Of a stretch of DNA of 64,000 bases, positions 1-64,000 are shown one piece after another. Positions within the stretch are counted from its first letter, which is position 1, and each line of letters starts with the position of its first letter. Source of the DNA: Oceanococcus sp. HetDA_MAG_MS8 (GTDB lineage: Bacteria > Pseudomonadota > Gammaproteobacteria > Nevskiales > Oceanococcaceae); assembly GCA_019192445.1 (NCBI GenBank), contig JAHCMK010000001.1, positions 124,001 through 188,000 of the forward strand. Direction: 5' to 3'. The notes below the pieces were generated by a model, which saw nothing but the letters and a program-made list of their open reading frames with translations, did no database searches and had not been told where the DNA came from. The position numbers and the translations under genes were made by a program.

Positions 1-1882
1 CCATCCAGGCCAGGACACAGAGCAACGCAGTTTGCCGCATGACCGTTGATTTACCGCCCATGTTTGGCCCGGTGATCAACAACAGGCGCTGCTCTGTGTT
101 CAGGCTCAGGCTATTCGGCACGAATGGCTCGCGCGAATGCGCCTCCACAATGGGATGGCGTCCTGCGCGAATGTGGATGCCGGGTTTGGAGTTGAGTTGT
201 GGCCAGACCCAATCCGGGCGCTGGGCGAGTAAGGCCAAGCTCAGGCTGGCGTCCACATTGGCCACCACATCGGCGCTGGCGCGAAGCGCATCCCGCCAGC
301 GTTGTAGCTCATCTAGTAATGTTTCATACAGCGCTAATTCCCGGCTCAGGGAGCGTTCGCGCGCCGACAGCACCTTGTCTTCGAAGCCTTTGAGCTCTTC
401 GGTGATGTAGCGTTCTACGCCTTTGAGTGTTTGTCGGCGGGTGTAATGCGTTGGTGCTTGTTCAGCCCGATTGCGTGGTAGCTCGATGTAGTAGCCATGG
501 ACGCGGTTGTAGCCCACCTTGAGGTTGTCCAGGCCGGTCGCCGCCTTCTCACGTTCTTCAAACTCGGCCAGGAAGGTGGCTGTTTCACTGGCCAGAGCCC
601 GCAGCTCGTCGAGCTCGTCGTCAAAACCAGTCGCGATGACGCCCCCATCACGCGCCAGCAAAGGGGGCTCTGCCACAACGGCCTGTTTGAGCCAGCTGGC
701 CAGCTCCGGCAGCGCGTTCAACGCCTCGGCCTCGCTGTCCCAGAGTCCAGCTTGAAGAAGGATTTCGCGAATCGCGGGCAGCTGTTCTAAAGAGCGGGCC
801 AAGGCGGCTAAGTCACGCGGCCGAGCCGAGCGCAGGGCGATACGTGTATTGACCCTTTCAATATCGCACAGTGGCTCCAGCAGCTCGTGTAGCCGCGTGG
901 CATCGGGCTCTAAGGCTTGAATGCAGGCTTGGCGCTGATGCGCAGCGGTGGCGTCCGCCAGCGGACGCAGCAGCCATTCGCGCAGACGCCGAGCACCCAT
1001 GGCGGTGGCGCAGTCATCAATCAGGTCGAAGAGGGCGGTGGTGTCTGGGCGGTCGGGTTGCCGCACCAGATCCAGGTTGCGCCGGCTGATGCGGTCGATA
1101 ACCAAATGGCCGCTTACTGGGCGCGCGCGCATGCCATCAAGATGGGGCAGGTCATTGCGTTGGGTATCACGGGCGTAGCTGATGGCTGCTCCGCCGGCGC
1201 ACAAAGCTTGGGGCATGCCATCACAGCCGAAGCCGCGAAAGTCCGTGGTGCCCAATTGATCACCGAGTACCTTGAGCGCGGCTTGCTCGGCGAAGTGCCA
1301 GTCAGGCCAGCTCCGCGGAGCCGGGCTTAAACCGGCCTCAACAAATCGCGCATGGGCGCCCTCTGCGCATAAACACTCTGCTGGCTGCGCCTCCATTACC
1401 ATGCGCAATAGCTCGCCAACATCCGCGGTTTGCGCAAGCTCTAATTGGCCTGCGGCAAGGTCGAGCAGGGCCAGACCATAACCGGCTTTGTCGCAATGAA
1501 TGACGGCCAGTGGGGCACTGGCGCGCGCGTCGAGTAAGGATTCATCGGTGAGTGTGCCGGGTGTGACCACCCGTACAACGCGCCGTTCCATGGGGCCTTT
1601 GGCTTGGGGGTCCCCGAATTGCTCGGCAATGGCCACACATTCCCCTTTGCGCACCAACCGACACAAATATTGCTCGCAGGCATGCACCGGTATGCCTGCC
1701 ATCGGGACTTTTTGTCCGCCGCTTTCGCCACGGCTGGTCAGGGTAATATCGAGCAGCTCTGCGGCGCGCTTGGCGTCGTCGAAGAACAGCTCATAAAAAT
1801 CCCCCATGCGGTAGAACAGCAAGCGCTGTGAATGCTCGGCCTTGAGTGCCAAGTACTGCGCGATCATGGGTGTGTGCTGCAT
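1..1882 (-). CDS. mutS: DNA mismatch repair protein MutS (3' part outside window)
   Basis: MutS recognises mispaired bases and starts methyl-directed mismatch repair with MutL. Reading the minus strand from the ATG at 1882, the protein begins [10 protein letters not shown], followed by the MutS domain I signature [11 protein letters not shown] and then the connector, core and clamp domains without interruption. The Walker A motif GPNMGGKST lies close to the window edge, so about 627 residues are present and the rest of the ATPase and the dimerisation/HTH end are cut off by the window, not by a mutation. It diverges from pncC, with 52 bp between the chosen starts, next to recA, a common gammaproteobacterial arrangement. 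No strong Shine-Dalgarno sequence is seen before the ATG. Confidence 0.97.
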
Positions 1883-1934
1883 GCCTAGATGTACTACTGC
1901 GCGGGGCGCGTGGAATGGCGGGCCACGTATCCTA

Positions 1935-2459
1935 ATGAAAATCGCCGCCTCGAGAGTATGTACACAGGTGAGTAGTCCGTTAACAGACTGGCCCGGACTT
2001 GGCCAGCTATTGGTGCAGCGTCAGCAGCGCTTGGCCTTGGTAGAAGCGTCCTGCGGCGGCGCACTCAGCGCCCAGGCCACTGCCGCGCCCGGTGCATCGG
2101 CCTGGTTTGCCGGAAGTTTGATTCCTTATGCCGACTCCACCAAGCAAGCCTGGTTGGCGATCGATCCGCAGCGCATCATTGAACATGGTGCCGTGAGCGT
2201 AGAAGTGGCGCTGGATTTGGCGAAGCAAGCCTCACGATGGGCCGATTGGGCGGTGGCGGAAACGGGGATTTATGGCCCTGGTGGCGCGCGACCTGGCAAG
2301 CCAGTAGGTACGGTCTGTGTGGCGGTTCAGGGCCCAGAAGGCTGGAGCGATGCCCAGCGCTGGCAATTGTCCGGGAGTCGTGAGCAGATGCGTAGGCACA
2401 TCTCAGACAAAGTCGTGGCATGGTTGCGGGCTCAACTTTTGAGCCAGGCTAGCCGCTAA
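1935..2459 (+). CDS. pncC: CinA C-terminal family nicotinamide-nucleotide amidase
   Basis: This family deamidates nicotinamide mononucleotide to nicotinic acid mononucleotide in pyridine-nucleotide salvage. The sequence shows the short stand-alone CinA-C form: [10 protein letters not shown] (the family's ESCTGG region), then [18 protein letters not shown], and [19 protein letters not shown]. Length is about 174 residues from ATG 1935, or 163 from an in-frame GTG at 1968. The GTG fits the spacing to the active-site motif in E. coli PncC slightly better, but neither has a good ribosome-binding site. The stop codon lies 28 bp before recA, and the pncC-recA-recX order is widespread. The usual ESCTGG motif is changed to EASCGG, which keeps the Ser-Cys-Gly core. 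Confidence 0.88.
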
Positions 2460-2487
2460 AATGCCCAAACCAACTTCGAGGACCACC

Positions 2488-3525
2488 ATGGACGACAACC
2501 GCAAGAAGGCGCTCGCAGCAGCGCTGCAACAAATTGAAAAGCAGTTTGGCCGAGGCTCGGTCATGCGCATGGGCGATGGCAGTGCCGTGCGCGATGTCGA
2601 GGCCATTTCAACCGGGTCTTTGCAGCTGGACGTGGCGCTGGGGATTGGCGGCTTGCCCAAAGGGCGTGTGGTCGAAATTTATGGGCCCGAGTCTTCGGGG
2701 AAAACCACCTTGACCTTGCAGGCCATTGCTCAGTCGCAAAAAGCTGGCGGTACCTGCGCCTTTATCGACGCCGAGCATGCTTTGGACCCAACCTACGCGG
2801 CCAAGCTGGGTGTGAATGTCGATGAACTGCTGGTCAGCCAACCGGATACAGGCGAACAAGCTCTAGAGATTGCGGACATGCTGGTGCGCAGTGGGGCTGT
2901 AGACTTGGTGGTGGTCGATTCCGTTGCAGCTTTGACGCCAAAGGCAGAAATCGAAGGCGAGATGGGCGATTCTCATGTGGGCCTACAAGCCCGGCTCATG
3001 AGCCAAGCGCTGCGTAAGCTCACCGGGAATATCAAGCGCACCAACACCTTAGTGATCTTCATTAACCAAATCCGGATGAAGATCGGTGTGATGTTTGGTA
3101 GTCCTGAGACCACCACCGGGGGTAACGCCCTGAAGTTTTACTCGTCCGTACGCCTGGATATTCGGCGCATCGGAGCCATTAAGAACCGCGACGAGGTTAT
3201 CGGCAACGAAACCCGCGTGAAGGTGGTGAAGAACAAAATGGCACCGCCCTTCAAACAGTGTGAGTTTGAGATTCTGTACGGCGAAGGCATTTCCAAAGAG
3301 GGCGAGCTGCTGGATTTGGGGGTAGCTCACAATCTCGTGGACAAGGCTGGGGCTTGGTACAGCTACAACGGCGAGCGCATTGGCCAAGGGAAAGACAATG
3401 CCCGTCAGTTCTTGCGTGACAACCCGGAGACGGCCGCGACCTTGGATAAAATTTTGCGTGAGAAGCTGTTGCCGCGCGCCAAGGCCGGCGACGAGACAGC
3501 CAAGGAAGAGGCCGCTGAGGCTTAA
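2488..3525 (+). CDS. recA: Recombinase A
   Basis: RecA forms filaments on single-stranded DNA, drives strand exchange and triggers LexA autocleavage. The 345-residue protein has the Walker A motif GPESSGKTT, the MAW-type region [10 protein letters not shown], Walker [14 protein letters not shown]-binding loop L1 [10 protein letters not shown] and loop L2 with [16 protein letters not shown]. The ATG at 2488 was chosen over the in-frame ATG at 2461 because GAGGA lies 5 bp before it and the family begins at [13 protein letters not shown]. Recognition of the coding sequence is beyond doubt. I find no CTGT-N8-ACAG LexA box between pncC and recA, so transcription may start upstream of pncC. recX follows 14 bp downstream. 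Confidence 0.99.
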
Positions 3526-3539
3526 GGCGCCTTATTGTC

Positions 3540-3971
3540 TTGCGGCCTAAAGAACTCACCATTGAGACAGCGCCAGCGGCCGTGCGCCGCTGGCTTTCTC
3601 GGCGGGACTACTCGCGCGCCGAGCTACAGCAAAGGCTAGAGCGACATGGCCTGGCGTCGGCGCAAGCGCGCGAGCTTGTGGACGAACTGGCGCAAACCAT
3701 CTGGCAGTGCGATGAGCGCTACGCGCAGATGCGCGTTCGAAGCCGTGCTCGTGCCGGCTATGGGCCACGCTACATCGCGGCGGAGCTGCAGGGACACGGC
3801 ATCGCCGGGGCGCAATTTGAACAGGCTTGTGTTGAAGCCGATGTGGATTGGCTGGAGGCTGGCCGTGAGGCCTTGCGGCGCTGCCGATCCAGCGAGCCCC
3901 ACAAGCAGCGCCTGCATTTGCAGCGCAAAGGTTTTGAGGCTGAGCAGATTCGGGCGCTTATCGGTCGCTGA
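3540..3971 (+). CDS. recX: RecA regulator RecX
   Basis: RecX binds RecA filaments and limits their growth. The 143-residue product has the family pattern of three-helix repeats: RRWLSRRDYSRAELQQRLERHG, split by LVDELAQ, then RSRARAGYGPRYIAAELQGHGI and a C-terminal AEQIRALIGR. The start is a TTG at 3540, as no ATG lies upstream in frame after the recA stop. It is 14 bp downstream of recA and presumably cotranscribed, as in other Gammaproteobacteria. The GPRYIAAEL motif is the most recognisable RecX signature. Length is near the usual 150 residues. Confidence 0.93.
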   Translation: MRPKELTIETAPAAVRRWLSRRDYSRAELQQRLERHGLASAQARELVDELAQTIWQCDERYAQMRVRSRARAGYGPRYIAAELQGHGIAGAQFEQACVEADVDWLEAGREALRRCRSSEPHKQRLHLQRKGFEAEQIRALIGR

Positions 3972-4101
3972 CGGCGGCGCGAAGGGGCCCGCTCAAGAGT
4001 CCGTGTAGGCCGCGCAAAAGCAAAGAGGCTGTGCGCGTCGGCCTTAGGGCTTAAAATGCGCGGTTTCGTACCGTATTCACCCGCAGAACAGGCTGCGAGC
4101 C

Positions 4102-6705
4102 ATGATCAGCACCAACGATATTCGCGCCAGCTTTCTTCGCTACTTCGCCGATCGCGATCACGCCATCGTGCCCTCATCGTCGCTGGTGCCGGGAAACGAC
4201 CCCACGCTGCTGTTCACCAATGCGGGCATGGTGCCCTTTAAAGATGTGTTTCTGGGCACGGACAAACGCTCTTACACCCGAGCCACTAGTGCTCAGCGTT
4301 GTGTGCGCGCCGGCGGCAAGCACAACGACTTGGAGAACGTAGGTTTCACGGCGCGCCACCACACATTTTTTGAAATGTTGGGCAACTTCAGCTTTGGCGA
4401 CTACTTCAAGCGTGAGGCCATCCAGCTGGCTTGGGGGTATCTGACTCAGGAGCTGCAATTGCCGGCGGAGAAGCTCTGGGTGACGGTATTTGAGGATGAT
4501 GCAGAGGCCGAAGCCATTTGGCGTGATGAAATCGGGGTCGATCCGGCCCGTATGTCTCGCATTGGGGCCAAAGACAACTTCTGGCAGATGGGCGACACCG
4601 GCCCCTGCGGACCCTGCTCAGAAATCTTCTATGACCACGGTCCAGAAGTCGCTGGAGGGCCGCCGGGAACTCCGGAAGAAGACGGCGACCGCTACATCGA
4701 AATCTGGAACCTGGTCTTCATGCAATACGACCGGGCGGCAGATGGCACCCTGAACCCGCTGCCCAAGCCCTGTGTGGACACCGGGATGGGCTTAGAGCGC
4801 GTGGCCGCAGTTCTGCAGGGTGTGCACGACAACTACGACACCGACCAGTTTTTGGCCCTGTTGGGTGCAGCTCGGGATCTGCTTCCTGAGGCGGAAGCCG
4901 GTAGCCGTTCGCTGCGCGTGCTGGCGGACCACATTCGCTCCTGCGCCTTCTTAATTGCTGATGGTGTGTTGCCGGCGAATGACGGTCGAGGCTTTGTGCT
5001 TCGCCGTATTCTGCGCCGCGCCGTTCGCCATGGGCATCAATTGGGCGCACGCGAACCTTTCTTCCACAAGATGGTGCCCGCATTGGTCGAGCAAATGGGC
5101 ACAGCCTATACAGAGCTCGCTGATAAGCAGGACTTCATCACACAGGTGATCTTGCAGGAAGAAGAGCGCTTCGCCGAGACCCTTGACCAAGGCGTGAAGC
5201 TGTTGGAAGCGGAGCTGGCCAAGACCGAATCGGTACTTGATGGAGCCACCGCATTCAAGCTCTATGACACCTACGGCTTCCCACTGGATTTGACGCAGGA
5301 CGTGGCGCGCGACCGCGGCCTGGAGGTCGATGTGGCCGGCTTTGAGGTGGCCATGGAAGAGCAGCGTGCGCGGGCACGTGCAGCAAGCAACTTCAATATG
5401 GCGCAAGGCCTGGGTGAAGCGGCACGCCGGCAGACTCGTTTTGATGGTTACGACCGGCTGGATAACAATGCCCAGGTGTTGGCGCTGTGGCACGAACTAG
5501 AGTCGGCACAAACTCTGGCCATGGGTGAGCGGGGGGCCATTGTGCTCGACGCCACGCCCTTCTACGCCGAAGGCGGCGGCCAAGTGGGTGACACCGGCAC
5601 CTTGCGTACAGAGCAAGGCTGCTTCGAGGTGGAGGACACGCGCAAAGATCCCGGCGGGGCCTTTGTGCATTTTGGCGTGGTGAGCGCCGGCGAAATCCAT
5701 ACTGGCGACGCGGTCACGGCCGCTGTGGATGGCCAGCGCAGAGCGGCCATCATTCGCAACCATTCGGCCACCCATTTGCTCCATGCGGTGTTGCGCGAGG
5801 TGCTCGGCGATCATGTTCAACAGAAGGGTTCCCTAGTGGATCCCAACCGACTGCGCTTTGACTTTGCGCATTTGCAGCCGGTGAGTCCGGACGAACTCCG
5901 TTTGATTGAAGATCGGGTGAATGCGGAAATTTTGGCGAACCACCCAGCATCAGCGCAGGAGATGACCTACCAAGACGCCTTGGACGCCGGCGCTATGGCC
6001 TTGTTTGGCGAAAAATACGGTGAGCATGTGCGCGTGATGCGTCTGGGTTCAGCATCCTGTGAGCTATGTGGTGGTACGCACGTTGGCGCCACTGGCGACA
6101 TTGGCTTGTTCAAAATCATCTCCGAGGCGGGGGTTGCCTCGGGCGTGCGCCGTATTGAAGCCCTGACCGGCCAGGGCGCATTGCAGTGGGTGCGCGAGCG
6201 GTTGGATCTGCTCAATCGCAGCGCCGACGCGGCAAAGTCTGGAGTGGATGAGCTGCCTGAGCGCATCACAACCCTGCAGAGCCGTAGTCGCGAGCTGGAG
6301 AAAAAGCTAGAAAAAGCCGCTGCTGGCGACGCTGCCGACCTGGCCAAGCGCTGGGCAGAGCAGGCTCTGGACATCGGTGGCGTCAAGTTGGTTGTGCAAC
6401 ACGCTCCCAGCGGCGACGCCAAGGTGCTGCGCGAGATGGTCGATAACCTCAAGAACAGTCTGGGCTCCTGTGTGGTGCTGCTGGGCGGCGAGCGCGAGGG
6501 CAAAGTCAGTTTGATTGCGGGCGTGAGCAAAGACCAGACTGGTGTGGTGAAAGCTGGCGAGCTGGTGAACCAGGCCGCAGCTTTAGTCGGCGGGCGTGGC
6601 GGCGGTCGTCCGGACATGGCGCAGGCGGGAGGCAGTCAACCCCAAAACTTGCCGCAGGCCCTGCAAGCTGCACAAGACTGGGCGCAATCCCAGCTGGGGG
6701 GCTGA
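4102..6705 (+). CDS. alaS: Alanyl-tRNA synthetase
   Basis: AlaRS charges tRNA-Ala and edits Ser and Gly mischarging. The 867-residue protein has the full domain set: class II catalytic core ([50 protein letters not shown]), the tRNA-recognition helices, the editing domain with HSATHLLH and CELCGGTH zinc-type motifs, and the C-terminal DHHA1 domain ending in [15 protein letters not shown]. No catalytic motif is missing. The ATG at 4102 is preceded by a weak ribosome-binding site. The 130 bp upstream leaves room for its own promoter. lysC begins 2 bp after the stop, so the two are cotranscribed. Confidence 0.99.
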
Positions 6706-6707
6706 AC

Positions 6708-7943
6708 ATGGCTTTGATTGTGCACAAATATGGCGGCACCTCTGTAGGCTCTGCCGAGCGCATTGCGCATGTGGCCGACAAGGTTTGCCAAGCCCGTGCC
6801 CAAGGGCATGATGTGGTGGTTGTGGTGTCGGCTATGAGTGGCGAAACCGACCGCCTTACGGCGCTGGCACGGGAACTGAATCCACAGATTCCAGCCCGTG
6901 AAATGGACGTGCTGTTGTCGACCGGCGAACAAGTCACCATTGCCCTATTGGCCATGGCATTGGAAGCTCGCGGGCAAGCTGCTCGAAGTTACACCGGGCC
7001 GCAGGTGCGTATTCATACCGACTCCGCGCATACCAAAGCGCGAATCACCCGTATTGACGACGAGAAAATTCGAGCCGACCTAGGCGCGGGGCGCGTGGTT
7101 GTTGTGGCTGGATTCCAGGGCATGGACGAGCACGGCAACATCACCACCTTAGGGCGTGGGGGTTCAGATACCACCGCAGTCGCACTGGCAGCGGCGCTCC
7201 AGGCTGATGAATGCCAAATCTATACCGACGTAGACGGGGTCTACACCACCGACCCGCGTGTAGAGCCTAAGGCTCGGCGTCTGAATCGGATCACCTTTGA
7301 AGAAATGTTGGAGATGGCCAGTTTAGGTTCCAAGGTGCTGCAAATTCGCGCCGTGGAGTTTGCTGGCAAATACAACGTCCCGCTGCGGGTGCTGTCGACT
7401 TTTGCAGATGGCCCCGGCACTTTGATTTCCCTTGAGGATAACCCTATGGAAGCCCCCGTTATCTCGGGCATTGCCTTTAACCGCGACGAAGCACAAATCA
7501 CGGTCTCACAGGTTCCAGATCAGCCTGGAATTGCCTCCTTGATTCTGGGTCCGGTGGGCGCTGCCAACATCGAAGTGGACATGATTGTGCAGAACGTAGG
7601 GGACGATGAGCTCACCGACTTCACCTTTACCGTGCACCATCGCGATTACGAGCGAGCCATGGAAGTGGTGCGCAAGACCGCAGACGAGCTGGGCGCGGCC
7701 GATGTGCGCGGAGACGACAGCATTACCAAGGTCAGCGTGGTCGGAGTAGGTATGCGTAGCCATGCTGGGGTCGCCAGCAAAATGTTCTCGGTTTTGGCAG
7801 AGGAAGGCATCAACATCCGCATGATCTCTACCTCTGAGATCAAAATTTCGGTGGTGCTCGCGGACAAGTATTTGGAGCTGGCGGTGCGCGCTCTGCACAA
7901 GGCCTTTGCCTTAGAAGAAGACCCGGTTCAGGAAACCATGTAA
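6708..7943 (+). CDS. lysC: Aspartate kinase with two ACT domains
   Basis: Aspartokinase phosphorylates aspartate, the first step to lysine, methionine and threonine. The 411-residue protein starts with the kinase signature VHKYGGTSVG, has STGEQVT and GRGGSDTTA in the amino-acid kinase fold, and ends with tandem ACT domains (SQVPDQPGIAS near residue 270 and VGVGMRSHAGVA near 345) that bind feedback inhibitors. It is a monofunctional kinase of normal length, without a homoserine dehydrogenase extension. It lies 2 bp after alaS and 63 bp before csrA, the alaS-lysC-csrA order known from Pseudomonas and relatives. Confidence 0.98.
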   Translation: MALIVHKYGGTSVGSAERIAHVADKVCQARAQGHDVVVVVSAMSGETDRLTALARELNPQIPAREMDVLLSTGEQVTIALLAMALEARGQAARSYTGPQVRIHTDSAHTKARITRIDDEKIRADLGAGRVVVVAGFQGMDEHGNITTLGRGGSDTTAVALAAALQADECQIYTDVDGVYTTDPRVEPKARRLNRITFEEMLEMASLGSKVLQIRAVEFAGKYNVPLRVLSTFADGPGTLISLEDNPMEAPVISGIAFNRDEAQITVSQVPDQPGIASLILGPVGAANIEVDMIVQNVGDDELTDFTFTVHHRDYERAMEVVRKTADELGAADVRGDDSITKVSVVGVGMRSHAGVASKMFSVLAEEGINIRMISTSEIKISVVLADKYLELAVRALHKAFALEEDPVQETM

Positions 7944-7991
7944 ATTAGCTGTCATAAAGAGGAGGCGCGGCATGCCGCGCTAGCGCATGCT

Positions 7992-8010
7992 GGAGGATCT
8001 ACAAGGATGT
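7992..8010 (+). promoter_or_regulatory. CsrA-binding leader over the csrA start codon
   Basis: The bases TACAAGGATGT at 8000-8010 match the high-affinity CsrA consensus RUACARGGAUGU except for its first position, and they include the csrA ATG (8007). A second GGA-containing sequence, TGGAGGA at 7991-7997, is the likely Shine-Dalgarno sequence. CsrA bound here would block ribosome access. A 16-bp perfect palindrome (7965-7980, GCGCGGCATGCCGCGC) lies just upstream and may form a hairpin. Autoregulation is inferred from the motif. Confidence 0.7.
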
Positions 8011-8210
8011 TGATTTTGACCCGGAAGCGGGGCGAGACCGTTGTGATTGGCGACGATGTCGAGGTGACCGTGTTGGGCGTAAAAGGCCAGCAGGTGCGCA
8101 TCGGTATTGCGGCGCCCGACGACGTCGCCATTCACCGCGAAGAAGTTCTTAAGCGCCAAGACCAGCCGGCGCCTGAACTGGCCCCAGGCGTCGAAGAGCA
8201 GCCCGATTAA
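8007..8210 (+). CDS. csrA: Carbon storage regulator CsrA/RsmA
   Basis: CsrA is a dimeric RNA-binding protein that represses or activates translation by binding GGA motifs in mRNA leaders. The 67-residue sequence is canonical: [24 protein letters not shown] at the start with the R44-type RNA-binding segment later ([12 protein letters not shown]). The C-terminal tail [12 protein letters not shown] is variable in the family. It lies 63 bp downstream of lysC, and its start codon sits inside a near-consensus CsrA target, pointing to translational self-control. tRNA-Ser follows 136 bp downstream. Confidence 0.98.
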
Positions 8211-8346
8211 ACTGCGGTCAAACGCCCACAGGCCGCAAGAAATGGGTTAAACTTCGCGGCCTTGAATGAAGCGGGCCTACGGCCCGTCGGCGGTAACTAT
8301 CGCCCGCCCGTGCTGGCCCTGCTAGCCGAGCACTTAAGAAGCAAAC

Positions 8347-8439
8347 GGAGAAGTGGCCGAGTGGCTGAAGGCGCTCCCCTGCTAAGGGAGTATGGGGTTT
8401 ATAGCCTCATCGAGGGTTCGAATCCCTCCTTCTCCGCCA
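8347..8439 (+). tRNA. tRNA-Ser (anticodon GCU)
   Basis: The 93-nt gene folds as a class II tRNA. The acceptor stem GGAGAAG (8347-8353) pairs with CTTCTCC (8429-8435), followed by discriminator G and an encoded CCA (8437-8439). The anticodon stem CTCCC/GGGAG encloses the loop CTGCTAA, with anticodon GCT at 8381-8383. A long variable arm and GGTTCGAATCC T-loop are present. It reads AGC and AGU codons. csrA followed by tRNA-Ser is a conserved gammaproteobacterial neighbourhood. Confidence 0.98.
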
Positions 8440-8770
8440 TTCTTGCAGCTGCTGCTTAACCCCTATCACCTGTACTGCGTTGAACTGGCTCTTGCTAGAG
8501 CTCGAGACTTCGAGTGCTGCCAGCTTCGCTGTTTATTGCGTAGCTCTGAAAGCCCTCCGGTCGTCGCCCGGCCGGTTTTTCGGCCCCTATCAGGTCTCTC
8601 AAGCTGCACGCTAGCTCAGTGACTTTGGGCGGCGGGCTGATTGGATTTTCTAGGGGTGCATCCGTTTGGCGGCAATATCCGCATCAATGAGCTAAGACGA
8701 CGGCTTTCCTAGATCAGATGAAGGATCTTGGCGTCGCCACAACGCTCATAATTTTTGGAGATTGCACCAG
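8440..8770. other. Intergenic region after tRNA-Ser
   Basis: This 331-bp stretch has no convincing coding sequence. Apart from the terminator-like hairpin at 8557-8580, which probably ends the tRNA-Ser transcript, it holds the promoter region of the lipoprotein gene that starts at 8771, with GGAG at 8757-8760 as ribosome-binding site. I could not pick a confident -35/-10 pair. Confidence 0.5.
8557..8580 (+). terminator. Rho-independent terminator, tRNA-Ser transcript
   Basis: CCGGTCG pairs with CGGCCGG (7 bp including one G-U pair) around a 5-nt loop and is followed directly by TTTTT. It lies 118 nt after the tRNA CCA, so the primary transcript would carry a sizeable 3' trailer. Confidence 0.65.
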
Positions 8771-9514
8771 ATGCATTATCGATGGCTCATTGTCGGGCTC
8801 GCATTACTCAGCGGATGCGGCGGCTCCTCGGGGGGTAGTACTGATGCTGGGCCTACCGTGGGTGAGGCTATATCCACGCCGACGCCTGCTCCAACCATGG
8901 CACCCGCAGCCTTTAGATTGGACGCTGCTGCTGATGCCACGCTCTATGAATCTGTGAGCGGTGACTTGGCCAGCGGCCGTGGTGGTTCGCTCTTCGCGGG
9001 CGTGACCCGCTCAGGTGACTTGCGACGTTTTGTGCTTCGATTTGATCTGGCGTCCGTGCCTGTGGGCATGCCGTCCTTGGCTGAACTCGATATGCATGTC
9101 ACCAAGCTGAGGTTTAGTGAGAATAAGCGCTTCACCATTCACCGCCTACTTGAGAGTTGGACCGAAGGTCCGGCAGATGCCGGAACCAGTCGGGCTGGGG
9201 GTGGCGCAGCCGCTGAAGACGGTGATGTCACTTGGATTCACCGTAGTTTTGATACTTCCACCTGGGGCGTCGCTGGAGGCGTTTTTGCTGCGGAGCCTAG
9301 TGCAGAGGCTTTTGTGAGCGAGGTGGGTCCAGTCGTTTTTAGCTCACTCAGTAATGGTCTTGAACAGGACATCCAGCTGTGGCGCTCCGATGCCAGTCGT
9401 AATTTTGGATGGATCATTCTTGGGCCCGAAGATGATGCTGCCAGCGCCGTGGAATGGGCGAGCCGCGAGAATAATGCTGTAGACCAGCAACCAAAGCTGC
9501 GTTTGGAGTACTAG
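8771..9514 (+). CDS. DNRLRE-domain lipoprotein
   Basis: This is a secreted lipoprotein of 247 residues. The signal peptide ends in the lipobox LLSGC (Cys at about residue 16), followed by a low-complexity Gly/Ser/Pro/Thr linker and then a single beta-sandwich domain of the DNRLRE type: ADATLYESVSGDLASGRG, RRFVLRFDLASVP and the C-terminal WASRENNAVDQQPKLRLEY, which fits the xxNRLRExY pattern (here QPKLRLEY). DNRLRE domains occur in extracellular and cell-surface proteins, often with carbohydrate-linked enzymes; here no catalytic domain is attached, so the role is unknown. The ATG at 8771 has GGAG 10 bp upstream. A subtilase gene follows in the same direction 221 bp later. Confidence 0.8.
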   Translation: MHYRWLIVGLALLSGCGGSSGGSTDAGPTVGEAISTPTPAPTMAPAAFRLDAAADATLYESVSGDLASGRGGSLFAGVTRSGDLRRFVLRFDLASVPVGMPSLAELDMHVTKLRFSENKRFTIHRLLESWTEGPADAGTSRAGGGAAAEDGDVTWIHRSFDTSTWGVAGGVFAAEPSAEAFVSEVGPVVFSSLSNGLEQDIQLWRSDASRNFGWIILGPEDDAASAVEWASRENNAVDQQPKLRLEY

Positions 9515-9735
9515 AGCAGCACCGCCCGCTATGATGCAGGCCCTTTGCCGCCCCGAGCTCCGGCTCTCGCTCAAGACCTGGAATGCGGGCCGCAAAGCCC
9601 CGACCAAAGGGATTATGCGAGCTGGCGTGGTTGGGGTTGCGGCCACGCATTGTCTGGCATATATCCTGCTTGGTCTAACGAGCCTATTCAACTGTCGGCC
9701 CCGTGCTGGGTCACCGAAATTGGAGTCCCCCATCC

Positions 9736-12225
9736 ATGCCAGTCACTTTCTGGAAAGCATTGGCGCGTCTGAGCGCCTGCGCACTTTGCTTCTTGCACAT
9801 TCCTACGGCCTTTGCTCAGGAGATCGGTTGGAAGGCCGGCCCAGGCGTGGTCGCCTATGCTGACCGCGCGACTGGTGACACTTATATCGTGTTACATCAA
9901 GCCGCGCCCTTGGCCACCTACACTGGTGATCTTCCGGGCTTGTCGGCGACGGCTGCCACGGTGCTGGGTGAAGCCCGCCTGAATCCGGACTCGCCCGCAG
10001 CAACGGCCTATTTAGAGTTTTTGAAAACCCAGCTCGACGGTTTAGTCACGCAGGCCGAAGCGACTCTAGGGCGCAGCCTGAATGTGGAGCATCGGATGTT
10101 TCACGCACTCACGGGCTTCACCGCAAAGATGACGCCGGCAGAAGCCGAGCGGGTGGCGTCGCTACCGGGCGTGCGCCGCGTAGAGGCGCCAATCTTGTTT
10201 GAGCTGCAAAGCGATAACGGACCGGCCTGGATCCAAGCCGATGCCGTCTATGATGGTTCGGCCATGGGCGCCGATGTCGGCACTATGGGCGAAGGCGTCG
10301 TGGTGGGGGTCATCGACTCCGGTGTGAACTTCGACCATCCCTCATTTGCTGCCGTCGGCCCTGTCGACGGCTATGTGCATACCAATCCACGGACTTTGCT
10401 CGGCTTGCCGCGTTATTACGGCTTGTGTTTGCCGGTGACGGGCTTGCCTTTTTGTAACGACAAACTGATCGGGGTTTGGGATTTCACTGGCACTACGCCA
10501 TTGGATGACGATGGCCATGGCAGCCACACAGCCTCCACAGCCGCCGGAAACTTCGTGGATGCAACGTTAAACGCGCCGACCACCACGCTGGAGCGGCGCA
10601 TCGGCGGGGTTGCACCGCATGCCAACCTCATCACCTACAAAGGCTGCATTACCTCGCCGTTGTTATCCGGGTGTTTGTCGCCTTCGACGGCCCTTGCAAT
10701 TAACCAAGCTGTGGCTGATCAGGTTGATGTGCTGAACTTCTCCATTGGCGGCCCCGCAGGGAACCCCTGGGCGGATGCCAATGCGCAGGCCTTTTTGTCG
10801 GCGCGCGCCGCCGGCGTGTTTGTAGCAACCTCCGCCGGTAATTCTGGCCCTGGTCCCGAAACCGTTGGTTCCCCCGCCGATGCTCCCTGGCTGCTGAGCG
10901 TGGCCGCGTCCACCCATGACCGCGCCTTAGAGAATGCGCTTATTGATATCAGTGGTGGCGATACTCCAGCTCCTGCAGACATTGCAGGACGCAGCTTGAC
11001 CACGTCTCTTCCCAGCGCGCCCATCGTTTATGCCGGTGACTTCGGTGATGCTCTGTGTCTGGCGCCCTTTGCGGCCGGCACCTTCGATGGTGAAATCGTG
11101 GTCTGTGATCGCGGCGAAAACGCGCGCGTGGAGAAAGCCGATAACGTAGCGGCCGGTGGAGCAATTGGTTTTGTACTGGCCAATGACGAAGCCAACGGGG
11201 CTAGCTTGAACGGGGACGGCTATGCGGTTCCCGGCGTGCACATCACTTTTGAGGATGGCGTCGCGTTGAAGGAATGGTTGGCTAGTGGTGAGGGGCATGT
11301 GGCCGCCATCCAAGGCACTGTTCCCAGTGCGAATCGTGTCGATGGCGACGTGATGGCCGGCTTTAGCTCACGCGGGCCGAACATCGTTGCGCCTAGTGTG
11401 ATCAAACCCGATATCACCGCGCCTGGTGTGGACATCATTGCGGCGGTGCGCACCGATCTGTTGGCGCCAAACGCTGGCCCGGAATTCGGTGTGCTCAGTG
11501 GTACTTCCATGTCGAGCCCGCATGCCGCGGGCGCCGCAGCGCTGCTTTTGGCCTTGCATCCAGACTGGACGCCGGATGAAGTGCAGTCCGCTCTAATGAC
11601 AACCAGCTATGTTGTCCGTGGCAAGAATGGGACTGATGGCTTGGTGAAGGATGACCGTGTGACGCCGGCAGATGCCTTTGACGTCGGGGCAGGGCGCATC
11701 GATTTGTCGCAAGCGGTTCGTGCTGGATTGTTATTGGACGAAACCGAGGCCAACTACCTTGCAGCCGACCCCAGCGCGGGTGGTGACCCCACCAGCCTGA
11801 ACCGGCCCAGCCTAGGAAACGGTAGCTGTATCGGTGCTTGCAGTTGGACGCGCACCCTCACTGCCACCGTCGATGCGAGCTGGAGTGCTGTGGTTGAGTC
11901 ACCGGATGTCTTGAGCCTGAGTGTGAATCCCCGCTTTTTCTCTCTGGCAGCCGGTGAGTCTGTCACCTTAGAAGTGACGGCAGACACAGTAGGGCAGCCT
12001 GGGGGCCAATGGTTTTTTGCCGAGCTTTTCTTGGCGCCAGATTCGGCGAGTATTCCTGTGACTCATCTGCCAGTGGCCGTACGCGCCGGAGAGGGTCCGG
12101 GTCTGACCGAGGCCCCCGCGCGGGGATTACTCGGGACCCGTGGCGGCGCCTTAGGCTGGCTGATGCTCACATTGGCGCTCTTAGCGCTAGGCCATCGCCA
12201 ACGCGGGATCGCGCGCAGCCGATAA
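9736..12225 (+). CDS. Secreted subtilisin-family (S8) protease with PA domain and GlyGly-CTERM
   Basis: An 829-residue exported serine protease. In order: signal peptide ending near AFAQ (residue 28); an I9-type propeptide (about 50-155); the S8 catalytic domain with Asp194 (GVIDSGV), His261 (DDDGHGSH) and Ser591 (SGTSMSSP); a protease-associated domain inserted at about 425-520; a Fn3-like C-terminal sandwich (about 690-790); and a GlyGly-CTERM tail, i.e. GG, a hydrophobic helix (LGWLMLTLALLAL) and a basic end HRQRG. GlyGly-CTERM proteins are cleaved by rhombosortase and attached to the outer surface after type II secretion; no rhombosortase gene is in this window. ATG 9736 has GGAG upstream. 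A strong terminator hairpin follows. Confidence 0.93.
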   Translation: MPVTFWKALARLSACALCFLHIPTAFAQEIGWKAGPGVVAYADRATGDTYIVLHQAAPLATYTGDLPGLSATAATVLGEARLNPDSPAATAYLEFLKTQLDGLVTQAEATLGRSLNVEHRMFHALTGFTAKMTPAEAERVASLPGVRRVEAPILFELQSDNGPAWIQADAVYDGSAMGADVGTMGEGVVVGVIDSGVNFDHPSFAAVGPVDGYVHTNPRTLLGLPRYYGLCLPVTGLPFCNDKLIGVWDFTGTTPLDDDGHGSHTASTAAGNFVDATLNAPTTTLERRIGGVAPHANLITYKGCITSPLLSGCLSPSTALAINQAVADQVDVLNFSIGGPAGNPWADANAQAFLSARAAGVFVATSAGNSGPGPETVGSPADAPWLLSVAASTHDRALENALIDISGGDTPAPADIAGRSLTTSLPSAPIVYAGDFGDALCLAPFAAGTFDGEIVVCDRGENARVEKADNVAAGGAIGFVLANDEANGASLNGDGYAVPGVHITFEDGVALKEWLASGEGHVAAIQGTVPSANRVDGDVMAGFSSRGPNIVAPSVIKPDITAPGVDIIAAVRTDLLAPNAGPEFGVLSGTSMSSPHAAGAAALLLALHPDWTPDEVQSALMTTSYVVRGKNGTDGLVKDDRVTPADAFDVGAGRIDLSQAVRAGLLLDETEANYLAADPSAGGDPTSLNRPSLGNGSCIGACSWTRTLTATVDASWSAVVESPDVLSLSVNPRFFSLAAGESVTLEVTADTVGQPGGQWFFAELFLAPDSASIPVTHLPVAVRAGEGPGLTEAPARGLLGTRGGALGWLMLTLALLALGHRQRGIARSR

Positions 12226-12282
12226 CGCGGGGTGGGCCGCAAGAGGCGCCCTACCCAAGATCGCTAATCAGCCGGAGTCCGT

Positions 12283-12324
12283 GTCCCGGTGCATCACAGC
12301 TGGTGCATCGGGACTATTTTTATT
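12283..12324 (+). terminator. Terminator of the GlyGly-CTERM subtilase gene
   Basis: GTCCCGGTGCA (12283-12293) pairs with TGCATCGGGAC (12304-12314), 11 bp with one G-U pair, followed by TATTTTTATT. It sits between two converging genes; the T-rich tract overlaps the stop codon of the minus-strand membrane protein. Confidence 0.8.
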
Positions 12325-12994
12325 CTTGGTCGGAGGCCTGGTAGTAGCGTTCATCAAAGGTTTTCACCCATTCTGGGTTGACCACAGTGATTGCGGTCAT
12401 GACCACTCCATTCAAAAAGCCCTCAGGAAAGGCGGCGAGGGCGAGCAAGGCCATGTCTCTTTGCAAGGTTTGCGGCCAGCCACCAAGGCCTAACAATGCG
12501 AAGAGGGCGCCACACGCCGAGGCCGCGAAGAGTGCGCTCAGAATCCCGCCGCCAAAGCCCGCCCCTAACAGGAAAAGGTAAGGATTGGGTTGTCCGCGGT
12601 TGCGAAGAACGACAACCAGTAGGCGAGTCGTTGTCGCGGGGATGGCCACCGTGAGCAGCCAGCTGAGCGGCAGCGCTAACAATGACAGCGGGCTCATCAG
12701 CAGCTGAATCAGTAGGACCAAGGTCCCGCCGATGATGGCAATAGGCCAGCCCATCAGAAGGGTCAGGGTTGTCATCCCCAAGAGGTGGATATGTACACCT
12801 GACACGGCCTCAATGCTCAAGGTCCACAGCAGCAATAAAGAAGCGAGGCTGCCAAAGAGTAGGTGCTGGCGCTGTGGGACGTCCTTCAATGCTCTCCATG
12901 GCACCATGTGGCCTGCCAGCCCCAAGCTGAGTAGGCAGCACAGACCTGCGACGATATGGAGGCTCAGGGGAATAAGGCTGGGGTCTATGGACAT
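12320..12994 (-). CDS. CbiM-like membrane protein (ECF transporter S-component-like, orphan)
   Basis: A 224-residue integral membrane protein with about six hydrophobic segments. The motif GVHIHLLGMTTLTLL near residue 65 and FPEGFLNGVVMTA near 190 resemble the CbiM/COG3235 group of cobalt/nickel energy-coupling-factor permeases. Conserved His residues (H12, H28, H68, H70) could bind metal. Unlike classical cbiMNQO, no ATPase (CbiO) or T-component (CbiQ) gene is beside it, so it either borrows a shared energy module or works alone. The family assignment is good, the substrate is not shown. It converges on the subtilase gene, and its start region faces the Nudix gene across about 250 bp. Confidence 0.72.
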   Translation of the reverse strand: MSIDPSLIPLSLHIVAGLCCLLSLGLAGHMVPWRALKDVPQRQHLLFGSLASLLLLWTLSIEAVSGVHIHLLGMTTLTLLMGWPIAIIGGTLVLLIQLLMSPLSLLALPLSWLLTVAIPATTTRLLVVVLRNRGQPNPYLFLLGAGFGGGILSALFAASACGALFALLGLGGWPQTLQRDMALLALAAFPEGFLNGVVMTAITVVNPEWVKTFDERYYQASDQE

Positions 12995-13243
12995 CAGCAG
13001 GGAACACAGGGACGGAGGGCGTGTAGCCTAGGTTATGCCGAAGGTCAGCGCCGAGCTATTCTTGTCCTCACTGTGTTGCTGGCTTCCGGAATTATGATGG
13101 CTGCTGACCCCTGGGTCTGAGTGGCGGCGTCCGCATAATTCAGGGCCTGTTCGCGCCGATCTGCTGACCTTGCCACGCGCGTGGCTGAGGTCAGTCTGAG
13201 GCTCGTACGGGCCGGTCAACCAGGGCTCAAGATAGGATGTGTG

Positions 13244-13774
13244 ATGGCTATAGACGATGTGCAGATTCTGTACACGGGTGAGTTTCTTCAGACCTGTCGG
13301 CGTCGGCACTGGGAATTCGTGCGCCGGGTGAATTCTTCAGGATGCGCGGCTTTTGTGGTGGCAACGACTGAGGATGCATGCTTATTGCTGGTGCAGCAGT
13401 TTCGCCATCCCGTGCAAGCCTCGGTGATTGAGCTCCCGGCCGGCATCGTAGGTGACCAGGCTGAGGGTGAGAGCCCAGCTGTGGCTGCAGGGCGAGAGCT
13501 TGAAGAAGAAACCGGCTACAGAGCTGCCGAGCTCGAACTATTGCATTGCAGTCCGACGGCGCCTGGACTAAGCAGCGAATGGGCCTATCACTACCGAGCG
13601 CGTCAGGTGCAAAGGGTGCACTCTGGTGGTGGGGTCGAGGATGAGGAGATTCTTGTTCACCGGGTGCCCCTGGTTTCGGCCATGACTTGGCTTGCACAGC
13701 AACAACAAGCAGGGGTGATTATCGACGCGCGCGTATATGCGGCCTTGGCTTGGTTGTCGGCTGAGAACGCTTAG
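13244..13774 (+). CDS. Nudix hydrolase, ADP-ribose pyrophosphatase type
   Basis: A 176-residue Nudix enzyme that would cleave nucleoside diphosphates linked to another moiety. The Nudix box GX5EX7REUXEEXGU is matched exactly: a Gly, DQAEG, Glu, SPAVAAG, then RELEEETGY. The segment FRHPVQASVIELPAGIV just before it is typical of the ADP-ribose/NDP-sugar pyrophosphatase subgroup (QFRxP...ELPAG). ATG 13244 was preferred over upstream starts because the homologous region begins shortly after it. It is a single gene, 156 bp before the subtilase lipoprotein gene. Substrate is inferred from the subgroup motif. Confidence 0.88.
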   Translation: MAIDDVQILYTGEFLQTCRRRHWEFVRRVNSSGCAAFVVATTEDACLLLVQQFRHPVQASVIELPAGIVGDQAEGESPAVAAGRELEEETGYRAAELELLHCSPTAPGLSSEWAYHYRARQVQRVHSGGGVEDEEILVHRVPLVSAMTWLAQQQQAGVIIDARVYAALAWLSAENA

Positions 13775-13930
13775 TAGGCGCCGTTTAGGCGCAGACAAGG
13801 ATCAACTCTGGGTTCATTTGTTGGACAGCTACTGCATTCTTACGCTTGCGCATTGGCATGCAAATCGCTTGTAATCCGGGCGGAACCTTGTTGAATAACC
13901 GAATTTCGATTCTGGTTGGAGAACCCCCCT

Positions 13931-15559
13931 ATGTCCTCGCACCAAATGTGGGCAGCCAGTGCACTGGCTGCAAGCACCGTATTGTTTGCCGCCTGTGATG
14001 GCGGCCAATCCTATGATGGCCCCATGGGCTCACGCAGCGCTGACGCCACCATGGCGCGGTCCGCGGCGGCTGACGATGTGGTTGTGATCGCTGTCATCGA
14101 TTCCGGCGTCAACCCCTACCACCACGACTACCTCGCCAGCATGATGCCGCAGCATCAAGATGCTGACCCCAGCAACGATTTGCCCTTGGATCAAGACCCC
14201 GCCACCTGGTTACCAGGACACCCTGGCGCCGAGGCTTTTGCCAGCTATGACGCTCTTAATCTGAGCCTGAGTGAAGATCCCAACGCCTTCGCGGCAGACC
14301 TGCATGCGCTGGATCAGGCCGAATGGGGCAAAGTGCGCTACTCCGAGGGCACGGATAACGCGCAAGTACATATGGTGTGGATGCCCGGGACTAAGATCAT
14401 TGGCCACGTAGCATTCGATCCGATGCTCATTGCGGATTACGCACTCAGTCCGGTCCTGGGCGAACAAACAGGGCCAGTGGACACATGGTCGGCAGATTCA
14501 CACGGAACCGGCTCTGCTAGCGTGAGCAGCGGAAACATTTACGGCAGCTGCGCCAATTGCTTGCTGGTCTACGTGCATGGCACTTCCGAGGAGGCCAATG
14601 AATGGGTTGCCAAGCAAGACTGGATTGACGCCCAGACCAACTCTTGGGGGGCGGCAACAGTATTTCGTGAGCGGGCTTACGCAGGCACTGATGTGCAGTT
14701 GCAGCTCGAGGCGATCAACCGCGGGCAGCAAAACTTTTTCTCCGCTGGTAATGGTCAAGCCAATGCCTTTGTGGCTCCGAATACCACCTTGTTGAGCTCC
14801 CAAGAGGGGCCAGACTGGATCGTCACCGTAGGCGCGATTAGTCCTAATGATGGCAGTACCTTTTCTGGACATGGCAAGCCTGCGGACATCTCCAGCATCG
14901 GTACCGGATACCCCGCGGGCCGGGGTGCCAGTGTGACCGCCGAAGGCAGCTTCAGCGGTACCTCTAATGCGACTCCTGTGGTAGCTGGTATTTACGCCCA
15001 AGCCTTGTATCAACTGCGCCAAGAACTCGCAGGGCCCAGCCGTATTCAAACTGCAGGCGTGGTTGCGGTAGGTCCGGCGGGCTGCGGCGCGGCGAATGCC
15101 GATTGCGCCAATGCCGATGGCATGATCACGGTACATGAGCTGCGCGAGGCTTTGTTCCGTTCTGCGCGGTATACCGAGGAAGTGTGGAATGTTGGTGGCC
15201 AGGTCACACTGCCTGCCGGGACTCCCGCTGACGCCGAGTTGGAGTTTGTTGGCGAAGGTCACGGTAGCTACTGGGGCCGGGTGCGTTCGGACGAGGAACT
15301 CGCCGAAGACGTGCAACGTATTGTCGATTTCGTCATGGGCCGTTGGTTTGAGGAGCAAGACCTGGCGCAGGTGGAATGGTTTACCGCTGACTCCATTTGC
15401 CGCCAGGCTATTTGGGGCGAATGGGAGCATGGTTATGCGGCTCGCAATCCTGCGCCTGCGGCGGACCCCAGCCAACCCATGCGGACCTTCCTGACCGAGG
15501 TTTGTCCAACGGCATTGCCGCCCTTAGTAACGCCTTTGGAAATCATTCACGGCGGTTAG
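13931..15559 (+). CDS. Subtilase-family (S8) lipoprotein
   Basis: A 542-residue S8-type serine protease anchored as a lipoprotein: signal peptide with lipobox FAAC (Cys22). The catalytic triad is intact: Asp57 (AVIDSGVN), His191 (DSHGTGSA), Ser345 (FSGTSNATP), with oxyanion Asn274 (SAGNG). There is no I9 propeptide: the Asp strand begins only about 30 residues after the lipidated Cys, and a roughly 130-residue stretch separates Asp and His, longer than usual. The C-terminal 150 residues contain no family I recognise. It is only distantly related to the subtilase at 9736, so this is not a recent duplication. GGTTGGAGA precedes ATG 13931; a hairpin follows the stop. Confidence 0.88.
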   Translation: MSSHQMWAASALAASTVLFAACDGGQSYDGPMGSRSADATMARSAAADDVVVIAVIDSGVNPYHHDYLASMMPQHQDADPSNDLPLDQDPATWLPGHPGAEAFASYDALNLSLSEDPNAFAADLHALDQAEWGKVRYSEGTDNAQVHMVWMPGTKIIGHVAFDPMLIADYALSPVLGEQTGPVDTWSADSHGTGSASVSSGNIYGSCANCLLVYVHGTSEEANEWVAKQDWIDAQTNSWGAATVFRERAYAGTDVQLQLEAINRGQQNFFSAGNGQANAFVAPNTTLLSSQEGPDWIVTVGAISPNDGSTFSGHGKPADISSIGTGYPAGRGASVTAEGSFSGTSNATPVVAGIYAQALYQLRQELAGPSRIQTAGVVAVGPAGCGAANADCANADGMITVHELREALFRSARYTEEVWNVGGQVTLPAGTPADAELEFVGEGHGSYWGRVRSDEELAEDVQRIVDFVMGRWFEEQDLAQVEWFTADSICRQAIWGEWEHGYAARNPAPAADPSQPMRTFLTEVCPTALPPLVTPLEIIHGG

Positions 15560-15577
15560 GCTGACAGTTTTCGCGGT

Positions 15578-15618
15578 GGCGGGTCGTTCCAATAAACGGC
15601 TCGCCGCCTTAGCTTTTT
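15578..15618 (+). terminator. Possible terminator after the subtilase lipoprotein gene
   Basis: GGCGGGTCGTT (15578-15588) pairs with AACGGCTCGCC (15595-15605), 11 bp with two G-U pairs and a 6-nt loop. The TTTTT tract lies 8 nt beyond the stem, further than in an ideal intrinsic terminator, hence moderate confidence. Confidence 0.45.
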
Positions 15619-15725
15619 GGGGCGTGTCTGCCGGCGAGGCTGACTCGGAGCCTTGTTAGCAGCTTGTTGTCTGGCTGTAGAAGCTGCTATCACTAGCCCA
15701 TGGGTAATCTTGCAAACGCAGACCG

Positions 15726-16694
15726 GTGACAGCTCATGTGCTGCTTTTGGGAGCGAGTGGCACCATTGGTCAGGCCACCGCGAGGGCGTTGCTGGAACAG
15801 GGCTTCGAGCTGAGCTGTGCGATGCGCGGGTCGGCGCAGGCATTACCTGCGGATATTCAGGCAGCTGCGCGGCGAATCACTTACGACTTTCACCAGTCAG
15901 AGTCTGAGCCTAGGACGCTGTTTGCGAACAACCCGGTTGATGTCGTGATGTCATGCATGGCGTCGCGTACCGGGGATCCTACCGATGCTTGGGCGGTCGA
16001 TTATCGGGCGCATAGTCAACTCTTGAAGGCTGCGGCGAAGGCCGGGGTCAAACACTTTGTGTTGCTTTCGGCTATTTGTGTGCAAAAGCCTAAGCTGGCA
16101 TTTCAGCACGCCAAACTCGCCTTTGAGCATGAGCTGCAAGGTAGCGGACTGCGCTACTCCATTGTGCGCCCCACGGCTTATTTCAAATCGCTTTCCGGGC
16201 AGGTGCAGCGGGTGATGCAGGGCAGGGCATATGTGCTGTTCGGCGACGGCCAAGCCACCGCTTGCAAGCCGATCAGTAATCGGGACCTTGCGAATTACCT
16301 GGTGGGTTGCATCGATGATGAGGCGCGCTGGAATACGGTGTTGCCGATTGGTGGTCCGGGGCCAGCCATGACGCCCAAGCAGCTGGGCGAGCAATTATTC
16401 GCACTGTGTGGTCAGCCGCCGCGTTTTCGATCGGTGTCTCCAGGTGTGCTGCTTGGCATAGCGCGATTATTGGCAATGCTCAGCAGACTCATTCCACGCT
16501 TAGGTGCCAAGGCTGAGTTGGCGCGCATTGGTCATTACTACGCCACCGAATCCATGCTGGTTTGGGACGAGCGTGTCCAGAGCTATGACGCTGCGGCTAC
16601 CCCATCTACGGGTCAGGATCGCCTCATTGATTACTTCGCTGAATTGCTGGCAGCGGATGGTCATGTGGACCGGGGAGCCCATCGCGTTTTTTAG
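15726..16694 (+). CDS. NAD(P)-binding reductase homologous to divinyl (bacterio)chlorophyllide 8-vinyl reductase (BciA/DVR)
   Basis: A 322-residue Rossmann-fold atypical SDR with N-terminal LLGASGTIGQATA. From about residue 75 it follows plant DVR/BciA closely: VDVVMSCMASRTG, HFVLLSAICVQKP, YSIVRPTAYFKSL, GQVQRVMQG, LFGDGQATACKPIS, LPIGGPGPAMTP and IGHYYATESML. Authentic DVR/BciA reduces the 8-vinyl group of divinyl chlorophyllide. No other chlorophyll or photosynthesis gene is in the window, so either the organism is phototrophic with the rest elsewhere or this is a paralogue with another substrate. The start is GTG 15726 without a strong ribosome-binding site. It stands alone between a secreted protease and a serine hydrolase. 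Confidence 0.82.
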   Translation: MTAHVLLLGASGTIGQATARALLEQGFELSCAMRGSAQALPADIQAAARRITYDFHQSESEPRTLFANNPVDVVMSCMASRTGDPTDAWAVDYRAHSQLLKAAAKAGVKHFVLLSAICVQKPKLAFQHAKLAFEHELQGSGLRYSIVRPTAYFKSLSGQVQRVMQGRAYVLFGDGQATACKPISNRDLANYLVGCIDDEARWNTVLPIGGPGPAMTPKQLGEQLFALCGQPPRFRSVSPGVLLGIARLLAMLSRLIPRLGAKAELARIGHYYATESMLVWDERVQSYDAAATPSTGQDRLIDYFAELLAADGHVDRGAHRVF

Positions 16695-16822
16695 CGGCGA
16701 ATGAGTGCCTGACCACGTTCGTCTTGGGGAGGCGTCATCGGGCGTGCTAAATATTTGCGATAGGCCCAGGTTGAGGCATCCACTAAGCTGAAGGGCAATT
16801 GAGGAGACAAAGAGGACACCCC

Positions 16823-18415
16823 ATGGCGACTTTTGCCCGTGTTGCTGCGCTTGTAGCAGCGGCTGTCATGCCGATATTGGCCCAGGCCCACACGGACGCC
16901 AAATTTCTTGGCAGTTCCCAGGATCCGCTGAGCTATGAACTTCGGCAACAGATACTGGAATTGGCGCGGCAGGATCTGCGACTAGCGGCCTCCAGTGAAG
17001 AGCCGGCTCCTGACGTCGATGGGCCGATTACGGCTTTGCCGCCGCCACAAGATCTTGTGCTGGATCGGATGAATGTGTGGTTGAATCCCACCTATTGGAG
17101 CACCTGGGTTCGCGAAGCTCTGGTGAATGGCAATGTTCAGATTCCGGCACCTACCGATATTGTGCGTCCGGAGATTTGGACGCCTAATGTCACGGTGGAG
17201 CCCGGTTCATACATTTCCAGCCTGCCACTGGCCATCGAAGATCTGTCCGGCCTGACTTACACCTGGGATGGGGCGGAAAAGTCGCTATTGGACTTCATGC
17301 ACACCACCGAAACCGACATGGTGCAATTCGCCGTGAATGGCGAGGTCATTGGCGCTCTGTATAACAATGGCTATCAAGAGCACACTCGCCATCAACCCTG
17401 GTCGGTGACTAAAACCTTTATCGCCGCCACTGTCGGTATTGCCTATGACCAAGGCCTAGTCCGCGATCTGCAGCAGCCCATCGAAGACTACATTCCTGAA
17501 TTGGTGGGTACGGCCTGGGAAGGCGTCACCATTGAAAACATCCTGCAAATGGAATCGGGTGTGCACTGGGATGAAGATACGCCCGTACTGGCACAAAACA
17601 CCCAGGTACAGCAATGGATTGATGTATTGCTGGATAACGCCACGAATGGTGCTTTGGGCCAAACCCGCAACGAATTTCTCATGAGTCTGCCCAAGGTGTA
17701 CGAGCAGGGCACCGAGTTCCGCTACAACAGCGGGAACACGCAGGTCTTGGCCTGGATGTTGGAGAACATTTATGGGCGGCCTTACAACGAGGTGATTTCG
17801 GAGCTGCTTTGGAAGCCCATGGGGGCTTATGGCGATGCCCGCATGATTGCCGACCGTGAAGGCAGCGTCATTGCCTCCCAGGGTTTGTACGCGCGTGGCT
17901 ACGACTTTGTGCGCTTTGGCGAGTTACTGCGGAATAAAGGAGTCAATACCGATGGGCGCCGAGTTATTTCGCAGGAGTGGATAGACAAGCTGACGCAAAT
18001 GACCGAGGTCTCTGGTGGTGGTTATGCTTACCAAACCTGGGATTCCGATGTGAGTCCGGATGCATACAAGGCCAGTGGATTCCAGGGCCAGAAAATCACC
18101 GTGGTTCCTTCGGCCTGCACGACAGCCGTGCGCATGTCGCACTCTTTTGGCCTGGACTATCGCGAAGGGGACGATCCATTGGACCCCAACGCCTACGGCT
18201 TCAGCACCAACTTCAGCTCGGATGAATGGGTGGCTGTCGTTCAGGCGGTGGTGGCGCAGCGCGGGGGTTGCGATGGCGCGACGCGGTTGGCAGCAGCAGA
18301 AGCAGGCCAAGCCGACGGCAGCGGCGGCGCTGTGGGTTTGTGGGCGTTCATTCTGGTTCTAATCACAGGCATGGCAAGACGCCGGCCTGGGACACCCGCG
18401 ATCCAGCGGTCATAG
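16823..18415 (+). CDS. Secreted SxxK serine hydrolase (beta-lactamase/CubicO family) with GlyGly-CTERM
   Basis: A 530-residue exported hydrolase of the class C beta-lactamase/esterase/6-aminohexanoate-dimer-hydrolase superfamily. The nucleophile motif is S194-V-T-K197 (PWSVTKTFI), with the second motif Tyr301 in RYNSGN. A signal peptide ends at ILAQA (residue 22). About 160 residues precede the catalytic domain. The C-terminus is a GlyGly-CTERM signal: GSGGAVGLWAF, hydrophobic stretch, then MARRR, implying rhombosortase processing and surface display, as for the subtilase at 9736. ATG 16823 follows GAGG by 7 bp. It may be an esterase, amidase or peptidase; the substrate cannot be read from sequence. 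Confidence 0.88.
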   Translation: MATFARVAALVAAAVMPILAQAHTDAKFLGSSQDPLSYELRQQILELARQDLRLAASSEEPAPDVDGPITALPPPQDLVLDRMNVWLNPTYWSTWVREALVNGNVQIPAPTDIVRPEIWTPNVTVEPGSYISSLPLAIEDLSGLTYTWDGAEKSLLDFMHTTETDMVQFAVNGEVIGALYNNGYQEHTRHQPWSVTKTFIAATVGIAYDQGLVRDLQQPIEDYIPELVGTAWEGVTIENILQMESGVHWDEDTPVLAQNTQVQQWIDVLLDNATNGALGQTRNEFLMSLPKVYEQGTEFRYNSGNTQVLAWMLENIYGRPYNEVISELLWKPMGAYGDARMIADREGSVIASQGLYARGYDFVRFGELLRNKGVNTDGRRVISQEWIDKLTQMTEVSGGGYAYQTWDSDVSPDAYKASGFQGQKITVVPSACTTAVRMSHSFGLDYREGDDPLDPNAYGFSTNFSSDEWVAVVQAVVAQRGGCDGATRLAAAEAGQADGSGGAVGLWAFILVLITGMARRRPGTPAIQRS

Positions 18416-18457
18416 AGCGCCCGGCCTGAGGCCAAGCCGGGCGGCTCAGTCTGGTTA

Positions 18458-19957
18458 TCAATGCGCCATGGCCGTGGCTTCCGAGCCCGCAACATGACCG
18501 GTCATGGTGTGGGTGCTTGGCTGTTTGGCGCCTGCGGCATGCGGCATCATTGTGGCGGGATTGCCTGATATGGCGCCCTCTGCCTGCGGCACCTCTACGC
18601 GTATTCGATGACCAATTAAGCGTCCATCAGCCATCCAGATGCTGTGATCGTCAGCATTGAGAGTGGCATGAATGTAGTGCGTGCCAGGACTGAGATAGGG
18701 CAGATGAAACCATGGTCCATAGAGTCGGGCCACCTTTTCGCCATCCACATAAAGGTGCGCATGGCCCTGGCCGGGCTGACTTTGTTTGCCGGAGGTCTCG
18801 GGGCTGAAGCGAAAATTATCCGTGCGTACATGCACATTCCAACCGCTCATGGAGTCCGGTTCCACCTTAAGCTGGACTCGTGGCCAGGGCTTGGGGGCGG
18901 CAATAGGCTGATGGGCATGGGCTTTGCCTTGGCTGCTACGCATGTCCATGCTGGGCATCGTCATTGTCACCGGCTGGGCTGATTGCCATTGGCTTTGGCC
19001 GGGCAGCTGGGTGAGCTCGCCGGCAACCCGCAAAGGGATAGACCAATGATGCAGGGTCTGCGCTGCCGAAGCGTCGCTTGGCTCGGTGGTCGTCGGGCGA
19101 CTGCGTGGGTCCAGCCAGGTGTAGGTCTGGCTGTTGCTGATCTTGATCCATTGCGGCTGCGTGGCCTCAAGATCGGATTGTTTAAAGCGGCTGCGTCCCC
19201 ATGCACGCCAAGTTTTACTGGTGGCATTGGCGAATATGCCTTCAGGGCCAACGCGCACAAAGGGCTCGGCATCGACTCCAATCACGGTCACGGGCTGTTG
19301 GCTTTGATTCCGCAACATAAACGCGTCTACCGGGCCGGGGATAAGGCCAATGCTGATTTGCGGGCTTAAGCGCCCACTACGGGTTAGCTGACTCTGCCAT
19401 TGCCCCTGCGCCTGCGTCTGCTGGAAATGCCCGCTGAGTCTGAACGGGCTGCCATCTGCACGACGGGTAGGGATTTCCCAGGGCGGGGGAGTGTAGTCGG
19501 CTCCACTATCGTTGCCGGCAGCGGGGTCAGGACTGAGCCGGGGGTCAAACCAGCCCCAGGCCGTCTCTGTACTCACTTGTCTCCAACGCGGAGGCGCCTG
19601 TGGGTCTTGGGCTGCCTGCGGGGTAGCTAAGCCTGCGACCGAGTAGGTGTTGTACCAGGCAGCGGCGTTCATGTCGGCGTGCACACCCGCAGGTCCAATT
19701 CGCAGAAAAGCCCGTCCTCGAGGATCCAACACTTCTAAGGCCTGCTCAGAATTGTTACTGAGCAGCACCTGTGGAGCCAAGGAATGCCGAATTTGCACCT
19801 CCACATCTGCGGGTAGTTCCAGCGATGCGTCTAATAGCGCTTGCCAGCGTGGGCCAGCGCCATGGGCCATCAGCGCCGCCGGCCATAAGCCCAGAACAAG
19901 CCAAACAAGTAGGGCCAGCCGTTGTGGCTGGCCCTGTAGGTCGTCACGCCTAGACAT
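18458..19957 (-). CDS. Secreted His/Met-rich protein with internal duplication, partner of the copper oxidase
   Basis: A 499-residue exported protein (signal peptide ending near LMAHG, residue 33) of no family I can name. Residues about 50-177 and 199-315 are tandem copies of one domain: both carry a RIGPAG or RVGPEG turn, an aromatic W/Y segment, a P-R/Q-W strand, W-G/T-W-F/L-DPR and a closing G-H/E strand. A Met/His-rich linker (331-350, with MTMTMPSMDM and AHAH) leads to a conserved-looking domain at 357-456 (GHAHLYVDGEKVARLYGPWFHL, TLNADDHS), and the tail 457-499 is again rich in His and Met. Its ATG overlaps the oxidase stop (TAATG), so translation is coupled. I infer a copper-binding accessory or delivery protein for that oxidase. 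Confidence 0.75.
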   Translation of the reverse strand: MSRRDDLQGQPQRLALLVWLVLGLWPAALMAHGAGPRWQALLDASLELPADVEVQIRHSLAPQVLLSNNSEQALEVLDPRGRAFLRIGPAGVHADMNAAAWYNTYSVAGLATPQAAQDPQAPPRWRQVSTETAWGWFDPRLSPDPAAGNDSGADYTPPPWEIPTRRADGSPFRLSGHFQQTQAQGQWQSQLTRSGRLSPQISIGLIPGPVDAFMLRNQSQQPVTVIGVDAEPFVRVGPEGIFANATSKTWRAWGRSRFKQSDLEATQPQWIKISNSQTYTWLDPRSRPTTTEPSDASAAQTLHHWSIPLRVAGELTQLPGQSQWQSAQPVTMTMPSMDMRSSQGKAHAHQPIAAPKPWPRVQLKVEPDSMSGWNVHVRTDNFRFSPETSGKQSQPGQGHAHLYVDGEKVARLYGPWFHLPYLSPGTHYIHATLNADDHSIWMADGRLIGHRIRVEVPQAEGAISGNPATMMPHAAGAKQPSTHTMTGHVAGSEATAMAH

Positions 19958-22239
19958 TAGCTAGCGCAGTTGAAGCTACCGCCATTGACCTGCACTGGGA
20001 GTGAGGTGGACGGTACACGACCATCATCGTTTTCGGTAACGATGAAGAGCATGTATTGGCCTGGCGGAGTGACCGCCGCTTGCGTCGGCATTTGCACTTC
20101 TAGGCCATTTGCGGAGCGCGACACGATGGGTAGCACCACGCTGCGTTGGTCACCATCAATCAGGTGAGTGAGGGTGGGCCGGCGGATCAGAACCACTTCC
20201 TCAACCTGCGCGGCATCCGGTGTGTTCAGACTAAAGCGTTGCCCTACATCGACACGGCTGGGTGCAGACTGGAGCTGCGGGCGATCGCCGAACACATAGG
20301 GCGGGTGGTAAATCTCAAAGGAAGGATCCCGGCCGAAGTTGGGCGATATACCTAGTCCAGTGAGGTTCAGACTGTAGGCATAGGCCGTGTTGATGGGGGC
20401 GTGGCCACCGACCAGCACACGACCGTCGGGGAGCAAAACGGCGGTGTTGTGATAGGTGCGTGGCTTATTCGCATCGGCCATCAAGCGCCAGGTCTCAGTG
20501 TCTGGGTCGTAAAGCTCGGTCTGGGTGATGGGGAAGGCTGTGCCGGGTAGAACCACCTCATCATGCGTCGCACCCGAGAACATCATGACCTCTCCGGTCG
20601 GCAGGAGCACGGCTTGGCCGTACCAGCGACCTTGGTTCAGGGCGCCCGTCAACCGCGAGCGATACTCCATTTGGTCACCATCCATGCGCACCGTGTCGAT
20701 GCGTGACTGAGCTACGCCCACAAAGGCCCCAGGACTATTCACGGTGACGGCACCCAAGACCCCACCAGCAGTGAGGAACTCTGCTTGGTCATATTCGCCA
20801 GTATCTGGGTTGGGCTTCAGGGGCATCATTAAGCTGGTAGCACTGCCGCGGAAACCGCCGGCAATGGCGTTGATCACTGTGCCTACGGCGTCCGAGCTAA
20901 GCCCCTCCACCAAAGGATCAAACAAGGCGCCTGGCTCCGAAGATAGCGCGTCTAGAACGCCGGTGACGGTGTTGCTCAGCGCGTCGGCAATGTTTGTGTT
21001 GGTGGGGTTCAGAGCTTGGGTTAACTGGCCAAGTCCCAATTCGTTCAGCTCTAATGGCAGCCCGGCATATCCCAGGTCGGTCCAGCTCTGGGTGTCCGGG
21101 TTGTAGGCTCCAACGATATTCCACAGGGCTTGGTCATAGGCTTGCCCGAAGGGATTGAAGGCCTGACCGCCACCGTTGTAGTAGACCTGCCCATTGGGCA
21201 GCAAGTGCAGCCTTGGATATAGGGGTAATGAGCGTTGTGCGGCAGGGCCATTATCCGACCACACACCACAACCCAGATCGAAGGTTTCGGTTTGCACCAC
21301 ATTGCGACCCGACTGCAAGGGTTCATTGGGATACACAGGCTTAAGCAATTTGCTCACGCCACTGGCAACAAACTGGTCGCCGTTCGCCAAAGACACCAGG
21401 GTGGGGTACCAGCGACCAAAATTCATGTCGCCGGTTTGGAACCAGTTGTTGCTGGCTGGATCAAAAACGCGCGAGGCGTTCAGACCCTCTAGCTCGACCA
21501 CACCAATGTTGAAAGGCGTATCAATGCCTGGCTCTGTGTAGTAATTGGTACCACCAACGGCCAACACGGCGCCGTTAGGCAGGGCGTTGATATCAGCGCA
21601 GAATAAAGAACCACTATTGCGACGCGGGTCATTCGCGTCTGTATTCAGCAAACAACCGGGTAACAAGCAGTTAGCTTCGCCGTCTTCGGCGCCGCCATCA
21701 ATGGGAGCCGGCAAGGTCCAGCTGGCCTCACTCTCGCCCAGCCCCAGAACGCGGGTTTGGTCGTTGACCAAGACCTGGCCACCTTCAGCCACGATGCTAA
21801 ATTCCGCGCTTTCGGTACCTTCTAAGGCGCTGAAAAACAGCAGGTCATCACTGCCCAGCAGGGCGATGGTGCCAGCACCGGGCTTGCAGTTGATGGGGCG
21901 GTCGGCGTCGTCAAACTCGCAGTTTTCGCTGCGCACCGATTGCCGCAGCGGATTGTCAAAGGGAATGTCGTTGCCGAGTTGCGCACCGTCCTCGCTGCGG
22001 TCGTAGATGACCGGCTCTTCGAAAGGTGGGGTGAAGCCCCCTACCTCTAAACACTCATTGGCGCTGCATTGAACACCTTGAATGGGCGCTTTGGATTGCA
22101 ATCCTGCGCGCGCGGCCGGAAGGCCGTTGGGGCCAAGCTCGGCGTCGCGGTTGGTTGCTCCGACATCGTCTTGACGCCCGCCACCACAGGCAGATAAGAC
22201 GAGCGCGCTGGCCAGTATGGCTGCATGCTTCCGTGTCAT
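19957..22239 (-). CDS. Copper-radical oxidase lipoprotein (galactose/glyoxal oxidase family, kelch)
   Basis: A 760-residue lipoprotein (lipobox LSAC, Cys18) with a kelch propeller and a C-terminal galactose-oxidase-like E-set (DUF1929) domain. These enzymes oxidise alcohols or aldehydes to aldehydes or acids plus H2O2 with a mononuclear Cu and a Tyr-Cys radical cofactor. All ligands align with Fusarium galactose oxidase: Cys214 (SLFCADI, for Cys228), Tyr278 (GRWYPT, for Tyr272), Tyr596-His597 (RTYHNTAVLLPDG, for 495-496) and His692 (LTHLIDGDQR, for His581). An insert at about 395-465 has no counterpart I know. GAGGAGA precedes ATG 22239. It is first in an operon with the His/Met-rich secreted protein. 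Substrate unknown. Confidence 0.88.
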   Translation of the reverse strand: MTRKHAAILASALVLSACGGGRQDDVGATNRDAELGPNGLPAARAGLQSKAPIQGVQCSANECLEVGGFTPPFEEPVIYDRSEDGAQLGNDIPFDNPLRQSVRSENCEFDDADRPINCKPGAGTIALLGSDDLLFFSALEGTESAEFSIVAEGGQVLVNDQTRVLGLGESEASWTLPAPIDGGAEDGEANCLLPGCLLNTDANDPRRNSGSLFCADINALPNGAVLAVGGTNYYTEPGIDTPFNIGVVELEGLNASRVFDPASNNWFQTGDMNFGRWYPTLVSLANGDQFVASGVSKLLKPVYPNEPLQSGRNVVQTETFDLGCGVWSDNGPAAQRSLPLYPRLHLLPNGQVYYNGGGQAFNPFGQAYDQALWNIVGAYNPDTQSWTDLGYAGLPLELNELGLGQLTQALNPTNTNIADALSNTVTGVLDALSSEPGALFDPLVEGLSSDAVGTVINAIAGGFRGSATSLMMPLKPNPDTGEYDQAEFLTAGGVLGAVTVNSPGAFVGVAQSRIDTVRMDGDQMEYRSRLTGALNQGRWYGQAVLLPTGEVMMFSGATHDEVVLPGTAFPITQTELYDPDTETWRLMADANKPRTYHNTAVLLPDGRVLVGGHAPINTAYAYSLNLTGLGISPNFGRDPSFEIYHPPYVFGDRPQLQSAPSRVDVGQRFSLNTPDAAQVEEVVLIRRPTLTHLIDGDQRSVVLPIVSRSANGLEVQMPTQAAVTPPGQYMLFIVTENDDGRVPSTSLPVQVNGGSFNCAS

Positions 22240-22377
22240 TGAATTGTCTCCTCGATCGTGTCCATGTCTCGTACGTCCTGCACGAGCCCTAGTCACCTTA
22301 CGAGGTCATCAACAATTCTGGATGCATTGCCGTGTAAAAAAATTGTGAATGCGTGCGCAGTCACCCTGTTCCGCTGA

Positions 22378-23610
22378 CTACAAGGCCAGTGCGCAAGCCT
22401 GTGCACTGGCCCAGGCCCATTGGAAGTTGTAGCCCCCGAGGTGCCCGGTCACATCCAATACCTCACCGATGAAATGCAGTCCTGGAACTTTGCGCGATAC
22501 GAAGGTCTTGGAACAGACCTCACGCGTATCAACCCCGCCCAAGGTGACTTCGGCGGTGCGATAACCTTCGGTGCCGCTGGGGCGAATGGGCCAGTTGGAT
22601 AGGGTGTCCACTGTTTGCCGAAGCCACTTTCCCTGGACTTGCTGCAATGGTCTGTCAGCGAGCATGGTGTGGCACAGAGTATGCGCAAAACGTTTGGGGA
22701 AAAGCTGGCTGAGGCTGGTGCTCAGCTGCTGTTTAGGCTGTTTGTGGCTTTGCTCGGAGAGCCATTGTTCGATGTCGACCTCCGGTAGCAGCTCGATCCT
22801 TAAATCTTGACCGGGCTGCCAGTATGAAGAGATTTGCAAAATCGCCGGGCCACTCAGGCCGCGGTGGGTAAGCAGCATGTTGCCCTGGAACTGCTGCTTG
22901 GCCGTACTGGCGCGGATGGGCAAAGACAGGCCGCTCAGCGCTGCCCAGGGCGAGGCCTGATCTCCAGACAGTGTGAGTGGCACCAACCCAGCTCGGGTGG
23001 GTTGCACGCGATGACCGAATTGGCTTGCGACTTTATAGCCCCAGCCAGTCGCACCCATTTTAGGAATGGATAAGCCCCCTGTGGCGATGACAATTTTGGC
23101 GCACTGCAGCGGCCCCAAGCTCGTCTGCACAGCGAAGCCTTCGCTGCTGAGCGGCTGCAAGTCAGACACACTGCAGTGGGTGCGAATCTCGACATGACCA
23201 GCTTGGCATTCCTCAAGGAGGAGCCTCACGATGTCTTTGGAGCTGTTATCGCAGAACAGTTGGCCGGCCTCTTTTTCATGGAAGGCAATGTGATGCGCCT
23301 GGACCAATGCGATGAAGTCGGCCGGTGTATACCGCGCCAGGGCCGATTTGCAAAAATGTGGGTTGGCAGAGAGGAAGTGGTGCGCTTGCACATCCAGGTT
23401 TGTGAAGTTGCAGCGGCCACCGCCGGACATCAGGATTTTTTTGCCCACGCGGTTAGCATGGTCCACCACCAGTACCTGCAGTCCGCGTTGGGCTGCGACC
23501 GCGGCGCACATCAGCCCTGCAGCGCCGGCTCCGATCACCAATACGTCTGGACGACTGTGTTTGGGACCCAATGGTTGACCGGGATGGGAATTATTCTTGA
23601 GCAGGCTCAT
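22378..23610 (-). CDS. BaiN/RdsA-family NAD(P)/FAD-dependent oxidoreductase (HI0933-like)
   Basis: A 410-residue flavoprotein of the HI0933/YhiN/BaiN group. It shows the N-terminal dinucleotide motif VIGAGAAGLMCA, followed by the family hallmark NRVGKKILMSGGGRCNFTN, IATGGLSIPKMGATGWGY, and the C-terminal FAD motif GEVLDVTGHLGGYNFQWAWASA. Members are putative reductases (for example in bile-acid dehydroxylation in gut bacteria); the physiological substrate in most species is unknown. The ATG at 23610 lies inside the 3' end of the methyltransferase gene (20-bp overlap), so the two are translationally linked. An upstream extension is possible but would overlap the methyltransferase further. Confidence 0.87.
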   Translation of the reverse strand: MSLLKNNSHPGQPLGPKHSRPDVLVIGAGAAGLMCAAVAAQRGLQVLVVDHANRVGKKILMSGGGRCNFTNLDVQAHHFLSANPHFCKSALARYTPADFIALVQAHHIAFHEKEAGQLFCDNSSKDIVRLLLEECQAGHVEIRTHCSVSDLQPLSSEGFAVQTSLGPLQCAKIVIATGGLSIPKMGATGWGYKVASQFGHRVQPTRAGLVPLTLSGDQASPWAALSGLSLPIRASTAKQQFQGNMLLTHRGLSGPAILQISSYWQPGQDLRIELLPEVDIEQWLSEQSHKQPKQQLSTSLSQLFPKRFAHTLCHTMLADRPLQQVQGKWLRQTVDTLSNWPIRPSGTEGYRTAEVTLGGVDTREVCSKTFVSRKVPGLHFIGEVLDVTGHLGGYNFQWAWASAQACALAL

Positions 23611-24319
23611 GCGGGGTTTTGCGCAATAGGGCAATGGCTGGGGTGGGGAAGTGTAGAGCGGCGTGATGCTGCTGTGCCCACACGGCAAAGCTGCGGTGAG
23701 CGTAGAAATGGACGTGTGTGGGGTCGTTGCGATACTGCCACTGCGCGAACCTAGCCCGGCTGAGTAAGGGCTGGGTTTGGATCAGTAGTACGCCGCCTGC
23801 TCGCAGCATGGACCAGAGTCTGCGTAGCTCTGCAGCTGGTTTATGCCAGTGTTCTGCAACCTCGGTACAGGTGATTCCCGCATAGCTCTGGCGAAGAACC
23901 CCCGCTTCTGGGGCGAACATCGGATCGTAGATGGCGACCTCGTAAGCGGCCCGGCTTAGCATCTGCGCAAGCGCCGGGCCCGGCCCACAGCCGTAGTCGA
24001 GCACCTGAGCCGGCCTCGGACAGGCCTGTGTGAAGGCATTAAACGCGGGCTCTAGAAAGCGGCGGTAGCCAGGGTCTTGAGGGTCGTTGTGATGTTTGCA
24101 GTATTCGGCGTACTCAGCCTCTGCGCTTAGATAAAAGGCCGGATCCAAGGCTATCAATTCACAATGCGTGCACTGCCAGTAGCGCCGCACGCCCACACGG
24201 AAAGCGTCCCCGCGGCTCGCGCCGCATAGGCCGCAGGATTGGGTTTGCCTTGGAGTCGGAGTACTGACGAGAAATACGCCTGCGGTGAGGTGATGGCCGC
24301 CTGGATGTTGCTGTGCCAA
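23591..24319 (-). CDS. Class I SAM-dependent methyltransferase with N-terminal zinc-ribbon-like segment
   Basis: A 242-residue protein with two Cys pairs at the N-terminus (CGLCG and CTHC, about residues 29-54) that could hold a zinc ion, then a Rossmann methyltransferase core: VLDYGCGPGPALAQML (motif I, about 110-125), IYDPMFAPEAG (motif II), LRAGGVLLIQTQP (motif IV-V). Similar two-part proteins are annotated as methyltransferases of unknown substrate. PhoX lies 42 bp upstream with a strong hairpin in between; the BaiN-like gene overlaps its end. It is not obviously linked in function to either. Confidence 0.8.
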   Translation of the reverse strand: MAQQHPGGHHLTAGVFLVSTPTPRQTQSCGLCGASRGDAFRVGVRRYWQCTHCELIALDPAFYLSAEAEYAEYCKHHNDPQDPGYRRFLEPAFNAFTQACPRPAQVLDYGCGPGPALAQMLSRAAYEVAIYDPMFAPEAGVLRQSYAGITCTEVAEHWHKPAAELRRLWSMLRAGGVLLIQTQPLLSRARFAQWQYRNDPTHVHFYAHRSFAVWAQQHHAALHFPTPAIALLRKTPHEPAQE

Positions 24320-24323
24320 TGCG

Positions 24324-24352
24324 CCTCAGGCTGCTACGGCAGCAGCCTGAGG
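24324..24352. other. Perfect intercistronic hairpin
   Basis: CCTCAGGCTGCT (24324-24335) and AGCAGCCTGAGG (24341-24352) form a perfect 12-bp stem with a 5-nt loop between the phoX stop and the methyltransferase start, which lies only 5 bp beyond it. There is no T tract in either direction, so it is more likely an mRNA-processing or attenuation element than a standard terminator. Confidence 0.6.
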
Positions 24353-24361
24353 CTGGTCACG

Positions 24362-25831
24362 CTATAGCGGCTGGGCCATGGGGTAATCCACGCGCACGGC
24401 GAAGGGCATGGTGATTTCGTAGGTCACGCCGCCGAGGCCGAAAGCGCTAGGCGATCCATTCAAGCCAGCTCGTTGGCTGGACACATAGAGGCGTGTTCCA
24501 TCTGGAGAAAAGGTAGGGCCGGTAACCTCAGTTACGCTGGGGTCTCCGGGTAGGCGCAGCAGCGGGATCGTGGTGCGGTCAGGAAGCAAGACCATGGCCC
24601 GCATATCACCGCCGTCTTCCACCACAATCATTTCCCCATCCAAGGTGAGGGCAATGTTATCGACTCCGGCCAGCGGCGGCTCGTTGGGGTCTACGGGTGA
24701 TCCAATGGGGCCGTCAGCGGGGTTGTAAATCGACTCGATGGTGTCGCTGAAGGTGTCGATCACCCAAATATTGTCATCGCCTTTGGTACTGAAATACACA
24801 AAACCATTCATATACCAGCAGCCTTCGTTGCCGGCGAAGATGGTTGAGTCCTCCAAGTACACCTGATTCTGCGGCCGCCCATCGTCAATGGCGTCGAGCC
24901 ATACGATAGGGGTCGGGCCTTGGCGCGCGGCGTCAATGCCGGCTGGCACTGACAACACTTGGAGCGTGCCGGCGTCATAGTTGGGTTTGCTGCCTGCAGG
25001 CCAGTCGGCTGCCGCCCAAATGGTGCGATAGAAGCGATCTTCGCCGGTGACATCTTCGGTGTGATAAATCGCCCGGCCGCCCATATCAATCGCTGCCATC
25101 TCATGCGCTTTGCGGCCGAAGCGGTCCAAGCGCAAGGGCGTGCCGCCATCGCGCAGCGGGCTGCATTCAAACATGTAGCCGTCGGCGATCTCTTCACCAT
25201 TAATCCAGGTACCCCAGGGGGTAATGCCACCGGAGCAATTGGTGGTGGTGTTGCGCTGGATGGGGTAGGCGTCGATTAAGTTGCCGTCTTTGTCAAAACG
25301 CAGTGCACTGACCCCTCCGCGAAAGGGCAGCAAGAATGGAGGCGACACCGGCAATAATCCCGTTACCGGCCCAATAACCGCGTTCAAGACCTCTAAAGAC
25401 TCGCGGGTCGCTAGATCAGAGATGACAGGAATCTGCGGCAGAGCTCCAAAGCCTGTTGTTGCGTCGCGCACCTCTGCGTTGGAGACCACAATCCAGCCTC
25501 CATCTTCCGTACGGAAGGTGCCGGCGCCGTCGGGGTCGGTGTGCCACAAAAACCCAGGGTTGGAGGCAATTGGCGGCTGGTTGGCCACAGCAACCACTCT
25601 GGAGGAAAAGCCTTCCGGCAACTGAATTCCGTCGCTGTTCGGAGCTTGCAGTGGACCCATGTCGGCGAACTTCGAGCGAGAGCCACCTTCGGGCGAAGTT
25701 GCCGGTGAATTGCTATTGCAGGCAGTCAAGCTGCGCGCAGTGGCAACGCTGCCGCCGGCTAACAACAGGTTGCGCAGAAAGCTGCGCCGCGAGAGACCAG
25801 CTGCTTCAATGTCTTTGAGTAGGGGATTCAT
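24362..25831 (-). CDS. PhoX-family (DUF839) Tat-exported protein, putative alkaline phosphatase
   Basis: A 489-residue protein with a twin-arginine signal (GLSRRSFLRNLLLAGG, RR at 15-16) ending near a lipobox-like LTAC. The body is DUF839/PhoX: FLWHTDPDGAGTF, GGWIVVSNAEV, NCSGGITPWGTWINGEE (the family's highly conserved segment), a GNEGCWY-type segment and LTLDGEMIVVEDGG, matching a propeller built around Ca/Fe sites. PhoX hydrolyses phosphomonoesters when phosphate is scarce; this member is shorter than well-studied PhoX, so phosphatase activity is inferred. I see no Pho box upstream. ATG 25831 was chosen because the Tat signal begins directly after it. Confidence 0.85.
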   Translation of the reverse strand: MNPLLKDIEAAGLSRRSFLRNLLLAGGSVATARSLTACNSNSPATSPEGGSRSKFADMGPLQAPNSDGIQLPEGFSSRVVAVANQPPIASNPGFLWHTDPDGAGTFRTEDGGWIVVSNAEVRDATTGFGALPQIPVISDLATRESLEVLNAVIGPVTGLLPVSPPFLLPFRGGVSALRFDKDGNLIDAYPIQRNTTTNCSGGITPWGTWINGEEIADGYMFECSPLRDGGTPLRLDRFGRKAHEMAAIDMGGRAIYHTEDVTGEDRFYRTIWAAADWPAGSKPNYDAGTLQVLSVPAGIDAARQGPTPIVWLDAIDDGRPQNQVYLEDSTIFAGNEGCWYMNGFVYFSTKGDDNIWVIDTFSDTIESIYNPADGPIGSPVDPNEPPLAGVDNIALTLDGEMIVVEDGGDMRAMVLLPDRTTIPLLRLPGDPSVTEVTGPTFSPDGTRLYVSSQRAGLNGSPSAFGLGGVTYEITMPFAVRVDYPMAQPL

Positions 25832-25896
25832 GGGCGATTCTTTGTACCGGTTTAGCTGCAATTTTAGCGTCGATGCAATGACACTTTGAATAAGGC

Positions 25897-25960
25897 GTGC
25901 ACAAAACGTGCTTTGCGATTGACGCAGTTTGTTGTTGAACACTTGCATCTGTGCACAAAA
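25897..25960. promoter_or_regulatory. Direct repeat pair in the phoX / small-gene divergent promoter region
   Basis: GTGCACAAAA occurs at 25897-25906 and again at 25951-25960, 54 bp apart (about five helical turns), within the 147 bp between the phoX start and the small plus-strand gene. Each copy contains the palindrome GTGCAC. This could be a pair of regulator sites; the regulator is unknown. Confidence 0.4.
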
Positions 25961-25978
25961 GCTATACGTTATTCAGGT

Positions 25979-26197
25979 ATGAGTACAAGCAAACAGCGTA
26001 AGGCACCGGTGTGTTGTGATGAAGTGAAGTTACGGCATACCACCCATTGGGATTGGGAAATGGCGAGCCACGCCGAACTCGCCGCGGCTTATGGGCAGGG
26101 AGCGCAAAAGCTGCGCCGCGCCCGCTGGCGGCGGGCATCGTTGCTAGTAAGCGGTGTTGCAACGGCCTGCGGGCTTGGCTGGTTGCTGCTCTCCTGA
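25979..26197 (+). CDS. Small putative membrane protein
   Basis: A 72-residue reading frame with a Cys-Cys pair near the start (APVCCDEV), an acidic-aromatic segment, a basic stretch (KLRRARWRR) and a C-terminal hydrophobic helix (ASLLVSGVATACGLGWLLLS) that would act as a single tail anchor with the basic residues on the cytoplasmic side. No family recognised. It diverges from phoX. The ribosome-binding site is poor (AGG near ATG 25979). The charge-then-helix layout supports a real product, but there is no independent evidence of expression. Confidence 0.4.
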   Translation: MSTSKQRKAPVCCDEVKLRHTTHWDWEMASHAELAAAYGQGAQKLRRARWRRASLLVSGVATACGLGWLLLS

Positions 26198-26378
26198 ACG
26201 CACTGGCAGGCGGCGCGCCGTCTCGCTACGCCGGAGAGTGAGGCCAGCCGCGCGTAGGTTTCCCTCAAAGGTATAGGTGCGGGGCGAGTGCCCTCCACGC
26301 TGTACAAAGAACGACCAACTACGGGGTGTACATAGCTTGATGGTCTGGCTGTGTCTCAGGCATATTCAAAAAGGTTTC

Positions 26379-26405
26379 TCAAGTTTAAGTGCTAGCCGCC
26401 GATAC
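26379..26405 (+). promoter_or_regulatory. Sigma-28 (FliA) type promoter
   Basis: TCAAGTTT (26379-26386), an 11-bp spacer, and GCCGATAC (26398-26405) match the flagellar sigma-28 consensus TAAAGTTT-N11-GCCGATAA at 14 of 16 positions. The ATG of the LON-domain gene lies 33 bp downstream of the -10 element. Class III flagellar and chemotaxis genes normally carry such promoters, so this places the LON-domain gene in the motility regulon by inference. Confidence 0.75.
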
Positions 26406-26438
26406 CCTTTTTAGCGAAAAAGACTACGGGTGTAACAC

Positions 26439-27107
26439 ATGTCGCAAGGTGCACAGTCACTCATTACCGATCTTCCACACTGCCTGCCGGTATTCCCGCT
26501 GGGCAGTGTTTTGCTGCTTCCCGAGGGGCAGTTGCCCTTGAATATTTTCGAGCCGCGTTATTTGGCGATGGTCAAGGCCGTGTTGGGGAGTCATCGCATG
26601 ATTGGCATGGTGCACCCGCAGACCGATGAAGGGCATCCGGACAATCTCTACCCCCTGGGCTGCGCTGGGAAGATTGTCCACTTCGAAGAGTCTCAAGATG
26701 GTCGCTTCGAAATTATGCTGGCCGGGGTATGCCGCTTTGCGATTGCCCGTGAAATGCCGTTAGCGCCCGGAGGCTACCGCGAGGTCGAGCCGGATTGGAG
26801 CGATTATTTGGATGACCTGCGTCAGCAAAGCACGGACGATTGCGACATCGACCGCAAGGCCTTGTTAGAAGCCTTTGCGGCCGTTTTGGAACACCGAGCC
26901 CAGCAACTGAATATGCGCGCCGTGGCGAGATTAAATAACGCAGAGTTGGTGCGAGTGATAGCCCAGCACAGCCCATTGGCTGCCATAGAGCGGCAGAGTC
27001 TTTTGGAGACCAATGGTGTGCAAGAGCTTGCTGAACAGCTCACCGCACTCTTGGAATGTGCTCGGGCCATCATGGCCATTCCTGCAGCGCCGCAAAGCCG
27101 ACATTAG
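26439..27107 (+). CDS. LON-substrate-binding-domain protein (no protease domain)
   Basis: A 222-residue cytoplasmic protein consisting of the N-terminal substrate-recognition domain of Lon: LPVFPLGSVLLLPEGQLPLNIFEPRYLAMVK, GMVHP, YPLGCAGKI, FEIMLAGVCRFAI. Lon's AAA and peptidase domains are absent, which is normal for this stand-alone family (COG2802). Its function is not known; an adaptor role in proteolysis is a common suggestion. It stands downstream of a clear sigma-28 promoter, unusual for this family as far as I know. The next gene converges on it. Confidence 0.9.
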   Translation: MSQGAQSLITDLPHCLPVFPLGSVLLLPEGQLPLNIFEPRYLAMVKAVLGSHRMIGMVHPQTDEGHPDNLYPLGCAGKIVHFEESQDGRFEIMLAGVCRFAIAREMPLAPGGYREVEPDWSDYLDDLRQQSTDDCDIDRKALLEAFAAVLEHRAQQLNMRAVARLNNAELVRVIAQHSPLAAIERQSLLETNGVQELAEQLTALLECARAIMAIPAAPQSRH

Positions 27108-27172
27108 GCGGTGGCGCATGGGCGCGGTCGACGCGCGCTCAGCCTCACACGAACTTGGCCTTTGGCATTTAC

Positions 27173-27529
27173 TTAGCCATACAACTTGGCGTAACGACGC
27201 CTAGCCCAAACGGCATAAATGCGGTCCGCGATGCTTGCAATTAGCGGCCAGCGTAGCCAGGCGAAGAGCCAACCCCAGCGTGTGTGCCGCCAGGCACGCA
27301 CATTGGCGTCTAGACCCGATATCCACTGCCCGTCCGCATCGCGTAGGTGCAAAACCTCCAGCAGTTCGGCGCGGCTCTTGCCAGCGGGTAGCTCAGAGCT
27401 ATGCACATCGATCAATCGCAGCTTGCCATCGTGCAATCCCTCCAGGCGTTTCATTTCCTTACTGCACAGAGGGCATTGGCCGTCGAAGTACAGGGTGTCG
27501 CATGCCGTAGAGTCTTGTTTTTGAGTCAT
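27173..27529 (-). CDS. DCC-family thiol-disulfide oxidoreductase-like protein (DUF393)
   Basis: A 118-residue protein with the family motif FDGQCPLCSKEM (D-x-x-C-x-x-C, Cys19/Cys22) that gives DCC proteins their name, then the typical W-rich C-terminal half (RHTRWGWLFAWLRWPL). Members are thought to be thioredoxin-fold redox proteins. ATG 27529 was taken; a GTG two codons earlier is possible. It lies 15 bp after the aminopeptidase gene on the same strand, so the two probably form an operon. Confidence 0.85.
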   Translation of the reverse strand: MTQKQDSTACDTLYFDGQCPLCSKEMKRLEGLHDGKLRLIDVHSSELPAGKSRAELLEVLHLRDADGQWISGLDANVRAWRHTRWGWLFAWLRWPLIASIADRIYAVWARRRYAKLYG

Positions 27530-27544
27530 CTGCACTGGTTGCTG

Positions 27545-28648
27545 CTACTCGTGCTGGTTTCTACTCAGCAAGCGTTGCGCTGGATGCAAATAACTCATCA
27601 CAATTGGCGCGGCTAGGGCTGGACGATGCTGCGCAAGAAACTGCTGGCGCCGGGCAGGGTCCTCACCTATGGCTCGACTCCGGCGGTGGAAACAGTCCCA
27701 GTCCTGCTGACACTCCGCGAAGATTTGCTCGAAGCTTGGAACTCGCGACTGGTAATCACTCAGGCCGGCGAGTCTTGCGTTATTGAGTTCGCTAAACCAC
27801 GCATCCCAATAGCGGCCTAGGCTGGCGCCTTGGCTGTAGCGGGCCTGTGCGCTGCGCAGCAGCGCATATTTTTCCTCACGCATTCGCTCCGGGCTATAAC
27901 TGCGAGCGTACAACTCACGCAGTGCATCCAGCGTGGGCTGGAGTAGGGCATAAACCTGTGCACTGCGGTTAACCGCCGGCGCGCTGGCTGGGCTGCCAAG
28001 GTGATGTCGCCATTGCGCCAGGCCTAGCTCAGCGACGGCGCTGGCATAACTTTCATTGAACCGGGTGGCATCAGCGACGTAGAGCTTTTGATGAGCCAGT
28101 TCATGGAAGATCAGCCGCACGATGTCGTCGATAGGCCAGTCCATAACCGGGCTGGGTATGGGGTCATTGAACCAGCCCAGGGTGGAATAAGCAGCAACGG
28201 GCTGCACCACCACGTCATACCCGTCGCCAACCAGCTCTAAGGCCTTTTTCTCGGCTTGTTCTTGGTGAAAGTACCCGCGGTAGTTAATGCAGCCGGCGAC
28301 AGGGAAGCACCAGCTCAACGGGCTTAAGGAAAATTCGGGTGCGGCCACGACGTTGTAAACCGTGGCCTCGCGGTCGAGTACCGCCACCTGGGTGTAGCTG
28401 CGGTTGTCCGGCAAGGCCAGCTCGGTGCTGGCATAGCGTCGAGCTTGGAGCAACGTCTCCACTTTGCTGGTCTCGTCTACTGCTCGCTCTGGGGCGGCAG
28501 CCCACTCCTGGAGTGGCACGCGCGCGCGCATGATCTGCCAATGGCCCTGAACGGCCTGGGCGTGATAGGCCAGCGTTTCACAGCCGCTCAGGAGTAGCAG
28601 CAATGCAAGCAGCGAAAAATTACGCAAAATAGGGGATATGCGGCTCAT
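27545..28648 (-). CDS. Putative zinc aminopeptidase lipoprotein (COG4324)
   Basis: A 367-residue lipoprotein (lipobox LLSGC, Cys23). The COG4324 'predicted aminopeptidase' family is recognisable from WCFPVAGCINYRGYF and YSTLGWFNDPI, and from the metal site H182-E-L-A-H186 (FHELAHQKLY) followed by FNESYASAVAELG, where Glu199 is a candidate third ligand. Export implies action in the periplasm. The start is ATG 28648, which lies 10 bp inside the 5' end of the divergent nuclease gene; it lacks a ribosome-binding site, so a start slightly downstream (a TTG in the signal peptide) is possible. Confidence 0.83.
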   Translation of the reverse strand: MSRISPILRNFSLLALLLLLSGCETLAYHAQAVQGHWQIMRARVPLQEWAAAPERAVDETSKVETLLQARRYASTELALPDNRSYTQVAVLDREATVYNVVAAPEFSLSPLSWCFPVAGCINYRGYFHQEQAEKKALELVGDGYDVVVQPVAAYSTLGWFNDPIPSPVMDWPIDDIVRLIFHELAHQKLYVADATRFNESYASAVAELGLAQWRHHLGSPASAPAVNRSAQVYALLQPTLDALRELYARSYSPERMREEKYALLRSAQARYSQGASLGRYWDAWFSELNNARLAGLSDYQSRVPSFEQIFAECQQDWDCFHRRSRAIGEDPARRQQFLAQHRPALAAPIVMSYLHPAQRLLSRNQHE

Positions 28649-29447
28649 CGTTGTAATTATTACAGTTTTATTAAGCTCCACGGGTTTTTTGCTCTGGGGC
28701 GCATCGCAGCCCCGCGACGCCTTGCCATTGAGGGCGCCGCAGGAGCAAAAACTGCTGTGGTGGAGTTGGGTAGAGCAGGTTCCAGGGCATGTGCGGGCCT
28801 ACAGTGAGTGGCTACGAAACCCACGTTGGGTCGCGTGGGTTGTTGATAGGCAGGCCTTGCAGACTCTAGGCCCCCGACCAGAGGGCTTTGCCTGTAGCCG
28901 AGCGTGGTTATGGCCGGTATGCGACAAGGCCTATAGAAATAGCGGCTACACCCGAGGCCACCTTGCCCCCAATTACGCCATGGGGACCTTGTTCGGACGC
29001 TCCGCGCAACTGGCTAGTTTTTCCATGCGCAATATCAGCCCGCAGTCTCGTGCACTGAACACCCGTGTCTGGCAACGTTTAGAAGAGCTGGAAATGGATG
29101 AGATCCGCCGGCATTCCCAAAGCCCTCTGTACGTTCTCACCGGGCCGCTTTTTCGCCGCGGCCCCATACGGCTCAAGCAGGGCGTGGCCGTCCCGGATGC
29201 ATTTTGGCGGGTGTGGTTGCGGCATGACGACCAGGGTTGGCGTAGCTTGGCCTTTATCGTGCCGCAGGCGGTGCAAGGTCCTGAGGATCTGCGGTTGTTT
29301 ATGGTCAGTGTGGATGAGGTGGAGCGGCAAGCGCAGCTGGAGCTGTTCGCGCGGTTGTCGGCGGAAGAGCAACACATCCTCGAGTCCGCGGTCGATTGGC
29401 AGGCATGGGGGGAGGCCTCCTGGTGGACGCAGCCACCACGTTACTAA
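28638..29447 (+). CDS. Secreted DNA/RNA non-specific endonuclease (NUC family)
   Basis: A 269-residue beta-beta-alpha metal nuclease of the Serratia NucA/EndoG group. An N-terminal hydrophobic segment (residues 3-20) serves as signal or membrane anchor. The active site reads Y-T-R-G-H108-L-A-P-N (the DRGH motif, with Thr for Asp at the first position), and N132/N141 in RNISPQ...LNTRVW provide the magnesium-binding Asn. It cleaves both DNA and RNA. ATG 28638 has a perfect AGGGGAT upstream. Its first 11 bases overlap the start of the divergently transcribed aminopeptidase gene. Confidence 0.88.
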   Translation: MRLIVVIITVLLSSTGFLLWGASQPRDALPLRAPQEQKLLWWSWVEQVPGHVRAYSEWLRNPRWVAWVVDRQALQTLGPRPEGFACSRAWLWPVCDKAYRNSGYTRGHLAPNYAMGTLFGRSAQLASFSMRNISPQSRALNTRVWQRLEELEMDEIRRHSQSPLYVLTGPLFRRGPIRLKQGVAVPDAFWRVWLRHDDQGWRSLAFIVPQAVQGPEDLRLFMVSVDEVERQAQLELFARLSAEEQHILESAVDWQAWGEASWWTQPPRY

Positions 29448-29616
29448 GCCCAGGCCCGTAGCGCTGATCACTCTTCCTGTCACTCGGCATAGGCTGTGCT
29501 CAGCTAGGCGTGCTTCCAAACATCGGCGTCTCAATGTCGGAAAGGGTCCAATGCTTTTGCTCTAGCGCAGCAGTTGGTTTGGCCCTAGCATGCTGGCTTC
29601 GAGGAGACAATTTGCG

Positions 29617-31329
29617 ATGCATACCATGGCCAGATCCACGCGCCACTGCCTTTCCGTGTTGTTTGCCCTGCTGCTGGGCTGCCAAGGAGGGCAATCTGAA
29701 ACATTGCCGCGAGCTACCCAGCTCAGTCCGTATTTGGCGGCTGCGGTAAAGGTGTCGGTGGTCCCAAACCAAAGTCAAATCGAGGGTGAAGAGGAGCCGC
29801 GCTTAGGAGGGCAAACGACGCTGCAGAACTTCCACTTGGGTGGTTTTGGTATAGGGCCGCTGCAAACCTTTCCTGATCCCATCAATGTGGACCTGACCGA
29901 GCCAGCCGGGGCGCCGGTCCATGTGAACGAGCAGGGGCTGGAGGAGCCGACCTATCTTCGGCTAATGCTCTTACGCGATGAACGCAATGGAGCGCAGGTG
30001 AGCTTTGTGAGCCTGGATGCGGTTGGTGCCGGAAACCTGATCCAACAACAGGTAAAGCAGGCCATTGTGGAGGTGATTGGCGGCGCAGTCGAGGATGTGC
30101 TGTTTGGACAAACCCACACCCACGCAGGTGCGGACCTGCAAGGACTCTGGGGAGGTGTTCCGCAGAGTTGGGTGGCGGATTTAGTGACCGCAGCCTCGCA
30201 GGCGGCCTCCCAGGCCCAGGCAGCTCTGGAACCCGCACGTTTGACCTTGCAGCAAGCCGAGCTAGAAGCATTTAATAATTATCGGCGGCCACGAGTGGAT
30301 ATCGATGCTGAGGCCGATCTGACGGCGTCGCTGCTACGCGCTTGGGCAGCGGATGATGACCGCGTGGTCGGCTCGGTGCTGCAGTACAACGCACACCCGA
30401 CATCCGTGGGTACGGGCGAAGATCCGCGGGTGCCGCATGCGGACTACATCCACGGAGCTATGGAGACACTAGAGGCCGATGGTGGTAGCGCCGTGTATTT
30501 CAATGGCCCCATCGCGGATGCTTCGCCGAGTGGAGGTTCCTGCGAGGGCACGGTGTACGTTCGCGTGTATTGCCGTGGCGCTGAACTCGCCAACGCGATC
30601 CTGCAGGCACCGATGCTGACGCTCGATGGCGAGCTAAGCAGCCGTCACGCGACGGTGTACCTGCCCATTACTAACCCCATCTTTCTTGCGGCCGGCCTCA
30701 TTGGCAGCTTCAACCGCTACTACAACTTCACAGAGCTACCTATTGCCGAGCTACCGCTCCTGGGTGATGAACTCCTGAACCTGCCTCAAGCAGCGCCTTA
30801 TGCCGTGACCACCGTGAGCCGGGTGAGCATGGGTGAACAGCTCGAGATCGTGACTATGCCAGGCGAGGCGACCAACACCTTCGGCGAGTACATCCAAAGG
30901 CTTGCTGGACCAACGCCGGTCATGCTCTTGGGCCTCACCCACAATAGTTTTGGTTACATCATTCCTGAAGAGGAGTTCAGCTACATCGACGAGACTGGCG
31001 ATGCGGGCTTCACCTTGCCCTTTACCAGCTACGAAGAGTATGTCTCTATGGGGCCGCTGACGGCGCCCCTGCTGAGAATGCAGGCCTACGCACCACTCTT
31101 CGACGCTGAGCCTTTGGCTTATGCACCGCCCTCTTTAGTGGCCTGCGCTCAACCTGACGACCAGCAGCGCTGCTACCTCCAAGCCATCGTAGACCGTTTG
31201 GGCTATATCCAACGAGGCTACTACCAGCGCTGCATAGACACCTTTGGCGAAGACAACGCCTTTTGTGCGTTGTTGGCCCCGAATGGAGCCGAGCGTGGTG
31301 GACTGCTGAATGTCGAGTTCCAGTACTAG
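29617..31329 (+). CDS. Neutral-ceramidase-like lipoprotein
   Basis: A 570-residue lipoprotein (lipobox LLLGC). The region GQTHTHAGADLQGLWGGVP resembles the zinc-binding HTHxxP segment of neutral/alkaline ceramidases (COG3356 superfamily), and further shared features are SFVSLDAVG, QYNAHPTSVG and FNGPIADASPSGG. The order of conserved blocks fits the N-terminal catalytic domain, but the classical C-terminal domain is less clear. Family members hydrolyse N-acyl or ester bonds; the substrate here is not shown, and ceramide is unlikely to be endogenous. GAGGAG at 29601 is 10 bp before ATG 29617. It stands alone. Confidence 0.75.
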   Translation: MHTMARSTRHCLSVLFALLLGCQGGQSETLPRATQLSPYLAAAVKVSVVPNQSQIEGEEEPRLGGQTTLQNFHLGGFGIGPLQTFPDPINVDLTEPAGAPVHVNEQGLEEPTYLRLMLLRDERNGAQVSFVSLDAVGAGNLIQQQVKQAIVEVIGGAVEDVLFGQTHTHAGADLQGLWGGVPQSWVADLVTAASQAASQAQAALEPARLTLQQAELEAFNNYRRPRVDIDAEADLTASLLRAWAADDDRVVGSVLQYNAHPTSVGTGEDPRVPHADYIHGAMETLEADGGSAVYFNGPIADASPSGGSCEGTVYVRVYCRGAELANAILQAPMLTLDGELSSRHATVYLPITNPIFLAAGLIGSFNRYYNFTELPIAELPLLGDELLNLPQAAPYAVTTVSRVSMGEQLEIVTMPGEATNTFGEYIQRLAGPTPVMLLGLTHNSFGYIIPEEEFSYIDETGDAGFTLPFTSYEEYVSMGPLTAPLLRMQAYAPLFDAEPLAYAPPSLVACAQPDDQQRCYLQAIVDRLGYIQRGYYQRCIDTFGEDNAFCALLAPNGAERGGLLNVEFQY

Positions 31330-31437
31330 CACTATTGCTGAACGCTGATGCTCGTTGTCGCTTACAACCATGGTCGTGCTAGCCATGGCGCCTGCGAGCA
31401 CCGATGATGATCCGACCTGACTGGGGAGTAATGACGC

Positions 31438-31995
31438 ATGACACATTCGTCCTTGATTCGACCAAATAGTCTCTTAGGCGGCCTGGCGCTGCTGGCAAGC
31501 TCAGCGCTGGCATACGCCGACACCCAGGATCTCGATGATGTCCGGCAGTGGACGGATACCGTGCGCATGGAAACCTGCCTTGACGCTGCAATGGATCGCG
31601 TCGCTGGACATCCCCGCAAGTTGGAGATGAAGTTGGAGCAGGGTGCACCGGTGTACGAGTTCGACATGGAGTCTGCGCAGGCCATGTTTAACGTGGAATG
31701 CGACGCCCGAACGGGACGCATCACAGAGGTTGAACGCCGGGTGGAACCATCATCGCAACCCTTTCAATCCTTGGCTAAAGTCAGCGAAGCCGAGGCGCGG
31801 CGCCAGGTTTTGGCAATTCACCCTGGCCGGGTAGTGGCTGTGGAATATGAGCTCAGCGCCCTTGGTCAAGCCATTTACGAATTCGATGTGCAGACCGAAG
31901 AGGGCGTTGAGCTGAAAGTAGATGTAGATGCTGCTAACGGCACCATTTTGGAGGCTAATCTCGAGCTATACGAGATCGGTAATGAAAAAGAATGA
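31438..31995 (+). CDS. Secreted protein with two PepSY domains
   Basis: A 185-residue exported protein: signal peptide ending at LAYA (about residue 27), then two PepSY-like units at about 41-102 and 112-173, each ending in a strand pair around D-A-R/A-T/N-G (CDARTGRI and VDAANGTI). PepSY domains are often peptidase-inhibiting or regulatory modules in the periplasm. GGGGAG precedes ATG 31438 by 11 bp. The next gene starts inside its 3' end (14-bp overlap), so they form a coupled pair. Confidence 0.82.
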   Translation: MTHSSLIRPNSLLGGLALLASSALAYADTQDLDDVRQWTDTVRMETCLDAAMDRVAGHPRKLEMKLEQGAPVYEFDMESAQAMFNVECDARTGRITEVERRVEPSSQPFQSLAKVSEAEARRQVLAIHPGRVVAVEYELSALGQAIYEFDVQTEEGVELKVDVDAANGTILEANLELYEIGNEKE

Positions 31996-32542
31996 GAGCC
32001 TCATTGCTGTTTGCGCTCTCGCGTGGCTTGGTGGGGCCCAGGCAGACCCGTCGCTGCGCCAGTACCAGCTGAGTTTGGTTGCGGCTGATGGTGCGCGGAC
32101 CGTGGTTGCGCAATTATTCGTAGACGACCAACAGCAGTACCAATTGCAGTGGGACGCCTCTCAGTTTTCCGATCACTTCTTATCGATGCGGCCCTTCAAG
32201 TGCTTGGCCGCTGTCGATCAAACGCTGTGGTGTCGAGTTCCTTATCCCTATGCTAAGCAGAGCAATCTCGCCATAGATTTGGTGGATTTGGAATATGACC
32301 TGCTTTTTGTGTGGAAACGCCGTGGTGAATACGGCATTAACTTGCGCAACGGGTTGTACTTTCAGCTGCAGGCTTCGGGTGCTGGGTGGGATGGCGTGTT
32401 GCATCAGGTCGATCTGGAGGCGCTCGGCGTGCCTCCAGAGCCGGGAGTCATGCGTCCTATTGGCGGCTCGGATCTAGACGAAGCCGAGGGTTTTGCATGG
32501 CCTCGGCTAGCACTGCGGCCTCGGGCGGCAACCGCTCAGTAA
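31982..32542 (+). CDS. Secreted protein of unknown function, coupled to PepSY gene
   Basis: A 186-residue exported protein: signal peptide MKKNESLIAVCALAWLGGAQA, then a mostly beta-strand sequence with two Cys (FKCLAA and LWCRVP) likely to form a disulfide, and a conserved-looking YDLLFVWKRRGEYGINLRNGLYF block. I recognise no family. The ATG at 31982 overlaps the PepSY gene, arguing for a joint role in the periplasm. A start at 31928 would give a longer product lacking a good signal peptide, so it was rejected. Confidence 0.65.
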   Translation: MKKNESLIAVCALAWLGGAQADPSLRQYQLSLVAADGARTVVAQLFVDDQQQYQLQWDASQFSDHFLSMRPFKCLAAVDQTLWCRVPYPYAKQSNLAIDLVDLEYDLLFVWKRRGEYGINLRNGLYFQLQASGAGWDGVLHQVDLEALGVPPEPGVMRPIGGSDLDEAEGFAWPRLALRPRAATAQ

Positions 32543-32607
32543 CCAGCGAATAGAGCTCCAGTGGCAGCGAAGGTCGGTGGCTGTTTTGGCGGAGTCGGCG
32601 GTCTGAG

Positions 32608-33273
32608 TTAGAAGCGCTCGCGCGGGGGCTCGATGAGTGTGCCTTCGGGCTGCATCACTTGGCGCATTGGCGCCGACATACGCTCGGGATGGCGGGGCCA
32701 AGCCACGCCCGGATACAAAGCCAACAGGGCCTGTAAGTCGGCCTTCACATCGGCGCTAGCCGTCAATGGCGGCAAAATGCGCACGCATTTATTTTTGAAG
32801 TCGATGGCCACGGGCAATAAGGGCACATTCGCCGCACGCGCTATGCGATGAAAACCGGTTTTGATCTCCGCGGCCTGGGTGCGCGTGCCTTCGGGTGTGA
32901 TGGCCAGCCAAAAGCGTTCATGCTGACGGAATTGCTCCACCATTTGTCCGGCCACGTCTTTGGCGGCTTTGCGGTTAATGCCTACAAAGCCCAAACGGCG
33001 CATCACGCCGCCCAGAGGGCCCTGCAGCGCTGTGTGCTTGATCATCATGGAGATGCGCAAGTTCAGCGAAAGCAGGAACAAGATGGCGTAGTAGCCATCC
33101 CAGTTACTGGTATGTGGCAGGCCTACCAATATCATTTTGGGTTCGGCTGGGAACTCGCCCACGATACGCCAGCCGTGCAGACGCATCAGAAGTTGGCCTA
33201 GTTTGCGCAGCAGCTTGAAGTTTGCTCGTGGCGCTTGCGGGGGTAATGCAGGGTAGCTGGCTTTTTTGCGCAT
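32608..33273 (-). CDS. PlsC-like lysophospholipid acyltransferase
   Basis: A 221-residue acyltransferase of the 1-acyl-glycerol-3-phosphate acyltransferase superfamily. Motif I is H-T-S-N-W-D (HX4D: LPHTSNWDGYY) and motif III is ITPEGTRTQ (the xEGT block). The hydrophobic segment between them (YAILFLLSLNLRI) would dip into the inner membrane. It would acylate a lysolipid or another alcohol with acyl-CoA or acyl-ACP. GGAGGG lies 9 bp before ATG 33273. It is the last gene of the minus-strand lipid-type run starting with the acyl-CoA dehydrogenase at 37960. Confidence 0.88.
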   Translation of the reverse strand: MRKKASYPALPPQAPRANFKLLRKLGQLLMRLHGWRIVGEFPAEPKMILVGLPHTSNWDGYYAILFLLSLNLRISMMIKHTALQGPLGGVMRRLGFVGINRKAAKDVAGQMVEQFRQHERFWLAITPEGTRTQAAEIKTGFHRIARAANVPLLPVAIDFKNKCVRILPPLTASADVKADLQALLALYPGVAWPRHPERMSAPMRQVMQPEGTLIEPPRERF

Positions 33274-33344
33274 TGTCGGGCCCTCCTGGCCCGGCATCAA
33301 AACGAAAGATGGGGGTGGCAACTCCGCGATTCAGGAGCTGCCCA

Positions 33345-34091
33345 TCACGAGAATTGTCGCAGACTTCGCAATGGCATGGCGCGCATAGCCTTGGCCATGA
33401 GTGTCCATGGCCAGCCAGGCACAAACGCTTCATGAGGCTCGCGCTCAATGGCCTTGACTAAGGCCTTGCAGCCAGTCTCCAAATCGACGCGGAAGGGCGC
33501 ATTGTCAATATCGCGGTTAATGTCGGTGAGAATGTAGCCGGGATAAATTGTGCTCACCTTGATTGGGGTGTGCAGCAGCTCCACGCGAATGCCTTCACTC
33601 AAATTGGCCAGGGCAGCCTTGGTGGCCGCGTAAGTGGTCATGGGCCCGCGGAAGCCACGCACAGCCGATACTGAGCTCATGGTGACCAAATGCCCCGCGT
33701 TCTGGGCGCGAAAAATGTCCACAGCGGCTTCGCATTGCGCCAAGGCAGCAATGAAGTTGGTTTCCGCAGTCTCTTTGTTGACGGCAAAACCCCCTTTACC
33801 AATGGGCACGCCCTTGCCGATGCCGGCATTGACAATGACCCGGTCCAAGCGACCGAAGGCTTGCGCCATGTCTTGGAACACGCGGAACACCGCTGAGTAG
33901 TCATTCACGTCCAAGCTGGCGATTTCGATACGTAGCTGGGGGTGGGCGTCAAGGAGTTCGCCACGCAGTTTTTCCAGTACGTCCAACCGCCGGGCACAGA
34001 GTGCGAGATCATGACCACGCGCTGCGAACTCCTGGGCCATGCCTCGTCCCAAGCCGGCGGAGGCCCCAGTGATGAGGATAGTTTTGCGCAT
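33345..34091 (-). CDS. Short-chain dehydrogenase/reductase
   Basis: A 248-residue classical SDR: cofactor motif TGASAGLGRG (residues 8-17), NAG at about 89-91, catalytic Ser in MSSVSAVRG and YAATK (Tyr and Lys). The Arg after the second strand (CARRLD) suggests NADP(H). It follows the histidine phosphatase gene after 46 bp and precedes the acyltransferase gene by 71 bp. The substrate is probably a hydrophobic alcohol or ketone given the neighbours, but this is inference. Confidence 0.9.
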   Translation of the reverse strand: MRKTILITGASAGLGRGMAQEFAARGHDLALCARRLDVLEKLRGELLDAHPQLRIEIASLDVNDYSAVFRVFQDMAQAFGRLDRVIVNAGIGKGVPIGKGGFAVNKETAETNFIAALAQCEAAVDIFRAQNAGHLVTMSSVSAVRGFRGPMTTYAATKAALANLSEGIRVELLHTPIKVSTIYPGYILTDINRDIDNAPFRVDLETGCKALVKAIEREPHEAFVPGWPWTLMAKAMRAMPLRSLRQFS

Positions 34092-34137
34092 AGATTGAAG
34101 TCCTTGTATGGGCGAAAGCAGTGGTCTGCTGCGCCAA

Positions 34138-34830
34138 TTAACGATAGGTAATCAAGTCTTGAAAGTCGCCTTCAAAGGCGGTGTGCTCATTCAGGCTGGA
34201 CAGAAACAGGCCACGCTCGGAATGAATGATTTTTGTGGTTCCGCAATTCGCCAAGGTCCAGTTGATGCGAAAGATGTTCTGTGCCGGAATGCCCATTAAC
34301 TCTTGGACAACCGCAGTGATAGGCCCGCCGGAGGTAAAGACCAAGGCGGTTTCACCTTTGGCCATCTGCTCGCTGAGATCATGCAAAGCCTGCACGCAGC
34401 GCTGGCGGAACTGTGGCCATGTTTCCGCATAATCAGCATCGTGAGCACCGTCCATCCAGCGCTCGATAGCGGCCGCGAAAATCTCCTGAAAGGCGCGGCG
34501 CGGATGGCGATGACTCGCAAGTTCGGCGACCAGGCGCGCACGATTCCGGTACTTGGGCTTGTAGCGGTTGAGTACCTCATCGTGGTCATACTCGTTCCAG
34601 CCGGCATTTTCCGTTGCCGGCAGATCCCAGTTCAGACCCTCTAAACACCCTGCCGCAGTTTGCTGATGGCGACGCATGGTGCCGGTTTGCACATGTTCGG
34701 CCGAGCGCAGTCGACCGCGCAGATGGCGCCCCAGCACCAGCGCCTGTTCTTTGCCGGTGACCGAGAGCTTGTCGTAATCCGGCTCGCCAAAGCTGGCTTG
34801 GCCGTGTCGGATCAGGAGAATGGCACCCAT
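34138..34830 (-). CDS. Histidine phosphatase superfamily protein
   Basis: A 230-residue phosphoglycerate-mutase-like phosphatase. The catalytic RHG is at the start (LLIRHGQASFG) and the second His/Gly block is FTSGGPITAV, where the usual second catalytic His (SHGG) is replaced by Ser-Gly-Gly (TSGGP). The family includes phosphatases of sugar, lipid and protein substrates. Its ATG overlaps the stop of the APH-like gene (TAATG), so the two are translated together. With an APH-type kinase next door, a kinase/phosphatase pair acting on one small molecule is a reasonable guess. Confidence 0.82.
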   Translation of the reverse strand: MGAILLIRHGQASFGEPDYDKLSVTGKEQALVLGRHLRGRLRSAEHVQTGTMRRHQQTAAGCLEGLNWDLPATENAGWNEYDHDEVLNRYKPKYRNRARLVAELASHRHPRRAFQEIFAAAIERWMDGAHDADYAETWPQFRQRCVQALHDLSEQMAKGETALVFTSGGPITAVVQELMGIPAQNIFRINWTLANCGTTKIIHSERGLFLSSLNEHTAFEGDFQDLITYR

Positions 34831-35912
34831 TAGATGCCGCTCCGGGCGATGATGCGTTTAGAACGGAAGATGAGGTAATGCACCATCAACCAAAAATTCT
34901 TAAAGGCAGGATTATCGGTCTGCCGGTGATGGTAGCGGTAATAAATCTGCTGCAGGATGACCGCTAAACGGAACAGCCCATAGACCTCATAGATGGGCCA
35001 AGATTTGAGATCCCGGCCGGTTTTTTCGCAATAGCGGGCCACCATCTGCTGCCGGCTGAGCATGCCGGGAAGAGTGCTGGGTTGGCGGCTCATGCGACGT
35101 AAAAACCCATCGTCATCCCCTTGCACCCAGTAGGCCATGGTATTGCCCAGGTCCATCATGGGGCAGCCAATAGTCGCAAGTTCCCAGTCGAGCACCCCGA
35201 TGATCTGGGTCGGGTTCTCTGCCGCAAGCACCACATTGTCCAGGCGGTAGTCGTTGTGGATCACGCAGGCACCAGCGTCCTCGGGGATGTTGGCGGCCAG
35301 CCACCGTATGACGCGCCCCGCTCGGGGAACATTCCAGGTGCGGGCTTTGGCGTAGCGGGCATTCCAGCCTTCGATTTGACGCCGCGCATAGCCGGCGCCC
35401 TTGTACATGGATTGCAAGCCTACGGCCTCGTAATCCACGGAGTGCAGCGCCACTAAGGTGTCCAAGAAGTTCTCGTTGAGTTGGCGGGCTTGCACGCTAT
35501 CCAGCTCGACTCCGCGCGGAAAGCGGCGCCTTGGAATGATGCCGCGAAGGCGCTCCATCACATAGAACTCGGCGCCGATAATGTCGGTATCGGTGCAGTG
35601 AAAATACTGCTTGGCCAACGGGGGAAAGGCCGGCTTTAAGGCTGTTTGTAAGCGATATTCCCGGCCCATGTCATGGGCGCCTTTGGGTTTGGTGCCCGCT
35701 GGTGGTCGGCGCAAAATGAGATCATGGCTGGTGTAGGCCAGCCTGTAGGTCCAATTTGAGGCGCCTCCAGAGTACTGGGTGACATCAGGCGCTCCCTCCA
35801 AGCCAGGAATATGCTCTTTGAGATAAGCATCCAAGGCGTCGAGCGCAAGCTCTTCTCCCTGGCGGACCTCACCAGCCGTGTCGATAATGGTGGTTGATTG
35901 CGCAGCCGTCAT
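34830..35912 (-). CDS. APH-type phosphotransferase (ACAD10/11-like)
   Basis: A 360-residue protein of the aminoglycoside-phosphotransferase/choline-kinase fold. It shows the nucleotide-binding beginning SGGASNWTYRL and LILRRPPAGTK, the Brenner catalytic motif VIHNDYRLDNVV (HNDxxxxN) and the metal-binding VLDWELATIG. The PP-A-G-T-K region matches the ACAD10/11 kinase domain, which in animals phosphorylates 4-hydroxy fatty acyl-CoA before its dehydration. An acyl-CoA dehydrogenase and SDRs sit in the same operon, so a similar acyl-CoA role is likely. The ATG overlaps the upstream SDR stop (ATGA). Confidence 0.88.
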   Translation of the reverse strand: MTAAQSTTIIDTAGEVRQGEELALDALDAYLKEHIPGLEGAPDVTQYSGGASNWTYRLAYTSHDLILRRPPAGTKPKGAHDMGREYRLQTALKPAFPPLAKQYFHCTDTDIIGAEFYVMERLRGIIPRRRFPRGVELDSVQARQLNENFLDTLVALHSVDYEAVGLQSMYKGAGYARRQIEGWNARYAKARTWNVPRAGRVIRWLAANIPEDAGACVIHNDYRLDNVVLAAENPTQIIGVLDWELATIGCPMMDLGNTMAYWVQGDDDGFLRRMSRQPSTLPGMLSRQQMVARYCEKTGRDLKSWPIYEVYGLFRLAVILQQIYYRYHHRQTDNPAFKNFWLMVHYLIFRSKRIIARSGI

Positions 35913-36712
35913 TGTTGTTTCCAGGCTTTGAGTAACCCTCGGGTCTGTTTTTTCATGACTTGGCGATACAGGCTGGTGGGGAACCAACGTTTGAGTCGGT
36001 GGGCTTGCTTACCTTCGGGGTGACTCAAAATGAGGAAGTCACCATTCTCAAGGCCCCGCAAGGCCACCTGCGCCACATCGGTGGCGGTCATTCGCGCTTT
36101 GGCGAAAACCCGCTCGATTACCGCTTTGAGTGCTGGGTCACTGTCGGGTAAAGACTCGGCCAAGTTGGTGGCGAAAAAACCGGGGCAGAGCACATGGACC
36201 CCAATATGTTCCGGCTCCCATTCAAAGGCGAGCGTTTCCGAATATGCGACGACGGCCGCCTTGACGGCGTTATAGGACCCCATCATAGGCGGATGAATCA
36301 GGCCAGCCATGGACGCCACATTCAGCAACTGCCCCTGGCTTTGTGCCAACAACTGATGGGCAGCCTGAGCCCCACGCACCACACCAAGCAGGTTGATGTC
36401 GATCACCCTTTGCCAGTTCTCTACTGACTCTGCTTGCATAGGGCCGCCGCTGGCGATGCCCGCATTGTTGACCAGCAGGTCTAGGCCACCCCATTGGTTA
36501 TGAAGGGTTTCCATGGCGTGTTGCCACTGCTCCGCCTTGGTGACATCCAAATGGATAGCTAGTACGGAGTCTCCGAGTTCGTCGGCCGTTGCCGTTAGGC
36601 GGGGTGCATGGATGTCGGCAATGGCCACCCGGTCGCCTCGGGCCAGACAAAGCCGGGCGAGCTCGCGGCCTAAGCCTGAGCCACCGCCGGTAATCAGAAC
36701 ACGTCGGCTCAT
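35909..36712 (-). CDS. Short-chain dehydrogenase/reductase
   Basis: A 267-residue classical SDR with TGGGSGLGREL (cofactor), NNAGIASGG, catalytic Ser in VASMAGLIHP and the YNAVKAA Tyr/Lys motif. Asp after the second strand (VAIADIHAP) favours NAD(H). It follows the acyl-CoA dehydrogenase by 3 bp and overlaps the APH-like gene by 4 bp, so it is in the middle of the operon. Similar to the SDR at 33345 only at the fold level, so the two probably handle different intermediates. Confidence 0.9.
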   Translation of the reverse strand: MSRRVLITGGGSGLGRELARLCLARGDRVAIADIHAPRLTATADELGDSVLAIHLDVTKAEQWQHAMETLHNQWGGLDLLVNNAGIASGGPMQAESVENWQRVIDINLLGVVRGAQAAHQLLAQSQGQLLNVASMAGLIHPPMMGSYNAVKAAVVAYSETLAFEWEPEHIGVHVLCPGFFATNLAESLPDSDPALKAVIERVFAKARMTATDVAQVALRGLENGDFLILSHPEGKQAHRLKRWFPTSLYRQVMKKQTRGLLKAWKQQ

Positions 36713-36715
36713 GGC

Positions 36716-37960
36716 TTAGGAGTCCTTGCGATCGAGCAAGTGGCGATACTTGCTCAGCTCCAACTTGGCGACCAGGCCGCGATGCACGGCGTCTGGTCCA
36801 TCCGCGATCCGCAGCGTGCGCGCCGCGCCAAACATGGCAGCAAGCGGAGTTTGGTCGGAGACGCCAGCACCGCCAAACATCTGTATGGCCTCATCAATGA
36901 CTTGTTGCAAGACATTGGGTGCCACCACCTTAATCGCTGACACCTCGGATATCGCGCCCATGCCGCCATAGGTGTCTATTTTCCAGGCCGCGTAGAGGGT
37001 CAGCAGCCGAGCTTGATCAATGGCCATGCGTAGATCGGCAATGCGCTCCCGATTACCGCCAAGGTTGAGTAGCGGTTTGCCAAAGGCGACCCGGCTGGCG
37101 CCGCGCTCAATCATGAGTTCAAGAGCTTTCTCAGCGGCACCAATGCAGCGCATGCAATGGTGGATGCGGCCTGGTCCCAGGCGCCCCTGGGCAATCTCAA
37201 AGCCGCGGCCAGGCCCCAAAATCATGTTCGCTGCAGGGACGCGGACATTATCGAAGTGCACTTCGCCATGGCCAAAGGGCTCGTCGTAGTCACCGAAGAC
37301 CGGCAGCATTTTGTCGATATGCACGCCTGGCGCATCGGTGGGCACCAAAACCATGGAGTGGCGGCCATGGCGGGGTGCATCGGGATTGGTGACGCCCATA
37401 AAGATGAGTAGCTTGCATTCCGGATGGCCGATTCCGGTGGACCACCATTTACGGCCGTTAATCACAATGTCGTCGCCTTCCAGCACGGCTGTGGCCGCCA
37501 TATTGGTCGCGTCTGAGGAAGCCACTTCAGGCTCCGTCATGCAAAACGCACTGCGAATTCGCCCCTCCAGCAAAGGCTGTAACCATTGCGCCTTTTGCTC
37601 CTGCGTCCCGTACTTCCACAACACTTCCATGTTGCCGGTGTCGGGGGCGTTGCAATTGAAGACAACCGGCGCGATAAAGCTACGGCCCATCTGCTCCGCC
37701 AGCGGCGCATAGTCCACGTTATTCAGTCCAGCGCCCAAGTCTGCATCTGGCAGGAACAGGTTCCATAAGCCTTCAGCGCGGGCGAGTGCTTTGAGTTCTT
37801 CCAACTCTGGCGGCACTGTCCAGCGCTTGAAGTCCCCGCCGTGGCCATTGGCTCGGATGGTGTGGTGGTAGCTCTCTTCAATTGGCTCGATATGGTCGGC
37901 CATGAAGGTCTGCAACTTCTTCAAATAGTCCTGAGTTCGCTGGCTGTGCGCGAAATCCAT
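36716..37960 (-). CDS. Acyl-CoA dehydrogenase (ACAD10/11-type)
   Basis: A 414-residue FAD enzyme catalysing alpha,beta-dehydrogenation of acyl-CoA. Recognisable parts: AFCMTEPEVASSDATN (FAD/substrate loop), GRKWWSTGIGHP, middle-domain VPAANMILGPGRGFEIAQGRLGPGRIHHCM, and the C-terminal QMFGGAGVSDQTPLA with RIADGPDAVH (the usual R-x-x-D-G-x-x-x-V-H end). Such sequences cluster with the dehydrogenase domains of ACAD10/11. GAGGAG precedes ATG 37960. First gene of the six-gene minus-strand run (37960 to 32608). Confidence 0.93.
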   Translation of the reverse strand: MDFAHSQRTQDYLKKLQTFMADHIEPIEESYHHTIRANGHGGDFKRWTVPPELEELKALARAEGLWNLFLPDADLGAGLNNVDYAPLAEQMGRSFIAPVVFNCNAPDTGNMEVLWKYGTQEQKAQWLQPLLEGRIRSAFCMTEPEVASSDATNMAATAVLEGDDIVINGRKWWSTGIGHPECKLLIFMGVTNPDAPRHGRHSMVLVPTDAPGVHIDKMLPVFGDYDEPFGHGEVHFDNVRVPAANMILGPGRGFEIAQGRLGPGRIHHCMRCIGAAEKALELMIERGASRVAFGKPLLNLGGNRERIADLRMAIDQARLLTLYAAWKIDTYGGMGAISEVSAIKVVAPNVLQQVIDEAIQMFGGAGVSDQTPLAAMFGAARTLRIADGPDAVHRGLVAKLELSKYRHLLDRKDS

Positions 37961-38113
37961 CCCTGTCTCCTCGCTTGGGGTCATGACGCAGTGTAGCTCG
38001 CCGTATCTGGAGGCGATGCGCAGACGCAGTATTGCGCGAAATACGCTGCGCCTGCAGCCAGAATGTTCGGCGGGCACGCAGCGCGTCCGCGCGCGACGCG
38101 GTACACTAGGCGC

Positions 38114-38215
38114 GTCGCGTCGGTCCTCTCGCGACGTGCCCCCGTAAACCCCGCCAGGTCCGGAAGGAAGCAACGGTAGCGACGGGCACGGGTGCCGGGA
38201 TGTGGCTGGCGCGGC
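38114..38215 (+). ncRNA. ffs: Signal recognition particle 4.5S RNA
   Basis: The conserved SRP Alu-less hairpin is present: the apical domain contains the CAGGTCCGGAAGGAAGCA signature (38155-38172) and the returning strand GGTGCCGGGATGTGGCTGG. The ends GTCGCGTCGG (38114-38123) and GCTGGCGCGGC (38205-38215) pair over ten positions with G-U pairs. A T6 tract follows (38216-38221) and terminates it. A -10-like TACACT at 38102-38107 sits 6 bp before the 5' end. It works with Ffh in membrane targeting. Confidence 0.95.
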
Positions 38216-38278
38216 TTTTTTGTATCTGACATCAAGCTGCCCTCATGGCGTCATTTGGGAGCGGCATACTGCGCGGTC

Positions 38279-39691
38279 ATGAGTACTTCATTGACACTAA
38301 GCGCCAGCGCTTTGGCCGCACACATTCGCGCTGGTCACCTCCGCAGTCTGGATGTGGTCGAGTCCCACGTAGCGCATGCCCAAAGGGTGAATCCGGGCCT
38401 CAACGCCATCGTGAATCCTCTCTATGCCCAAGCGCTGGAGCAGGCCCAAGCTCTAGATCAGGTGTCGCCACCCAGTGCGCAGCAAGCGCCGTTTTGGGGG
38501 GTGCCCTGCACCATCAAGGAAAATTTTGCCTTTACCGGCATGCCGCAGGCGTCCGGATTGGTATCCCGGCGTGATGTTCGCGCAGCGCAGGATGCCCCGG
38601 CCGTAGCCCGGATTAAAGCGGCGGGCGCTATTCCGCTGGGCACGACCAACACCTCTGAGCTCTGTATGTGGATGGAGTCGAATAACCGGGTCTACGGGCG
38701 CAGTAACAACCCTTACAACCCCCGCCACATCGTTGGTGGAAGTTCGGGTGGGGAGGGCGCGATCATTGGCAGCGGGGCTTCAGTTTTCGGACTCGGGGCC
38801 GATGTCGGTGGCAGCATTCGCATGCCGGCGTTTTTTAACGGCATTTTTGGGCATAAACCAAGCCCTGGCATTGTTCCCAATGCCGGGCAGGTCCCGCTGC
38901 CCAGCGGCAAAATTGATGATTACTGCGTGACGGGTCCCTTGGCACGTCGGGCGGAGGATCTTTATCCACTGCTGAGGCTGTTGGCTGAGCCCGATGTGCC
39001 GCTGCAAGATCCTGCAGAGGTGGATGTGAGTCGCTTGCGCTTGTTCTCCATCCCTGGCAATGGCCGGCACCGTGTTCACCCCGAGCTTCGCCACGCTCAG
39101 GAGCGCGCATACGAGGAGCTAAGCTCTGCTTTTGGCCAAGCGCGGCGCTTGAAACTCCCCGCGCTGAAGTATTCCTTCGAAACTTGGTCGGCACGGATGA
39201 AGGCGGCTGGGGGCGAGAGCTTTGCCGCACAATTAGCCAACGGAGGCGACTTATCCTTGTTGGCAGAGTTGGGGAAGTGGAGCCTGCGTCGCTCCGACCA
39301 TACGCTACCGGCCTTAGCCTTGGCTGCGGTAGAAAAGGTCCCCATTGCCCATGGCCGTAACCTGGCCCGTGCGGAGGCACTGCAAGCGGCAATGGACGAT
39401 CTGCTGGGAGACGATGGCGTTTTGCTGTATCCCAGTTATTCGGTGCCGGCACCGATGCATTACACCCCCATGCTACGCACCTTCCATTGGACCTATTGCG
39501 GTGTGTTGAATGTCTTGGAGATGCCCTCCACCCAAGTGCCCCTAGGGCTTTCCAGCAAAGGTTTGCCGCTGGGAATCCAAGTCGCCGCCCGCCGCGGAAA
39601 TGACCATCTTTGCTTGGCGGTGGCGCAGATGCTGGAGGCTCGCTTTGGTGGTTGGGTGCCGCCATGGCATAGCCCCCAACAGCGCGCCTAG
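38279..39691 (+). CDS. Amidase signature family hydrolase
   Basis: A 470-residue amidase with the Ser-Ser-Lys triad: Lys80 (GVPCTIKEN), Ser155 (GGSSGGEGA) and Ser179 (GADVGGSIRMP). The long GGSS-to-GGSIR segment is well conserved. Family members include GatA-like, fatty-acid amide and nitrile-derived amide hydrolases; the length and absence of a GatB partner argue against Gln-tRNA amidotransferase. It is a single gene whose ATG is 64 bp after the SRP RNA, without a clear ribosome-binding site, and it faces alkB. Confidence 0.88.
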   Translation: MSTSLTLSASALAAHIRAGHLRSLDVVESHVAHAQRVNPGLNAIVNPLYAQALEQAQALDQVSPPSAQQAPFWGVPCTIKENFAFTGMPQASGLVSRRDVRAAQDAPAVARIKAAGAIPLGTTNTSELCMWMESNNRVYGRSNNPYNPRHIVGGSSGGEGAIIGSGASVFGLGADVGGSIRMPAFFNGIFGHKPSPGIVPNAGQVPLPSGKIDDYCVTGPLARRAEDLYPLLRLLAEPDVPLQDPAEVDVSRLRLFSIPGNGRHRVHPELRHAQERAYEELSSAFGQARRLKLPALKYSFETWSARMKAAGGESFAAQLANGGDLSLLAELGKWSLRRSDHTLPALALAAVEKVPIAHGRNLARAEALQAAMDDLLGDDGVLLYPSYSVPAPMHYTPMLRTFHWTYCGVLNVLEMPSTQVPLGLSSKGLPLGIQVAARRGNDHLCLAVAQMLEARFGGWVPPWHSPQQRA

Positions 39692-39787
39692 CGGCACACC
39701 GCGTTCTGACTCGCTGATGTGTAACGAACTTCGGAGACAGGACACCAGGTGGCCACAAAGGCTGCCGCGACAGCGGGCTTGCTGCGC

Positions 39788-39822
39788 AAACAATAAGGCC
39801 CGGAGCAAAGGCACCGGGCCTG
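39788..39822 (-). terminator. Terminator of alkB
   Basis: On the minus strand AGGCCCGG pairs with CCGGGCCT (8 bp) around a 10-nt loop, followed by TTATTGTTT, 60 bp after the alkB stop. On the plus strand there is no T tract, so it serves alkB rather than the amidase gene. Confidence 0.65.
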
Positions 39823-39881
39823 AGTGGCATCAGCAGGGTTAGCAGCGCAGGGGCGCCGGGCTTGGCCCTAGGCTTGGGCCG

Positions 39882-41282
39882 CTATGCGGCTTTTGCCTGC
39901 GCTTGAACGACTGGCTGGAAGTCGGCTTTATCACGTACAGCGCAGTCTGGGCAGCAAAAGTCCGCGGGTAGCTCACGCCATGGCGTTCCCGCAGGGTAGC
40001 CTTCAGTGGGGCAGCCCTGATCTTGGGAATATACATAGCCGCAGTCTGGGCATTGCATCTGGCTGGCCTCCACAGCGCCTGCCTGCGCGCTCGCAGTATC
40101 GTGCAGGATGTGCTCCTGGCCGGCTTGAGCGGGGTCGCCATAGCGGGCCATCAGCTTGGTTCTTGCCGGCGCATGCAGATTGGCCCGGCTCAGATCCCCT
40201 TGGTAATGCGCCACAACTTTGGGGTCCATGACCTTGAACCACAGGGGTGGACAATAGGCCAGCAGAATCATGCTGGCGTAGCCCGACGGTAGCTGCGGAC
40301 TTTGCTCAAAGTGACGTAAAGCCTGGTAGCGCCGCGTGGGATGCGCATGATGATCCGAGTGGCGTTGCAGTTGGTACAAGAATAGGTTCGTCACCACATG
40401 GTTGCTGTTCCAAGAGTGCTCAGGCTGGCAGCGCTCGTAGCGCCCACTGTCTAATTTGCGACGTTTAAGGCCGTAGTGCTCCAAGTAATTGACCACCTCG
40501 AGCAGAGATGCGCCATAAGCTGCTTGCAGGATGAGGAAGGGAAGCACTGCCCAGCCAAGCCATGCCGTTAGCGTGCCGAACAGAGCCACAGTCATGGCAT
40601 AGGACTGTAGATTTTCGTTGTGCCAGCTCCACACCGGTTTGTTCAAACGTTGTAGCCGGGCTTTTTCTATGGCCCAGGCGCTACGGAAGCTGCCAATCAC
40701 CGTGCGTGGCAGGAAGGCCCAAAAGCTTTCTCCCATGCGCGAACTGGCTGGGTCTTCGGGAGTGGCAACATTCTTATGGTGGCCACGGTTGTGCTCAACG
40801 AAAAAATGCCCATAAGCGGCAGGGGCCAAGGTGAGTTTGGCTAACCAACGCTCTAAGCTGTTGGTTTTGTGGCCCAGCTCATGCGCGGTATTAATCGCCA
40901 CGCCATTAATAATGCCCACGGTGGCAATCAAGCCCATCACGTCCCACCATGCCAGGGCCTGTGTCGCAAGGGTCCAGGCGCCTAAGGCGGTGAGAGCGAA
41001 CTGGGTCGGGATGTAGATGTACACCACCCGGCGGTAATAGCGATCATCTTCGAGCTGATCCACCGCAGATTCGGGGGGATTGGTCTTATCGGTGCCGATA
41101 ACTAGGTCCAGCAATGGAATCAGCCCGTAAGCGATGATGGGCCCGCCCCAAAGCCAGACTCCGTAGCCTGTAGCGAAGTACAGGCCGATAGAGATCAGCG
41201 CCAAAATGGGCAGCGAAGGACTTAATAACCATTGATAACGTTTGCCGTCCGTCCATGGGGCGGTGAGAGTTGCTGAGCTCAT
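39882..41282 (-). CDS. alkB: Alkane 1-monooxygenase fused to rubredoxin
   Basis: A 466-residue integral membrane non-haem diiron hydroxylase that adds oxygen to the terminal carbon of n-alkanes. The three His clusters are present: HELGHKTN, HNRGHHKN (with HFFVEH) and QRHSDHHAHP, plus the NYLEHYG block. A rubredoxin domain is fused at the C-terminus (about 409-455) with Cys411/414 (CPDCG) and Cys444/447 (CPDC) as iron ligands, so electron delivery is built in; a rubredoxin reductase must come from elsewhere. Fused forms are known from Actinobacteria and some marine Gammaproteobacteria. GGAGGAG precedes ATG 41282. A divergent AraC gene shares the 97-bp promoter region. Confidence 0.95.
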   Translation of the reverse strand: MSSATLTAPWTDGKRYQWLLSPSLPILALISIGLYFATGYGVWLWGGPIIAYGLIPLLDLVIGTDKTNPPESAVDQLEDDRYYRRVVYIYIPTQFALTALGAWTLATQALAWWDVMGLIATVGIINGVAINTAHELGHKTNSLERWLAKLTLAPAAYGHFFVEHNRGHHKNVATPEDPASSRMGESFWAFLPRTVIGSFRSAWAIEKARLQRLNKPVWSWHNENLQSYAMTVALFGTLTAWLGWAVLPFLILQAAYGASLLEVVNYLEHYGLKRRKLDSGRYERCQPEHSWNSNHVVTNLFLYQLQRHSDHHAHPTRRYQALRHFEQSPQLPSGYASMILLAYCPPLWFKVMDPKVVAHYQGDLSRANLHAPARTKLMARYGDPAQAGQEHILHDTASAQAGAVEASQMQCPDCGYVYSQDQGCPTEGYPAGTPWRELPADFCCPDCAVRDKADFQPVVQAQAKAA

Positions 41283-41299
41283 TGCGGCTCCTCCAGAAA

Positions 41300-41373
41300 T
41301 GACAATGTTGACATCATGGACTGTCATCGTTGGCCAAAAAAGGCCTTGGCAAACAGAAAAATTTAGTTATAGT
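41300..41373. promoter_or_regulatory. alkB/araC divergent control region
   Basis: Between the two start codons: a TGACA at 41300-41304, and an inverted repeat TGACA-N8-TGTCA at 41309-41326. A second symmetrical element GGCC-N6-GGCC spans 41332-41345. On the plus strand TTGGCA (41346-41351), 16 bp, TATAGT (41368-41373) is a plausible sigma-70 promoter for araC. The inverted repeat lies 26 bp upstream of alkB and is a candidate operator. Regulation by the AraC protein is inferred from the layout. Confidence 0.6.
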
Positions 41374-41379
41374 CCTGTG

Positions 41380-42354
41380 ATGGACTTGCTCGACATGCTT
41401 TTGGACGATATGCATCTGCGCGGAGCGCAGATGGTGGAATGGGACTGCCACTCGCAGAGTCGAGTCCAGGTTTCTGCAGCCCCCTGCGCTTACTTCCATG
41501 TGGTGTTGGCAGGAGAGGCGCGGCTGCAGTTAGCCGTGAATAGTGAGCCGCTGCACATCCAACGGGGGGATGTATTGGTCTTGCCCTCAGGAATGGCGCA
41601 CACCATCGGCGAAGGGCCAGACGTTGGAAGCTTGGTCTTCGAGGGGGCGCGGGAAGAATTAGTAAGCTTTGGCGTTGCGGCCTACCAGCCTCGCGTCCAG
41701 ATGCTTTCCGGTCAGGCGCAATTTGACGCGGAGCTTGCGCGCCCTTTCATGACGGCCTTGCCACAAGTGTTGAAGATTCCCGGGGAGGCCGGTGAACTGC
41801 CCCCGTGGATTGCGATTGGTCTGCAGTTTATTCGGCAGGAGCTCCGGGCTGAGCTGCCGGCGCGGCAGGCTGTGGTGAACCGGATGTCGGATATTTTGTT
41901 TATCGAGTGCTTGCGGCGATTTGTGGCGAGGATTCCGGAAGATGAACAGACTTGGCTACGGGCCTTGCTGGACCCGGCACTATCCCGGGCCTTGGCCGCG
42001 CTGCATGCCGATCCAGCACATAATTGGAGCGTGGAGAGTTTGGCGCGTGAGGCCAATTTGTCGCGGTCGGCGTTTGCGCACCGGTTTCGTCAATGCTTAG
42101 GGCAAACTCCTATTGACTACCTCACAGCTCATCGCCTGCGCCGGGCTGCTTGGCAGCTCCGGCATACAGCGCAGCCTATTGCGCGCATTGCAGAGGCCGC
42201 GGGCTATGCCTCGAGTTCAGCCTTTACTCAGGCTTTTGACCGTCGTTATGGCTTAAGCCCGCGCCGTTATCGCGATGCAGACCAGGCCCCGCCCGAGCCC
42301 TTGAGTTTGTCCTCTTCGGTGATGGTGGTCGACACAGCCGCTGCACCTAGCTAA
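41380..42354 (+). CDS. AraC-family regulator, likely controlling alkB
   Basis: A 324-residue regulator: N-terminal AraC_binding_2/cupin sensor domain (about 1-180, with YFHVVLAGEARLQL and GDVLVLPSGMAHTI) and a C-terminal double helix-turn-helix (about 215-310, with WSVESLAREANLSRSAFAHRFRQ and GYASSSAFTQAFDRRYGLSPRRYR). Such proteins next to alkB often respond to alkanes or their oxidation products. The ATG follows a TATAGT -10 element by only 6 bp, so transcription would start at or next to the A of ATG, and the mRNA may be leaderless. An in-frame start further upstream would overlap the promoter elements and was rejected. Confidence 0.88.
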   Translation: MDLLDMLLDDMHLRGAQMVEWDCHSQSRVQVSAAPCAYFHVVLAGEARLQLAVNSEPLHIQRGDVLVLPSGMAHTIGEGPDVGSLVFEGAREELVSFGVAAYQPRVQMLSGQAQFDAELARPFMTALPQVLKIPGEAGELPPWIAIGLQFIRQELRAELPARQAVVNRMSDILFIECLRRFVARIPEDEQTWLRALLDPALSRALAALHADPAHNWSVESLAREANLSRSAFAHRFRQCLGQTPIDYLTAHRLRRAAWQLRHTAQPIARIAEAAGYASSSAFTQAFDRRYGLSPRRYRDADQAPPEPLSLSSSVMVVDTAAAPS

Positions 42355-42367
42355 CCTTTGCCGCCGC

Positions 42368-42444
42368 GTCCCCGTAGCTCAGCTGGATAGAGCAAGCGCC
42401 TCCTAAGCGCTAGGTCGGTGGTTCAAATCCACTCGGGGACACCA
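42368..42444 (+). tRNA. tRNA-Arg (anticodon CCU)
   Basis: The 77-nt gene has acceptor stem GTCCCCG (42368-42374) paired with CGGGGAC (42434-42440), discriminator A and encoded CCA. The anticodon stem AGCGC/GCGCT encloses CTCCTAA; anticodon CCT is at 42402-42404, reading AGG. It lies 13 bp after the araC stop. A terminator follows at 42555, leaving about 110 nt of transcribed trailer. Confidence 0.97.
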
Positions 42445-42554
42445 AATGATGTGTAAAAACAAAAACCTACAGACGCAAGTCCATATAAAGTCCATGGAGC
42501 AGCGTCACAAATACGCAGAACTCTACGAGAGTTCACAGTCGCGACTTGCCAATG

Positions 42555-42589
42555 GCCGCTTGATTGAATGATCGGGCGGCTTTTTTTTT
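42555..42589 (+). terminator. Strong rho-independent terminator after tRNA-Arg
   Basis: GCCGCTTGAT (42555-42564) pairs with ATCGGGCGGC (42571-42580) over 10 bp with two G-U pairs and a 6-nt loop, followed by nine T. It would end the tRNA-Arg transcript just before the DUF1415 gene. Confidence 0.85.
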
Positions 42590-42623
42590 GCGCGATGCGT
42601 TCTGTGATGGGAGAGAGCCAGGC

Positions 42624-43217
42624 ATGACCAAACAAAAGATGGCGGAGTCAAAAAACCACGATTCGGCGGCGTTGAGGCGTACCGAGCAGTGGCTGGAGCA
42701 ATGGGTCATTGGCCAAGGTCTGTGTCCCTTCGCGCAGCATCCTTGGCAGCAGGGGCGCGTCGAGCTGCGGCTGAGCGTCGCGAAGACCCAAGATGCCTTG
42801 CTTGCGGACTTGGATGCCGCTCTGCAAAGCCTCGCCGCCGACCCGCAGGTGGAAACGTTGCTCCTGGTGCATCCAGAGGTGCTGCAGGATTTTTACGACT
42901 ACAACGATTTCCTGGACCTCGCAGACGCATTAATCCAGGCGCGTGATTGGGAAGGTGAGTTTCAAATCGCGAGTTTTCACCCGGATTATCAGTTCGCTGA
43001 TACCAGCCCTGATGCGGTTGAGAACTACACCAACCGCTCTCCGTATCCGCTATTGCATATCCTGCGCGAGGGCAGTGTGAGCGCAGCTATTGCTCATCAC
43101 CCCGATGTGGATGAAATCCCGCAGCGCAATATCGCTCTACTCCAGCAGCTGGGTTTGGCGCAGGTGCAGACTCTGCAATCACCCCCTATCGAAACCGAAG
43201 ACCAGCACGGCCAATAG
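42624..43217 (+). CDS. DUF1415 family protein
   Basis: A 197-residue protein of the DUF1415 family: WVIGQGLCPFAQHPW near the N-terminus, LLVHPEVLQDFYDYNDFL, and FHPDYQFADTSPDAVENYTNRSPYPLLHILRE, the most conserved block. No signal peptide or membrane segment; probably cytosolic. The conserved Cys in GLCPFA and the HPDYQF block are reminiscent of active-site residues, but no activity is known for the family. ATG 42624 was chosen because the homologous region begins soon after it and the region upstream holds the terminator of tRNA-Arg. It converges on the histidine kinase gene. Confidence 0.85.
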   Translation: MTKQKMAESKNHDSAALRRTEQWLEQWVIGQGLCPFAQHPWQQGRVELRLSVAKTQDALLADLDAALQSLAADPQVETLLLVHPEVLQDFYDYNDFLDLADALIQARDWEGEFQIASFHPDYQFADTSPDAVENYTNRSPYPLLHILREGSVSAAIAHHPDVDEIPQRNIALLQQLGLAQVQTLQSPPIETEDQHGQ

Positions 43218-43231
43218 GCGCAGCCCTGGGC

Positions 43232-44455
43232 TTAGTGGTCTGGAGGGTTGGCGGGCAGGCTGAGCAGGAAGGTGGTGCCCTGTTGCGGGACGGATACCGC
43301 TCGAATACTCCCTCCCAATGCTTTGGCCGCAAGGCTGCAGTTGGCTAGGCCTAGGCCAGTACCTTCGTATTCCTCGTGGTTATTAAGCCGGTGGAATGGC
43401 TCGAATATCGCTTCCAGCTGATCCTGCTCAATGCCAATGCCATTGTCCTTGACTGCGAAGCGGAAGCCCTCGGGTATGAGTTCACAGCTGACAGTGACTC
43501 TTGGTCGCGCTTGTGGCCGTTGATACTTCAGCGCATTGCTGAGCAAGTTTTGAAAGATTTGGCGGAGCAGGGTGCGGTCGCTGAGCAGTACTGGCATCCG
43601 GCGCACCTCAATCGTCGCCCGCCCGGGTTGAGAGAGCGTTGAACACAGGTCATACACAATGTCGCTTAGCAGTTCATTGAGGTCGACACTGCTCCACTGC
43701 GGCTCCAGGTTGCCGCTTTGGCCCATATCCAGTAAGTCGCCGACCAAATTACTCAGCCGTTCAGCCGCTTGTGTGAGATGCAGCAAACTCTCTCGCGACT
43801 GCTGTAGGTCGCCGGCGTCGAGATCCTGCTGCAAGAGATGGGTGAGTCCCTTGATGCTATTGAGAGGGGCCTTGATATCGTGCGCGGCCGAATAGACAAA
43901 CTGCGATAGCGACTCGTTTCGCGCGACTAGCTCATCGTTTTTGCGCTGCAAAGCCTGCTGTTGACGCAACACAGTGCTGAGGTCCACATGTGCGCCAAGC
44001 ATTCGCCGGGGCTTTCCCTGAGAATCATGCACAACAGCGCCGCGACAACGTAGCCAGAGGGTATGACCTTGCAGGTGGACATGGCGCAGTACCTCGTCAA
44101 AGCGATGGTTCGGCGCCTGCAAATCGTGCTGCAAACCTTTGCGGGCTAGGTCTAAATCATCGGGGTGTATCACGGCATGCCAAGCCTGGGTGCTCGCGTC
44201 CTGAGCCGCCGGGTCCAGACCCAGTAGTTGCCAAAAAGCCGGGCTTAACCACGTGCGCTCGGGGCGTTCCAGATCGTGGTACCACAGACCATCCACAGCA
44301 CCATGGTGCATGCATTCCAAGACACCAGAGTTGTTTTGCATCAGGACTAAGAACTCCTGCTCCAGGTTGTCTATGCCCTCTGGCAGCTGCAGGCTCCAGG
44401 CTGAGGGAGCGTCTTGATGGGGCCTTGCTTCCAGGCTATGGCTGGGCGTGGTCAT
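43232..44455 (-). CDS. PAS-domain sensor histidine kinase
   Basis: A 407-residue soluble kinase. Residues about 45-160 form a PAS/PAC sensor (WYHDLERPERTWLSPAFWQLLG, VIHPDDLDLAR, GAHVDLS); a coiled coil links it to HisKA with the phosphoacceptor His in YSAAHDIKAPLNSI, followed by HATPase_c with the N box NLLSNALKY, G1 DNGIGI, and G2 GTGLGLANC. There are no membrane segments, so it senses a cytosolic signal. No response regulator gene is adjacent, making it an orphan kinase. The AHDIKAPL sequence places it in the phytochrome-like HisKA subgroup. Confidence 0.92.
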   Translation of the reverse strand: MTTPSHSLEARPHQDAPSAWSLQLPEGIDNLEQEFLVLMQNNSGVLECMHHGAVDGLWYHDLERPERTWLSPAFWQLLGLDPAAQDASTQAWHAVIHPDDLDLARKGLQHDLQAPNHRFDEVLRHVHLQGHTLWLRCRGAVVHDSQGKPRRMLGAHVDLSTVLRQQQALQRKNDELVARNESLSQFVYSAAHDIKAPLNSIKGLTHLLQQDLDAGDLQQSRESLLHLTQAAERLSNLVGDLLDMGQSGNLEPQWSSVDLNELLSDIVYDLCSTLSQPGRATIEVRRMPVLLSDRTLLRQIFQNLLSNALKYQRPQARPRVTVSCELIPEGFRFAVKDNGIGIEQDQLEAIFEPFHRLNNHEEYEGTGLGLANCSLAAKALGGSIRAVSVPQQGTTFLLSLPANPPDH

Positions 44456-44955
44456 GCTTAGATGGGCTTATACATGGGCGTTGTTGGCACCATGGCGGGC
44501 CAGATCTCTGCAGCGCTGCCGGCGATGGTTGCCCACGCTGATCACAAAAACACGCCAGCGAAGGAGTGGGCTTCATCACATTTTTACCCTCCGACTAAGC
44601 CAATCCTGCTAGACCCATCTCCGGCCTGCATACACAACTATCCATTGCTCTTCATGACACAGCGTTGCCCAAAACACACCTAGGTGTGAGCGGGGCGGAG
44701 CAGGGTTGGATGCGTTTTGCGAATCGCAAGCAGCGGCGCCAGGGACGGCAGGTTATGACGGTTTGGCTAAGAACTATGGACCCGTAGGAATCGTGCAGAA
44801 TTTATGCCATTAGGGCCGTTGCATAGGCATGGCGAATCAAGACGTTTTGCCACGGATAAGCTGGGTTTAGGCTATGCCTCAAGACTGTCTTGGGCAGCGT
44901 TGCTCTGGCTGGCGGTATAGTGCGTCGCACATTGGCGTTTATTCCGGGGAGAGAT
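44456..44955. other. Intergenic region between histidine kinase and enoyl-CoA hydratase genes
   Basis: A 500-bp region with no coding signal I would trust. It must contain two divergent promoters; the histidine kinase has no obvious -10 here, whereas TATAGT lies about 40 bp before the hydratase start. No repeat, tRNA or structured RNA recognised. Confidence 0.45.
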
Positions 44956-45753
44956 ATGGCCGCTTACCAAACATTACTGGTGGACACGCAGGAAGGCGTT
45001 TTGGAGGTGACCTTGAATCGCCCCGAATGTCTCAATGCACTGTCCTCCCAACTGCTGAATGAACTGCGGGAGGTTCTTTCCCAGGCCGCGCAGGATCCAG
45101 CCATACGCTGCGTGCTCCTCACGGGTGCAGGTCGTGGCTTCAGCTCGGGTGCGGATCTGGCGGACAAAGATGCCGGCATTCTGGCCGGCGCCGAAATTAA
45201 TCTCGGAGCCTCCTTAGAGGAGCGCTACCACCCCATTTTGGAGTTGTTGCGAGGCATGCCCAAACCAGTCATTGCGGCGGTCAATGGCACTGCTGCAGGG
45301 GCTGGTTGCAATATCGCCTTGGCAGCGGACTTTATTTTGGCTGCAGACACCGCCCAATTTATCCAAGCCTTTATTCGCATTGGCCTGGTGCCTGATGCGG
45401 GCGGAACCTGGACTATCCCACGGCTGATCGGACGTGCGCGCGCTCTGCGCTGGATGATGAGCGGTGAGGCTATTGATGCAGCGACGGCTGAGCAATGGGG
45501 CATGGTGACGGCCGTGATTCCAGCGGCCGAGCTGATGGAGCAGGCCCGGGACCAGGCCCGCCGTTTGGCTCAGGCACCCACACAGGCTCTGGCGCGAATC
45601 AAAACCCTGGTCGACCAAGCCGAGACCCAGGATCTGAGTGCGCAGATGGCCGAAGAGGCTCGTCTACAGCAGATCTGTGGGCGGGAGCATGACTTTATGG
45701 AAGGAGTGCAGGCCTTCTTGCAAAAACGCAGTGCCACCTTCCGTGGGCATTAG
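44956..45753 (+). CDS. Enoyl-CoA hydratase/isomerase (PaaG-like)
   Basis: A 265-residue crotonase: CVLLTGAGRGFSSGADL (oxyanion-hole loop), AVNGTAAGAGCNIALAADFILAA, then IGLVPDAGGTWTIPRLIGRARA. The residue equivalent to the second catalytic Glu of hydratase is Asp in PDAGGT, as in PaaG-type isomerases that act on epoxidised phenylacetyl-CoA. It would fit ring-cleavage or fatty-acid degradation. GGGGAGA precedes ATG 44956. The stop overlaps the stop of the convergent TauE/SafE gene by 4 bp. Confidence 0.9.
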   Translation: MAAYQTLLVDTQEGVLEVTLNRPECLNALSSQLLNELREVLSQAAQDPAIRCVLLTGAGRGFSSGADLADKDAGILAGAEINLGASLEERYHPILELLRGMPKPVIAAVNGTAAGAGCNIALAADFILAADTAQFIQAFIRIGLVPDAGGTWTIPRLIGRARALRWMMSGEAIDAATAEQWGMVTAVIPAAELMEQARDQARRLAQAPTQALARIKTLVDQAETQDLSAQMAEEARLQQICGREHDFMEGVQAFLQKRSATFRGH

Positions 45754-46598
45754 TTGCCCATTAGCTTCATGCCTAAGTAGGCCATGCTAATCACGACTTG
45801 TGCCAAGCCCAGGGCCTTCAGCAGTCCGCCGGGGCTGCTGCGTATGGCCAAAGAAGCGCCGACCCTGGCACCGACGATGGAACCAATGGCGATAATCAGA
45901 CTGAGGCCGAAATAAATCTGGCCCAGCCAAAGATAGTGCACAGTGGTCAGGGCAGAGGTGACGAAGACCGCAAACAAGGAGGTGGCAACTGCCTGCACGG
46001 GGCTCAGCCCGCAAAAATATGTGAACAGAGGAACGGCAAAAAACCCGCCGCCAATGCCAAGCATGGCTGATAGTCCTCCAAATACAAGGCCACTGAGCAC
46101 CAGCGCCAGCGGGCCTATGCGTTTGGGCCCGCCCCAGCGCTGCTGCGTACTGCGTGCCGCCATCAGGTTGTATAGGCCTAGGCCCCCAATACACAGCGTG
46201 AAGGCCGTGAGCAGGATCAGGTCGGGTACGCTCTGCCCGGCGATGACCTCAGGCCAGGCAGCACTGGGGCGCTGGGTTAATAGATAGGCAACGACCTGGG
46301 CAGCAGGTATGGCACCCAGCAGCAGGTAGCTCGCCAGTGGCCAAACGATGTTGCGAGATTGCCAATAGCGCCAAACACCGCTCAGGCTGAGTAAGGGGAT
46401 TTGCCCCATAGAGGTGGCCACGGCCAAGGGGGCGGGCATGCCCAGCACAGCGTGGCATAAAGGGGTGATCACAAAGCCTCCGCCGATGCCAAAGGCTGCC
46501 GAGAGCACGCCAACGGCGAAGCCCACAGCAACCAAGCCCAGTGCGGCCACGGCCATGGGTATCGCGAGTCCGTCTAGAGCCGCTAAAGACCAAATCAT
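45750..46598 (-). CDS. TauE/SafE-family (TSUP) membrane exporter
   Basis: A 282-residue transporter with 8-9 hydrophobic segments. The family motif GxGGGF occurs in both halves (FGIGGGFVITPLCH near residue 37 and LGIGGGFFAVPLF near 172), showing the internal repeat. TSUP proteins export sulfite, sulfoacetate and other organosulfur or organic anions. It follows the PanE-like gene with an ATGA overlap. Substrate not known. Confidence 0.9.
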   Translation of the reverse strand: MIWSLAALDGLAIPMAVAALGLVAVGFAVGVLSAAFGIGGGFVITPLCHAVLGMPAPLAVATSMGQIPLLSLSGVWRYWQSRNIVWPLASYLLLGAIPAAQVVAYLLTQRPSAAWPEVIAGQSVPDLILLTAFTLCIGGLGLYNLMAARSTQQRWGGPKRIGPLALVLSGLVFGGLSAMLGIGGGFFAVPLFTYFCGLSPVQAVATSLFAVFVTSALTTVHYLWLGQIYFGLSLIIAIGSIVGARVGASLAIRSSPGGLLKALGLAQVVISMAYLGMKLMGN

Positions 46599-47599
46599 GC
46601 GCGACGGAGTTGGTCTAAGAGTTGTTCTGCTGACAGTCGTGGCAGTTGCGGGTCGGTGGTGCGTGCTTCAACAAGCTCGCAAATTCTTTGGTTCACTGGG
46701 GCCTGCAATCCCATGGTGTGCGCCAGGCCCACGATCTCGCCGTTCAACTCTTGCACCTCGGTGATTTTGCCCTGGCTGAGGTCTGCCACCATGGAAGGGT
46801 AGCTCTGGTCAGTGAGGCCATTGCGGCGTTTCGCGGCTTGCCAGGCGACGGGCCCACCATGCAGTAGAACCCAGCGGTAGGCCCAGTATGGCAAGGGTAT
46901 GGGGAGTTGATAACGCAACTTGGATTGCCGCAATAGGGTCGTGGCTTCGTCCAGAGTGAGCACAAAGCTGGTCCGCAAAGCCGGTTCGGTCAGTAAGTCT
47001 TTGAAGGTGGTGTGCGTCAGCGCGCAGAGTGCGTTGGCCAAGTTGATCAACAACTTACCCCAGGCGACCGACGCGTCCGCTGCCTCTTTGAGCTCCCAGT
47101 CGGAGCTTTGCAGCATGGCGCTGACATCGGCGCTGCGCGTTTGTAGCAGTAATTCTGGAGCCGTGGTGATCTGCGCGTGGAGGCGGTCCAGTAGCTGGGC
47201 ATTAAACATCACGGTAAGGGCGCTCACCTGGCTATCCGGAAAACGCTGCGCCAAGGCGCGTGCTGCGCTCACCCCATTCAGGCAACACACGATGTGCTGG
47301 GGCGGCTGCTCCTGTGCGGCCAGCTCTTGCATCACCGATTCCAGATCACGGTGTTTGACGGCAACCAAAACCACTGCCTCTTTGGGCATCCGGTAATGCG
47401 TTTGATAAGCCGGCGTCGGTATGACCCAGTCCGCTTGGCCATGACTATGACTGATACGCAGACCTGGGAGTTTGGAATAAGCCTTCTCAGACTCCGGCCG
47501 AATGATCAAAGTGACCGGTCGGCCTGCACGTATCAGTCCTGCCGCAAGTACGCTCCCGACGGCACCTGCGCCGACTAAATATAGCGGCCCTTGGCTCAC
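46595..47599 (-). CDS. Ketopantoate reductase family (PanE/ApbA-like) protein
   Basis: A 334-residue NADP-binding reductase: N-terminal VGAGAVGSVLAAGL, then VAVKHRDLESV, CCLNGVSA and the C-terminal helical domain with KLLINLANALCALT (the K-x-x-x-N active-site block of PanE) and DLSQGKITEVQELNGEIV (the S-x-x-x-D type block in altered form). PanE proper makes pantoate for coenzyme A; this is a divergent family member. It overlaps the DUF3307 gene upstream and the TauE gene downstream by 4 bp each, so the three genes form an operon. Confidence 0.83.
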   Translation of the reverse strand: MSQGPLYLVGAGAVGSVLAAGLIRAGRPVTLIIRPESEKAYSKLPGLRISHSHGQADWVIPTPAYQTHYRMPKEAVVLVAVKHRDLESVMQELAAQEQPPQHIVCCLNGVSAARALAQRFPDSQVSALTVMFNAQLLDRLHAQITTAPELLLQTRSADVSAMLQSSDWELKEAADASVAWGKLLINLANALCALTHTTFKDLLTEPALRTSFVLTLDEATTLLRQSKLRYQLPIPLPYWAYRWVLLHGGPVAWQAAKRRNGLTDQSYPSMVADLSQGKITEVQELNGEIVGLAHTMGLQAPVNQRICELVEARTTDPQLPRLSAEQLLDQLRRA

Positions 47600-47955
47600 G
47601 CGATAATGCTAGTTGGGGCGGAGAACAAGAGGGCTAACCACAGTGCTTTGCAGGCTAAATGGAGGCATTGGTCCACATGGAAGCCATACCAGCCTTCACT
47701 TTTGCCGTAATCAATCGCGAAGTGCGCCAGCGTTTCTAAAGCGCCGAGGATGACACTTCCCGTGGCCAGGGCAACCGCACCGCCGTGGATGAGGCAGTGG
47801 CTCCCCAGCACGTGAATCCATATGAGGTCGGGGCGTTTGGAAGGGATGCGGTTGTCGGCGTTGTGCCGGCTTTTGAAGCGCGCCATCCAGTCCGACTGCA
47901 AGCCAAAATCGCCCATGGCGTGGCCAACAAGCAACCAGAACGCAACTTCGAGCAT
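47596..47955 (-). CDS. DUF3307 family membrane protein
   Basis: A 119-residue protein with three or four hydrophobic segments and the DUF3307 pattern: LLVGHAMGDFGLQSDWMARFK near the start (G-H-x-x-G-D), then LGSHCLIHGGAVALA and a final HLACKALWLALLF. Function unknown. ATG 47955 was chosen because upstream sequence lacks family similarity. It is first in a three-gene minus-strand operon with the PanE-like and TauE-like genes (4-bp ATGA overlaps) and diverges from the large cyclase gene 233 bp away. Confidence 0.78.
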   Translation of the reverse strand: MLEVAFWLLVGHAMGDFGLQSDWMARFKSRHNADNRIPSKRPDLIWIHVLGSHCLIHGGAVALATGSVILGALETLAHFAIDYGKSEGWYGFHVDQCLHLACKALWLALLFSAPTSIIA

Positions 47956-48188
47956 GACTCCCCACTGTTCAATGTAGGCAAGAAGAATGGCAGCAAAGCT
48001 GTTGGGGCTCAAGCCTGCCGGTCTGTTGATGCCGAGATGGCCAGTCCTTGGCAACACGCTCGCCGCGTCCTTAGCTGCGGAGCTGCGAATCCATCATTCC
48101 CGTGGCGGCCATCATTGTTTGTCAGGCTGAGGTAGTGTTGTGGCTATTCACCACAGCCGGAACCAGCGCGGCCGGGAGGAGCAAAGCC

Positions 48189-51100
48189 GTGAATGCCGAG
48201 CCGTCCAACATAGCACTCACACAGGTGTGTTTAAGTTGTCGTGGCCAGAACCCAGAGGTCGCTCGCTATTGCATGCATTGCGGTCAGAGCCTAGAGCTTT
48301 CACAGCCGGCCTCGCCGGAGGCTGCTGCCCGCGGTGCTGGGCTGCGCGGCGAGAACCGGGTTGTCACCGTTATGTTTGTGGATATCGTCGGGTCGACGGC
48401 CCTGGCGCGTGCTTTGGGGGCCGAAGCTTGGCATAGCTTGCTCGGTGAGTTCTTTGCACAAGCTGCAGCGGTGGTAGAGGGTGCTGGTGGCAGCATTAAT
48501 CAATACACCGGCGATGGTTTCATGGCCTTGTTTGGTGCACCTGCAGCCCTGGAGGATCACGCTCTGCAGGCAGCGCTAGCGGCGCTGCAGTTGAGGGAGC
48601 GTATGCGTGGTTTAGCGAGCAAGGTGCGCGATGGGTATTCCCAGAACTGGGCTCTGCGTACCGGGCTCAATTCCGGACCAGTGGTGGTGGGCGCTATTGC
48701 TGATGATTGGCGTCGTGATTACACCGCCCAGGGGGACACCGTACATTTGGCGGCGCGGATGGAGCAATTGGCCGCCCCGAACGGCATATTGCTGGCCGAG
48801 CGAACGGCCGCATTACTGCGTGGGCGCTTGCCACTCCGTGCCGGAGACGCCCTGCGGCCCAAAGGCATGGACGGAGTCATCCGTAGCTTCGAACTGCACG
48901 AGGATGCGGTGGAGCCTGCGTCGGCCTCCAGCGTGGACGCAGCTGCGCAGCAGGCTGCTCCCCTTATTGGTCGTCACGATGTCCTGGAACAAGTACGCAG
49001 ACAGCAGCAACGGTTACGGCAAAACTCCAAGCACGCGGCCATTCTTTGGCTAGATGGTGAAGCCGGCTTGGGCAAAAGCCGAATAGGCAAAGAGCTCTGG
49101 CGAGAATGGCAAGAATTGCCGCAGCGTCCATGGCTGCGATTACGCTGTGCTTCCGTCTCGCAAGCCGATGCTCGGCCCTTGGCACCAATCCGTCACATGT
49201 TGCTGAGTTGGCTGGGCGTTGATACTCGCTCGGCCACTGACTCCGCCCGGCAGGTCGTGGCCGCCACCATTGCTTTGGAGTATCCCCAACTCGCCGAGAT
49301 GCTGCCGCTGCTGCTGGATTTTTTGGGTTTAAGCGACGACCCCGCCGCAGATGATGGTCGCGAACAAAAGCTGGCGCAGCTGCCGCACCATCTTTGTCAG
49401 GCCCTGACTGGGCGTAAGCTACTGCTCTGGGTGGACGACTGGCATGCTTTAGACGCGGACAGTCGCCACTTCTTGCAGCATTGGTTGATGGAGCTAAAGG
49501 ACTGCGGCGGCGGTGTGGCTTTTGTGGGTAGTCGCCCTGGCCATCGTCCAGACTGGCTCGTTGGCGAGGGCTTCCACGTCCAAACCTTAGCTGCGCTCCC
49601 GGTTGCACATATGCGGAGCTTGTTGGCAGCGCTGGTTGCGCCCTGGGCGAACTACAGCGCCTATGGGCGAACTCTGCTGGCCAAAGCCGAGGGCAACCCC
49701 CTGTTCTTATGTGAAGCTGTCGCGCATGCCGTACAGCAAGGCCGGATGCGTGGGCCAATGGGCCGGCGCGTATGGTGCTCTGGGGTCCAGGATTGGGAGT
49801 TGCCTGACTCGGTACAAGCGCTGCTTGCCAGTCGTCTGGAGTCAGCAGGGCGCTGGGCAGCCGAGCTATTGAGCATGGCGGCATTGATCGGGCGAGACTT
49901 CAGCGAGGCCTGGCTGGCGATCGTCGCCGAGCACTCCGAGCAGGATCTACAGCAGCCATTGCGGGATCTCGCTGTAGCCGGCCTGCTGCAAGCCCGCCAG
50001 CCTGGATACTGGCGCTTCAGTCAGGCCTTGTTGCAAGAGGTTGCTGCGCAGCGGCTCTTACAAGGTCAGCGGAACCAGTATCTGCAGCGCTTGGCCGCCG
50101 CCTTACAGGAGCAACTCAAGCAAGGATCTCTGGATGAAGCCGTATGGGCCCAAGTTGCTGGGTTCTGGGCCGCAGCGCAGTGTTGGGAATCTGCGGTCGA
50201 GGCCAGTCTAGCTGCTGGCAATTACTGGATGCGCCAGCGGCTCAGCGAAGGCCTGCGCTGGTATCGGCAGGCCCTGCAGTGGACACATCAGCTCAGTGCG
50301 AGCAATCGCCAAGGTGAATTGGAACAAAGCGCCTTGTTTGCTTTACTCCAATCCACGTCCTTAGGAGGGGCTGAGACCACAAACATTCAACAGTGGATGC
50401 AGCGGGCTCAGCATCTGACCGAGGTGCAGAACATGCCATTGCGTGCGGCAGAGCTGCACATTATTCGCAGTACGCATCTGCTGAACGCGGGGGCGACACG
50501 CCAGGCTTATCGGCTCATTCGGCAGGCCGCAGAGGTGGCGCTGAGCCAGGCCGAGGGGGGGCAGGAGCTCATCGCCCGCTTTCGCGTGCCCATACTCTTC
50601 GCGCACTTTCTGCGTGGAGATATTCGTGGCGGGCTTAATTTGTTTGACCAGCAGGACGATGGCGCCTGGCGAGCCGGGGAGCCGCATGCAGACAATTACC
50701 TCTCCCGAGGCTTTTATGCCTTGTTGATGGCGGCGGCCGGCAAGCCCCGCGAGGCCATTTCCGAACTGGAGCGTGTGCATCAATTCGCGTCGGAACAGAT
50801 GACCCCGGTGAGTTGGATCGCCGGCAACCTCGTGGAGTTATACATCCAGTCGGGCCAGCATGATCGCCACCCCGATCTCGCCACGGAGGCGATGAATATT
50901 GCGCAGGACTTTGGTAGTCCCTTGTTCCTGGCGGTGGCATTGCGTGCGCAATCACTTTCTTTGCTGGCGTTGAATCGGGCCCACGATGCCTGGGAATTGC
51001 TCGCCCAGCATGCCTCGTTATTGCGGCAGTCGGGGCCGGCGCAGGTCTATGCTGCAGCGATGTTTGATGCGCGTGCCCAGGTGGCTTTTGCGGTAGGGGC

Positions 51101-51368
51101 TGAAGATGAGGCGCAGGAGTCCCTGCAGCAGGCCTGGGCTTCGGCGCGGCGACGTGGCGAGCTGTATTGGCAGGCCAAGGTGATGATGACTCGGCTGCGC
51201 TTGGCCACTCAGCTAGACCCCAAGTTGCACCGGCGCGCTTTGCGATTAATCCGTAGAACAGGAGCAATACAGCTTGATCCTGAACAATCCAAGCCTGCAG
51301 CCATAGAGCAGTTGCCATTGAATTCTGAACCATCAGCTTCGCGCTCCCAGTCCCTGGCCTCGACTTGA
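48189..51368 (+). CDS. Zinc-ribbon / class III cyclase-domain / AAA ATPase / TPR signalling protein
   Basis: A 1,059-residue cytosolic protein. Order: zinc ribbon (Cys14, 17, 28, 31; CLSCRGQ, CMHCG); class III nucleotidyl cyclase homology domain (about 57-235); AAA-type ATPase (about 258-560, Walker A GEAGLGKS, Walker B LLLWVDD); helical TPR-like region (about 640-1030). The cyclase metal Asp pair is kept (D65 in VMFVDIVGS, D109 in YTGDGF), but the substrate Lys position is Gln105 and the transition-state Asn is His186 (GDTVHLAARM), while Arg190 stays, so activity is uncertain. GGGAGGAG precedes GTG 48189. TGTGG-N7-CCACA at 48139-48155 may be an operator. First gene of a nine-gene run in which the third gene encodes a cyclic-nucleotide-binding domain. 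Confidence 0.92.
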   Translation: MNAEPSNIALTQVCLSCRGQNPEVARYCMHCGQSLELSQPASPEAAARGAGLRGENRVVTVMFVDIVGSTALARALGAEAWHSLLGEFFAQAAAVVEGAGGSINQYTGDGFMALFGAPAALEDHALQAALAALQLRERMRGLASKVRDGYSQNWALRTGLNSGPVVVGAIADDWRRDYTAQGDTVHLAARMEQLAAPNGILLAERTAALLRGRLPLRAGDALRPKGMDGVIRSFELHEDAVEPASASSVDAAAQQAAPLIGRHDVLEQVRRQQQRLRQNSKHAAILWLDGEAGLGKSRIGKELWREWQELPQRPWLRLRCASVSQADARPLAPIRHMLLSWLGVDTRSATDSARQVVAATIALEYPQLAEMLPLLLDFLGLSDDPAADDGREQKLAQLPHHLCQALTGRKLLLWVDDWHALDADSRHFLQHWLMELKDCGGGVAFVGSRPGHRPDWLVGEGFHVQTLAALPVAHMRSLLAALVAPWANYSAYGRTLLAKAEGNPLFLCEAVAHAVQQGRMRGPMGRRVWCSGVQDWELPDSVQALLASRLESAGRWAAELLSMAALIGRDFSEAWLAIVAEHSEQDLQQPLRDLAVAGLLQARQPGYWRFSQALLQEVAAQRLLQGQRNQYLQRLAAALQEQLKQGSLDEAVWAQVAGFWAAAQCWESAVEASLAAGNYWMRQRLSEGLRWYRQALQWTHQLSASNRQGELEQSALFALLQSTSLGGAETTNIQQWMQRAQHLTEVQNMPLRAAELHIIRSTHLLNAGATRQAYRLIRQAAEVALSQAEGGQELIARFRVPILFAHFLRGDIRGGLNLFDQQDDGAWRAGEPHADNYLSRGFYALLMAAAGKPREAISELERVHQFASEQMTPVSWIAGNLVELYIQSGQHDRHPDLATEAMNIAQDFGSPLFLAVALRAQSLSLLALNRAHDAWELLAQHASLLRQSGPAQVYAAAMFDARAQVAFAVGAEDEAQESLQQAWASARRRGELYWQAKVMMTRLRLATQLDPKLHRRALRLIRRTGAIQLDPEQSKPAAIEQLPLNSEPSASRSQSLAST

Positions 51369-51411
51369 GTACACTGAACGCTGTAATGACCGCTCGGGTG
51401 TAGGGGGAAAC

Positions 51412-52188
51412 ATGAGGCGAGGAGTCCGCTGGCTTTGGGTCGCAGTGGGTATGTTGGTTGTAGGGTTTGCCCCTGCGCGTAGCTTGCAAGAACTGCAAGA
51501 CTGCATGCGTGCGAACCTGCCGTCACAGTCATTGGTTCAGGAGGTGCGCCTGGTGGCGCATGACCGCTCTGGTGCGCGTGAACTACAGGCTCATGTGTAT
51601 GGCATGAAGTTGGATCAGGAAGTCGCAGTGATGCTGCGGATCCTCGCCCCTTCAGATATGTCTGGCTCGCGCTACTTGGTCATTTCGGGCCCGGAGCGTG
51701 ACGCTATGTATCTGTATCTGCCAGCGCTTAATCGTACGCGGCGTATTGGCGGGAGCATGGCGGGGCAGTCTTTATGGGGCACCGACTTCAGCTACGAAGA
51801 TGTCAAGCTGTTGCGGGGCTTGCTCACGCACGGCAGTGCCCAGCTGGAGGCTGAGGTGGAGTGGCAGCAGCGTCCGGCGCAGCGTGTGCGTATCCGCCCC
51901 AGCTCCGAGGAGAGTAGTCAGTACCAACAGGTGGATCTCACCGTGGACGATGCCACCTGCGTCATCGTACATGGCGATTTCGCCGACGCGGCCGGCCCAG
52001 TCAAAGAGTTGCGTGTGGCGCAGGCTGACGATCTACAGGAGGTCGGTGGCCAATGGTGGGCGCGCCGGGTGGAGCTGCATAGTTTGCGCGAGCAAACGCA
52101 TTCCGAGCTCTATATTCAGGATTACCGTATGGACCCGGATTTGCGCTCCGGGTTGTTTGACCCGCGCAGCTTCCAACGCGGGCGTTAA
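51412..52188 (+). CDS. LolA-like outer-membrane lipoprotein-sorting family protein
   Basis: A 258-residue exported protein (signal peptide ending near APARS, residue 24) of the 'outer membrane lipoprotein-sorting protein' family, a LolA-like half-barrel that carries hydrophobic groups through the periplasm: MLRILAPSDMSGSRYLVISGPERDAMYLYLPALNRTRRI, GQSLWGTDFSYEDV and DYRMDPDLRSGLFDPRSF are family blocks. Members of this family typically sit beside an RND/MMPL permease, as here (3 bp before the next gene). It would accept a hydrophobic cargo from or deliver it to the permease. AGGGGGA lies before ATG 51412, 43 bp after the cyclase gene. Confidence 0.87.
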   Translation: MRRGVRWLWVAVGMLVVGFAPARSLQELQDCMRANLPSQSLVQEVRLVAHDRSGARELQAHVYGMKLDQEVAVMLRILAPSDMSGSRYLVISGPERDAMYLYLPALNRTRRIGGSMAGQSLWGTDFSYEDVKLLRGLLTHGSAQLEAEVEWQQRPAQRVRIRPSSEESSQYQQVDLTVDDATCVIVHGDFADAAGPVKELRVAQADDLQEVGGQWWARRVELHSLREQTHSELYIQDYRMDPDLRSGLFDPRSFQRGR

Positions 52189-52190
52189 TC

Positions 52191-54926
52191 ATGGCCCAAC
52201 GCTCTTTGGGTCATGTTGTGGTGCGCTATCAGCGCTGGCTGCTGAGCAGCGTGGCGTTGCTGACTGTGCTCGCTCTGGCCAGCTTATTGACCTTTGAAGG
52301 GCAGCAGTTGGGCACGCGCCTGCGCATTGATCCAGCCGTGGATCGTTTGCTCGATCCCAACGACCCTGAGCGGGATTTTCAGCGGCAGATGGAGGCCTTA
52401 TTCGCCGAGCGCGATCCGGTCATTCTGGCGGTGGGCGAGTTCCCGGTCTTGACCAGCCAAGGGCTGGCCACGGTGGAAGCCATTCATGAGCGTCTGCAGG
52501 GCTTAAGCCAGATTCGCGAAGTGCGTTCCTTAGCCAATGCACCTTTGGCCCGCGATGATGCGGACGGAAGCTTGCTGTTAGATCCAGTGACCCGTCATCC
52601 CGCTGGGTCTAAAGCGCAGCAAGAGGCCCTGCGGGCGGCGATTCAAGCGAACCCGCTGCTCGGCGAGCAGCTCTTATCCGACGATGCCCAAACCGCAGCA
52701 TTTGTCTTGGAGTTTGCGCAACCTCCGGAGGACGCATTTGCTGCTGAGGACCTAATAGGACTGTTAAAGGCGACGGTGCGAGAGAGCGCGCCGGAGCTGG
52801 ATGTTTGGATCACCGGCGCAGCGCCGATTAAGGTGGCAGTGACCCAAGCCGTAGCCGCGCAGTTTGTGTGGTTGATTCCCTTGGTGTTGGGACTCACTGG
52901 GCTGATCACCATGCTGGCCTTTCGCAGTGTGCGAGGCGCTTTGCTGACCTTGGCGATGGTGGGCACAGCGCTGGTGTGGGTGCTGGCCTTGATGGTCTGG
53001 ATGGATACCCCTTTAACACTCGTCAGCGCCATCATGCCGCCGGTGGTGATCACCCTGGGCTTGGCCTATGCCATGCACGCGCAGTCCGATTTTTTGGTCC
53101 GCCGCATGCGCCATCCCGATGTGGATATGGACCAAGCCACGGCGGCGTCCATTGATCATCTCCGTCTACCCTTGCTGCTGACGGCGGTGACGACTATGGC
53201 CGGTCTACTGGCCCTGCTGCTCAACCCCTTGTTGGCAGTGCGGGAATTTGCCTTGTTCTCGGCTTTAGGCGTTGCCATCGATGCGGTCTTGGCCTTGTGC
53301 GTGCTGCCGTTGTTGCTGGCCAAGGTCAACTGTCGTCCGGTGCGTTTGGCGCACCAAGACCGGTTTGATCGGGTCGCGAATACCTTTGCGGCCTTTGCAC
53401 TCAAGCATCGTCGACTCATTGTCTTTCTGGGCGTGGGGATATTGCTGGCCGGTTTGCTGAGTTTGTCTCGGCTGGAGGTGGGCACGAACTATGTGCGCAG
53501 CTTCTCTGCCGGCCATCCGGTGCGTACGGACTTCGAGACCATCAATAGCAAATTGGCCGGGGTCAACGTTTTTTCCATTGTCTTGGAAGGCTTTGTAGCC
53601 GACACCTTTGTAGAGCCAGACATTCTTCGTTCCGTTCAGGTTCTACAGGCGTGGTTGGAGCAGCAGCCTGAAGTGGGCACTAGCTTGTCCGTGGTTGATC
53701 ATCTGCAGGTGATTCGACGCAGCCTGGGGGACAGCGTTGACGAAGCGGCGCAGATCCCAGATTCGGCAGCCGTGGTTAAACAGCTCTTACTCTTTGGGGG
53801 CGGAGCGGAGCTGCACCAGGTCGTCGATCGGCGCTTGGCGACGGCACGCATCGTGGTGCGTAGTTATGAAGATAACTCCGCAGCTATTGCCAGTTTATTG
53901 GAACGTTTGCAGCCGCAGCTGGACAAACTTCCGCGCCGCCTAGAGTGGCGTTTGGCCGGCGACTCAGTGCTTTTGACTAAGACCGTTGGGGAGATTGTCT
54001 CCGGTCAATGGTTGACTGTCGGCGTGGCAGCTCTTGTGATCTTCGCCGTGCTTGCCGCGTTATTTACCTCCTGGCGGGTAGCGGCGATGGCGATGCTGCC
54101 GAATTTAATGCCAGTGGCGGTGTACTACGGATTGTTGGCGGCGTTGAATATTCCACTCAACCCCACAACCAGCCTCATCGCCTGCATTGTGCTGGGCGTC
54201 GCCGTGGATGACACCATCCACTTTTTGGTGCGGTTTAACGCGGCCTCCAGGCAGTTGGCCGATGAAGCGCAGGCTGTAGCTGTGGCCCTGCGCGGAGTGC
54301 TGCGGCCGGTGACCTTTACAACCGTGGCGCTGTGCGCCGGCTTTGCTTGTTTGGCGTTGTCGCCTTTGCAAAATCAAGTGCAGTTTGGTTTGTTGGCCGC
54401 TGCAACCCTGGCTTTTGCCTGGGTGAGTGATGTGTTGTTTACCCCGGCCTTGGGTTCTGGGGTGCGCTTGGTGACCCTCTGGGATGTACTTCGATTGGAT
54501 CTGGGCGCCGATCCGCAGCATTCCATTCCCTTGTTCGCCGGCTTGAGCGGCCGTCAGGCTAGAACTTTCGCCCTGATGTCGCGTCTGATTGAAGTGCCGG
54601 CGGGTGAGCGTGTGATTGCCGAAGGCGATGTGGCTGAAGATATCTATGTCATCATCGATGGGCAATTGCGGGCTTACCTGGAGCGCGACGAGGGTGAGCG
54701 TGAATTGTCCATCATGAGTCGTGGAACGGTTATGGGCGAAGTGGGCTATTTTGGCCAACGCCGCACTGCCAGCGTGCGTAGCCTGACTCCGGCTAGGCTG
54801 TTGTTGTTCAACGGCACAGATTTGGATATTTTGCGCGCCCGATATCCGCGCATAGCAGCCACGGTGTATCGGAATTTGAATCTGACGCAGGCTCAGCGTT
54901 TGGCCAACATGGCCAAGATGATCTGA
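52191..54926 (+). CDS. RND/MMPL-family permease with C-terminal cyclic-nucleotide-binding domain
   Basis: A 911-residue inner-membrane protein. Residues 1-765 are an MMPL/hopanoid-exporter type RND permease: TM1 (about 17-34), a periplasmic loop, five helices (LIPLVLGLTGLITMLAFRS to LALCVLPLLLAK), then a second repeat (LIVFLGVGILLAGL, periplasmic loop, GVAVDDTIHFL). Residues about 781-895 are a CNB domain: FAGLSGRQ, VPAGERVIAEGD, YVIIDGQLRAYL, with the phosphate-binding cassette GEVGYF-GQRRTAS (Glu850, Arg858) intact. A cytosolic CNB on an RND pump is unusual; in this operon it lies downstream of a cyclase-domain protein, suggesting nucleotide-gated transport. The ATG follows the LolA-like stop by 2 bp. 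Confidence 0.93.
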   Translation: MAQRSLGHVVVRYQRWLLSSVALLTVLALASLLTFEGQQLGTRLRIDPAVDRLLDPNDPERDFQRQMEALFAERDPVILAVGEFPVLTSQGLATVEAIHERLQGLSQIREVRSLANAPLARDDADGSLLLDPVTRHPAGSKAQQEALRAAIQANPLLGEQLLSDDAQTAAFVLEFAQPPEDAFAAEDLIGLLKATVRESAPELDVWITGAAPIKVAVTQAVAAQFVWLIPLVLGLTGLITMLAFRSVRGALLTLAMVGTALVWVLALMVWMDTPLTLVSAIMPPVVITLGLAYAMHAQSDFLVRRMRHPDVDMDQATAASIDHLRLPLLLTAVTTMAGLLALLLNPLLAVREFALFSALGVAIDAVLALCVLPLLLAKVNCRPVRLAHQDRFDRVANTFAAFALKHRRLIVFLGVGILLAGLLSLSRLEVGTNYVRSFSAGHPVRTDFETINSKLAGVNVFSIVLEGFVADTFVEPDILRSVQVLQAWLEQQPEVGTSLSVVDHLQVIRRSLGDSVDEAAQIPDSAAVVKQLLLFGGGAELHQVVDRRLATARIVVRSYEDNSAAIASLLERLQPQLDKLPRRLEWRLAGDSVLLTKTVGEIVSGQWLTVGVAALVIFAVLAALFTSWRVAAMAMLPNLMPVAVYYGLLAALNIPLNPTTSLIACIVLGVAVDDTIHFLVRFNAASRQLADEAQAVAVALRGVLRPVTFTTVALCAGFACLALSPLQNQVQFGLLAAATLAFAWVSDVLFTPALGSGVRLVTLWDVLRLDLGADPQHSIPLFAGLSGRQARTFALMSRLIEVPAGERVIAEGDVAEDIYVIIDGQLRAYLERDEGERELSIMSRGTVMGEVGYFGQRRTASVRSLTPARLLLFNGTDLDILRARYPRIAATVYRNLNLTQAQRLANMAKMI

Positions 54927-54967
54927 GCGCTGCTGTCACCAGCACAGGCACCAAGAGGAGATGCCGA

Positions 54968-55723
54968 GTGAGAATAAGGGGATGGGCCTTAGGGCTTTGC
55001 TTAAGTGGAAGCCTGGCTTCGCTGGCCTGGGCGCAGTCGGTACAGGAGGTCGAGTCGGCCCTGCAGGCCCAGTCGCGGCAAGCGGCTTTGTCACAAGACG
55101 AGATCGACCAACTGGACGATGCCACCCGGCAAGCCTTGCTGAAGTATCGGGCGGCTTTACTGCGTGCCGAGCAGCTGCGGCTTTACCAAAAACAGTTGCA
55201 GGCGCAAGCGCAAACACAACAGCAACGGTTGGCGGAACTGGAGCAGGCGCTGGAAAGAGTGGAGGCCACCAAAGCCGACATGGTTCCGGTTTTGGTGCGG
55301 ATGGCAGAGGCACTGGAGGAGTTTGTTGCCGCCGATCAGCCCTTTCAACGTGATCAGCGCGAGGCTCGAGTCGCCGGCGTGCGTGACTTATTAGCCGACC
55401 CTGATGCGGCCCTGGCCGAACAGTACCGCGGCGTTTACGCAGCGTGGCAGGCCGAAGCCGACTTGGGGCGCCAGCTAGGCGCCGAACGCGTCAATCTTCC
55501 CGGGGCAGCAGCGGGACAATTGGTGGATTTGGTTGCCGTGGGTCGCCTGGCCTTATATGCCCTGTCATTAGATGGGTCTATGGCTTGGCAATGGCAAGCC
55601 CAGCGCAAGCGCTTCACCCCGCTGCCGCAAGCGGCGGTACCCTCCCTGCAGAAGGCACTACGAGTGGCCCAGGAGCAAGCCGCCCCGAGTCTGCTAACGC
55701 TTCCCGAGGGGCTCACACTATGA
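54968..55723 (+). CDS. DUF3450 coiled-coil periplasmic protein (TonB2 cluster)
   Basis: A 251-residue exported protein: signal peptide ending at AWAQS (residue 23), a long coiled coil (about 70-115, KYRAALLRAEQLRLYQKQL and so on) and the DUF3450 signature QPFQRDQREARVAGVRDLL with a C-terminal ALYALSLDG-SMAWQW. DUF3450 genes lead TonB2-type clusters in Vibrio and Shewanella, just before ttpC. The start is GTG 54968 behind AGAGGAG; an ATG start is not in frame. The end overlaps the next start (ATGA). Its role is unknown; binding to TtpC is a reasonable guess. Confidence 0.88.
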   Translation: MRIRGWALGLCLSGSLASLAWAQSVQEVESALQAQSRQAALSQDEIDQLDDATRQALLKYRAALLRAEQLRLYQKQLQAQAQTQQQRLAELEQALERVEATKADMVPVLVRMAEALEEFVAADQPFQRDQREARVAGVRDLLADPDAALAEQYRGVYAAWQAEADLGRQLGAERVNLPGAAAGQLVDLVAVGRLALYALSLDGSMAWQWQAQRKRFTPLPQAAVPSLQKALRVAQEQAAPSLLTLPEGLTL

Positions 55724-57096
55724 GCCGCGTTCACCAGTTTGGCCGTGGGATGACGCTGTTCGTCATGCTCGGCGGCATTGCCCTTTCTAGCCTGACCCCA
55801 GCGGCGGCCTCTGAGCTTCAGAGCCTGCTGGACAGCGTCCGTGCAGATGCCCGTCAGCAGTCCGCCCAGCAAAGCGAGCGTGAGCGCGCCTTTGTCCGTC
55901 GCAAACAGGAGCAGCAGGCCTTATTGGCCCAAGCTCAGCGACAGGTACGCCAGGCCGAGTCGGAGGTCGAAGCCTTGCGCCAAAAAATTGCGGCGCAGGG
56001 ACGCAAGATCGAGGCTCAGCAAAAGTCGTTGGAGGAACGCAGCGGTGACCTGCAAAGCGTTGCAGCAGTGTTACGCGATGGGGCCACCACAGCCTTGGAG
56101 CAGTTCAACAATTCCCTGGTGACCTTGGATGACCCGCAGCGGTTGGCGCGGATGACGGCGCTCACGCAGGTAGCCGATGTTCCCAGTAGTGAGGAGTTGC
56201 AAACTCTGTGGTTGGAACTGCAGGCCGAGGCTACGGCCCTAGCCAAGACTCAGGAGCTGAATCTGCAGGCCGGAGATGTTCAGGGTGATCTGCAGCCCAT
56301 GCGCGTCACTCGCTATGGGGGATTTGCATTGCGCAGTCAGGATGGTCAGTACCTGCGTTGGCGTGGTGGCCGCAGTGCGCCGGAGTTGATTGCTCGGCAG
56401 CCTAAGCCTGGTTTGGCGGAGCGGGTCGCTGGGGCATCCGTTGAGGGCTTGATTATTGACCCTACGGGCGGCTTGCTGCTGGGTTTGCAGCAGTCCAAAC
56501 CTAGCCTGCGCGAGAGAATTGCCCAAGGTGGTGTGATTGGCTTCGTGATCTTGGGGCTCGGTGCCCTCGGTCTGCTGCTGGGCTTGGTTCAGTGGCTGTA
56601 CTTGCTCGTTGTCGGGGCTAAGGTTAACCGTCAGCTCAAGCAGCCCGGCCAAGCGCAGGCCAACAATCCTTTGGGCCGAGTCTTAGCCTTAAGGCAGAGC
56701 GGGGCGGGGCGGGACTTTTCCTCGCTAGAGCTGGCGGCCGATGAGGCTGTGATGCGCGAAGTTCCGCGGCTAGAACGGCTGCAGGATACGGTGCGTTTGT
56801 TGGCCGCTGTTGCGCCCTTGCTGGGCCTGCTGGGCACGGTGACGGGCATGATCGAAACCTTCCAGGCCATTACCCTGTTTGGAACCGGTGATCCAAAATT
56901 GATGGCCGGTGGAATCTCGCAGGCCTTGATGACAACCGTGTTGGGTCTAGTGGTGGCCGTACCCTTACTGTTCTTACATAGCTTGGTGGTGGCTCGCAGC
57001 CGCAGCATTGTTCAGGTGCTGGATCAGCAAAGTGCCGGCTTATTGGCCGAGCTTCGTGAAGACCAGGCCCAAGTATTGACACCGGAGGTGGCATGA
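55720..57096 (+). CDS. TtpC-like MotA/TolQ/ExbB proton-channel protein with coiled-coil N-terminus
   Basis: A 458-residue inner-membrane protein with an N-terminal signal segment (MTLFVMLGGIALSSLT), a coiled coil (about 45-115, rich in Gln and Arg), and a MotA/TolQ/ExbB domain at about 270-445 with VAPLLGLLGTVTGMIETF and GISQALMTTVLGLVVAVP, the helices that line the proton path. The long periplasmic N-terminal extension distinguishes TtpC-type proteins, which are required by the TonB2 system in Vibrio. ATG 55720 overlaps the DUF3450 stop. The ExbB gene follows with a 4-bp overlap. Confidence 0.9.
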   Translation: MSRVHQFGRGMTLFVMLGGIALSSLTPAAASELQSLLDSVRADARQQSAQQSERERAFVRRKQEQQALLAQAQRQVRQAESEVEALRQKIAAQGRKIEAQQKSLEERSGDLQSVAAVLRDGATTALEQFNNSLVTLDDPQRLARMTALTQVADVPSSEELQTLWLELQAEATALAKTQELNLQAGDVQGDLQPMRVTRYGGFALRSQDGQYLRWRGGRSAPELIARQPKPGLAERVAGASVEGLIIDPTGGLLLGLQQSKPSLRERIAQGGVIGFVILGLGALGLLLGLVQWLYLLVVGAKVNRQLKQPGQAQANNPLGRVLALRQSGAGRDFSSLELAADEAVMREVPRLERLQDTVRLLAAVAPLLGLLGTVTGMIETFQAITLFGTGDPKLMAGGISQALMTTVLGLVVAVPLLFLHSLVVARSRSIVQVLDQQSAGLLAELREDQAQVLTPEVA

Positions 57097-57605
57097 ACCC
57101 TTTGGTGTCTGTGGCGACCTTAGTGGACCGCGGCGGGCCCTTGCTGCCAGCCTTGTTCCTCACTGCAACAGTGCTCTTCGTGTTGGTCTTCGAGCGTTAC
57201 TGGGAACTGTGGTTGGCATGGCCGAGGCTACGCCGACGCTGGGTGCAGGCCTGGCAGCAGCGTGGCGAGCGCGGTACGCAAGCGGCTCACCGGGTGCGCG
57301 AGGCGCTTATCTCAAAGGCCGCATTGCGTTTGGAGTCCAGCCTGCCTGTGCTCACTGCATTGGTCGCCATTTGCCCGCTCTTGGGTTTGTTGGGGACGGT
57401 CACCGGCATGATGTCCGTTTTTGATGTGATGGCGGTTGCCGGCACTGCCGAGCCGCGGGCTATGGCGGCAGGCATTTCTCGTGCAACTCTGCCCACCATG
57501 GCGGGCATGGTGATTGCCCTGCCGGGATTGTTTTTTCTGACCCGGCTGCGAAGCAGTGTCCGCCGTGCGGTGCATGCCTTCGCCGACTCTTTGGACTTCG
57601 ACTGA
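57093..57605 (+). CDS. exbB: ExbB-type proton channel subunit
   Basis: A 170-residue member of the MotA/TolQ/ExbB family: N-terminal TM (LLPALFLTATVLFVLVF), then LVAICPLLGLLGTVTGMMSVFDVM and GISRATLPTMAGMVIALPGLFFL. It is shorter than the TtpC-like neighbour and lacks the coiled coil, matching ExbB2. With ExbD it uses proton flow to energise TonB. ATGA overlap with the gene before; its TGA and the ExbD ATG share a base. Confidence 0.93.
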   Translation: MNPLVSVATLVDRGGPLLPALFLTATVLFVLVFERYWELWLAWPRLRRRWVQAWQQRGERGTQAAHRVREALISKAALRLESSLPVLTALVAICPLLGLLGTVTGMMSVFDVMAVAGTAEPRAMAAGISRATLPTMAGMVIALPGLFFLTRLRSSVRRAVHAFADSLDFD

Positions 57606-58009
57606 TGGCATCTCGACGTCATGATCGCCGTGAAGCCGAGCAGGGGGTGGACCTCACGCCTATGCTCGATATCGTCTTCATCTTGCTCATCTTCTTCATC
57701 GTGACGACCAGCTTTGTCCGCGAGGCCGGCGTGGAGGTGAATCGGCCCCAAGCGGCAAGTGCGCAAAAGCAGGCTGCGACGAGTATTTATGTTGCGGTGA
57801 CGCCCGAGGGCGAGATTTGGGTAGACCGGCGTCAGGTGCGCTTGGCGGGGCTGCGTGCTGCGGTGGCGCGTATTCGGTTGGAGAACCCGGAAGCCACTGG
57901 CGTCATCCAGGCGGATGCCGATGCTCGGCACGGGCTGGTGGTGGCAGTGATGGATGAGCTGCGCTTAGCCGGTGTGCGTGAGATCGCTGTGGCGGCTGAC
58001 GGGCCCTGA
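57605..58009 (+). CDS. exbD: ExbD-type TonB energiser
   Basis: A 134-residue single-TM protein of the ExbD/TolR family: a basic cytosolic N-terminus (ASRRHDRREAEQG), VDLTPMLDIVFILLIFFIVTTSF with the proton-carrying Asp in PMLDIVF, and a periplasmic domain ending VMDELRLAGVREIAVAA. The first base of its ATG is the last base of the exbB stop. Together with the two ExbB-like proteins it forms the motor of the TonB2-type system. Confidence 0.94.
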   Translation: MASRRHDRREAEQGVDLTPMLDIVFILLIFFIVTTSFVREAGVEVNRPQAASAQKQAATSIYVAVTPEGEIWVDRRQVRLAGLRAAVARIRLENPEATGVIQADADARHGLVVAVMDELRLAGVREIAVAADGP

Positions 58010-58010
58010 T

Positions 58011-58679
58011 ATGCGTTGGTTGACGCTGCCTGTACTCGCCGTCCTGGCTGTGTTTGGCCTGTTTTGGCTGATGCACTGGTTGGTGCTGCCGCCAGAGGGG
58101 GCTGCCACGCAGGACGCCGATCAAGCTTTGATCACCGTGGCACCGCCGCCGCCGGATACTCCGGAGCAGGATGCGGCCAGCAGTGAGCCTGTGGAAGCGC
58201 CCCCAGCGCCGCCGCAAATGCCAGCGATAGCGATGACCATGGATGTGGCCATGCCCGTCGATATGCCCACATCGGATGTGAGCGAGCTGAGATTGGCGGA
58301 ACCCACGGTAGAGGTGGGTGGCAGTGCGGTGGGTTTGGAGGGGTTTGGCGGCTTTGCCCCTGGCCGAGCCGGGCGCGGCAGCGGGCGCGGGCAGCGCATC
58401 AATGGCGACACGCTCGTGCCCTTATCGACAGCGCGACCGCAAATTCCCAGGGAGGCCTTTGAGGCGGGGATTGAGGGTTGGGTGGAGGTGGTGTTCTACG
58501 TCACGGCGCAAGGGCGAGTCACCAATATTCGTATTGTGGACGCCGAGCCCAAGGGCGTATTTGAAGCCGCCATGGTTGCCTCGGTGAAACATTGGATTTA
58601 CCCACAGTCGGCTGGTGCCCGTGAGGTTCAACAACGCTTTGAGTTCAAGCTTGAAGACTATCAATACAACTGGAATTGA
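58011..58679 (+). CDS. tonB: TonB-family energy-transducing protein
   Basis: A 222-residue protein with an N-terminal TM (LTLPVLAVLAVFGLFWLMHWLV), a short Pro-rich linker (APPPPDTPEQ, PPAPPQMP; much shorter than in E. coli TonB), a Gly/Arg-rich segment (GRAGRGSGRGQ) and a C-terminal TonB domain (about 140-222; PQIPREAFEAGIEGWVEVVF, IVDAEPKGVFEAAMVASVKHW). No TonB-dependent receptor gene is in the window. ATG 58011 lies one base after the exbD stop. The stop overlaps a TTG that could start the next gene. Confidence 0.92.
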   Translation: MRWLTLPVLAVLAVFGLFWLMHWLVLPPEGAATQDADQALITVAPPPPDTPEQDAASSEPVEAPPAPPQMPAIAMTMDVAMPVDMPTSDVSELRLAEPTVEVGGSAVGLEGFGGFAPGRAGRGSGRGQRINGDTLVPLSTARPQIPREAFEAGIEGWVEVVFYVTAQGRVTNIRIVDAEPKGVFEAAMVASVKHWIYPQSAGAREVQQRFEFKLEDYQYNWN

Positions 58680-58726
58680 GTGGGTGCAGCGCACCCCTGT
58701 CAGGCATGCCAAGGGATTTGGCTGTC

Positions 58727-61249
58727 ATGACTAGCCATGGGTATACGCAGATTTTGGGGCCTGCCTTGCTGCTGTTGGTGGCGTTGTTTCCCCCGGTTGT
58801 GTGCGGGCAGCAGTATCGCAGTGAGGCCAAGGGCATCTCGCAAAGCGAAATCGACAAGGCCGAGCGGGGCTATGACGCCGAGGCGGCGTTGCAAACCACC
58901 ACCGATCCCTATGCGCGCAGCATGCTACTGGCGCAAATTGCTGCGGAGGCGGCGGCGCAGGGAGACCCAGAGCAGGCTTATGCCCGCATACAGCAGGCCT
59001 TGGAGTTGGATGCTTTGTCCGGCTTTGCTCAGCAGCAGCTGCGTCAGCAAGCAGGCTTGCTGGCGGCGCGCTTGGGCAAAGACTTGGAGGTCATTCGTCT
59101 ATTAAAAGGAGCCAACGATCCGGTGGCTATACGCCAACTGGTAGCGGCTTATGCGCGCAAAAAACGCTGGCGTGAGGCGGCGTCTGCGGTGAGTCAGTTA
59201 CTCGACCAGGCCAAACCCAGCACTGATGATCGTTTGTTAGACGCACAGGTCGCTGCGGGTCTGGGGGATTGGTCTCGGGTTTTGCAGCGCACAGAAGAAG
59301 TGCTCAACGCGCAGCCGCAACTGGCGGCGGCCTGGATGCTGCGTATTCGGGCCCAGCTTCAGCGGGGCCAAATCCAAGCAGCCTTGGCCAGCCGCCGTGC
59401 GGCTTGGCGTCTGCGAGTATTAGTGGGGCCGGAGCAGCGCTTAGGACTGGTTGGCGATTTTGCCAAGGCCGGTGTGCCGCTGGCTGCGGCAAGCTTGTTG
59501 GAGGAGGGCTTGGCTCAAGAGGAGATTGAATCCAACCCCGAACGTCTGGATCAACTGGCAGCACTGTGGCTGCAAGCGCGTGAATATGCGGCGGCTAGGC
59601 CTGTTCTGGAGGAAAGATTGCGCCTGGCGCCTTCCGCTGAGGCATCTTTGCAGTTGGGTCAGATTGCACTCAATGCCGGTGATTGGTCCTTGGCAGCACG
59701 GCACCTGCGCGCCACGCAGCGACTGCCGGATCCGCAGCGCCGCGCGGCCGCAGCCATGTTGTTGGGGCAGGCGGAGTTTCAGTTAGGGCGCACCCAGGCG
59801 GCAGTTCGAGCATTTCAAAACGCCACAGCCCACGCCCGTTATCGTTCCAGCGCCCAGCAATGGCTGGATTATTTACGCAGTGGTGACGCATCCGCCAGCG
59901 CCGTTGCGGGGCAGTCTATTCGGCAAGCAGACGCCGTGCGTCAACGGGGTCAGCGGCTCAGCGGGCTGGGCGCTAATCGCCGTCAGCAGCCACAGGTTCA
60001 GGGCTTTACCCCAGTGGGCGCTCAGGCTCCCGGAAATGCCGAAGGTCAAATTCCAGCATGGACCGGCGGCCTACCGAGCACGCAGGAGGTCGGTGACAAC
60101 CCTTTCGCCGACGAGCAGCCCTTAGCCGTGGTTCAGGCCGACAATATGGATGATTGGCTGCCGTGGTTATCGGATGGCCACCGGGTCTTGCTGCAGCGCT
60201 ACCCTGAGTTTCGAATGCCGGTGTATCCCAGCCGGCGCAGCGTGGCTTATCCAGATCCCATCTATTCCGCGACACAAAAGAATCGTGGGCGGGCCCGCCT
60301 GCTAGGCTCTGATGCGATCAGCGGGGCGCGTTTAGGTTTTCCGTTTCCGGCGCCGGAGTCCGGGGTGGAGGCGATGTGGAATCACCGCCTGCGCTGGCGC
60401 GGTGAAGCCATGCGCCGAGAATCGAATCAAGCCGTGGTGGGCGGCAATGGCGAGATCCGCAACGTGCTTGTTCAGGGCGAAGAGATTTTGGCCCGTTACG
60501 CCAGCATTGCAGACCCGGCTGATCTCAGCCAGGAAAACATCTTGCTGTATTACCTCACCACGTTTGGCAGCAGTTTGCGGGTGCCAGATTTCACGGTCGT
60601 GGTCCATGAGTCGGCGAACTCTTTGGAACGGGATCGCGCCATTTGGGCCCTACCACGCAGCTATAAAAAGATGTTTCGCATTCCCCCTGTGGGTTATGAC
60701 AATCCTTTCCCGGGGGCAGAAGGGCTGTTCTACATCGATATGGTCGATATGTATAACGGCGCCTTTGATCACTACGATTGGAAGCTCGCAGGCAAGCGCG
60801 AGATGCTCATTGGCTATAACGCCTTCAAGGCTCAGCAATATGGGCCGCGGGCCGGAGCCGATGGCCTATTGCATGCCACGGCTCTGAACTCGGAGGCGTT
60901 GCGCTATGAAATTCACCGGGTGTGGGTAGTGGAGGCGACCGAGCGCGGCGGAAAGAGCCACGCTTTTGGCGTGCGTCGTTTTTACCTGGATGAAGATTCC
61001 TGGAACGTGGTGTTGGTGGAAAACTTCGACCGGGCCGGGCAAATGTGGCGGGTTCAAGAGGGTCATCTGCTGCCCAATCCCGTGATCCAGTCCGCCGATT
61101 GTGCTCCGGTTGTCACCTACGACGTGCAAGACGACAAATACTTTGTCCAGCGTATGACAGCGGATTTCGGTCCAGCGCAAGTGCTGGATCCTCCGCCTAG
61201 CGTGCGCGAGTTCCGCCCCAGCAATGTCAAAAACCGCTATGCCCGTTGA
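58727..61249 (+). CDS. TPR protein fused to DUF1329
   Basis: An 840-residue exported protein. Signal peptide MTSHGYTQILGPALLLLVALF...VVCG; a long TPR-type helical array (about 45-400, repeats such as GDPEQAYARIQQALELD, LAAAWMLRIRAQL, PSAEASLQLGQIALNAGDWSLAARHL); then a DUF1329 domain (about 440-835; QIPAWTGGLP, PVYPSRRSVAYPD, SRLGFPFPAP-type region, WALPRSYKKMFRIPPVGYDNPFPG, MYNGAFDHYDWKLAGKREMLIGYNAF). TPR proteins end TonB2 clusters; DUF1329 proteins usually partner RND permeases and DUF1302 in lipid-type gene sets. Here they are one protein, in the operon that also has an RND permease. The start may instead be ATG 58706 or TTG 58676. Confidence 0.9.
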   Translation: MTSHGYTQILGPALLLLVALFPPVVCGQQYRSEAKGISQSEIDKAERGYDAEAALQTTTDPYARSMLLAQIAAEAAAQGDPEQAYARIQQALELDALSGFAQQQLRQQAGLLAARLGKDLEVIRLLKGANDPVAIRQLVAAYARKKRWREAASAVSQLLDQAKPSTDDRLLDAQVAAGLGDWSRVLQRTEEVLNAQPQLAAAWMLRIRAQLQRGQIQAALASRRAAWRLRVLVGPEQRLGLVGDFAKAGVPLAAASLLEEGLAQEEIESNPERLDQLAALWLQAREYAAARPVLEERLRLAPSAEASLQLGQIALNAGDWSLAARHLRATQRLPDPQRRAAAAMLLGQAEFQLGRTQAAVRAFQNATAHARYRSSAQQWLDYLRSGDASASAVAGQSIRQADAVRQRGQRLSGLGANRRQQPQVQGFTPVGAQAPGNAEGQIPAWTGGLPSTQEVGDNPFADEQPLAVVQADNMDDWLPWLSDGHRVLLQRYPEFRMPVYPSRRSVAYPDPIYSATQKNRGRARLLGSDAISGARLGFPFPAPESGVEAMWNHRLRWRGEAMRRESNQAVVGGNGEIRNVLVQGEEILARYASIADPADLSQENILLYYLTTFGSSLRVPDFTVVVHESANSLERDRAIWALPRSYKKMFRIPPVGYDNPFPGAEGLFYIDMVDMYNGAFDHYDWKLAGKREMLIGYNAFKAQQYGPRAGADGLLHATALNSEALRYEIHRVWVVEATERGGKSHAFGVRRFYLDEDSWNVVLVENFDRAGQMWRVQEGHLLPNPVIQSADCAPVVTYDVQDDKYFVQRMTADFGPAQVLDPPPSVREFRPSNVKNRYAR

Positions 61250-61386
61250 TGGTCCATCTGAGGGGAGCGCCTCTGTGGCGGTCAAATGCGGGCCATTGGA
61301 TTGAGACCCTGCTGCGCTAGAGTGTCCAGCGCCAGCTAGGCTGTGCATGGCAAAATGAGGGCTGAGCTTGGGATCGCAGTGCATGC

Positions 61387-62736
61387 ATGAGTGATAAACC
61401 CCGCGAGCTAGCGCGGCTAAGAACGCGCCCGCTGGAACGCAATTGGGCCATGACCCGCATGGGGTTGGGAACAGGGTTCCGAGCCGCTGGCCATGTGATG
61501 GCGAATTTGTTTCGCGATGAGGATGCCCGCGAGGCCTCAGACCGCGACTTCTACGCCGAAGAGGCGCGGCGCTTGGTCCAAGAGATGGGGCAACTCAAGG
61601 GCTCCATCATGAAGGCTGGACAAATGCTGTCCTTGTATGGCCAGTACTTCATGCCGCCTGAAGCCGTCGATATCTTGGCCAGCTTGCAGGATGACACCGA
61701 TCATGTGGGCTGGGATGTGGTGGGTCCGGTGCTGGATCAATCCCTGGGGCCGGAACGTCTGGCGGAGCTGGACGTAGAACGCGTGCCCATCGCGGCGGCA
61801 TCTTTGGGCCAAGCCCATCGCGCCACCGTGCATGACACTGGCGACACGCTTTGCATCAAAGTGCGGTATCCCGGAGTGGATGCTGCGATTGACTCTGATA
61901 TTCGCACCATTGCTCGCTTGCTGGGTTTTTCGCGGTTGGTGCCCAAAGGCCTATCCCTAGAGCCGGTGTTGACAGAAGTGCGGGAGATGCTGCACCGGGA
62001 AGTCGATTATTTGCATGAGCGAGAGGTGCTGGAGAGTTATCGGGAACGCTTAGCGGACGATGTCCGCTTTGTAGTGCCTCGAACCTACAGCCGCTATAGC
62101 AGTAGTGAAGTGCTGAGCATGAGCTTCGAACACGGCATCTCGCTGAAGGCGAGCGCGGTGGCGGAACTCGGCGCTGCGCGCCGTGAGCGCCTAGCGCAGG
62201 CCTTGCTGTGGTTGTTCTTGCAAGAGTTTTTTGTATGGAGACAGGTGCAAACCGACCCGCATTACGGCAACTACCGCTTGCGCCTGGATGATCAAGGTGC
62301 CGACCAATGGGTGCTATTGGATTTTGGCGCAACGCGCAGCTTTTCTCCGGGCTTTGTGCGCGACTATGCTCGCATCGTACGGGGCGCTTTGGAGGATGAT
62401 CGTGAGGAGGTTCTGCGCGGCGCTGTGGGCATTGGACTGATGCGGAGTTATTTCCCTGAGCCGGTGTTGCAGGCCTTCTTTGAGCTGACGCGGCTCATCG
62501 TTGAGCCTTTTTGTCAGGGAGAGTACGACTGGGGGCGCTCGGACCTACCCCAGCGCGTAAGTCAGGCGGTGGCGCGGAATGCCTTGACCCGCCATTTCAA
62601 GATTCCGCCCCGCGAAATCGTGTTCTTGCATCGGCGTCTGGCGGGAGTGTTCATTACCCTGAATCGCCTCCAGGTGCGCTTAGATGGTCGGCGCATGCTG
62701 GAGGATGCCCTGTCTGTCGCGGAAACCATCGAGTAA
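61387..62736 (+). CDS. ABC1/UbiB-family atypical kinase
   Basis: A 449-residue protein of the ABC1/ADCK/UbiB family: KxGQ motif GSIMKAGQMLSLYG, Ala-rich loop AAASLGQAHRA in place of a Gly-rich P-loop, VAIK-type Lys in CIKVRYPGV, the QTDPHYGNYR block and metal-binding LLDFGATRSF. UbiB-type proteins support ubiquinone assembly or extraction of lipids from membranes. It lacks the C-terminal TM segments of UbiB proper and is a single gene rather than part of ubiE-ubiJ-ubiB, so it is a paralogue of this family. It starts 138 bp after the DUF1329 gene. Confidence 0.9.
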   Translation: MSDKPRELARLRTRPLERNWAMTRMGLGTGFRAAGHVMANLFRDEDAREASDRDFYAEEARRLVQEMGQLKGSIMKAGQMLSLYGQYFMPPEAVDILASLQDDTDHVGWDVVGPVLDQSLGPERLAELDVERVPIAAASLGQAHRATVHDTGDTLCIKVRYPGVDAAIDSDIRTIARLLGFSRLVPKGLSLEPVLTEVREMLHREVDYLHEREVLESYRERLADDVRFVVPRTYSRYSSSEVLSMSFEHGISLKASAVAELGAARRERLAQALLWLFLQEFFVWRQVQTDPHYGNYRLRLDDQGADQWVLLDFGATRSFSPGFVRDYARIVRGALEDDREEVLRGAVGIGLMRSYFPEPVLQAFFELTRLIVEPFCQGEYDWGRSDLPQRVSQAVARNALTRHFKIPPREIVFLHRRLAGVFITLNRLQVRLDGRRMLEDALSVAETIE

Positions 62737-62909
62737 TCTATGCCCGGTGCTTTGGGGACTGATCAGGTCTGGTTGCGCAGCGCGCGGCTGAGCCTGAGGC
62801 ATAGCTCTCAAGCGTCGGTGCAGAAGGCCTCGGCCCAGCTAGGGGCAGAGCAGAGGAGACCAGGCATGTACGCCATGTCGACAACAACAAACAATAGAGG
62901 ACTGTAGCT

Positions 62910-63404
62910 ATGGCTCATCGTTTTGATGACGTACAAACATTCGAGCAAGACGCCGATACCATTTTTGGTATGTTTTGCGACCCGGAATACTTTGCAAAAA
63001 AGTACGCCCAAACCGCTGTTGAACACGAGATTCTCGAGGCTAGCTCGAATGACCAGAGCTTTAGCATTAAAGCGAAGATGAAAATGCGTTCGGACGCTCC
63101 GGTGCCTGGGTTTGCCAAGAAGTTTGTGAGTGACACCATGACCGTGGAGCAAACAGATACCTGGGATAAAACCACCCGCACAGGACATCTAGAAATTCAT
63201 ATTCATGGCGCCCCGATTACGGTCAAGGCAGCCATGGAGCTCGTCGATACCGACCGGGGCGCCGAAAACCGCATGCACTGGGAAGTGGTGTGCAAAGTCC
63301 CTTTGGTGGGCTCTAAGCTCGAGAAGATGCTGGAAGATGACATTCGCCACAAGGCACCGCGTGACTTGGAAGTTAGTCGTGCGCTCGCCAAGGACTACGC
63401 CTAA
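62910..63404 (+). CDS. DUF2505 family protein
   Basis: A 164-residue protein of the DUF2505 family, which belongs to the START/SRPBCC-like helix-grip fold: FDDVQTFEQDADTIFGMFCDPEYFAKKYAQTA, KMKMRSDAPVPGFAKKFVSDTMTVEQTDTWD and the C-terminal GSKLEKMLEDDIRHKAPRDLE. A hydrophobic cavity for a lipid or other apolar ligand is likely from the fold; no ligand is known. It has no signal peptide. The DUF2970 gene follows after 3 bp, so these are cotranscribed. Confidence 0.85.
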   Translation: MAHRFDDVQTFEQDADTIFGMFCDPEYFAKKYAQTAVEHEILEASSNDQSFSIKAKMKMRSDAPVPGFAKKFVSDTMTVEQTDTWDKTTRTGHLEIHIHGAPITVKAAMELVDTDRGAENRMHWEVVCKVPLVGSKLEKMLEDDIRHKAPRDLEVSRALAKDYA

Positions 63405-63407
63405 TTT

Positions 63408-63644
63408 ATGACCGAGCCTGCTGACCAGACGAAATCTCAAGACGCACCCAGCTGGGTGCAGGTGATGTGGTCGACCCTGGCTGCATTCTTCGGAGTGCAG
63501 TCCTCACAAAATCGTGAGCGCGACTTTAGCCGTGGTAAAGCCAGTCATTTCATTGTGATGGGATTACTCATGACGGCTGCGTTTATTGCTGTGGTTGTGG
63601 GCGCGGTGAAATTGGCGCTGCATTTCGCAGCCACTGGCGCATGA
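63408..63644 (+). CDS. DUF2970 small membrane protein
   Basis: A 78-residue protein with the DUF2970 pattern: [22 protein letters not shown] (amphipathic, with the conserved F-G-V-Q-S-x-x-x-x-E-R-D-F) and a single TM helix ([24 protein letters not shown]). Function unknown. It starts 3 bp after the DUF2505 stop and overlaps the pcnB start by ATGA, so it sits in an operon with both. Confidence 0.85.
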
Positions 63645-64000
63645 GCGCGCTCACCCCCACTGGTCAGTCGGCAACTCGGTACACTCTGGGCCTGATTTTT
63701 CGTTGGCTACGCCGTTGGCGTGATCGCCTGCTATCTACTTCTACCACGGACCATGCTTTGACCGCTGAGCCCGTCAAAATCCCGCGTGATCAACACCCCA
63801 TATCACGCAAAAACATTTCCCGTGCGGCGCTGAAGGTGCTCTATGGCTTGCATGAGGCAGGTTTTCAGGCCCTGTTAGTCGGCGGTGGGGTGCGTGACCA
63901 ACTGCTGGGTATGCAGCCCAAAGATTTCGACGTGGCAACGGATGCCAGTCCGGAGCAGGTCAAAGCGGTCTTTCGGCGCTGTCGACTCATTGGCCGTCGC
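63641..64000 (+). CDS. pcnB: Poly(A) polymerase I (5' part; continues past window)
   Basis: PcnB adds 3' poly(A) tails that speed RNA decay. The 120 codons in the window begin with a poorly conserved, basic N-terminus and then show [55 protein letters not shown] with the nucleotidyltransferase G-G-x-V-R-D and catalytic D-F-D motif, and [10 protein letters not shown] at the edge. The gene is cut by the window end. The ATG overlaps the DUF2970 stop (ATGA). A longer or shorter N-terminus cannot be excluded. Confidence 0.92.

Follow-up and report, generated by a model that had tools for sequence, protein, structure and literature searches.

The oxidase gene and its overlapping neighbour

Here we describe a two-gene locus on the minus strand of the window, the 64,000-nucleotide stretch of DNA that was analysed. 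The upstream gene (19957..22239, minus strand) encodes a 760-residue oxidase of the galactose oxidase/GlxA type, assigned by Pfam, PDB sequence matches and an alignment of homologues. Its open reading frame starts at 22239, is preceded by GAGGAG and includes a lipobox (LSAC followed by G), which marks the product as a lipoprotein. The best PDB match is Streptomyces GlxA (4unm; E 1.5e-32), and Pfam recognizes a GO-like_E_set domain (PF09118; 63.3 bits against a cut-off of 25, E 2.8e-17) and a Kelch_6 repeat (37.8 bits, cut-off 25.3). By sequence, the domain order is that of AA5 enzymes, a Kelch propeller followed by a GO-like early-set domain, and the residues that define AA5/galactose oxidases (cofactor Cys and Tyr, axial Tyr and two His ligands) are all present. 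The original prediction had listed these as a complete set comprising C214, Y278, Y596, H597 and H692. The positions are exact, align with the Streptomyces GlxA structures 4unm and 5lqi, and are invariant in 28 oxidase homologues. Judged from these sequence features, the protein is clearly a copper-radical oxidase, with C214–Y278 as the candidate cross-link and Y278, Y596, H597 and H692 as the candidate ligands. It falls below the GlxA equivalog NF052501 (182.7 bits, curated cut-off 800) and is the sole PF09118 match in the source genome. Its substrate is probably a primary alcohol or aldehyde.

The second gene (18458..19957, minus strand) encodes a secreted protein of 499 residues, hereafter the partner, defined by its open reading frame and by homologues downstream of an oxidase in all 28 testable loci. 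The oxidase stop codon TAA (19959-19957) and the partner ATG (19957-19955) have one base in common. The resulting TAATG (19955..19959, minus strand) is read directly from the sequence and is as the original prediction described it, with both open reading frames in place.

Architecture of the partner protein

The partner is composed of three parts: a signal peptide, two tandem repeats (about residues 46-330) and a His/Met-rich C-terminal module. The signal peptide, judged by eye, ends in LMA and is followed by HGAG, making His32 (codon 19862..19864, minus strand) the predicted mature N-terminal residue. Repeat 1 (approximately residues 47-182; 19412..19819, minus strand), which contains a GWFDPR motif, and repeat 2 (approximately residues 196-330; 18968..19372, minus strand) are both predicted with high confidence to be Ig-like β-sandwiches. 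Modelled alone, repeat 1 forms a β-sandwich with a pLDDT of 87.6 and a pTM of 0.82, and the two repeats align to each other by hhalign (99.8%, 24% identity).

No match to the partner was found in Pfam (up to E 1), in NCBIfam or among PDB sequences, and the earlier view that it belongs to no named family stands. Among 25 aligned homologues, Pfam returned one weak match (DUF5849, E 0.005) and nothing for the others. The CopC domain PF04234 is absent from the partner (Pfam up to E 1) and from 26 homologues (up to E 0.01), and Pfam detected neither Sco (PF02630) nor PCu(A)C (PF04314) domains in any of these proteins. Structure searches pointed to a generic β-sandwich only: Foldseek gave no significant match for a single repeat, and a single match with E <0.001 for the whole partner (probability 0.35, TM 0.1). 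We claim no fold kinship from VIA-align, the best score (Z 5.7, to Ig-like domains of the TRAP translocon) being within the noise that the tool describes, as are PmoB, AMO and PmoD at Z about 4.

Among His, Met and Cys residues, conservation across the family is concentrated at the predicted mature N terminus. In an alignment of 26 partners, His32 is present in 24, directly after the apparent signal peptide, and it is, start Met aside, the sole His, Met or Cys conserved in at least 18 of the 26 rows. The two partners lacking it are both actinomycete; a further partner, from a Pseudonocardia plasmid, has an apparent mature N-terminal His (SASA followed by HGAAD). The same alignment holds no second conserved His that could complete a histidine brace, and no conserved Cys.

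The C-terminal module (residues 336-499; 18461..18952, minus strand) was delimited by composition and homologues. It consists of a Met/His linker, a domain with the signature 'GHAHLYVDG..ARLYGPWFHL' and a Met/His tail, and is predicted at pLDDT <50. The original prediction had called the whole partner Met- and His-rich and had drawn on this in arguing for a copper role. The description holds for residues 336-499 (His 8.5%, Met 4.9%) but not for the mature N-terminal part (His 2.0%, Met 1.6%), nor for the family: the module is missing from every oxidase-linked homologue of determined length, and orthologous partners from hosts including Salinisphaera, Marinobacter and Alcanivorax span 305-346 residues and stop after repeat 2. 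Related genomes also encode the module on its own, in other proteins; its signature is conserved in these relatives, one of which also has a sub-threshold PCu(A)C match. On sequence comparison, residues 336-499 are thus a separate module fused onto the partner in the source genome. His/Met richness was rejected as a conserved copper feature because it is confined to this module, which the orthologues lack, and the compositional argument for copper does not extend to the family, whose trait is the two tandem β-sandwich repeats rather than His/Met content. Relatives of the module score 11.5 to 16 bits against DUF4399 (PF14347), below the Pfam cut-off of 28, and the window protein has no match; the likeness is that of a related 'GHAHLYVDG' module and concerns the C-terminal module only. 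Our literature search found no paper giving a copper role for DUF4399, and one paper that mentions both words once.

Linkage of oxidase and partner across genomes

With an alignment as query, a scan of 84,980 species yielded 29 partner loci, 28 of them with upstream sequence (L090 and L092 among these being two halves from one genome). An oxidase of the window type lies directly upstream of the partner, on the same strand, in 28 of 28. The two peptide patterns used in the scan favour close relatives, so that distant members are under-sampled, which further searches partly offset; with the partner as single query, a scan of genome contigs found nothing, and an alignment query was needed. The hosts are Alcanivorax, Alloalcanivorax, Marinobacter, Salinisphaera, Pseudonocardia, Actinomycetospora and metagenome-assembled genomes labelled Moraxellaceae, Nevskiaceae or Lysobacterales, and the linked pair spans Gammaproteobacteria and Actinomycetota. 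Overlaps of 1 or 4 bases are common among the homologous pairs: spacing was measured in 27 loci, of which 19 show such an overlap, one a 2-base gap and seven gaps of 7-26 bases. In the remaining locus (L091), both genes are apparently frame-shifted.

The surroundings of the pair vary. It is flanked by purH and gatB in Salinisphaera and by different genes in Marinobacter, and a HI0933-like flavoprotein gene flanks it in the window and in Alloalcanivorax. Because the flanking genes differ between genera, the pair itself is the unit of inheritance. Plasmid records add independent examples: they show it on two Pseudonocardia plasmids, and the Marinobacter adhaerens plasmid pHP-187 encodes a one-repeat partner with an apparent signal peptide followed by His. 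Oxidase and partner distances correlate in Gammaproteobacteria (r 0.94; 0 of 2000 permutations), a correlation that shared species history also yields. The two genes are therefore translationally coupled or nearly so, and are inherited together in unrelated surroundings. The oxidase-coupled partner of the original prediction is strongly supported by these 28 loci, and its vulnerable point, that homologues might prove to lie mostly away from such oxidases, did not materialize in the neighbourhood search, in which every testable full-length partner locus adjoined an oxidase.

Seen from the oxidase side, a sample of 398 Pseudomonadota genomes contained an intact close oxidase (>1100 bits) in four, with the partner adjoining in all four. 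A fifth genome (G159) has only an in-frame fusion of the oxidase N terminus to the partner repeats, apparently a deletion remnant, and oxidases scoring <120 bits in the sample have no partner. Among Actinomycetota, oxidase and partner are adjacent in G539, G540 and G554; no partner was detectable beside the related oxidases of G662 (two), G929, G584 and G573 (two), and in G726 and G588 the genes lie close to the ends of contigs or are split between contigs. The partner is thus close to obligatory in the gammaproteobacterial oxidase clade and optional further out. A literature search for galactose oxidase combined with Marinobacter and Alcanivorax found no paper.

Could the two genes be linked by descent or co-transfer alone, with no functional interaction? 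A partner copy does persist without an oxidase in G021 (L052), at the Salinisphaera-type purH/gatB site, where it has lost the N-terminal His. However, linkage has been kept over two phyla, on plasmids and in differing surroundings, with the 1- or 4-base overlap, and we regard mere co-transcription as very improbable. A second possibility is that the partner aids catalysis rather than assembly, as a radical redox activator, a substrate-delivery domain or protection against H2O2. In some Salinisphaera operons, the third gene encodes a secreted Cu/Zn superoxide dismutase, and this ties reactive-oxygen handling to the oxidase there, and the role proposed for DtpA with GlxA includes H2O2 removal (PMC4736821). 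The dismutase is, however, confined to some Salinisphaera loci, and the partner has neither a conserved Cys nor a match to a known redox protein; a role in catalysis appears improbable to us.

CopC-linked relatives and the proposed copper-handling role

In addition to three full-length members, a partner-profile search of 396 Actinomycetota genomes identified one-repeat proteins in 45 genomes; their unit in common with the partner is repeat 2. In 26 of the 45, a CopC gene occurs no more than 7 kb from the single-repeat gene (about 0.3 expected by chance), in 23 of them no more than 3 kb away, and nearly always on the same strand; one such neighbour was verified as CopC-CopD. The apparent first mature residue is His in 20 and Asp in 7 of 27 inspected relatives, and 22 of the 27 contain WHDHR or WHDQR, mostly as WHDHRxHWM, a motif resembling a metal site. 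Sequence homology thus places the partner repeats with a domain found beside CopC genes, and this neighbourhood gives the copper-handling reading of the partner new, indirect support. Where the CopC-linked relatives have WHDHRxHWM, oxidase partners have GWFDxR, and the histidines are not kept.

The apparent N-terminal His remains. Such a residue chelates transition metals irrespective of fold (PMC12537917), although a full histidine brace requires a second His (PMC10952591). The partner resembles CopC and other N-terminal-His metal proteins in its apparent mature N-terminal His and in having relatives in CopC/CopD operons, but differs from them in having no CopC domain match and no second conserved His (PMC12537917, PMC10952591).

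Among characterized oxidases, GlxA depends on copper for Tyr-Cys cofactor formation, and its maturation in vivo needs Sco and DtpA under copper limitation (PMC4736821). The window oxidase is likewise extracytoplasmic and has the same five key residues, and the accessories Sco, ECuC and DtpA serve copper-dependent maturation of GlxA (PMC4736821). The original prediction stated that bacterial copper-radical oxidases use separate chaperones; the contrast is softened in part by Frankia and Burkholderia, in which the copper chaperone gene sco adjoins glxA-type genes (PMC4736821). By Pfam, Sco and the partner are unrelated, and in contrast to the Frankia and Burkholderia arrangement, Sco genes are present but unlinked to the pair in 11 of 12 oxidase-partner genomes tested. 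Such an unlinked Sco could supply the oxidase with copper. PmoD/AmoD of methane and ammonia oxidisers offers a second comparison: like the partner, it is an unnamed periplasmic β-sandwich protein encoded with one copper enzyme, and its paralogues lie beside copC and PCuAC genes, as relatives of the partner lie beside CopC (PMC6189053). PmoD, however, is marked by an invariant pair of Cys and a CuA site, whereas partners have no conserved Cys, the window protein contains no Cys at all, and the comparison with 6cpd (Z 4.0) is noise.

Coupling, co-inheritance, CopC-associated homology, the conserved His32 and the copper need of GlxA together make a copper-handling accessory the best explanation of the partner. 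We give an even chance to the specific proposal that it is a dedicated extracytoplasmic protein that would help to load or mature the oxidase, and the earlier 'copper donor or scaffold' reading is plausible. The two-gene unit would then provide an extracytoplasmic copper-radical oxidase together with its own copper-handling accessory. The exported partner would bind Cu(II) through its N-terminal amine and His32, and would hold this copper or pass it to the nearby oxidase, assisting metal loading and the copper-dependent formation of the Cys214–Tyr278 cofactor. In the source genome, the His/Met-rich module may add copper-binding capacity. Several observations count against a copper role: the WHDHRxHWM histidines are replaced and no second His is conserved in partners, 2 of 26 partners are without the N-terminal His, some wider-clade actinomycete oxidases are without a partner, the structure searches reach no further than a generic β-sandwich, and the unlinked Sco genes offer another source of copper.

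Another reading makes the partner a structural or anchoring subunit, which would attach through its β-sandwich repeats to the oxidase or the cell surface and so position the enzyme, and would handle no copper. The two confidently predicted Ig-like domains, the C-terminal transmembrane anchor carried by actinomycete partners and the poor conservation of ligand-like residues beyond the N-terminal His all agree with it. A structural subunit nevertheless leaves unexplained both why the single-repeat relatives lie near CopC genes and why the apparent mature N-terminal His is conserved, and we consider it unlikely, though the most serious competitor of the copper-handling accessory.

With somewhat less confidence than we attach to a copper-handling role, we suggest that the partners may constitute a family not described before, whose members would be dedicated to loading copper into copper-radical oxidases or maturing their cofactor. 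Such a family would descend from a CopC-operon domain, rely on a mature N-terminal His and move together with the oxidase as a two-gene unit in two phyla. An enzyme-specific, linked copper accessory is known as an idea from PmoD (PMC6189053) and sco (PMC4736821); the new element would be a different protein family. What is known of copper supply and Cys-Tyr cofactor building in bacterial copper-radical oxidases comes mostly from Streptomyces, whose Sco and DtpA are unlinked. A partner encoded one-to-one with its oxidase would be a minimal two-protein system for direct tests of loading and maturation, and could improve the recombinant production of copper-radical oxidases. The single-repeat family, with its N-terminal His and WHDHRxHWM motif, is itself likely to be a new copper protein: unannotated, widespread and single-domain, it lies beside CopC in Actinomycetota.

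Single-repeat and one-repeat relatives of the partner

In Actinomycetota (loci L102–L128 and L131–L146), CopC genes are adjoined by unannotated proteins that carry a single partner repeat. A WHDHRxHWM motif is present in most of these proteins, and their apparent mature N-terminal residue is His in 20 of 27 and Asp in 7 of 27. They are likely to represent an undescribed family of copper proteins. In Marinobacter, a one-repeat partner whose apparent mature N-terminal residue is His comes after a second oxidase in M. sediminum and after a plasmid-borne oxidase in M. adhaerens (loci L152, 4605–7498, and L192, 4794–7699, respectively; both + strand).

Partner copies outside the pair

Pseudonocardia endophytica encodes a second two-repeat partner (L148, 6664–7962, + strand), which is separated from the oxidase pair by roughly 6 kb and has no oxidase of its own. 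The purH/gatB site, where Salinisphaera carries the pair, is occupied in genome G021 by an oxidase-less partner that lacks the N-terminal His (L052, 8944–9900, − strand). At L147, the oxidase N-terminus is fused in frame to the partner repeats within one 365-residue open reading frame (7489–8586, − strand), apparently the remnant of an oxidase–partner unit after deletion.

Neighbouring genes

The third gene of some Salinisphaera copper-radical oxidase operons encodes a secreted Cu/Zn superoxide dismutase (PF00080; L086, 6897–7421; L083, 4544–5122; L085, 6981–7505; all + strand); at L074 and L076, such a gene lies close by on the opposite strand.

In the window, an HI0933-like flavoprotein gene (22378–23688, − strand) lies directly upstream of the oxidase; such a gene is likewise located upstream of the Alloalcanivorax pair, possibly reflecting a common ancestral locus. 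Apart from the unit is a PhoX-family protein (PF05787; 24362–25948, − strand) with a weak Tat-signal match. Convergent with the unit is the gene of a beta-lactamase-fold serine hydrolase (16799–18415, + strand), whose C-terminal GlyGly-CTERM sorting signal match is sub-threshold (13.2 versus 15.5 bits).

Follow-up and report, generated by a model that had tools for sequence, protein, structure and literature searches.

A nine-gene array in which a cyclase-LolA-RND-CNB module adjoins a TonB2-type motor with a TtpD-DUF1329 fusion

Described systems closest to the array

TonB classically energises inward transport. In the TonB2 system of Vibrio, the motor is encoded by six genes, and both TtpB2, a DUF3450 protein, and TtpD2, a TPR protein, are needed for iron transport (PMC6957404). 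A second group of described systems concerns hydrophobic compounds. AmeABCD of Castellaniella defragrans, a DUF1302/DUF1329/RND set, is involved in monoterpene tolerance and has been proposed to act in efflux (PMC6394551), and the Pseudomonas putida genes PP_0765/0766 are needed, with PP_2018/2019, for growth on Tween 20 (PMC10866462). Both sets comprise a DUF1302 barrel, a DUF1329 protein, a periplasmic protein and an RND pump. In the literature we found, how the outer-membrane steps of such DUF1302/DUF1329/RND transport are energised is not described.

Two envelope modules in one array

We analysed a stretch of 64,000 nucleotides, referred to here as the window. An earlier note on this DNA had proposed a run of nine plus-strand genes between positions 48189 and 61249. 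All nine open reading frames are present at these positions, and Pfam agrees with the domain calls across the array. The genes and their neighbours are as follows.

47596..48057, minus strand: DUF3307 gene, lying divergently next to the cyclase (PF11750, 2.8e-9)
48189..51368, plus strand: cyclase with Zn-ribbon, class III nucleotidyl cyclase domain, AAA ATPase and TPR-like C-terminus (Guanylate_cyc 1.3e-20, AAA_16 8.5e-8)
51412..52188, plus strand: LolA-like periplasmic protein (LolA_like PF17131, 9.2e-34)
52191..54926, plus strand: RND/MmpL (possibly HAE3-like) permease with a C-terminal, predicted cytosolic cyclic-nucleotide-binding (CNB) domain (MMPL 3e-25, cNMP_binding 2e-15)
54968..55723, plus strand: TtpB-like DUF3450 protein (PF11932, 3.3e-58), the gene that opens the TonB2 order (PMC6957404)
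55720..57096, plus strand: TtpC-like protein, DUF3450-like periplasmic part and MotA/TolQ/ExbB channel domain (PF01618 5.2e-27, weak DUF3450 3e-6)
57093..57605, plus strand: ExbB (MotA_ExbB PF01618, 3.3e-24)
57605..58009, plus strand: ExbD (PF02472, 2.1e-29)
58011..58679, plus strand: TonB (TonB_C PF03544 2.8e-10; TIGR01352 above cut-off)
58676..61249, plus strand: TtpD-DUF1329 fusion, TPR superhelix followed by a LolA-fold DUF1329 domain, likely exported (PF07044 1.1e-96, preceded by TPRs)
61387..62736, plus strand: ABC1/UbiB-like kinase, a conserved neighbour with no clear place in the operon (PF03109, 4.5e-47)
62910..63404, plus strand: DUF2505 protein, conserved neighbour (PF10698, 1.2e-29)

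The gaps between successive genes of the array measure 43, 2, 41, -4, -4, -1, +1 and -4 bases, the last value assuming the TTG start at 58676; it becomes +47 if the ATG at 58727 is used instead. No terminator-like site was found in any junction of the array and no promoter was found, in a scan that overall stayed at chance level. The short gaps and terminator-free junctions are consistent with a single transcription unit.

The array is built of two conserved envelope modules. Module A consists of the first three genes, coding for a class III cyclase-AAA-TPR protein, a LolA-like protein and a permease of the RND/MmpL type that ends in a CNB domain. Module B consists of the last six, in the order TtpB (DUF3450)-TtpC-ExbB-ExbD-TonB-TtpD, with TtpD fused to DUF1329. 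Since the gene order of module B is kept in most genomes of the order and module A recurs at many separate loci, the array is more than a chance assembly.

The likeness to TonB2 that the earlier note had seen was borne out, as the six genes of module B and their order are identical to those of Vibrio, including a DUF3450 TtpB, a TtpC with a channel domain and a TPR TtpD (PMC6957404). In our TtpC, the MotA_ExbB domain covers residues 372-478, and the weak DUF3450 match at 63-246 lies below the curated cut-off. However, unlike in Vibrio, TtpD has an extra LolA-fold DUF1329 domain, there is no TonB receptor nearby, and cyclase, LolA and RND-CNB genes precede the motor.

On the 3' side, the ABC1/UbiB-like kinase gene follows TtpD-DUF1329 in most relatives and the DUF2505 gene lies downstream in many; the two together (window 61387-63404), often with a further DUF1329 gene, trail the fusion gene in many relatives. 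These surroundings possibly constitute a lipid-related neighbourhood guild. On the 5' side, a DUF3307 gene also adjoins the cyclase at three other loci (L081, L083, L095).

A TtpD homologue with an added LolA-fold domain

The most telling feature is the last gene, which, judged from alignments and the structure model, encodes a TtpD homologue with an added LolA-fold DUF1329 domain. It had previously been read as a TPR-DUF1329 protein; the domains were right, but the homology to TtpD with an added LolA-fold domain had not been singled out. The TPR part stands at the TtpD position and aligns with TPR-only proteins of 402-446 aa from the corresponding position of other TtpBC operons, found in Methylomonas (L009), in Endozoicomonas (L010) and at another two loci of the same genome (L097, L098). 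A scan with the last protein alone found only two relatives, both of the plain-TtpD type and usable as outgroups, and a PDB sequence search with it returned nothing above noise.

In the AlphaFold model (pLDDT 85.5), a linker of low confidence (394-425 of the model) connects a TPR superhelix with the LolA-fold domain; with a pTM of 0.54, the placement of the two halves relative to each other is not confident. The DUF1329 half, modelled with a pLDDT above 85 over most of its length, matched Porphyromonas gingivalis LolA3 (9tp6; Z 18.9, rmsd 3.1, 238 aligned residues), the DUF1329 crystal structure 4z48 (Z 16.9) and 3bk5 (Z 16.3), while the TPR half matched the TPR of OGT (Z 22). The LolA fold is thus common to LolA3, 4z48 and the last gene product, but here it is covalently joined to a TPR superhelix within a TonB operon.

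The same fusion of TtpD to DUF1329 is present in another 34 orthologues that we aligned. A TtpC tree of unknown root contains one branch (support 95/90) that splits the TtpC of DUF1329-type operons from those of plain-TtpD-type operons, which is compatible with a single origin of the fused type. Q29 and Y30, located just past the likely signal peptide (QYRSE, window 58811-58825), are invariant in 35/35 orthologues, and these residues at the likely mature N terminus may mark a docking motif.

All components of the array belong to known kinds. We found neither the fusion nor the triad of cyclase, LolA and RND-CNB described in the literature searched, a prior account in subscription papers being possible.

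The modules co-occur but mostly lie apart

Searching 81 genomes (the genome itself and relatives of its genus, family and order), we found the full-length fused protein in most of them, at 34-66% identity; a group within family f6 (g7, g15) gave no match at the cut-off used. In an even sample of the class, the fusion was present in just 4/370 genomes, of which one belongs to a different order, and each of the four also has an RND-CNB of the close group. RND-CNB is more widespread, being found in 22/370 of these genomes, many of its members distant.

In the 36 genomes of the order, 30 hold both the fusion and RND-CNB, 1 holds the fusion only, none holds RND-CNB only and 5 hold neither (p 1.6e-5, counting as a holder G007, in which a contig end truncates the fused protein). 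The corresponding numbers in the class sample are 4, 0, 6 and 360 (p 2.7e-7); both p values are inflated by the shared ancestry of the genomes. The co-occurrence of the two halves that the earlier note had expected is therefore found.

In 12/31 genomes, representing 8/18 genera, RND-CNB and fused TtpD lie within 20 kb of each other, compared with a chance of about 1% for a single genome. In the other 19/31, the modules are separated by more than 20 kb or lie on different contigs, with tens to hundreds of kb between them where a distance could be read. The nine genes are contiguous in the genome analysed, in G002 (same family) and in G021 (family f6); in G001, of the same genus, the last eight genes are contiguous and the cyclase genes end another contig. 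Hence the nine-gene operon represents one way in which the two co-occurring modules are arranged and not their general form. The earlier picture of one fixed envelope machine fails on this point, because most relatives carry the cyclase/LolA/RND and TonB halves at different loci. The halves are thus independent in location but not in occurrence, and, given their separation in most genomes, the case for a joint function is drawn from their co-occurrence among kin.

We also considered whether the nine-gene set has been transferred horizontally between the family of this genome and f6. Such a transfer is not supported, the G021 TtpC being nested in neither f1 nor f2 in a tree whose deep branches are weakly placed.

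A possible route for lipids or other hydrophobes

The link of DUF1329 and RND to hydrophobic cargo, on which the earlier note had drawn, agrees with the two described sets (PMC6394551, PMC10866462). Like AmeABCD and the P. putida sets, the array combines DUF1329 with an RND permease, here possibly of the HAE3 type, implying hydrophobic cargo. It differs in that its DUF1329 is fused to a TPR protein of a TonB system, its RND permease carries a CNB domain and is accompanied by a LolA-like protein, and DUF1302 is missing from the operon, none having been found by Pfam among the nine proteins and their neighbours.

DUF1302 proteins are nevertheless encoded elsewhere. The genome holds nine DUF1329 and seven DUF1302 proteins, some in AmeABCD-like DUF1302/DUF1329/RND sets (L099, L100). 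Genomes checked encode 5-33 DUF1302 proteins if they have the fusion and 0-1 if they do not; the exception that breaks this pattern is G003, 93% complete, which has neither the fusion nor RND-CNB. In genera g3 and g11, one DUF1302 subfamily (L023, L026, L033, L090) is encoded at TtpD-DUF1329 or RND-CNB loci. Its members in the genome analysed are at L100 and L103, and we regard this subfamily as the best lead to an outer-membrane partner. A more distant DUF1302 is found at the G040 locus (L053), where three adjacent u15-group proteins (L053:12041-14493) lie between DUF1302 and the TonB module; these have strand-like 'P-V' repeats, and the one tested had no Pfam match.

The AlphaFold model of the permease (pLDDT 90.6, pTM 0.84) has MmpL5, MmpL3, HpnN and NPC1 as its nearest structures in Foldseek. 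They resemble the permease core (residues about 5-760) in fold, at a sequence identity of about 15%, and leave the CNB domain of about 125 residues uncovered. The HAE3 model TIGR00921 matched with an E value of 8e-44 and 149.8 bits, against a cut-off of 351.9. As for drug efflux of the HAE1 (AcrAB-TolC) type, no membrane fusion protein or outer-membrane factor was found among the nine proteins.

The reading that we prefer, with slightly less than even confidence, is that the TonB2-type motor is specialised, via TtpD-DUF1329, for the outer-membrane step of a lipid or hydrophobe route in which a cyclic nucleotide tunes the pump at the inner membrane. From the anatomy and the co-occurrence of the modules we infer that two envelope modules would have been brought into one transcription unit to form this regulated route. 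Proton flow through ExbB/ExbD/TtpC would move TonB, and the TPR part of TtpD would steer the force to DUF1329, which might pass a hydrophobic ligand to or from a DUF1302-type barrel encoded elsewhere. At the inner membrane, the RND/MmpL pump would exchange ligand with the LolA-like carrier, and binding of a cyclic nucleotide to its cytosolic CNB domain would set the pump, with the co-encoded cyclase as the putative source of that nucleotide.

The direction of the route cannot be set by sequence. An export or outer-membrane lipid-placement machine, comparable to HpnN for hopanoids or to MmpL lipid transport, with TonB energising delivery or release at the outer membrane, is possible, although we place it clearly below even. 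It shares most of the preferred mechanism in the other direction, so that our confidences in the two readings are not exclusive. The nearest RND structures are lipid exporters or transporters, LolA-fold carriers serve outward sorting (as the PF17131 family name implies), and AmeABCD is a proposed efflux system (PMC6394551). On the other hand, the related P. putida genes are needed for growth on a supplied substrate, Tween 20 (PMC10866462), and the classical role of TonB is inward.

Returning to the TonB-energised hydrophobe route as we prefer it, the array suggests, short of proof, that TonB may power the movement of greasy molecules across the cell envelope. The conserved fusion of DUF1329 to a required TonB2-type subunit is a concrete, testable hint of such energising, and the CNB-tailed RND with its adjoining cyclase offers a single operon in which to test whether a cyclic nucleotide controls a lipid-type transporter. 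If true, TonB-driven hydrophobe transport and a cyclic-nucleotide-controlled RND would broaden the supposed roles of both TonB and RND proteins. A more specific version, in which a TonB motor without plugged receptor would power passage across the periplasm and the outer membrane (probably through a DUF1302 barrel) via TtpD-DUF1329 as a lipid-chaperone fusion, and the cyclic nucleotide made by a co-transcribed cyclase would gate the RND pump directly, seems to us quite doubtful as a whole.

Other TonB systems of the genome

Two further TtpBC-TonB systems (L097, L098) are present in the genome, both with a plain TPR TtpD. The L098 system is flanked by two TonB-dependent receptors and by a protein rich in histidine and aspartate; L098 is perhaps a metal uptake locus. 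Among the matches listed, the genome has 18 TonB-receptor plug domains, none of them closer than about 170 kb to the focal set, though receptors can be encoded anywhere. In seven other genomes, again among the matches listed, only G002 has a plug domain close by (about 6 kb). A tblastn search of all loci with the two receptors, which is of low sensitivity, found none outside L098.

These data bear on a plainer explanation, that module B energises receptors encoded elsewhere (for iron, vitamins or others) in the ordinary TonB2 manner, with DUF1329 as no more than a periplasmic scaffold or outer-membrane anchor and cyclase-LolA-RND sharing the operon for regulatory convenience. We consider it unlikely. 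It would fit a gene order equal to that of TonB2, the presence of plug domains that could be served and the frequent lack of linkage between modules A and B; however, the genome already has its two plain-TtpD systems, one beside receptors, the matches listed show no receptor around the focal set or, G002 excepted, close to its counterparts in the seven other genomes, and DUF1329 is retained in the 34 orthologues, the fused type forming one side of a supported branch.

The CNB domain and the cyclase

In the model of the permease, twelve membrane helices precede the CNB domain, which should therefore be cytosolic. The earlier note had read a CNB domain on the RND permease. The phosphate-binding cassette of this domain is intact, and its Glu and Arg (GE...RTA) are kept in nearly all orthologues, with exceptions such as L064, L070 and L075. 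PDB matches of the domain include PKG, PKA-R and CRP. VIA-align on the RND model gave mostly AcrB-type rows at tied Z and hardly probes the CNB domain, so the assignment is based on Pfam and the alignment.

Two parts of the cyclase, its Zn-ribbon (CxxC...CxxC, at about residues 14-30) and its TPR region, were read from the sequence, with no Pfam call. The two metal-binding Asp residues and the transition-state Arg (FVDI.., TGDG.., ..AAR) are conserved in the homologues examined. At what we take to be the canonical adenine-specifying Lys/Asp positions it has Gln/Thr, and the presumed transition-state Asn is His here and N, H or G in homologues. With a non-canonical purine-specifying pair and a variable transition-state residue, neither substrate nor product can be predicted.

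A cyclase homologue lies directly 5' of LolA-RND-CNB in families f1, f2, f3, f5, f6 and f101. Several genomes that hold both modules have no close cyclase, which is thus not obligatory. That cyclase and CNB are not a cis signalling pair, the cyclase being a degenerate sensor or scaffold or serving a global regulator and the CNB domain a structural assembly element, would fit the Gln/Thr pair, the variable transition-state residue and the many genomes with RND-CNB lacking a nearby cyclase, but it is rather improbable in view of the conserved metal Asp and Arg residues of the cyclase, the conserved CNB Glu and Arg and a cyclase-LolA-RND-CNB order that recurs in six families.

The LolA-RND-CNB pair was seen at many loci. 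A LolA-like gene lies 5' of RND-CNB in nearly every close-group relative whose upstream DNA was read; in L059 it is 5.5 kb away on the opposite strand, and none was detected beside the distant RND-CNB set. We found no literature joining CNB, RND and LolA, though an earlier account is possible in subscription papers. In several f2 genomes, an SDR gene and a GreB-like gene come after RND-CNB, and in the genome analysed such a pair adjoins the DUF1302 gene of L103 (G000:C7:10000-20000). Finally, cyclase genes occur in twos at L081:3514-9901, L095:784-5840 and G058 C10:35370-41659: G005 and G058 have two in tandem before LolA-RND-CNB, and G001 has two at a contig end.

Follow-up and report, generated by a model that had tools for sequence, protein, structure and literature searches.

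A TonB2-type gene cluster in Oceanococcus closes with a TPR protein fused to a DUF1329 domain

Overview

The last gene of a TonB2-type cluster in Oceanococcus sp. HetDA_MAG_MS8 encodes a single protein in which a TPR array is followed by a complete DUF1329 domain. The gene lies within a 64,000-nucleotide stretch of DNA (contig JAHCMK010000001.1, positions 124,001 to 188,000), hereafter the window. TonB2-type clusters are already known; judged from sequence, a conserved last protein fused to DUF1329 is a new version of the cluster. No description of a TPR-DUF1329 fusion was found in a literature search that covered few subscription journals; the one paper to mention both DUF1329 and TPR has each word a single time.

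The fusion protein

The fusion and its parts are laid out as follows.

58727..61249, + strand: TPR-DUF1329 fusion protein (TtpD-like TPR array plus predicted LolA-fold domain), 840 aa (open frame, Pfam, AlphaFold2)
58727..58807, + strand: probable Sec signal peptide, first 27 residues (read from the sequence and an alignment)
58841..59878, + strand: TPR superhelix, residues 39-384 (AlphaFold2; TPR_16 at 308-366 below threshold)
59888..60004, + strand: variable linker, residues 388-426 (pLDDT <50; variable in the alignment)
60131..61225, + strand: DUF1329 domain, residues 469-833 (PF07044; predicted LolA-type fold)

The original prediction was of a TPR array that runs on into a complete DUF1329 domain, and this is what the frame contains. 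Translation of 58727-61249 gives 840 aa without a stop, and the PF07044 match (E 1e-96; 324.9 bits against a cut-off of 23.1) covers profile positions 2-366 of 368. The domain bounds first proposed were also about right, with the TPR array ending near 59878, the linker at 59888-60004 and the DUF1329 profile match at 60131-61225.

The sequence AAGGGA stands about 10 nt 5' of the ATG at 58727. The mature protein starts with QQYRSE, of which Q29 and Y30 are invariant across an alignment of 22 relatives, and a good lipobox is absent from the signal peptide when the sequence is read by eye. We infer that the protein is secreted. An AlphaFold2 model of the whole fusion, built from 22 aligned sequences, places a regular helical array at residues 39-384, followed by a stretch with pLDDT <50 at 388-426 and then a beta-rich C-terminal domain. 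The TPR signal of the window protein is under the Pfam cut-offs (TPR_16, E 1.6e-5); among five fused relatives, TPR families rise above cut-off in four and DUF1329 is found at full strength in all five. The join falls where unfused relatives end, shortly past a conserved QW motif near residue 379, and a conserved lead-in to the DUF1329 domain, FTPVGA..IPAWTGG, begins at about 60000. Relatives are more identical to the window protein in the DUF1329 half than in the TPR half, and many positions of the DUF1329 half are invariant across the 22 relatives.

When modelled alone, the DUF1329 domain reaches a pLDDT of 93.8 and a pTM of 0.93. With this predicted domain model, the best fold match by VIA is LolA3 of P. 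gingivalis (9tp6, Z 21.0), followed by a DUF1329 protein of D. piger (DESPIG_00262, 4z48, Z 18.6), the LolA-like domain of V. parahaemolyticus (3bk5, Z 18.1) and NE2245 (Z 14.9). LolB (9tpm) and classical LolA rank lower, and RseB is also among the matches (Z ~6.9). The two closest solved folds, LolA3 and DESPIG_00262, are chains of about 240 residues that differ from the fusion in having no TPR part, and they share 12-17% identity with its C-terminal domain. Searched against PDB sequences, the DUF1329 half gave chance-like repeat matches only. On the model, then, the domain is of the LolA type. A shared LolA fold is no proof of function. The fold also occurs in non-carriers such as RseB.

The surrounding TonB2-type cluster

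Five genes on the same strand precede the fusion, and their Pfam assignments give the gene order of a TonB2-type cluster.

54968..55723, + strand: TtpB-like DUF3450 protein (PF11932, E 3.3e-58)
55714..57096, + strand: TtpC-like protein with a DUF3450-like N-terminal part and a MotA/TolQ/ExbB channel (PF01618, E 4.5e-27; PF11932 below threshold)
57093..57605, + strand: ExbB (PF01618, E 3.3e-24)
57605..58009, + strand: ExbD (PF02472, E 2.1e-29)
58011..58679, + strand: TonB-like protein (PF03544 TonB_C, E 2.8e-10; start codon picked by reading)

The TPR array encoded by the last gene (residues 39-384) is homologous to the TPR proteins that close unfused clusters. That such clusters normally end in a TPR-only protein, as first stated, is borne out by Vibrio TtpD2 (425 aa), by two paralogous clusters in the same genome and by sampled relatives elsewhere in the class, where the last protein is TPR-only and about 400-500 aa long. 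The window cluster departs from the TPR-only form (~400-450 aa) with 840 aa and a DUF1329 domain.

The closest well-described counterpart is the TonB2 system of Vibrio vulnificus (TtpB2-TtpC2-ExbB2-ExbD2-TonB2-TtpD2), which has the same kinds of genes, with ttpB first and the TPR gene last after tonB. Its TtpD2 is a TPR protein of 425 aa that is essential for TonB2-dependent siderophore uptake (PMC6957404). Unlike the fusion, Vibrio TtpD2 has no DUF1329 domain and is iron-regulated together with siderophore uptake, whereas the window holds no receptor gene. The genome as a whole has 18 matches to TonB-dependent receptors, none of them within the window. The two further complete clusters of this genome (L093 and L094) each close in a TPR-only protein, and one of them, L094 (G000:C1:361000-380900, with the cluster near C1:366-371 kb), has receptor matches on both sides, three of them within about 10 kb. 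Receptors close by thus set this TPR-only cluster apart from the fused one.

The fused gene directly follows tonB as the last gene of a TtpB-TtpC-ExbB-ExbD-TonB cluster in all 42 loci that were read. Where enough upstream sequence was available (35 loci), all five upstream proteins appear as separate matches in 28; the other seven comprise four with TtpB and TtpC in one frame and three without a clear ExbD. The joined TtpB-TtpC frame, with DUF3450 twice plus MotA_ExbB, occurs at L073:4565-6841, with matching frames in L061, L063 and L070, and represents a second fusion inside the same cluster in four genomes. ExbD was not found between ExbB and TonB in the fused clusters at L077:7728-8974 and L138:10728-12040.

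Spread and origin of the fusion

A profile search with the TPR half across 85 genomes of the order separated two groups. The high-scoring group comprises 59 loci in 58 genomes (~318-552 bits), all of them open frames of at least 756 residues; the paralogues score no higher than ~266 bits, and most of their frames span about 400-600 residues. The corresponding gene is thus a long frame in 58 of the 85 genomes. For example, the fused frame recurs, with 62% identity in the TPR part, in the independently assembled genome of the second species in the genus. Both domains stand within one frame in all 42 further loci read (40 of the high-scoring loci of the order and two from family f117 outside it).

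Across the class, 73 of 369 sampled genomes contain a match at E 1e-30; in this sample, only members of the order and two genomes of family f117 have frames that reach about 860-960 residues. No DUF1329 match lies next to the TPR gene in 18 unfused class-level loci. Elsewhere in the phylum, no fusion besides that of the window genome was found among 398 sampled genomes, a limited sample at a strict threshold of E 1e-60. A scan of genome contigs matched unfused relatives only.

The original prediction had named two findings that would undo it, namely frames joined by a sequencing error and relatives with two separate genes divided by a stop and start at the join. The first is not the case, as a long frame of this kind is common to 58 of 85 genomes; long frames conserved across the order and in an independent assembly rule out a sequencing artefact or frameshift. 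For the second, no such relative, with a split two-gene intermediate, appears in the 18 unfused class loci or in the unfused Methylomonas and Endozoicomonas loci.

In the trees of both domains, a single, fully supported branch parts all fused proteins from the others. In the DUF1329-domain tree, 42 fused proteins are separated from 25 stand-alone ones (support 100/99), and the TPR tree separates 42 fused from 24 unfused proteins (100/98). This split is present in all 200 bootstrap trees for both domains, with some long branches flagged. Because each tree sets all fused proteins on one side, a single fusion event followed by joint inheritance fits as the simplest reading of the sequences. For TtpC and ExbB, two label changes are required in the FastTree trees; the remainder of the cluster is therefore close to a single group without quite being one. 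In family f117, the fusion may be an old inheritance or may have come by transfer.

A recent copy of the stand-alone DUF1329 gene that is often found downstream is not supported as the source of the domain, because the fused domains branch apart from all sampled stand-alone copies.

Genes downstream of the fusion

61387..62736, + strand: ABC1-type kinase-like protein (PF03109, E 4.5e-47)

An ABC1-type kinase-like gene lies downstream of the fusion in 24 of the 36 loci with room for one. In five loci (L072, L074, L080, L086 and L091), the fusion is followed by a conserved run of an ABC1 kinase-like gene, a stand-alone DUF1329 gene and a DUF2505 gene; the window keeps ABC1 and DUF2505 downstream of the fusion, without the stand-alone DUF1329 there. 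At L091:11483-11953 (- strand), a DUF6918 gene in the opposite orientation separates the fusion from ABC1, and small frames are similarly placed in L072 and L077.

The RND permease and other candidate partners

Upstream of the motor genes lie two candidate partners of the fusion.

51412..52188, + strand: free LolA-like protein directly before the RND gene, candidate partner (PF17131, E 9.2e-34)
52191..54926, + strand: MMPL/RND permease with a C-terminal cyclic-nucleotide-binding domain, candidate partner (PF03176, E 3e-25; PF00027, E 2.3e-15)

In the window, a class III cyclase gene, the free LolA-like gene, the RND gene and the motor genes follow one another on one strand. The row at 48102-54926 consists of the class III cyclase/AAA gene, the LolA-like gene and the cyclic-nucleotide-binding RND permease, and cyclase-like genes also stand ahead of a LolA-RND pair in L162 and L166. 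The adjacency of these three genes suggests that the window permease may be under the control of a cyclic nucleotide. In four other loci (L072, L074, L080 and L091), genes between RND and TtpB code for a short-chain dehydrogenase, for a GreA/GreB-type factor and for a small protein that has no Pfam match.

The RND gene is directly upstream of the motor cluster in only four genomes, and in 18 of 58 its coordinates put it on one contig with the fusion, at a distance of no more than about 25 kb. Presence across the 85 genomes of the order is strongly associated: both genes occur in 56, the fusion only in two (one of them 79% complete, with no RND orthologue detected in either), RND only in six and neither in 21 (Fisher p 1.4e-12, with relatedness ignored). 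This co-occurrence is confounded by lineage, because most double absences fall in one lineage (16 of the 21 in two genera of one family). A within-genus pair, G002 with both genes and G003 with neither, provides separate support. Some genomes whose TPR protein is unfused likewise carry relatives of the window RND.

It had been proposed that the fusion physically ties the TonB2 and RND systems and speaks for the operon as one machine. The first claim stands as far as the motor is joined to a LolA-fold domain; the tie to RND is less secure, with adjacency in four genomes and proximity in 18 of 58. The second has the co-occurrence in 56 of 58 fusion genomes in its favour and the lineage confounding against it, and one machine composed of the TonB2 cluster and the RND permease is no more than plausible.

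Systems in which a DUF1329 protein is associated with an RND permease have been described. In Castellaniella defragrans, AmeB (DUF1329) and an RND permease form a system for monoterpene tolerance (PMC6394551). The likeness of AmeABCD (DUF1302, DUF1329, COG4447 and HAE3 RND) to the window lies in a LolA-type DUF1329 protein that acts with an MMPL/RND permease (PMC6394551). However, its DUF1329 is a separate gene beside DUF1302 and COG4447, and no TonB2-type motor is described. The DUF1302 gene beside DUF1329 is absent from the window, which has no DUF1302 gene at all (seven occur elsewhere in the genome), and the genes scanned at 51412-61249 have Pfam assignments other than COG4447. The window RND scores 149.8 bits against the HAE3 model TIGR00921, with a cut-off of 351.9. 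In Pseudomonas putida, Tween 20 use depends on PP_0766 (DUF1329), which is predicted to contact an RND protein as well as a DUF1302 barrel (PMC10866462). PP_0765/PP_0766 and PP_2018/PP_2019 differ from the window in being separate proteins without a TPR fusion or a described motor, and their contacts are predictions only.

The window genome itself has eight stand-alone DUF1329 genes, two of them with an RND gene nearby. These two permeases resemble the window RND weakly (E ~1e-12) and therefore belong to a different subfamily. The window RND sits beside a different LolA-like gene (PF17131), not a stand-alone DUF1329. The permease that works with the fusion is thus probably not one that serves the stand-alone copies.

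Proposed mechanism and alternatives

The best explanation of the fusion, held tentatively and at close to an even chance, is a tethered periplasmic carrier for hydrophobic cargo. The fusion would supply the TtpD-type TPR scaffold to a proton-driven complex of the TonB2 kind (TtpB-TtpC-ExbB-ExbD-TonB). At the C-terminus of this scaffold, a linker that is variable and probably flexible would hold a LolA-fold DUF1329 carrier domain. Docking of the TPR array would take place at the periplasmic side of the complex, and the tethered domain would pick up or hand over a hydrophobic molecule between the inner and outer membrane in a transfer that would use the proton-motive force. The likely inner-membrane partner would be the MMPL/RND permease encoded upstream, and the free LolA-like protein would serve as a second carrier.

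We count in favour of the tethered carrier the fold matches, the position in the cluster, the single origin, the need for TtpD2 in Vibrio siderophore uptake, the transport phenotypes of stand-alone DUF1329 proteins and the co-occurrence with RND, together with the consecutive LolA-like, RND and motor genes on one strand and the lack of a DUF1302 or receptor gene in the window, in contrast to the receptors beside one unfused cluster. Counted against it are the distance of RND from the fusion in most genomes, the two fusion-only and six RND-only genomes, the LolA fold of RseB and the RND relatives in genomes with an unfused TPR protein. A broader version, possible but rather doubtful, is that a TonB2-type motor has been converted from a receptor energiser into a proton-driven device for hydrophobic transfer, with its own tethered carrier and an RND inner-membrane partner.

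Alternatively, the fusion may serve ordinary TonB-dependent uptake, with DUF1329 catching a hydrophobic nutrient as it leaves a receptor encoded elsewhere and with RND uninvolved. The complete TonB2 set, TonB C-terminal domain included, the 18 receptor matches in the genome, the distance of the RND gene in most genomes and the need for PP_0766 in Tween 20 use (PMC10866462) are all in keeping with such uptake. However, the window has no receptor gene, 56 of the 58 fusion genomes also carry RND, and the RND gene adjoins the cluster in the window genome; we consider this role unlikely.

An improbable reading is that DUF1329 acts as a sensor or regulatory ligand-binding module that tunes the motor to the lipid state, much as RseB senses periplasmic stress. 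RseB is indeed among the fold matches at Z ~6.9, and the class III cyclase and cyclic-nucleotide-binding RND in the neighbourhood suggest regulation in the locus, but LolA3, DUF1329 and LolA-like chains score far above RseB, and stand-alone DUF1329 relatives have transport phenotypes. It is very improbable that the domain merely lengthens the protein as a structural spacer, no longer carrying a ligand and only helping the TPR scaffold reach its partners: fusions may sometimes retain a domain for contact surfaces only, but this one is complete, has many positions invariant in 22 relatives and is more conserved relative to the window protein than the TPR half. Lastly, the chance is negligible that the join stems from an error of sequencing or assembly, or from a stop missed between two genes, given the long frame in 58 of the order's 85 genomes and in two more outside it, the fully supported branch that holds the fused proteins for both domains, and a linker much less hydrophobic (mean 0.96) than the N-terminal signal-peptide region of stand-alone DUF1329 proteins (2.19).

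Implications

This fusion bears both on how LolA-type carriers cooperate with RND permeases and on the role of the TPR subunit in TonB2 systems. That the join arose once and was retained by dozens of related species points to a machine that powers or holds a carrier of hydrophobic cargo, and would place the action of the TPR subunit and the LolA-fold domain at the same site. The fusion is of clear interest because it makes a link between a TonB-type motor and a LolA-type carrier testable, offering a specific connection between proton-driven motors of this kind and the passage of hydrophobic molecules through the periplasm.
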